Origin: Bremia lactucae
Lineage: Eukaryota; Oomycota; Peronosporomycetes; Peronosporales; Peronosporaceae
DNA: 25,740 bases
Direction of reading: 5' to 3'
Assembly: GCF_004359215.1 (NCBI RefSeq)
Contig: NC_090620.1
Coordinates: 1,902,398-1,928,137 of the forward strand
Below are positions 1-25,740 of the stretch, one piece after another (position 1 is the first letter of the stretch; the number at the start of each line of letters is the position of its first letter). The notes beneath the pieces are model-generated. The model had not been told where the DNA came from and did not search any database. It saw nothing but the letters and a program-made list of their open reading frames with translations. Made by a program: the position numbers and the translations under genes.

Positions 1-1991
1 CACAAGTACTCTCGCAATTATGCAGAGATGACAGTACATCTCTCTCGTCTCTTGAAAAAAGACGAGAAATGGTTATGGAACGCTGATTGTCAGCGTTCAT
101 TTGAAGGAATCAAGCAAAGCTTGATGCAATCGCCCATATTGGCGATTGCGGATCAAGACAGACCATTCCATGTGGTCTGTGACGCCAGCGATTTCGCAAT
201 CGGCTGTGCGTTAATGCAATACGATACAGATGGCGCGGAGCGCGTCGTCTGTTACCAATCGCGTCAGCTGCAACCAGCTGAACGCAATTATCCAGTGCAT
301 GACAAGGAACTCCTTGCCATGAAATATTCATTGGCTAAATTTAGGGTCTACCTCCTAGGAGATAGACCGTTCATCGTATATACGGACCATGCGTCATTAC
401 GCACGGCCGTCAATAGCCCACACCTCTCGCAAAGAATGGCGAGGTGGCTATCCTTCTTCGCGGAGTATAACTTCTCCGTCGAATATAAACCAGGACGACT
501 TAATGTCGTCGCTGATGCGTTATCACGCCGACCCGATTTCGAGTCAGCAGTGCACCCCAACAGTAAAAGTGATCTTACTGTTGCAACACTCACTACGAGT
601 GTTCCATCATCAACCTTAGTTGATGAAATAAAGAAAGCCTATAAAGAAGATAAGGACCTTCTTTGTCTGATGGATCATTTAATGAATCCATCCGATAAAT
701 CTTTTAAAGATCTACCGGCTTTATATCGATCGTCATCCGATCGATACACAACACGTAACGGCTTATTGTATTACACAGCCGTTACCGGCGACACCCCACG
801 TGTCGTCGTCCCGACTCACAATGATTTGCGCTTGCGCATCATGTATGAGTGTCACGATGCTCCAACAAGTGGACATCGTGGACGTGAGAAGACTTACCTC
901 ACGGTAAGTCGATACTTTTACTGGCCCCGCCAGTATCAGTTTGTGCGCAAGTACATTCGTGCTTGCGAGGTTTGTCAACGGGTGAAGCCTAGCCCTTCAT
1001 CCCGTGCACCTCTTCAACCTCTACCACTTCCGGTAGAGTGTTGGCAGTCCGTATCTATGGACTTCGTCTTCGGATTTCCCGAAGACGACCACAAAAACAA
1101 TGGAATCCATGTTTCTGTAAACAGATTCAGCAAGATGGTACATCTTGCTGCGGTACCAGAGTCGGTTACGGCTCCGGGTTGTGCCCGTGTCTTTATCGAC
1201 ACGGTATTTAAACTCCATGGGTTACCCTGTGAATTGGTCTTGCATAGAGATCCGAGATTCACGGCGTAGTTCTGGCAATCCGTGTTCCGATCGCTCGGAA
1301 CACGGCTGGCTATGTCAACATCCGATCACCCAGAAACGGATGGTCAAACAGAACGCGTAAATCGCGTCCTCGAAGAGATACTTCGAGGTCACGTCCAATC
1401 GTATCCGAATTGGAGCGAGTTTTACCTATGGTCGAATTCGCCATTTATAATTCGGTGCATGCTTCTACAACGCATACACCGTTCTTTGTGAATGGCTTAC
1501 GCCATCCTCGCATACCCACCCAATTAGAGGGATCCTCCAGTTTAAGGGTGGGGGGTGGGGGTGGACTCGCACAAGCAAATCCAATTCTGGCTCATGCTCA
1601 TCACGCATTGAAGTTAACAACGACGCGAGTGATGTCGATTTCTAGATCATTATCATGGCAGTACGCACAAAGCGTACTGAAAAAGACAAAAAAAATGAGT
1701 TAGCAGAAGAGTTTCTGCTAACTCGAGTGTCAATAATCCGTTTTGTTCAGGATTCCATTGCTAACGCAGTAAAGCGACAGAAACGGAATGCAGACAAACA
1801 TGGAAGAGCAATTGTTCATTCATTTACAGTTAATGATCTAGTTCTACTCTCTACGGTAAATTTACCTAAGCGATTAGTCACTAATGTGGGTAGCAGTAAA
1901 CTACTACCCAAGTTCATTGGTCCTTTCCATGTATTGCATCACAGAGGCAATGAGTACACAATAGAATTACCACGGAAGATGCGAACGCATC
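1..1991 (+). pseudogene. pol: gypsy pol: RNase H and integrase, disrupted (A1)
   Basis: The frame is open from base 1 to a TAG at 1267-1269. RNase H shows the acidic residues in CDASDF, HDKEL, YTDH and VADALSR. The linker leads to an integrase HHCC finger (ECHDAP, SGHRG, then CEVC) and the first catalytic Asp in SMDFVF. At the second catalytic position the usual SDRDPRF reads LHRDPRF, so that Asp is lost. The TAG follows RFTA, where B and A4 have GAA or GAG. The catalytic Glu lies downstream in ETDGQTERVNRV (in frame, about 1333-1368). A frameshift near 1418-1430 moves the next block to another frame, and a further shift puts the C-terminal domain (FIGPFHVLHHRG) at 1655-1990 in a third. It cannot make active integrase. 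Confidence 0.92.
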
Positions 1992-3032
1992 CTACACGTT
2001 TAAAAGGGAAAAGACATCCCCTTTTACCCTCTTCGAGTTGTCAACACAATACGGACAGGGATCACCCCACGTGAGGCACAGAAGCCCAGCCTCACGTGAC
2101 ACTCGATGCAATTTATACTTTGCCGCGGTTGGAGATCTTCTCTCAAATTTAACGCGATTCGCGTTAAGTTTTTGAAACCAGGCTTCGCGTCCAATGTCTT
2201 TGAAATTGCGAATTAACGCGCTCCAGGCTTGCATATGCGAGACTTTATCTCGCTTATTGATGCCACTAAACCATCGATGTTTAAGAAAAGCATCGAGATA
2301 AAAATCTTCCTCAGCGCGAAAGTTCTTCGCGCTGGGATCAAGGCCATGCAGCTTTGTCGCAATAAAAAGGGATATTTATTGTGAGGAGTAGTTTCTCCAG
2401 ACAAGCTATTGATTTAGCCGTTCTGGCAAAAGCCACGGCTTCTTTTCAGGGGCGTGATGAGACATTTTACTGTCTTCACTCCCCTGAGTGGTACCCACTG
2501 AAGCAGGGGTACCACAAGAACTTTTCTTACGATGACTTACGCCATCGTCGTCACCTTGCACAGAAACACGTGCAGGTGACCTTATGGGAGATCGTACGGG
2601 CGATGAGGGATCATCCTCATCGTCGGATCCAAATAGACTGCTTACTCGTCTATCAGAATGAGCCCTCTCATTCGAAGGCTCATAGTCAGCCGCCTGACGT
2701 CTATCAGGCGACTGTTCCATTCTCCCCGAGTCGGCCATTTCATCCGACTCGCATTCGTAGTCGACCTCCAAAGAGGGGTCGTATTCACGTGGTGAATCAC
2801 CACGTGCACTCGCAACATCTTGTGTTGTGCGAGTGGAAGACACTACGGCAGACGTTCCGTCTGCCGCAAGATATAACAGTGCGTCACCCGCGGCTGCACG
2901 AACCGCAGCCGAAGGCGCAGCACTATCGTCACCCCGCATGAGTTGATTCTTCATGCGATGGAATTTTAAATGATGGTTCTGACCAATCAACATCATTTTA
3001 AAAATTAAGTGGTCACATAGCGACCACTCCAT
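1992..3032 (-). pseudogene. opposite-strand ORF of the gypsy 3' region (A1 copy)
   Basis: Product not recognised. It starts with ATG at 3032, just inside the purine tract, and reads 208 codons to a TAG at 2406. The N-terminal half is hydrophilic, acidic and Ser-rich (SLFGSDDEDDPSS) with no signal peptide or membrane segment. A more conserved block resumes after the stop. The segment SGETTPHNKYP is shifted by one frame, and from 2360 to 1992 the text runs FYLDAFLKHRWFSG, QAWSALIRNF and GLLCLTWGDPCPYC in the original frame. The CPYC pair may bind metal, but that is a guess. Copies occur at 11282-11982, 19672-20242, 21077-21418 and 25004-25740. It could be an accessory antisense ORF of the element, as known for some plant gypsy lineages, or a captured gene. 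Confidence 0.7.
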
Positions 3033-3239
3033 TTAATGACAGTCAGAGTGATTGTCTTTCAAGGGAGTGCAATCAGCGAAAATTACTAAAACAATGCATT
3101 TTCTTCCGGAATCCTGCTAAATTGGATCAGAAAAAAGTCCAAACAAATAGGAAGAAGACTTCTGCAATCGTAATACCGACGTCCAGTGTCTCACCTTGGC
3201 GGGGCACTGCGAGAAACCTTTATTTAAAGCAGCAGGAAG

Positions 3240-3983
3240 ATGACGATCGAGGTGCAGCGTAAATTGACAGTGCTGGGATACCCGGGCGTGGGAAAGTCGT
3301 CGCTTACCACGTGCTTTGTGGAGAATCGGTTCGTGGAGAATTATGACCCGACCATTGAAAACACCTTTCACAAAACGATCCGGGTGCGCAACGCCCACTT
3401 TGTGACAGACATTGTGGATACTGCGGGCATGGTGGGAACTTCATTAATGACTCGTGTTGTCGACATGGAGTTCACGGGAGTTTGTATTGTTCTGACGGCA
3501 GGACGAGTACGCCAACTTTTCACAAGCAGCGTCTGTGGGCGTGCATGGTTATGTGCTCGTATATTCTATCGGCTCACGCACGTCGTTTGAAAAGCTCAAG
3601 CTCATTAATGAGAAATTGGTGAACATGCTGGGCTCGAAGCCGCCGCGCGTGCTAGTCGGCAGCATGTCAGATCTAGAAAAGGCCAGGTACGTGGCTTGAT
3701 GCAAAGGACGCAATTAAAAATTTATAGCGTGAGTTGTTTCATTGTAGGGAAGTGACAGTAGAAGAAGGGCAGACACTGGCTGCAAATTGGGAATGTCCGT
3801 TTGTAGAATGTTCGGCCAAAGACAATGAAAATATCAGTACGCTGGCGTGATTTTTGGGGTTAGTTGATGAACTTTTTAACGTGCATTGGTGTAGATGAGG
3901 TATTTACGTATCTAATTAAGGAGATCGAGCGCGATTCCGGGCTGCTGGAGGAAAGCGACGAATCGCGGTGTACGATGTTGTAA
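3240..3983 (+). CDS. Rheb-like small GTPase, four exons
   Basis: Spliced gene of 184 codons, the same length as human Rheb: exons 3240-3431, 3502-3686, 3748-3836 and 3895-3983 (TAA 3981-3983). All introns are GT...AG (70, 61 and 58 bp). The joined frame follows Rheb throughout. It shows P-loop GYPGVGKSS, switch I YDPTIENTF, G3 DTAGM followed by DEYANF, the GYVLVYSI strand, G5 ECSAKD, and a C-terminal CTML CaaX box predicting prenylation and endomembrane attachment. Two key sites differ. The Gln after DTAG (Rheb Q64) is Met, and the base-specificity motif NKxD reads SMSD. Rheb proteins activate TOR complex 1, so a growth-control role is inferred. Gypsy copy A1 ends about 170 bp upstream. The splice model is by eye but every junction keeps frame and homology. 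Confidence 0.9.
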
Positions 3984-4530
3984 ATGAAGTTGCAACTTAA
4001 GCAGCCGTGACCCGCGAAGATCATCCGGAGGCTTCTGCTTTAAGAAATGCAAAGAGAAGTAGTCATAGCATGAGGATTCTGACCGCTTGTATTGGGCTCG
4101 CAACAGCATGCATGACTTAAAAATGGACTTGTTTCGCACATTTGCGCAAATTATATGAGTCGCACTACTTTTTGACATATGAAAAGTTAGTCAAGCGTTG
4201 TCCATTCTCGTCACAGTAAGCAAAACCCATTTAATAGCGTATTGTGTCATGCTGCAAAGCAGAATTGTCCTTATAAGCTTGAAGATTATATTTAGATAAT
4301 GCGTGTACGTGGGGCTTGCTTCATTAGAATTTTTGGATTGCCTTCTTATAGCTGCAGTCGTCTAATATTACTATCTTGCGTCGAGATAACTTTAATGCGG
4401 CCAGAACATATATAATTTTTGACGAGTATAAAATATATTTTATTTCATCACTTTTGATGACACATTTTTAAATGGTGGGCTTTTATTTTTTTCAATAGCA
4501 TATGAGCTCGGGTATTAGCATGAACCAAGT
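3984..4530. other. intergenic region between convergent host genes
   Basis: About 550 bp between the Rheb-like stop codon and the GAPDH stop codon. It is AT-rich toward its right end and must hold the 3' UTRs and polyadenylation sites of both genes. I see no further coding sequence, RNA gene or repeat in it. Confidence 0.6.
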
Positions 4531-5906
<1,376 letters not shown>

Positions 5907-6331
5907 TGTAACGGTGTACTGTTACATAAGTATTATTTCCTATGAGAGGAAATAAATAAAGAAGAATAAAATTATTATCTTCAGTAATTTTGACTTAAAA
6001 GTTCCAATATTTCCAAATTCGGTAATATTGATGCCAATCAGACATTAGCGCGATTGATTAGTTGATTTAAGTCTAAATCAACCCCGCCAATCGTTATAAG
6101 ACACGATTGTGCGGCGCGCAAGGAGGCGCCACACTTAGTTAGATTTTAATATAATAAGTTCAGTGAAAGATAAGAGATCGCAACGTAGGAAACTAAATAT
6201 ATTAATTCGGCTTTACTTTTCCCTAATTCTTATTATTTCAGTTTCGTTTGGTAGATGAAGCCCCTTAGCTACTTAAAAAAACTTTCTCTCTACCCTTGTG
6301 TACGTGAAGTTTATAGGCACCTAACCTACAC
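5907..6331 (+). repeat. left LTR of element B, 3' end deleted
   Basis: It begins with TGTAACGG and aligns by eye with the right LTR (12123-12627) through the shared CCTACAC at 6325-6331. Shared blocks include a run of GAGGAAATAAATAAAGAAGA type, CCCCGCCAATCG and GGCGCGCAAGGAGGCGCC. The last 59 bases present in the right LTR are missing here. Confidence 0.88.
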
Positions 6332-7215
6332 ATGGTAACCATGCTGCTAATATGCCGACGCTTCTGCGTCGACCCGAAAGCTTAATGTTCGATGTTCAAG
6401 GTAGACGAAGGCGACTCTGTTATAAAATGGTTCGTCGAATTAGACAACGCCATAAAAGCTTGCCGCATCAATGATAATGCGACAAAAGTGAAATTTGACA
6501 TGTCCAACTTAGCCGGACGTGCCAACTCTTGGGCCCTCGGGCTCAAGCATCACGACTCATTTCTCTTAGGTCGTATGAGGTCTTTAAGACCTGGCTCAGG
6601 CAAACCTTTGAGCCGCAACATGCCAAATTTAGGGCTCGAGCCGATCTCCTGGATTTGAAGTAGGGCAAGCGTGATCTTTACGCTGATGCCCAACATACAC
6701 GATACCTTGTAAGTTGTATCGTAGGTCATCCAATTGATGAACAAACACAGGTAACTGTTTTTGTTAAAGGTCTTACAGACAGTCCTATTAGGACTCACCA
6801 ACTCCGGCTAGAACTAGAGCTGATCAAGCTCTATCTGTTCCACTACAAAGGTCGCGCTTGATCAAACGATCTTCGTAGTGAAACAGAAGGACTTCAGCCT
6901 GAAATAGGATTTCGCCCATTCCGGTGCTTTTTAGTCCAAACAGACGACATTACAACGGAGGTCCAGAACCTACGAACATCTCGTATATGGAGACCGAGAA
7001 GCCTCACTTTCTTGAGTACAAACGATTGCGAAAATGCAATCGTTGTCAGAAGTCGGGCCACTACGCCTATGATTGTAGTGCCACACGCCCAGTGCCTAGT
7101 TCCACTGAGCGAAACGATCGACCTCCCGCTAGGAACAACAGAGGACGCGAATTCGACGCCGCTACGAAATCGTTACGGCGAGGCGGATTGTCAAAAGATC
7201 CACCCCTTTTAGCCA
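6332..7215 (+). pseudogene. gag: gypsy gag remnant (B)
   Basis: The capsid region is recognisable from its match to the A4 gag: IKWFVELDNAI and SNLAGRANSWALG at 6392-6560. It continues in other frames after a frameshift near 6565 (FEPQHAKFRARADLLDLK, then a TAG). Near the C-terminus at 7035-7076 is a perfect CX2CX4HX4C zinc knuckle (CNRCQKSGHYAYDC), the RNA-binding motif of retroelement nucleocapsid. The N-terminal part seen in A4 is absent because of the deletion that also took the LTR end. Not functional. Confidence 0.85.
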
Positions 7216-8170
7216 TTGACCTCTATTGTTTCATTTTTTTTTTTCATTATCGGATTCATTAAAAACCGTCGGGGTCAGTAGGCGCGGAGCGCCCTACTGA
7301 TCCAGCAACGTCAAAAGAAATTGCAGGGTTTTTTACGAAAGTTGCTGAACGCAAACAAACATTGTGTGCTGCCCGAGGGATGAGGTTAACCTCATCACTT
7401 TGAAAATAGTAGTTGCAAATAAAATGCCACTTAAGTCCCAAGTCGATTGTGGGCGTCGAATAATATTTTCAATCGACGCCAATCGCTAGAAGATTGCAGA
7501 CTCAAATTTATTGAGCGCAATATCCCTCTAACGATAATGACACACGTTAAAGGGTAACAAATACGATAAAATCATCATCGTACAAGATTTGCAAGACAAA
7601 TTTAAGTCATCCTTGGCTTACCATGGCTCAGAAAGTACGAGCCATGTATAAATTGGCAGCATCAAGCCGTGACAATGCCTGTCTCTTGTTCATCAGATGG
7701 CCAACTGATGAACGTCTTGGAGCGTCCATAAGCGTCTGGATGTCCAGACGCTTGTGGATGCTCCAAGACGTCCTACGAGTGAGGGCGATATCCTCACTGG
7801 TGGGTCGGTCATTAGTATGACTGCACAAGACCTCAGTGTAAATACCCAACACACTTGGAGTTAGATCCCGACGGCTGTGCACAAGCACAGGCAACGTCGA
7901 AGTTCGACCGTTCTGTGGGAATAAAACCCCGGATACCTGTGGTCAAAGGTCCCCAGGTACCCTTTGAAAAAAGTTCCAATGACGAAACTGAGACAATAGA
8001 TGTCATAATAAACAATGGATCAAGTGTAGGCGCTTATTCACTTGAATTAATATCGCCTCCGAAGTTAACTTTGGAGATAACTCAAATGCTAACGCTAGAA
8101 CCGAAACGGCTCTTGCGTGATCTGCGTAGTGGCAAAGTCAAGCAGGCCTGATGACAACTACGTGGCCGAT
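7216..8170 (+). pseudogene. gypsy protease and linker, badly decayed (B)
   Basis: From about 7262 the text SGSVGAERPTDPATSKEIA parallels SGSVGAQRPTDIATSREFA in A4, placing this at the start of the aspartic protease region. The catalytic DSG/DCG motif is not preserved: VDCGRRI near 7440 is the likely site. Downstream, matches to the A4 linker (KYDKIIIVQDLQDKFK for YDDDFIVLDLNDKFD, then the MNVLERP region) continue in broken frames. The stretch includes the inverted duplication at 7712-7771. Confidence 0.65.
7712..7771. repeat. 60-nt inverted duplication (hairpin) in element B
   Basis: Two 29-nt arms (7712-7740 and 7743-7771) are reverse complements apart from two positions, both of which are G-T pairs, with a 2-nt spacer TG. 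The left arm starts ACGTCTTGGAGCG. In A4 the matching place (15477-15515) has only the left arm and runs straight into the downstream text, so the right arm looks like an inserted reverse copy of the left. Confidence 0.9.
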
Positions 8171-8960
8171 ATTCGTTCGGCAATAGTATTTCCTAAAAGC
8201 GAACGACGAACAAGAAATAGCGTTTGACAAATTCTTTGCCGAACGCTTAGCAGCGGGCCATGTGAGGGAGTCAAATTCCCACATAGTTCCTCGACCTTCT
8301 GTATGCGTAAATACAACAGGAGGATGGAGAAATGTGCATGCATCCAATAAATTGAACGCTGCAACTGTACCGGCTCAAACGCCGATACCACGAAAAGACG
8401 TAGTTTTGATGGTATATCAAAGAGTACTATATTTTTATTTATTAGTCAATGGATCTGATGGATGGATTCTATCAGATCCTTACGCGTGAACAAGATATTC
8501 CGTTCACAGCAGTAAGCACCCCAAGCGGTATGCTATGGGAGTGGCTAGTCATGCCACAGGGACATAGTAGTGCCCCTGCGACATTCAACAGATTTGTAAC
8601 CAATCTGTTAAGATCGGTGCGGGCATTTGCACGGGCTATTTTGATAAGGTCTTCGTTCATAGCAGAGCCATGATTGGAAAGTCGGATTTTGAAGTACATC
8701 GTACCCACGTCCAAAAGGGTTTTACACTAATGAGTCAGCACGAGTTGTATGCAAACCTCAAGAGGTGTTTATTCGCTGCAAGCGAAATAGCACTTCTTGG
8801 GTGCACCGTGTGTAAACACGGTGTAAGCCCGGATCCAAAAAGAATAAGAAGATCGCCGATTGACCTGTGCCAGTCGATGTAAAGGGACTTAGAAAGTTTT
8901 TGGCTTAGCGGCGCAGCTGCACAAGTACCTACGCAATTATGCCGAAATGACAGTATCTCT
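8171..8960 (+). pseudogene. pol: gypsy reverse transcriptase (B)
   Basis: RT blocks are read in several frames: HVRESNSHIVPRPSVCV, then MDLMDGFYQILTREQDIPFTAV at 8449-8515, and the primer-grip region WEWLVMPQG. The catalytic box usually reads YFDD; here it is YFDK (about 8637-8648), losing the second Asp. Downstream, YANLKRCLFAASEIALLGC at 8670-8882 is the usual end of the fingers/palm and thumb region. The change at the active site and the shifts at 8489 and 8673 make it non-functional. Confidence 0.88.
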
Positions 8961-9490
8961 TTTTTTCTTTGTTGAAGAAAAACGTTAAGTGGTCATGGAA
9001 CGTTGATTGTCAGCGCTCCTTTGAAGGTATCGAGCAACGCTTGATGCAATCGCCAACTTGGCAATTGCTGACTAGGACCAAGCTTTTCATGTGGTCTGTA
9101 AACGCCAGCGATTTTGCAATCGGCTGTGCGTTAACGCATTATGACACAGACGGCGCAGAGCGCGTCGTCAATCGCGTCAGCTTCAACCAGCTGAACGCAA
9201 CTACCCTGTGCATGGCAAGAACGACTTGCCATGAAATATGCATTGGCTAAGCTTAGGGTCAATCTCTTTAAAGATAGACCCTTCATTGTATATACAAACC
9301 ATGCGTCTTTACAGACGGCCGTAAACAGTCCACACCTCCCACAAAAAATAGTGCGATGGCTGTCTTTCTTCGCCGGGTACAACTTCTCCGTGGAATATAA
9401 ATCTGGACGAATTAATGTCGTCACTGATGCCCTTTCGCGCCGGCCCCATTTTGAGCCGGCTGCGCGAATCAAAAGTGAGCATAAGGCCAT
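8961..9490 (+). pseudogene. pol: gypsy RNase H (B)
   Basis: The domain is recognised from WSWNVDCQRSFEGIEQ, VNASDFAIGCALTHYDTDGAE and, after a frameshift around 9215-9231, KYALAKLRVNLF, FIVYTNHASLQTAVNSPH and SGRINVVTDALSRRP. Two of the acidic catalytic residues are altered: the Asp of CDASDF is now in a NASDF context, and YTDH reads YTNH. It runs straight into the integrase linker. Confidence 0.88.
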
Positions 9491-11285
9491 GTTGCAACAT
9501 AAAGTGTTCAGTCGTCGACGACCTTAGAAGAGCTTATCAAGAAGATATAGCTCTTAAAGGGTTGATGGATTACCTTAGAAATCCATCCCAACAATCCTTA
9601 AAAGAATTGTCGAAATTGCATAGATCCTCAACAGATCGATTCACAACACGAAACGGGTTACTGTATTACACAGCCATTGCTGGTTACACACCTCGTGTCG
9701 TCATCCCCACCACAATGATTCGCGTTTACGCATCATGTACGAGTACCATGATGCACCAATAAGGGGTCATCGTGGACGTGAGAAGACCTATTTCACGGTA
9801 AGTCGCGCCACGCCACTATGATTCTGTCCGCAAGTACATACGTGCTTGCAATGTTTATCAACGGGTGAAGTTTAGCGCTTCATCAGTGCTTCGTTACAGC
9901 ATCTGCCTGGTCCGGCAGAGTGTTGGCAGTCTGTATCCATGGACTTCGTCTTCGGATTTCTTGAAGACGAGCAAAAGAATAATGGTATTCTTGATTTTGT
10001 TGATGGTTTCAGCAAAATGGTACATCTTGCTGTGGTACCTGAGTCGATCTGAGTCAGAGGCTGTGCTCGTGTCTTTGTCGACACGATATTTCGACTCCAT
10101 GGCTTACTCCGCAAGCTGGTCTCAGATCGAGACCCTAGATTCACGGCGGAATTTTGGCAAATTGTGTTCAAATCACTTGGAACACAACTAAAAATGTCAA
10201 GTTCTGATCATGCTGAAACAGATGGTCGGGTGTAGCCGGCAAACCGTATTCTTGAAGAGATACTTCGCGGAAACGTCCCCTCTTTTAAGAGTTGGAGGGA
10301 TTCTTGCCGATGGTAGAATTCGCCATCAACAATTTAGTGCATGCTTCCACAAAGCATACACCATTTTTTGTGAATGGCTTACGCCACCCACGTATACCAG
10401 CCTTATTTGAGAGTGACCTTATCCAAGGGGGGAGGTACTTGCTCGAGCAAAGAAACCTCAAGCTCTTGCTCATAACGCAACAGCACTAAGGTCAATGCGA
10501 TGGATACCATTGTTGGTTTAATTAATATTGAAGTGGACAAAATCAGCAATAACAATACGCTATTACTGACCTTGACAACGATACTGAAAGACTCAGCATC
10601 AAAAACAAAATTATTAATGAGAGCGATAATACTCTCAATAATGAGGAGATTGATATCTCCACAGTGCGAGCCGAAAACAAAAATAAAACCGAGTCAGTAG
10701 GCGATTTACTGTTCGTTAGAAAAGCAGGGGTCCGTTACGTACAGGATTTTATCGCTGATGCGGTGGACAAACACAAACGGAACTCTGACAAAAATGTAAG
10801 AGCAAACATACTTTATTTAATGTCAATGACCTAGTCCTACTTTCTACGGTAAACCTACTAAAACACGTAGTGATGAATGTAGGCAGTAATAAAATGCTGC
10901 TCAGATATATCGGCCCGTTTCGTGTACTATATAGCTAAGGCAACGCATACACGATCGAGCTGCTACGCATCCTACGTTTTATGCTGGGCGTCTCCACCCG
11001 TACCATCAGTACAAGGCTTCTTCCGATTCCAGCTTACACTGGTACGGTCAAGGGCATCCACCAAAACCTAAGGGTTCAAAGCCAAAGACTTATTGGCTCG
11101 GAACAGAGTCTGCTTCTCTTCAACCAGGCGATCCACTCTTTCCTCCAAGGAACAGATCTTCTGACGAGATCTCACCAGCTCATTTTGAAGGACTGATGTG
11201 TCCTTTCGTTCACCAGATGATCAGTCGCAATCTGCGCACAATTTCTCAAATGGTCATGAGAAACATTACCGACTGTCACCTCTAA
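9491..11285 (+). pseudogene. pol: gypsy integrase with an intact pol tail (B)
   Basis: The finger region is broken (YEYHDAPIRGHRGREKTY across a frameshift near 9725). The core shows SVSMDFVFGF, LVSDRDPRFTAEFW and DHAETDG, so all three DDE positions can be found, but with stops and shifts between them. The C-terminal part from about 10930 to the TAA at 11283-11285 is open for more than 100 codons (HPTFYAGRLHPYHQY onward). No chromodomain follows. The final TAA overlaps by two bases the TAG that ends the opposite-strand ORF, so the two frames meet tail to tail. Confidence 0.85.
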
Positions 11286-11982
11286 CACCAGAAAGTGGCA
11301 TCGATGAAGAATTCCGTCTCAACCTCACCAAGCTTGTGAAGCATGAATGAGTCGATTAGCGGAACATGATATCGGTCGCTGGTCATAACAGCCCAATGAA
11401 TTAGACTAAACTTGGAGAGCAACCAAGGCCTTTTTTCAGGAGCGAACCGCAACGTATTGCTGCCCCACTCCTCTTGGATCATTTAGAGTGAACGTTAACT
11501 TGGCCCTGGGAGCGATCCCTAAAATCACTCCTTCCCTAGTGATGCAAACTAGCACTACCAGCAGCACTTTTCCCTTCGCGACCACTTAGTTCCTGGTGAC
11601 GCATACTAACGCCACCACAGTGGTCATCGCCCACGGAGTCATCTGATGATGAACTCCTCACAAAATAGATCCGATGAATCGAACGACCTCGTCATTACCT
11701 CTCTGCTTGTAACGTTCGATGCCAAAGATTTAACGGACTCACCCTTGGGTGATCCAGCGGCCTTTACAGTAGATACTGAGTTAAACGATGTAGGTGACTT
11801 GTCACCGTCACCAGAAATGTCATCAACAGATGACATATTTCAGTCACCTCACTCGGACTAGGAGGTGACGTTTTTCCCGCAGCAGACGCGCTAGCGTCTG
11901 CAGAAACATCGTGCATCACCAAGAGCTGCACTGATCCGTTTGCGGCCTCACGGCCCACTCGCACAGACTTATTCGTTGCCAT
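11282..11982 (-). pseudogene. opposite-strand ORF of the gypsy 3' region (B copy)
   Basis: Relative of the A1 ORF; function unknown. An ATG at 11982 opens MATNKSVRVGREAANGS, followed by a Ser/Asp-rich stretch read in a second frame (SVDDISGDGDKSPTSF near 11836). The C-terminal frame at 11482-11282 has APEKRPWLL, matching APEKKPWLL of A1, then TSDRYHVPLIDS and EVETEFFIDATF. Those match TNERYKIPLLNS and EYECEFSIDAFF at 21077-21418. It ends at TAG 11284-11282, before the Cys-pair block of A1. At least one frameshift separates the pieces. The position between pol and polypurine tract is the same as in A1 and A3. Confidence 0.65.
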
Positions 11983-12108
11983 CTTGATCAAAATCAATTA
12001 ATGAAAATTAAAACGGTATTTTGACACAAACCAATAATGCAAAATTACAGGAAAAGACATGACAGTATTTTCTATCACCCTATTCAGTCACTATAGTGAC
12101 AGTTGGTT

Positions 12109-12122
12109 AGGGGGAGAGGTGA
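12109..12122 (+). promoter_or_regulatory. polypurine tract of element B
   Basis: AGGGGGAGAGGTGA lies directly against the right LTR, where the plus-strand primer is expected. A perfect 14-bp palindrome, GTCACTATAGTGAC, precedes it at 12087-12100 and is partly kept in element C (about 20955-20968). Confidence 0.85.
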
Positions 12123-12627
12123 TGTAACGGAGTGTTCAGTTGCATAAGTATTAATTCCTGTAAGAGGAATAATAAATATTAGTTGCTATGAGATGAAATA
12201 AATAAAGAAGAACAAAACAATTATCTTTAGTAATTTTGACTCAAATAGTTGCCGAATTCAGTGATATTGATGCCAACAAGACATTAGCTCTATTGATTGG
12301 TTGATTTAAGTCTTAATCAACCCCGCCAATCGTTGTAAGACACGATCGTGCGGCGCGCAAGGAGGCGCCTAAATTTATTAGAGTTTAATATAATAAGTTC
12401 AGTAGTAGATAAAAGATCGCTACGTAGGAAACTAAATATGTTAGTACAGTTTTACTTTTCTCTAATTCTAATCCTTTGAATTACCTTTGGTGGCTAAAGC
12501 CCCTCAGCTACTGGATAACTTCCTCTTTACCCTTGTGTACGTGAAGTTTCGAGGCATCAAACCTACACTGTAATCAGTGTAAGCTTTACTAGTACTGATC
12601 AGTACTAGTGAAGGGTGCCCCGTTACA
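12123..12627 (+). repeat. right LTR of element B
   Basis: A 505-bp LTR from TGTAACGG to CCCCGTTACA; the ends form the short inverted repeat also seen in family A. Near the 3' end it carries a perfect 22-bp palindrome (12588-12609, arm ACTAGTACTGA). AT-rich blocks in its first half could hold promoter signals, but I cannot place a start site. Confidence 0.9.
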
Positions 12628-13332
12628 AAGAGCAGCTGCAAATCAGGGTGGTTGTCGGTATGCCACAGGGCTTAAGTAGAGCATGGCCGCAATAGGCGAG
12701 CCCGCCTACATAATCAGTATGTAGGCGGGCACGTCTTAATGCGGCTACGCTCTTCTTAAGCACACCCTAGCACAGCGAGGAAGCGGTTTGACCGTCTTCT
12801 CTCATGTGCAGTGAGGTTGTTGGTGGGCGCCTAAGCGATCTCACCCAACGAACTATAAGAAAGTGTTGGTGATACATTTCCTCTTTGAAACGCTTCTTTG
12901 GAGACCTTCCCTAGCTCCGTTTAAATACTTTATGAGCCCACTGGCGGGTGATGAAGTATTTAGGGGCGCAACAAACGATTACGCAGGGAAAATGCGTATA
13001 AGAAAGAAGCGCAGGTGGCTACTCGCGAAAGGGCACGACTGAGAAAGAGTACTTGGGCGCTCGCGAAAGGGGTGTGCCAAGTGGAATCCTTACCAGGCAG
13101 CGACATTGCCGCAGGGCTGGCTAAGATTTCTTCTCTTTTAGACTCGATGGATAAATAGCGTCAGGGGCCAGGGCAATACCATTCTGAGGGCCAAGTAATA
13201 CCACCTCTTAATTTGTATGCAGGCTAACTTGGATCGATGAGGCAGGCCACACGATGAAACGTGAAAGTGGACCTTGGAGTTGGGTTACAGACATCAAGTG
13301 TTTTCGCTAAGCGAAGTGGAGTACATGGTTTA
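12628..13332. other. unassigned stretch between elements B and A4
   Basis: About 700 bp without a clear gene. The frame near 12655 reads GMPQGLSRA, which resembles the RT motif MPQGLSNAP but is too short to trust. Another short frame near 13095-13158 reads SDIAAGLAKISSLLDSMDK before a stop. It has the same dense inverted repeats as the flanking elements, for example an 8-bp pair AAATACTT/AAGTATTT around 12925-12961. It is therefore more likely decayed retroelement than host DNA. Confidence 0.4.
12671..12760. repeat. 90-nt imperfect hairpin
   Basis: The left part, beginning CTTAAGTAGAGC, pairs with the right part ending GCTCTTCTTAAG. The inner 13 bp (12700-12712 with 12718-12730, GCCCGCCTACATA) are perfect around a 5-nt loop. 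The outer parts pair with mismatches. It is the largest fold-back in the region outside the named elements. Confidence 0.85.
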
Positions 13333-13796
13333 TGTAACGGGGTGTGTCGTTACATGAAATTAACACTTAAAGGTTGTTAATTAATATATTATCTAAAAGG
13401 TAGATAATATTTGGAGAATATTACTTTATATAGTAATATTCTAAAAGCTTATCCATTAATAGATATAGACCATTACATCTACTTCTCCGCGGTCCGGCCA
13501 GCGCTAGACGCGCACAAAGAGAAAGACAGATAAGACTTTTAGTACATGTTTTGTATTAGTTTATAATTAAGTAAGTATTAAGAAGATAGACAAGAAGAAC
13601 TTATATATATTAATACAGTTTTTAATCAACCCTCTTTAAAGCAAGTGTTTTAAATAAAGTCTACCACTGCACGTACTAGTATACGTGAAGTGACGTGAGG
13701 CACCACTCGCACTGAGGCAGTGCGAAGTGGACTTGTACTGAAGCAATGCGAATTGGGCTTGTACTGAAGCAGTACAAGTCAGTATTGCCCCGTACA
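13333..13796 (+). repeat. left LTR of A4
   Basis: It runs from TGTAACGGGG to CCCCGTACA, one T shorter than the usual CCCCGTTACA end. The first 100 bases match the right LTR closely, but the middle (about 13485-13530, CCGCGGTCCGGCCAGCGC) is quite different. Near the 3' end several hairpin units with the apex ACTGAxxCAGT lie in a row. Confidence 0.9.
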
Positions 13797-13798
13797 CC

Positions 13799-13816
13799 TG
13801 GTAGCACTTTGTAGTC
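13799..13816 (+). promoter_or_regulatory. primer-binding site of A4
   Basis: TGGTAGCACTTTGTAGTC starts two bases after the left LTR. TGG complements the CCA end of a tRNA, and TGGTAGC resembles the primer site used by Ty3-type elements (initiator tRNA-Met). The host tRNA is not in the window, so the assignment is tentative. Confidence 0.6.
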
Positions 13817-13846
13817 CGTCCAAGGATCCCAGTTCAATCATTTAAC

Positions 13847-14850
13847 ATGGACATGTCAGATGATAATGGAAATATGCATCACGTTTCGCGTGATAGCTAC
13901 TCCTTTCTAAGTGACATAGAAAGGAGTGCGGTCAAACGAATGAGTTCGACCGTAGGAAATGATGCAATCTTGGCAATGCTGTCAAATTTGGACAGAGATG
14001 CCCCTATTCAGTCATCGCCAAGTTCATACAACATAAACTTGACGAGATGAAGGAAAAGGTAGCTTTGCTGAATTCGCAAGGCCCTCAACAGGCAGAACTG
14101 TTGAGGGTACAACAGGTATAGACCCCTATACCTAAGATGACGCACACGCGTCGTCCCGAAACCTTAAAGATTGACATCTCTAAGTATAGGGGAGTCGAAG
14201 AAGGCTCCCTCTAAAGATGGTTTGTCGAGTTGGACGATGCCATAAGTGCTCGTCACATCGTCGACGAGCAACTGCAAATCGCATTTGCTCAATCAAACTT
14301 GGCAGGTCGTGCCAAAACTTGGGCATTGGGCCACAAGTTGCGCGACCCATATGTCTTTAGGTCGCTAGCTTTTAAAGCCCGGCTCAAACAGATGTTTGAA
14401 CTTCCTAAGGCTGAGTTCAGAGCTCGATCAGAGCTTCTGAAACTCAAGCAAGGCAAGCGTGATGTTCACGCATATGCCCAGCACATACGACTCTTAGCGA
14501 TTTGTATCGCAAACATTCATGAACACACGTGTATTACGGTGTTCATGCAAGGTCTTGCGGATGGTCCCGTAAAGACCCACCTGTTCCGCTTGGTACTAGA
14601 TACGCTTGAAGAAGCATTACCAGTTGCGGAATAGGAGGACTTAAGCTTGTGACAGGCTCAAGCTGGTTTGTCATCATATCGTCCTTCAAGACGAAACAAG
14701 CTTGGAGGTCCAGAACCTATGGACCTCTCTTTTGTCAAAAGCGATTAACCTCGCTTATCGAACAATTAGCGATTGCAGAAATGCAATTGCTGTCAAAGTT
14801 AGGACATTACGCTCATGAGTGTAGTGCTCCACGCCCAGTACCGAGAGGTA
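13847..14850 (+). pseudogene. gag: gypsy gag (A4)
   Basis: The first frame starts with ATG 13847 (MDMSDDNGNMHHVSRDS) for 67 codons; text then shifts near 14000 to a frame carrying KFIQHKLDEMKEKVALL. That frame has stops at about 14119 and 14212. The capsid core is open at 14218-14631: RWFVELDDAI, SNLAGRAKTWALG, FRARSELLKLKQGKRDVHAY, a domain shared with B. The nucleocapsid knuckle at about 14778-14822 (KCNCCQ, then LGHYAHEC) is split by a frameshift. Not functional as it stands. Confidence 0.88.
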
Positions 14851-15866
14851 CTGAACGTAATTATGGACCGAATGCCAAAAAGAGCAACGGTCGCGGGTCC
14901 GACGTTGTTGAGAAATCGCAAAAGCGAAGCGGACCGCAAAAAAAACGGTCGGGGTCAGTAGGGGCGCAACGTCCTACTGATATAGCAACCTCAAGAGAAT
15001 TTGCAAATCTTTTGACAAAAGTTGCTCCAGACACACAGTCATTTTGGGTCTCTGCGCCTGGCGATGAGGTATCCCTCATCACCTTAAAGTTAAAAGTGAC
15101 ACAAACTCTGCCACTTGGAGCCCTATTGGACTGCGAGCGTGTCATCAGACGTATAAACGTTAACGGGTGCAATGGAAAGACGAATAACTTTATTCGTCGC
15201 CAGACGCTTGAGGTCGTAGGCGCGCGACATCCCCCCAACGAGGATGACGGTGCGTCTAGCGACAAGCGTATCGATAACAGTAATGAAACGCGTAGTGAGA
15301 TTTCACCACACGTTAAAAGATTAACAGTACGATGATGATTTTATCGTACTGGATTTGAATGACAAATTTGATGTCATTCTTTGTTTACCTTGGCTCAGAA
15401 AATACGAGCCAAGGATCAGCTGGCAGCATCGATCCGTAAGATGCCTGTCACTTGTTCAACAGATGACCATCTGATGAACGTCTTGGAGCGTCCTCAAGCG
15501 TGTGGATGTACTACGACTGAGTGCGATGGCCTCACTTGTGGTACGGTCGTTAGTACGACTGCACAAGATCACAGTGTGATTATTAATCACCCTGTGGAGT
15601 CATTTGCCGGTGGCTGTGCGAATGCACAGGCAGCGCCGAAGGTCAACCACTCGAATTTGTCGAGTGGATCGAGACATGAATGTACACCTAGCAGGCGACA
15701 TTCAAGGAAGATATCGATTGCCCAAAAAGGACATCATGACGATCCTAGGTCGAGTAGAGAGTCGACCATAGAGGACCCGACTGTGATAGCGCAACCACAG
15801 TCAAAAGTCGTTGAGGGAATAAGTCCCCACGTACTTGAGGAGAAATCTCCTCACAATAGTTAATAC
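14851..15866 (+). pseudogene. gypsy protease and linker (A4)
   Basis: Following the zinc knuckle, the frame 14649-15335 reads SGSVGAQRPTDIATSREFA and then the protease-like VSLITLKLKV and GALLDCER. In the relatives I know, the last motif is LLDCGAS, so the Gly of the D(S/T/C)G active site is lost here. Text resumes in another frame at about 15332 (DDDFIVLDLNDKFDVIL, PWLRKYEPRISWQHRS). It then runs as an open linker to 15863 with MNVLERPQACGCTTTECDG. The linker is Ser/His-rich without a recognisable domain. Confidence 0.75.
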
Positions 15867-16239
15867 TGAAGTGACTAGACTTCAGCATCACGAGGGATAA
15901 ATCTCTCGGCAGGCTGTGAAAAAGGGGTCCCATGAAAAATCGAGACATTTGATGTCTTGGTTACTTACGGATCAAGAGCAGGCGCTTATACTCTTGATCT
16001 GTATACGCCTCCGAAGTCAATTTCGGAGACACCTGATCAGTTCTTGAGAGATCTGCGTACTCGTCGCAGAGGACGAAGACGTTATCGATATTCGGTCAGC
16101 GGTTGTATAAAGCGTTTGTCTTAAGTGACCAGTTGTATATTTTGGGAAAACGTAAAACTGGTCACTTAATACAAACCCTTAATACAAGAATTCGATTGAG
16201 TTTTGGGATGTATTCCCTGAAACATTTTCATGCTAGTTG

Positions 16240-17060
16240 CCTAAGGATAGAGGCACTCGACATGACATCGAGCTCAAACCAAGCTCAAAGTACTGTGTCA
16301 TGAAGCAGTAGCCACTGCCTCGTGAACATGTACTTGTGATCGATAAATTCTTAACCGATCGAATTAAAGCGGGCCATGTAAGGGATTCAACCTCCCCACA
16401 TAGCTCTCCGACCTTTTGTGTGCAAAAGGCCACAGGAGGGTGGCGGATAGTGCACTCACTCAACAAACTGAATAGGTATCGGCGTTGAGCCGGTACCGTT
16501 GCAGCATTATACTAAGAGTACGATCTTTTCGTCTATGGATCTGATGGATGGGTTCTATCAAATCCATATGCGTGAACGGGACATTCCGTACACAGCAGTG
16601 AGCACTCCCAATGGGATGCTCAGGGAATGACTAGTAATGCCGCAGGGGCTTAGTAACGCCCCTGCAACATATAACGGATGCGTAACGATTCTTTTGTGAC
16701 TGGTGCGAGAATTTGTACCGGATTGTTATGACGATGTATTCGTCCATAGCCGGTCCATGGATGGAAAGACGGACGTAGAAGTTCATAAAACTCACGTTAG
16801 TCAGGTTCTTAAACTTTTGCAAAAGCATAAGTTGTAAGCAAATTTCAAGAAGTGAAATTCGCTGCAATCGAAATACCACTTCTTGGGTGCATTGTAGGCA
16901 AACACGGCTTGCGCCCTGATCCCGAAATGATAAAGGTGATCACCGACTGGCCAGTTCCAGTCGATGTCATGGAACTTAGAAAGTTCCTTGGTTTAGCGGC
17001 GTACTTGCACAAGTACTCACGCAATTATGCCGAGATGACAATTCATCTCTCTCGTCTCGA
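16240..17060 (+). pseudogene. pol: gypsy reverse transcriptase (A4)
   Basis: RT text is spread over all three frames. Recognisable pieces are GHVRDSTSPHSSPTFCV-like sequence near 16370, MDLMDGFYQIHMRERDIPYTAV near 16535-16600, a stop inside the usual WEWLVMPQG, and CYDDVFVHSRSMDGKTDVEVH near 16710-16790. The catalytic DD pair is kept but the preceding YF is changed. IPLLGCIVGKHGLRPDPE and VELRKFLGLAAYLHKYSRNYAEMT lead into the connection. The 380 bases before it (15867-16240) hold only decayed linker. Confidence 0.85.
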
Positions 17061-17731
17061 AAAAAATACAAGAAATGGATATGGAACGCTGGTTGTCAGC
17101 GCTCCTTTCAAGGTATCAAGCAAAGCTTGATGCATTCGCCCATATGGCGATTCCAGATCAAGACAGACCATTCCATGTGGTCTGTGACGCCAGCAATTTC
17201 GCAATCGGCTGCGCGATAATGCAATACGACACAGACGGCGCGGAGCGCGTCGTCAGTTACCAATCGCGTCAGCTACAACCAGCTGAACGCAATTACCCAG
17301 TGCATGACAAGGAGTTCTTTGCCATGAAATATGCATTATCTAAATTTAGGGTCTATCTCCTCGGAGATAGATCGTTCATCGTATATACGGACCTTGCGTC
17401 ATTACGCACGGCCGTAAACAGTCCACACCTCTCGCAAAGAATGGCGAGGTGGCTGTCCTTCTTCGCGAAGTATAACTTCTACGTCGAATATAAACCAGGA
17501 CGGCTTAATGTCGTCGCTGATGCGTTATCACGCCGACCCGATTTCGAGTCAGCTGTGCACCCCAACAGTGAAAGTGATCTTACTGTTGCAACACTCACTA
17601 CTAGTGCTCCGTCATCAACCTTAGTTGATGACATAAAGAAAACCTATAAAGAAGATAAGGACCTTCTATGTTTGATGGATCATTTAATGAATCCATCCGA
17701 TAAATCTTTTAAAGATTTACCGGCTTTGTAT
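17061..17731 (+). pseudogene. pol: gypsy RNase H and linker (A4)
   Basis: Open in one frame from 17075 to 17749. It has CDASNFAIGCAIMQYDTDGAE, HDKEFFAMKYA, FIVYTDLASLRTAV and GRLNVVADALSRRPDFE. The acidic residues of the first, second, third and last motifs are present, so this is the best kept domain of A4. Two substitutions against A1 are DASDF to DASNF and YTDH to YTDL. The frame ends at a TGA after RSSSD. Confidence 0.9.
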
Positions 17732-17825
17732 CGATCGTCATCCGATTGATACACGACACGCAATAATTTATTGCATTACGATCGTCATCCGATTGATACA
17801 CGACACGCAATAATTTATTGCATTT
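17732..17825 (+). repeat. 47-bp tandem duplication in A4 pol
   Basis: Two head-to-tail copies (17732-17778 and 17779-17825), each starting CGATCGTCATCCGATTG. Each also contains the near-perfect palindrome GCAATAATTTATTGC. A1 has a single copy of this segment, so the duplication is specific to A4; it also repeats a TGA stop. Confidence 0.93.
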
Positions 17826-19083
17826 CACAGCCGTTACCGGCGACACTCCACGGGCCTTCGTCCCAACTCACAATGATTTGCACTTGCGCATCGTGTATGA
17901 GTTGGTCACGATGCAACAACAAGTGAACATTGTGGACGTGACAAGACTTATCTCACAATAAGTCGCGACTTTTACTGGCCCCGCCAGTATCAGTTCGTGC
18001 TTGCGAGGTTCAACGGGTGACGCCTGGTGACGCCAGACCTTCTACCCGTGCGCGTCTTTAACCTCTACCACTCCCGACAGAGTGTTGGCAGTCGGTATTT
18101 ATCGAATTCATTTTCGGATTTCCCGAAGACGATCACAAAAACAATGGAATCCTTGTTTTTGTAGACAGATTCAGCAAGATGGTACATCTTGCTGCAGTAC
18201 CGGAGTCGATTACGGCTCCGGGTTGTGCCCGTGTCTTATCGACATGGTTTTCAAACTCCACGGTTTACCCCGTGAATTGGTATCGGATTGAGATCATCGA
18301 TTCACAATGGAGTTCTGTCAATCCGTGTTCCGAGAGATCGGAACACGGCTGACTATGTCAATACCCGATCGCCCAGAAACGGATGGTCAATCAGAACGGT
18401 AAATCGCGTGTTTGAAGAGATACTTCGAGATTACGTCCAATCGTATCCGAATTAATGCGAGTTTTAGTTGATGGTCGAATTCGCCATCAATAATTAGGTG
18501 CATGCGTCAACAACGCAAACACTCATCTTCGTGAATGACTTACGCCATCCTCTCATTTCCATCCAATTAGAGGGATCCTCTTGTTTAAGGGGGGGGGGCT
18601 CGCACGAGCAAAACCATTTCTGGCGCATGCTCATCATGCGTCGAAGTTAACAACGACGCGAATGAGGTCGATGTCGATTGCTTCGACATCGAAGATGAGA
18701 TAAATCTCATGGCAGTGCGCACAAAGCGCACTGAAAAAGTCAAAACAAATTAGTCAGCAGAGAGATTCCTGCTGGCTCGAGAATCAGTAATCCGTTTCAT
18801 ACAGGATTTCATTGCTAACGCAGTGGACCGTCAGAAACGGAACGCAGACAAACATGGAAGAGCAAACGCTCTTTCATTTAAAATTAATGATCTAGTGCTA
18901 CTCTCTACGGTAAATTTACCTAAGCGTTTGGTCACTAATGTGAGTGGCAGTAAACTACTACCCAAGTTCATTGGGCCTTTCTGTGTACTGCATCGCAGAG
19001 GCATTGCGTACACAATAGAATTGCCACGTAGGATGCGAATACATCCTACGTTTTACGTTTGTGGGCTCCGCCCGTACCATTAG
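17826..19083 (+). pseudogene. pol: gypsy integrase (A4)
   Basis: The HHCC finger is damaged: SGHRG reads SEHCG and the CxxC region is partly deleted (17990-18020). Core pieces in several frames include MVFKLHGLPRELVSD (18240-18288) followed by TGA, where the second catalytic Asp lies. The Glu region PETDGQSER (about 18370) is followed by TAA. The C-terminal domain is well kept and open at 18823-19083: VDRQKRNADKHGRA, DLVLLSTVNLPKRLV, KLLPKFIGPFCVLHRRG, HPTFYVCGLRPYH. The GGGGGGG run at 18591-18598 matches the G-rich linker in A1. Confidence 0.88.
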
Positions 19084-19699
19084 TACGCGGTTACTTACGA
19101 GGACAGATCCGACCATCTCTTTTAAGAATTCATGCAAGATTCTCGTGGTCACGAACCACATTCTTATGCTGAATCTGGAGATTTTCATATCGGGTCCGAA
19201 GGTCCTCGGAACCGTGATAATCTAGCGACGGTTCATCGCGAAGAGCGTGATAAGTCCGTTCGTACTCCGTCATTGAGAACGCACTCTTTGAACGGTTTTC
19301 AACCGTTCGATATGGTGAACCTGCACCGTCTACTCCAATGGTTGACGCTTACCGTGCTCGTGTTCAAACCCTCCTCCCAATAAATAAGGCTAGCGGTCGT
19401 GTTTGTCGATCTTCGACTCTAGATCCGACGCACGGTTCGGATCTAACTTTTAATCCGCCACCACAACCACTGGTGAATTACCACGGTTGTCACTGTTTTT
19501 TAGTGGAACGTATTCTAAACCCCGTGATTTGAAGGGGCAGCGAACGAGTCGTCTGGTTCGCTGGAGTGGTTATCCACCTTCGCATGACACATGGGAGCAT
19601 TGTTCCCAGCTGGTTGTTGACGTTGAGGGCCTTGTCTGTCAGTATGACGAGACTCATCCGATGGATCAGATGAGACATTTTATTGGTTCACTCCCTTGA
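19084..19699 (+). pseudogene. pol: pol C-terminal tail with chromodomain (A4)
   Basis: After the integrase C-terminal domain comes a hydrophilic linker and then a chromodomain split by one frameshift near 19515. The text is FLVERILNP in one frame, then DLKGQRTSRLVRWSGYPPSHDTWEH in the next. Aromatic positions F, W and W correspond to the methyl-lysine cage of chromodomains. It ends LVCQYDETHPMDQ and a TGA at 19697-19699. Chromodomains at this place mark chromovirus-type gypsy elements, where they steer integration to modified histones. None of the other copies in the window shows this domain. Confidence 0.88.
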
Positions 19700-20242
19700 G
19701 TAGTACCCACTGAAGCAGGGGTACCACAAAAACTTTTCTTACGATGGGTTACGCATCGTCGTCACCTTGCACAGAGATACGTGCAGGTGACCGTATGAGA
19801 GATGGTACGGGCGATGAGGGATCATCCTCACCGTCGGATCCAAATAGACTCTTTACTCGTCTATTAGAATGAGCCCTCTCATTCGAAGGCTCATAATCAG
19901 CCGCCTGACGGGTATCAGGCGACTGTTCCATCCTCCCCGAGTCGGCCATTTCGTCCGACTCGCACTCATAATCGACCTCTAAAGAGGGGTCGTACTCACG
20001 TGGTGAATCACCACGTGCACTCGCAACACCAAGTGTTGTGCGAGTGGAAGACACTACGGTAGACGGAACGTCTACCGCAAGAGATAACAATGCGTCACCC
20101 GCGGCTGCACGAACCGCAGCCGAAGGTTCAGCACTATCTTCACCCCGCATGAATTGTTCCTTCATGCGATGGAATTCAAAATGATGGATCTGACCAATCA
20201 AAAACATTTTAAAATTAAGTGGTCATTTACCGACCACTCCAC
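19672..20242 (-). pseudogene. opposite-strand ORF, C-terminus missing (A4 copy)
   Basis: Same family as the A1 ORF. The start codon has become GTG (20242-20240), and a missing A in the following A/T run shifts the frame. From about 20207 the text is open and close to A1: LIGQIHHFEFHRMK, SPREYDPSLEVDYECESDE, SLFGSDGEDDPSS, SPARISVQGDDD. A one-base loss then ends it at 19749. Homology to A1 stops at about 19672, exactly where the chromodomain frame of pol ends. The conserved Trp/Cys block is therefore absent. Confidence 0.75.
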
Positions 20243-20270
20243 CTAATGACATTCGGAGTGATTGACGTTT

Positions 20271-20283
20271 AAGGGAGGGGTGA
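20271..20283 (+). promoter_or_regulatory. polypurine tract of A4
   Basis: AAGGGAGGGGTGA directly precedes the right LTR. The same tract is seen, reversed, beside the A3 LTR, and its first seven bases remain at the end of A1. Confidence 0.88.
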
Positions 20284-20733
20284 TGTAACGGGGTGTATCG
20301 TTACATGAAATTAACACTAAAAGGTTGTTAATTAATATTATCTAAAAGGTAGATAATATTTGGAGGAAATTACTTTATATAGTAATTTCCTGAATTCTTA
20401 TCCATAAATAGGTATAGACCATTATGTCTATTTATTCCGCAGACTAATCAGCTGTAGAAGTAATCAAAGAGAGTTACGAGATAAGATAGATAAGAATTCA
20501 TTTACATGTTTAGTATTAGTTTATAGTTAAGTCAACATTTACAAAGATAGATTAACAAGACACTTAACTATATTAATACAGTTTTCATTTTACACTCTTA
20601 AGCTAACTTGCCTTAAGAGAAGTCTTCCTCTATACGTACAGTGTACGTCACCTAACGAGAGGCACCACTCACATCTGAAGCAGTGTGAAGTGGACTTGTA
20701 CTGAAACAGTACAAGTCGCAGTGCCCCGTTACA
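20284..20733 (+). repeat. right LTR of A4
   Basis: A 450-bp LTR from TGTAACGGGG to CCCCGTTACA. It is much closer to the LTR of A3 (24512-24962, reverse) than to its own partner at 13333. For example, GACTAATCAGCTGTAGAAG is shared with A3 but not with the left LTR. An 11-bp hairpin (20364-20374 with 20381-20391) and a terminal one (arm ACTTGTACTG) are present. Confidence 0.92.
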
Positions 20734-20935
20734 CCACCCATTCGCGCCTCCAGCAGCCATTGGCGGGATTGATCTGAAGACTCAATCAAACAATGACCAA
20801 AACTGTCGCAATCCTGCTGCAATATTACCATATGTGTCAATATTGTAAAGTAAATTATCGAAAGATCCTAATTATGATCTCCTTCATTGTTCCTCTCATA
20901 CGTGAATATAAATCTGTTCGAGACACCCCGTTACA
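20734..20935 (-). repeat. partial 3' LTR of element C
   Basis: Read on the minus strand, this starts TGTAACGGGGTGTC at 20935 and follows the element B LTR loosely (GAGAGGAA, GGTAATATTG, a CCCGCCAATGG block, GGAGGCGCG). It breaks off at 20734 exactly where the A4 LTR ends. It belongs to a minus-strand element whose polypurine tract and 3' ORF lie to the right. Confidence 0.75.
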
Positions 20936-20950
20936 TCCCACCCCTAAACC
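20936..20950 (-). promoter_or_regulatory. polypurine tract of element C
   Basis: On the minus strand GGTTTAGGGGTGGGA precedes the LTR start. A CACTATAG palindrome remnant follows on the plus strand near 20957, as in element B. Confidence 0.7.
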
Positions 20951-21076
20951 AACAGTCACTATAGCCACTGATGCAGAGTGACAAAAAGTACTATTGCGTC
21001 TCCCTATAAGGGACTACTTGTTTGTATTTTAATTCCAAATTTTGTGCATGGTGACTAAATCGTGCGCATCGCCTTT

Positions 21077-21418
21077 AAGGAAGGGCAACTTTATTGATCT
21101 GGAATAACCAACGAACGATACAAAATTCCTCTGCTCAACTCATCCAAGCTTCGAAAGCCTGGTGAGTATGAATGCGAATTCTCCATCGATGCTTTTTTTC
21201 GTCATCGATAATACACTGGCAAGCGTGCCAAGGATGTGCATCTCTTGTTTAAAGCTTAGGATACTTTTGTACAGAACGTACAAAGCGTAGAAACTGGATA
21301 CGGTACGTGATCGGTGTACACATATGTTGTGCCGTAGGCAGGGTAACTTTGCTTCACGTGCGAAGACTCATGCCCCTGCTGCATCAAATACGCAGTAAAT
21401 GCACCTAAAGAGGCGTAA
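21077..21418 (+). pseudogene. 3' ORF homologue in element C
   Basis: One frame, 21077-21418, contains no frameshift but six in-frame stops. It carries TNERYKIPLLNSSKLRKPGE, YECEFSIDAFFRHR, KRAKDVHLLFKA and LCFTCEDSCPCC. These line up with B (TSDRYHVPLIDS, ETEFFIDATF) and with A1 (FYLDAFLKHR, LCLTWGDPCPYC). The TAA at 21416 falls soon after the CPCC, as the A1 ORF ends soon after CPYC. Three stops sit where relatives have Trp. The 130 bases before it (20951-21076) hold no recognisable N-terminal half. Confidence 0.7.
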
Positions 21419-21443
21419 TCTCTAAAGGGTCCCCACTAGAGGA

Positions 21444-22272
21444 AGTGCTGAAGCACAATTTCAGCCGTTAACGCTGGCAGCCATGAAGGCATACCACCTG
21501 ACAAGCTCATTAGTCTCTGACATAAGAGAGAGCTACAGTCAGGACGACCATTGTCGCCTGCTGTCGGCACTTTGGTGAACGAAAGGTTACCCTTCCGTCG
21601 CACCTGAAAGCTAAGTTAATTCGCTTTAGTCACAGCGATTGCCTGTTATGGCATCAGCTGTCACCTTGATATCCCTTGATAATCTATGTGCCTCATGACA
21701 CAGATTTCAAGCTGATGATCCTTCAGGAGCTCCATGATGCACCATCTAATGGGTATCTGGGCCGTGAAAAGACATTCTTACGAGTGTCAGAGGAATTTTG
21801 GTGGCCACACCTATATAGATGGGTGGCCAACTACATTCGCTATTGCGAACAGTGTCAGCGCATTAAGCCTGCACCGTCCAGCAGTGCGCCACTAAAGCCG
21901 CTACCGATTCAAACCAACTGTTGAAAGTCACTAAGCCTGGACTTCATGTTTGGCATGCCGCCCGATCATAAGGGTCGGACAGGGCTAGTCGTCTTTGTAG
22001 ACAGACTGACCTAAATAGTGAATTTAGCCCCATGTAAGACATCGATCACAGGCAAGGAGGCAGCTCTCTTGTTCCTGGATCATGTTTACCGACTACACGG
22101 GATGCCCGAGTCCATAGTATCGGACCGGGATCCACGTTTTACGTCTGGTTTTTGACGACATGCGTTCGAGCTGCTAGGTAGCAAGCTCCACATGTCGACC
22201 GCAGATCACCGTCAGACCGATGACCAAAAAGAACGTGCCAATCGGGTCGTGGCGGATGTCTTACGCACGATA
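21444..22272 (+). pseudogene. pol: gypsy integrase fragment of another lineage (D)
   Basis: From 21450 a short RNase H-integrase linker (QPLTLAAMKAYHLTSSLV, SYSQDDHCRLL) leads, after a frameshift near 21570, to the HHCC finger at about 21727-21870. The finger reads LHDAPSNGYLGREKTF, then CEQC; the second His is Tyr. The core has SLDFMFGMP, VSDRDPRFTSGF and DHRQTDDQKERANRV, so all DDE residues are present but separated by TGA 21922, TAA 22012 and TGA 22154. Wording differs clearly from families A and B, and the sequence lacks their dense inverted repeats. It is cut by the assembly gap. Confidence 0.88.
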
Positions 22273-22372
22273 NNNNNNNNNNNNNNNNNNNNNNNNNNNN
22301 NNNNNNNNNNNNNNNNNNNNNNNNNNNNNNNNNNNNNNNNNNNNNNNNNNNNNNNNNNNNNNNNNNNNNNNN
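22273..22372. other. assembly gap of 100 N
   Basis: Exactly 100 N, the usual placeholder for a gap of unknown size. The sequence on the left (lineage D) and on the right (B-like) differ in type, so the two sides may not belong to one element. Confidence 0.95.
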
Positions 22373-22588
22373 CTCCTAATGTGAATGCACCCATGTGCAT
22401 CACATCCACAAGGGTTGGTCACAAATGTGCACCACACCCGAGTGTTGGGTCTAATTACTATTATTTAGTAATTGACCATCCCCTTAAGTACCAAATGTAC
22501 TTAATGGGGACTGTGTAACATTAGGGCAACTTTAGCACGTTACAACAACAAAGTAATAGCGATAACGCTATTGCTGACTTTGATAGCG
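22373..22588 (+). pseudogene. pol: B-like gypsy integrase C-terminal linker, left part
   Basis: Weakly coding sequence whose last 60 bases (ATAGCGATAACGCTATTGCTGA) resemble the element B integrase linker at about 10540-10575. It has the paired-arm texture of families A and B, including AATTACTA/TAGTAATT at 22453-22473. It is interrupted at 22588 by the Copia remnant and resumes at 24132. Confidence 0.6.
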
Positions 22589-22779
22589 TGTAAAAATGGA
22601 TCAAACAAATATAGAGGGCTAAGATCGTCTTGTGTTATTACGGAGTGAGTCACTACTTACTCACTTGTATCTTGATCCTAGCCAAGGTAATACCATCTAG
22701 CACTTGCAGCCCATCCTACAGCGTGCCCTGGGCGTCGGTTTCGGGATGTGGAACGTCTTGATCAACCTATTTTCCAACA
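22589..22779 (-). repeat. 3' LTR of the Copia remnant
   Basis: 191 bp; on the minus strand it runs TGTTGGAAAATAGG to CCATTTTTACA, the TG...CA form of Copia LTRs. It aligns end to end with 23944-24131, with many small differences, so the insertion is not recent. Next to it, 22780-22789 read on the minus strand as CGGGAAGGAG, a fitting polypurine tract. Confidence 0.85.
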
Positions 22780-22843
22780 CTCCTTCCCGACTACCATGGT
22801 ATTGCATCCACTCTTGTGTTAATCAACACCAATAAGGTCGCAT

Positions 22844-22947
22844 AAAATCCTTCAGTCGCGGTGCAGCCAGCTGCTTAGCAGGATATCCGCCTCCAAAAAT
22901 CCTTCAGTCGCGGTGCAGCCAGCGGCTTAGCAGGATATCCGCCTCCA
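22844..22947. repeat. 52-bp tandem duplication in Copia pol
   Basis: Two adjacent units (22844-22895, 22896-22947), each starting AAAATCCTTCAGTCGCGG, differ at one base (GCCAGCTGC versus GCCAGCGGC). They repeat the C-terminal end of the RNase H region. Confidence 0.93.
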
Positions 22948-23725
22948 CTTTTATCGGTACATACGTAGTCCGGTGTCAGTAGACCCTTAGCGTGCAGGTC
23001 GCGGACAAATTTAAACTTGATGTCTACATGTTTTGCCTGTGCTCTGCTGGTCTCACATTCTATTTGCTTTATGGCCGCCTGATTGTCCATGGCCATAGGT
23101 TTGGGCAACTTCACATTCATACCCACATTTAAGCACAATTGTCGAATACCAATAGCCGCGACAAACTCTGCCCCAGCGGTGGGGAGCGCGACGGCTCCCT
23201 GTTTCTTTGTTTGCCAGGTTATCATCATGCATTTAATTCAACAATTAAGCCAGTGACAATTTTACGGTCAGCCTTGTCGCCTGCATTGTCGGCGTCTTAT
23301 ATATATTCCACTTAAAAATCAAGGTCATAGTACACGGCAGGTCGCATCCGTTATTTTATCATGGCCGTATCATTCAAGTACCGCAGCGGTCACTTGTCCA
23401 TTTTGAAGTCGGCTACCGTGGAGGAATGTGTGCGCCTGGTTGCTCGATGCACCGCATAGGCAATGTCAGGCCAAGTGCAACGCGCTATCCACAGCAAACT
23501 CTCCACAAGCGATTGAAAACACTTAATCGTGGGATTCTTAATAGTTCCTGTGCATCTTTTCGTCCTCCGCGATCGAGTCTTCGCCACCGATGGGGACACG
23601 TACGCTGTTTGCGTTATCAAGCTTTAATTTCTTTAACAACTCCAAGACAGCAGAAGCTTGTCCAAGCCCATAACCGTATAAGGTCCACATGTTCCGACAT
23701 GTTGCTGCAGCAGATCAGTACTTAG
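22896..23725 (-). pseudogene. pol: Copia RT end and RNase H
   Basis: The RT-RNase H connection reads FQSLVESLLWIARCTWPDIAYAVH (about 23390-23535), a hallmark of Ty1/Copia pol. RNase H follows in broken frames: DADNAGDKADRKIVTG (about 23260-23310), ITWQTKKQGAVALPTAGAEF, DNQAAIKQIE, AKHVDIKFKFVRD, and GLLTPDYVCT down to 22875. Stops and shifts lie near 23280-23390. Relatives in other eukaryotes have SLSTAEAEY and DNxxAI at the catalytic acidic positions. Here the first is GAEF and the second DNQAAI. Confidence 0.88.
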
Positions 23726-23932
23726 TTACAGCTGGCTCATCATTATTTCGTATTCGGGGATCGGGCTGTCGCTTGGGCTTCCGTCACTCGTGGGCTGCGG
23801 TGCGGGGGGGGGGGTCACTATCCAGTGGCGGCGTCACCAGGCCGAGCGCGCACCGCGCTGGTTGCCTTAGTCTCGAGGCTATCATTGCCATCCGTACAGC
23901 AACGCTAATCGTGCAGGCTTGATCGCTTATTA
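23726..23932. other. Copia internal sequence without readable domain
   Basis: About 200 bp between the readable RT text and the primer site. It contains a run of about ten G (near 23805-23815) and is GC-rich. I could not recognise coding motifs on either strand. Confidence 0.5.
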
Positions 23933-23943
23933 GGCTCATAACC
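23933..23943 (-). promoter_or_regulatory. Copia primer-binding site (half-tRNA type)
   Basis: On the minus strand GGTTATGAGCC follows the 5' LTR directly. Its complement, GGCTCATAACC, has the sequence of the anticodon arm of eukaryotic initiator tRNA-Met. It is not complementary to a tRNA 3' CCA end. Drosophila copia is known to prime from such a tRNA-Met half. Confidence 0.7.
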
Positions 23944-24131
23944 TGAAAAATGGATCAAACAAATTTAGAGGATAAGATCGTCTTGTGTTGTTAAGGAGTG
24001 AGTCACTACTCACGCTCTTGTATCTTGATCCAAGCCAAGGAATTGCCGCTTAACCCTTGCAGCCCATCCTAGCGTGTGCCCTGGCGTCAGTTCCGGGAAG
24101 TGGGACGTCTTGATCAACCCATTATCCAACA
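23944..24131 (-). repeat. 5' LTR of the Copia remnant
   Basis: 188 bp, matching 22589-22779 along its whole length. On the minus strand it runs TGTTGGATAATGGG to CCATTTTTCA. Confidence 0.85.
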
Positions 24132-24511
24132 GAAACAGTCAGCATTGCAAACAACAATATTAGTGAGATCAATAATGCTCTCACTAGAGAGGAGAATGAC
24201 ATCTCCGCAGTGCACACCGGTCGCACTGAAAGCAAAAACAAAACCGAGTCAGCAGGAGAATTCCTGTTGGTTAGAAGCAGTGGTCCATTTCGTACAGGAA
24301 TCTATTGCTGACGCGGTGGACAAACAGGAACAGAACTCTGACAAAAATGGAAGAGCAAACATTCTTTCATCTATTGTAAACGATCTAAACCTACTGTCTA
24401 CGGTAAATCTACCAAACACGTAGTGTCGAAGGGGGGCAGTAATAAATTACTGCTCAGACATATCCGCTCATTTCGTGTGCTGCACCGCCAAGAAAATGCA
24501 TACACGATCAA
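24132..24511 (+). pseudogene. pol: B-like gypsy integrase C-terminal domain, right part
   Basis: This continues the gypsy copy interrupted by Copia. GAAACAGTCAGCATTGCAAA matches GAAAGACTCAGCATCAAAAA of B at 10587, and the text KNKTESAGEFLLV, DKNGRANILSS, LLSTVNLP and SFRVLHRQENAYTI follows the B and A copies in shifting frames. It stops inside the AYTIEL motif, where the reversed A3 LTR begins. Confidence 0.82.
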
Positions 24512-24962
24512 TGTAACGGGGCACTGCGACTTGTACTGTTTCAGTACAAGTCCACTTCACACTGCTTCAGTTGTGAGTGGTGCCTTTCGTTAGGAGACGT
24601 ACACTGTACGTATAGAGGAAGACTTCTCTTAAGGCAAGTTAGCTTAAGAGTGTAAAATGAAAACTGTATTAATATAGTTAAGTGTCTCTTAATCTATCTT
24701 TGTAAATGCTGACTTAACTATAAACTAATACTAAACATGTAAATGAATTCTTATCTATCTTATCTCGTAACTCTCTTTGATTACTTCTACAGCTGATTAG
24801 TCTGCGGAATAAATAGACATAATGGTCTATACCTAGTTATGGATAAGAATTCAGGATATTACTAAATAAAGTAATATCCTGCAAATATTATCTGCCTTTT
24901 AGATAATATTTTAATTAACAATCTTTTAGTGTTAATTTCATGGAACGATACACCCCGTTACA
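24512..24962 (-). repeat. 3' LTR of A3
   Basis: 451 bp; on the minus strand it starts TGTAACGGGGTGTATCG at 24962 and ends CCCCGTTACA at 24512. It is the closest relative of the right LTR of A4. The 12-bp hairpin at 24852-24863 with 24870-24881 corresponds to the ones in both A4 LTRs. Confidence 0.93.
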
Positions 24963-24977
24963 CCACCCCTCCCTTAA
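24963..24977 (-). promoter_or_regulatory. polypurine tract of A3
   Basis: On the minus strand TTAAGGGAGGGGTGG precedes the LTR, the same tract as in A4. Confidence 0.87.
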
Positions 24978-25003
24978 ACGGCAATCACTCTGAATGTCAT
25001 TAG

Positions 25004-25740
25004 ATGGAGTGGTCGCAATGTGACCACTTAATTTTTAAAATGATTTTGATTGGTCAGATCCACCATTTTAAATTCCATCGCATGAAGAAACAATTTATGC
25101 GGGGTGATGATAGTGCTGAGCCTTCGGCTGCGGTTCGTGCAGCCGCGAGTGACGCACTGCTATCTCTTGCAGTAGACGTTCCGTCTACCGTAGTGTCTTC
25201 CACTCGCGCAACACTTGGTGTTGCGAGTGCACGAGGTGATTCACCACGTGAATACGACCCCTCTTTGGAGGTCGACTACGAGTGCGAGTCGGATGAAGTG
25301 GCCGACTCGGGGAGAATGGAACAGTCGCCTAATACCCGTCAGGCGGCTGACTATGAGCCTTCGAATGAGAGGGCTCATTCTGATAGACGTGTAAACAGTC
25401 TTTTTGGATCCGACGATGAGGATGATCCCTCATCGCCCGTACGATCTCTCGTACGGTCTCCATACGGTCATCTGCACGTGTCTCTGTGCAAGGTGACGAC
25501 GGTGGCGTAAGTCATCGTAAGAAAAGCTCTTGTGGTACCCCTGCTTCAGTGGGTACCACTCAGGGGAGTGAAGACAGTAAAATGTCTCATCTCGCTCCTG
25601 AAAAGAAGCCGTGGCTTTTGCCAGAACGGCTAAATCAATAGCGTGTCTGGAGAAACTACTCCTCACAATAAATATCCCTTATTTATTGCGACAAAGCTAC
25701 ATGGCCTTGATCCCAGCGCGAAGAACTTTCGCGCTGAGGA
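25004..25740 (+). pseudogene. opposite-strand ORF of the gypsy 3' region (A3 copy)
   Basis: ATG 25004 opens a frame close to the A1 ORF (MEWSQCDHLIF, LIGQIHHFKFHRMKK, SPREYDPSLEVDYECESDE, SLFGSDDEDDPSS). One missing C near 25458 ends it at 25510. The text resumes in the next frame with HRKKSSCGTP and PEKKPWLLPERLNQ, followed by the same TAG as in A1. It then reads VSGETTPHNKYPLFIATKLHGLDP to the window edge, where A1 has a one-base loss. The shared TAG means either a common defective ancestor or a real stop or frameshift point. Role unknown; no signal peptide seen. Confidence 0.72.

What the first reader, a model, noticed from the sequence alone, without database searches (positions are those of the whole stretch)
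1..2000. Gypsy coding sequence paved with short perfect inverted repeats
In the first 1.4 kb of A1 pol I counted by hand 17 perfect hairpins with arms of at least 7 bp and loops of 3-9 nt. Examples: 78-86/90-98, 126-134/141-149, 607-614/619-626, 724-732/738-746, 891-898/903-910, 1064-1073/1079-1088, 1128-1137/1141-1150, 1280-1290/1295-1305. A 12-bp pair follows at 1697-1708/1713-1724. For random sequence of even composition I estimate under one. The same texture runs through A4 gag, B pol, the opposite-strand ORF (2068-2077/2089-2098, 2786-2795/2797-2806) and the LTRs. The 1-kb GAPDH gene shows one such pair and lineage D almost none. It covers both coding strands and the LTRs, so it is a property of the element's nucleic acid, not of one protein. 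Possible causes are template switching by the reverse transcriptase that perfects imperfect palindromes, or selection for genomic RNA folding. I do not know of a description of this.
Basis: partly seen in the sequence, partly recalled or inferred. Interest (0 to 1): 0.87.

Follow-up and report, generated by a model that had tools for sequence, protein, structure and literature searches.

The report
Retrotransposons paved with template-switch hairpins
In what is likely the lettuce downy mildew genome, one large group of Gypsy jumping genes is packed with short perfect DNA hairpins, far more than the host genes and Copia elements sampled, and flipped hairpin loops between copies point to a strand-switching copying error that likely built the hairpins while the elements replicated.

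Summary
Window 1-1400 holds 19 non-overlapping perfect hairpins (arm >=7, loop 3-9) against 0.52 expected; no dinucleotide shuffle (0 of 200) reaches that, and no codon-preserving shuffle of 1-1269 (0 of 300) reaches its 17. All 11 pairs quoted are exact. Eight kinase loci and eight copies of one Copia family show no clear excess; most Gypsy loci sampled do, A-type elements most.

Between copies, hairpin loops are exactly inverted in 15 of 1,649 differing loop pairs, at 11 hairpins, against 1 reversed and 0 complemented; in two cases an arm was repaired too. This is the known signature of short-range template switching.

Selection for sense-RNA folding is not supported: both strands fold equally, and A-C mismatched stems outnumber G-U. 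Hairpins decline with copy age, so host replication probably does not build them.

Best reading: template switching during the Gypsy replication cycle. That stage is inferred, and switch rates in recent copies look too low for the full density. Host: probably Bremia lactucae. New variant of a known mutational kind.

The parts
1..1400 (+). A1 Gypsy pol (RNase H-like and integrase zinc-binding domains) with 19 perfect hairpins, arm 7-11, loop 3-9
   Evidence: 44 match rows (about 40 places) in the genome, a lower bound
301..327 (+). A1 side of inversion place E1 (DKELLAMKY); A4 and L012 read DKEFFAMKY
1128..1150 (+). hairpin E7; one copy in L026 carries loop GTA changed to TAC (V to Y)
1280..1305 (+). 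11-bp hairpin E5; loop TCTC in most copies, TCGC here, GAGA (exact inversion of TCTC) in A4 and L027
1697..1724 (+). 12-bp perfect hairpin
2149..2167 (+). hairpin E10, loop ATT or AAT in different copies
2406..3032 (-). opposite-strand ORF (208 aa, no Pfam match) with 9 hairpins
2846..2866 (+). hairpin E13, loop TTC; inverted (GAA) with paired arm change at 20057-20077
4531..5574 (-). GAPDH gene, host control, 1 hairpin
5926..12568 (+). B element between related ends 5926-6331 and 12172-12568; 23 hairpins, 3.5 per kb
7562..7582 (+). B side of inversion place E4: exact reverse complement of 15328-15348
13332..20733 (+). A4 region; 58 hairpins, 7.8 per kb; pol piece 17779-18679 has 16 identical places in the genome, itself included
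18323..18348 (+). A4 side of E5, loop GAGA (inverted)
18668..18692 (+). A4 hairpin whose loop is the exact inversion of the loop in L014 (same place as E9)
20283..20705 (+). LTR with hairpins at 20283, 20309, 20334 and 20364; the fourth has a different perfect arm sequence in 3 of 6 aligned LTRs and is imperfect in the other 3
21592..22146 (+). lineage D pol piece, no perfect hairpin; the D region has negative folding z
24510..25740 (-). inverted C piece (LTR plus opposite-strand ORF relative), 15 hairpins, 12.2 per kb

Best explanation
The A and B Gypsy elements of this window carry about 7 to 36 times more short perfect hairpins than shuffled sequence, and these hairpins are likely the footprint of short-range template switching during the elements' own reverse-transcription cycle. 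Shown: the density; no clear excess in 8 host kinase loci and 8 copies of one Copia family; exact inversion of hairpin loops between copies; two copies in which an arm was repaired together with the loop inversion. Inferred: when a growing strand reaches one arm of an imperfect inverted repeat, its end pairs with the other arm (on itself or on a second strand), copies it for a few to a dozen bases and switches back. A self-template repairs an arm; a second strand of the same sense inverts the loop. Repeated over many transposition rounds this would turn chance quasi-palindromes into perfect ones all along the element. After insertion, point mutation erodes them. Also inferred: that the polymerase is the Gypsy reverse transcriptase.
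For: Density against dinucleotide and codon shuffles (other families L053 8 vs 1.22 and L076 5 vs 0.33, 0 of 200 each, but L077 1 vs 0.18 and L078 0 vs 0.36). Loop inversions: 15 of 1,649 distinct differing loop pairs, at 11 hairpins by my grouping, against 1 reverse and 0 complement; E1 is a further place found by the cluster scan, which gave 21 distinct reverse-complement clusters against 5 reverse, 2 complement and 1 direct among 16,150 redundant pairwise clusters. E3 (L014, 9-nt loop) and E6 (L018, 5-nt loop) combine inversion with repair of the left arm. The four inversions checked in pol (E1, E5, E6, E7) change the protein, E6 to a stop, as expected of mutation. The inverted E5 loop lies in a 901-bp piece with 16 identical places, so a switched product has spread. 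Controls: Copia 14 observed vs 11.0 expected, kinases 14 vs 11.8, mean folding z between -0.96 and +0.49; low-density Gypsy loci 26 vs 9.1 over 11 loci, grouped after seeing them (sums). Age: hairpins fall with private changes, Spearman -0.58, p 0.002, 26 of 30 sequences.
Against: Rates: in window 1-1500, 774 variant alleles among 30 sequences stand beside only four inversion places (E1, E5, E6, E7). At mismatches inside quasi-palindromes, perfecting changes are not in excess: 3 seen vs 3.7 expected, n = 7. A crude neutral simulation reaches only about 7 hairpins per kb even with 0.2-0.4 effective repairs per substitution, below the 10.8 per kb of A1. No cluster with an indel fits a switch (0 of 3,503). 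Many loop inversions occur in one sampled copy, so some may be host-phase events after insertion. The Copia and other-repeat inversion controls are small (0 of 3 and 1 of 15 loop pairs), and Copia is one family only.
Confidence: 0.55

Rival explanations
1. Selection for local hairpins in the element's nucleic acid (genomic RNA, cDNA or both) keeps the density high; template switching only flips loops of hairpins that exist for that reason.
For: Extreme folding over coding, antisense-ORF and LTR-side sequence. Stems diverge slightly less than other sites between young lineages (three A1 copies to A4: 0.071-0.079 vs 0.095-0.109). One LTR hairpin is perfect in three different arm versions (3 of 6 aligned LTRs), and some pol stems keep pairing through double changes (6 of 117 pairs from L003 to B). 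In the most diverged bin G-U is slightly ahead of A-C (565 vs 488).
Against: Sense and antisense fold equally. Stems with one A-C mismatch outnumber those with one G-U: 33 vs 15 distinct hairpins, 42 vs 19 in all. Single-side changes give A-C 147, 299, 215 vs G-U 87, 186, 133 in the three closer identity bins; between young lineages the preference is mixed (L003 to A4: 5 A-C, 7 G-U; A4 to L003: 5 and 0). Shared changes hit stems as often as other sites: 39 over 381 stem sites vs 93 over 895 outside. Positions turn over: of 14 alignable A1 hairpins 1 is still perfect in B.
Confidence: 0.25
2. Ordinary host DNA replication makes and keeps the hairpins by template switching in resident copies.
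For: Template switching with arm repair and spacer inversion is known in yeast genes (PMC8604942, passages read). Many inversions here are in one sampled copy.
Against: No clear excess in 8 kinase loci or 8 copies of one Copia family of the same genome. Hairpins are lost, not gained, with copy age.
Confidence: 0.08
3. The hairpins are a relic: a past burst of palindrome formation in an ancestor of these Gypsy families, now only decaying.
For: No excess of perfecting changes in recent copies (3 vs 3.7); families with lower density still fold below their shuffles; age decay.
Against: A4 is young (16 identical 901-bp places), is about 10 percent diverged from A1 and still has 7.7 hairpins per kb in pol, some of them imperfect in A1. 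Inversions are still seen in single copies. B has hairpins of its own.
Confidence: 0.12

Closest known systems
Template switching between short inverted repeats in Saccharomyces coding genes (PMC8604942; abstract and passages seen)
   Same: Arm homogenisation and exact spacer inversion with multinucleotide protein changes; 10 spacer inversions reported, one of them with arm conversion.
   Different: There events scattered over host genes; here a dense paving of retrotransposon families, without clear excess in sampled host genes.
Template-switch mutations that create and maintain RNA hairpins in rRNA genes (PMC8794818; passages seen)
   Same: Loop inversion and simultaneous compensation explained by one switch.
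   Different: There DNA replication of genes for a selected structural RNA; here coding and LTR sequence of mobile elements with no clear sign of sense-RNA selection.
Small hairpin-loop inversions in chloroplast genomes (search listing only; details recalled)
   Same: Loops flanked by short inverted repeats flip between relatives.
   Different: Plastid DNA and host polymerase; whether plastids have a palindrome excess of this kind was not looked up.
Genome-scale ordered RNA structure of RNA viruses (search listing; definition recalled)
   Same: Long coding sequence with folding energy far below shuffles.
   Different: Here both strands fold equally and A-C outnumbers G-U, so an RNA-level cause is not indicated.

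Membership tests
Short-range template-switch (quasi-palindrome) mutagenesis | loops or spacers exactly inverted between relatives | tested here: met
   15 of 1,649 loop pairs vs 1 reverse, 0 complement
Short-range template-switch (quasi-palindrome) mutagenesis | arm repair concurrent with inversion | tested here: met
   E3 and E6; E7 and E11 are ambiguous because the repaired arm also occurs with the normal loop
Short-range template-switch (quasi-palindrome) mutagenesis | excess of single perfecting changes over other changes at mismatches | tested here: inconclusive
   3 seen vs 3.7 expected, n = 7, no excess but low power
Structure-selected RNA (ordered viral RNA type) | folding energy below shuffles | tested here: met
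   mean sense z -7.9 for A1 and -4.3 for A4
Structure-selected RNA (ordered viral RNA type) | sense strand favoured, G-U tolerated over A-C | tested here: not met
   in three of four identity bins, with G-U slightly ahead in the most diverged
Ty3/Gypsy LTR retrotransposon | gag, RNase H-like and integrase domains, LTRs | tested here: met
   Pfam matches PF17917, PF17919, PF17921, PF24626 (A1) and PF03732 (A4 region); LTR repeats. Domain order of a whole element not tested: parts are withheld as N
Reverse-transcriptase-made change | change arises in the cDNA step and not after insertion | not testable with these tools
   needs marked transposition or many LTR pairs

The most novel reading that the evidence does not exclude
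The reverse transcriptase of these Gypsy elements is intrinsically palindromising: it switches template at short inverted repeats so often that it rewrites its own genome into wall-to-wall perfect hairpins, a mutational drive that sets the sequence texture, protein changes and folding of the most abundant class of DNA in this oomycete without being selected for.
Probability: 0.4. Interest if true: 0.82.

Novelty: new variant of a known kind. Interest (0 to 1): 0.66.

Why it matters
Template switching is known mainly as an error of DNA replication. Here it seems to shape the sequence of whole retrotransposon families, in a genome that, if it is Bremia lactucae, was reported with Gypsy elements as 58.6 percent of contig sequence (PMC6570648, passages seen). 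If the reverse transcriptase does it, the elements are a natural recording of that enzyme's strand switching, relevant to retroelement evolution, to false signals of RNA structure or compensatory evolution, and to hairpin-derived small RNAs. The question can be tested with one enzyme and one template.

Tried and rejected
Chance and base composition: rejected. Codon usage: rejected. Direct-repeat texture: no consistent excess. RNA selection: see rivals. Host replication: disfavoured by Copia, kinase and age controls. Switches with an indel: none of 3,503 clusters; one A4 hairpin at alignment column 1485 looked like an arm rewritten with a one-base insertion but was not picked up by that scan. 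DNA transposon control: PF13843 found nothing here or in the control genomes, so no DNA-transposon comparison was made. Relatives in other organisms: two viral-contig scans found none; other oomycetes were seen as proteins only, so no DNA test across species. The first per-hairpin table mixed strands and was discarded. A first cluster scan was replaced. Folding one search failed on an N window (its 10 A1 windows are valid: z -4.4 to -9.8 sense, -3.8 to -10.0 antisense) and was completed. The script labels L053 as 1-2421 but used bases 1-2283. Rows dropped: insertions relative to the window copy; 4 of 30 sequences with under 1,300 aligned bases; hairpins gapped in the partner, 0-4 per comparison. 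In the listings of searches I saw no paper on hairpin-paved retrotransposons; that library holds open-licence papers only and I opened three of them.

Full report
WHAT IS THERE. The window lies in an unnamed 116-Mb genome. It is an oomycete by its GAPDH (93 percent to Phytophthora fragariae, 90 percent to Hyaloperonospora brassicae) and probably Bremia lactucae: a pol-like protein named for that species, 96 percent identical to A1 over 56 percent of the query, sits on a contig of 3,964,575 bases, the length of contig C7 here. Window 1-3067 is Gypsy element A1 (RNase H-like, integrase zinc-binding and SH3-like domains). A4 (16528-20733) and an inverted piece C (24510-25740) are relatives. B (5926-12568) is 77 percent identical to A1 in pol. 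A D piece (21592-22146) shares 44 percent of residues with A1.

Nineteen perfect hairpins in 1,400 bases against 0.52 expected; 17 in 1-1269 against 0.76 with codon-preserving shuffles. Mean folding z per 300 nt: A1 -7.9 sense and -7.8 antisense; A4 -4.3 and -4.8; B -3.4 and -3.7; D -2.8 and -3.0; GAPDH -0.7 and -0.3; one Copia copy -0.2 and -0.3; one kinase locus -0.5 and -0.4. Inverted repeats with arm >=8 are in excess mainly at loops up to 15 nt (83 against 3.0), with a weaker excess at 16-80 nt (28 against 13.2).

WHERE IT OCCURS. Loci found by the integrase zinc-binding family (12 of 150 listed places taken): L049 19 hairpins against 1.1; L051-L055, one family, 9 to 16 against 1.05-1.4; L044-L048 and L050 3 to 4 against 0.65-1.4. 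Seven further pieces, two of them about half N or more, gave 0 to 9; 11 low-density loci together give 26 against 9.1. Mean folding z was negative in all these Gypsy loci, from -0.5 (L050) to -3.6 (L072, 3 windows). Of 12 arbitrarily placed 4-kb pieces three were all N; three with A-element sequence (L032, L034, L036) had 18 to 21 hairpins; the other six had 1 to 7, L033 being mostly N. Eight Copia copies, one family at about 94-99 percent identity, gave 14 against 11.0, and eight kinase loci 14 against 11.8. With codon shuffles: Copia ORFs 5 against 2.8, host ORFs 7 against 4.4, L053 pol 8 against 1.22, L076 5 against 0.33, L077 1 against 0.18, L078 0 against 0.36. The property is graded across Gypsy loci and not clearly shared by the Copia family or host genes sampled.

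LOOP INVERSIONS. In 34 loci (30 A1 matches, the upstream piece and three A-type pieces) plus the window, 1,649 distinct pairs of aligned hairpin loops differ by 2 or more bases. Fifteen are exact reverse complements, at 11 hairpins by my grouping; 1 is a plain reversal and none a plain complement. Haplotype tables give polarity in several: E6 has CTACA in most aligned copies and a related form in B, but TGTAG only in L018, together with repair of the left arm; E3 has a 9-nt loop flipped only in L014 of 15 copies, with repair of the left arm, though L014 also differs in the flank; E5 is TCTC in most copies and GAGA in A4 and L027; E9 is flipped in L012. E7 and E11 are flipped in single copies, but their repaired arm also occurs with the normal loop elsewhere, so concurrence is not shown there. 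In pol, four checked inversions change the protein: LL to FF (E1), SL to EI (E5), V to Y (E7), and a stop (E6).

AGE AND CONSTRAINT. Among 26 of 30 A1 sequences, hairpin number falls as private changes rise (Spearman -0.58, p 0.002); of 26 hairpin places two were in a single sequence and one in two. Stem sites change as often as others: 0.46 (left arms), 0.51 (right arms) and 0.42 (outside) variant alleles per site; for alleles shared by copies, 39 over 381 stem sites and 93 over 895 outside. Between young lineages stems are slightly slower, 0.071-0.079 against 0.095-0.109, with 7 of 18-19 hairpins still perfect in A4; against B 1 of 14; and G-U and A-C changes there are mixed. Over the copy alignments A-C single-side changes exceed G-U in three of four identity bins and not in the most diverged. 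Within sequences, stems with a single A-C mismatch outnumber those with a single G-U (33 against 15 distinct hairpins, binomial p 0.013). A sense-RNA structure under selection should show the opposite.

INTERPRETATION. Exact loop inversion and joint arm repair are the published signature of polymerase switching between inverted-repeat arms (PMC8604942 and PMC8794818, passages). I infer that this acts in the Gypsy replication cycle, because host genes and the Copia family sampled lack the texture and resident copies lose it. The weakness is quantitative: recent copies show few switches and a simple simulation falls short of the density. So either switching is or was much more frequent in the cDNA step than sampled copies reveal, or selection on density (not on position or sense strand) adds to it.

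Noticed in passing
window 2406-3032 (-), 19749-20207 (-), 25004-25510 (+): An opposite-strand ORF without Pfam match (searched for 2406-3032) has 36 homologues (46-88 percent identity, all listed from 'ena') in the protein collection, which suggests a conserved antisense gene in the 3' part of these elements.
   Followed up: partly
window 17779-18679: Sixteen places in the genome, this one included, are identical over 901 bases although the pol frame of this copy is interrupted (ORF 17075-17749 ends early); probably a recent non-autonomous amplification.
   Followed up: partly
window 20283-20705: This LTR has at least 40 places in the genome (itself included) at 99-100 percent identity.
   Followed up: no
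A-type elements, sense strand: A-C mismatches in near-perfect stems are about twice as common as G-U; on the minus strand these are G-T pairs. Unexplained; may point to minus-strand synthesis.
   Followed up: partly
window 7562-7582 and 15328-15348: The same hairpin in two elements, each the exact reverse complement of the other.
   Followed up: yes
L038 and L039: One loop inversion (TTAT to ATAA) also between two other repeat pieces of the genome.
   Followed up: no
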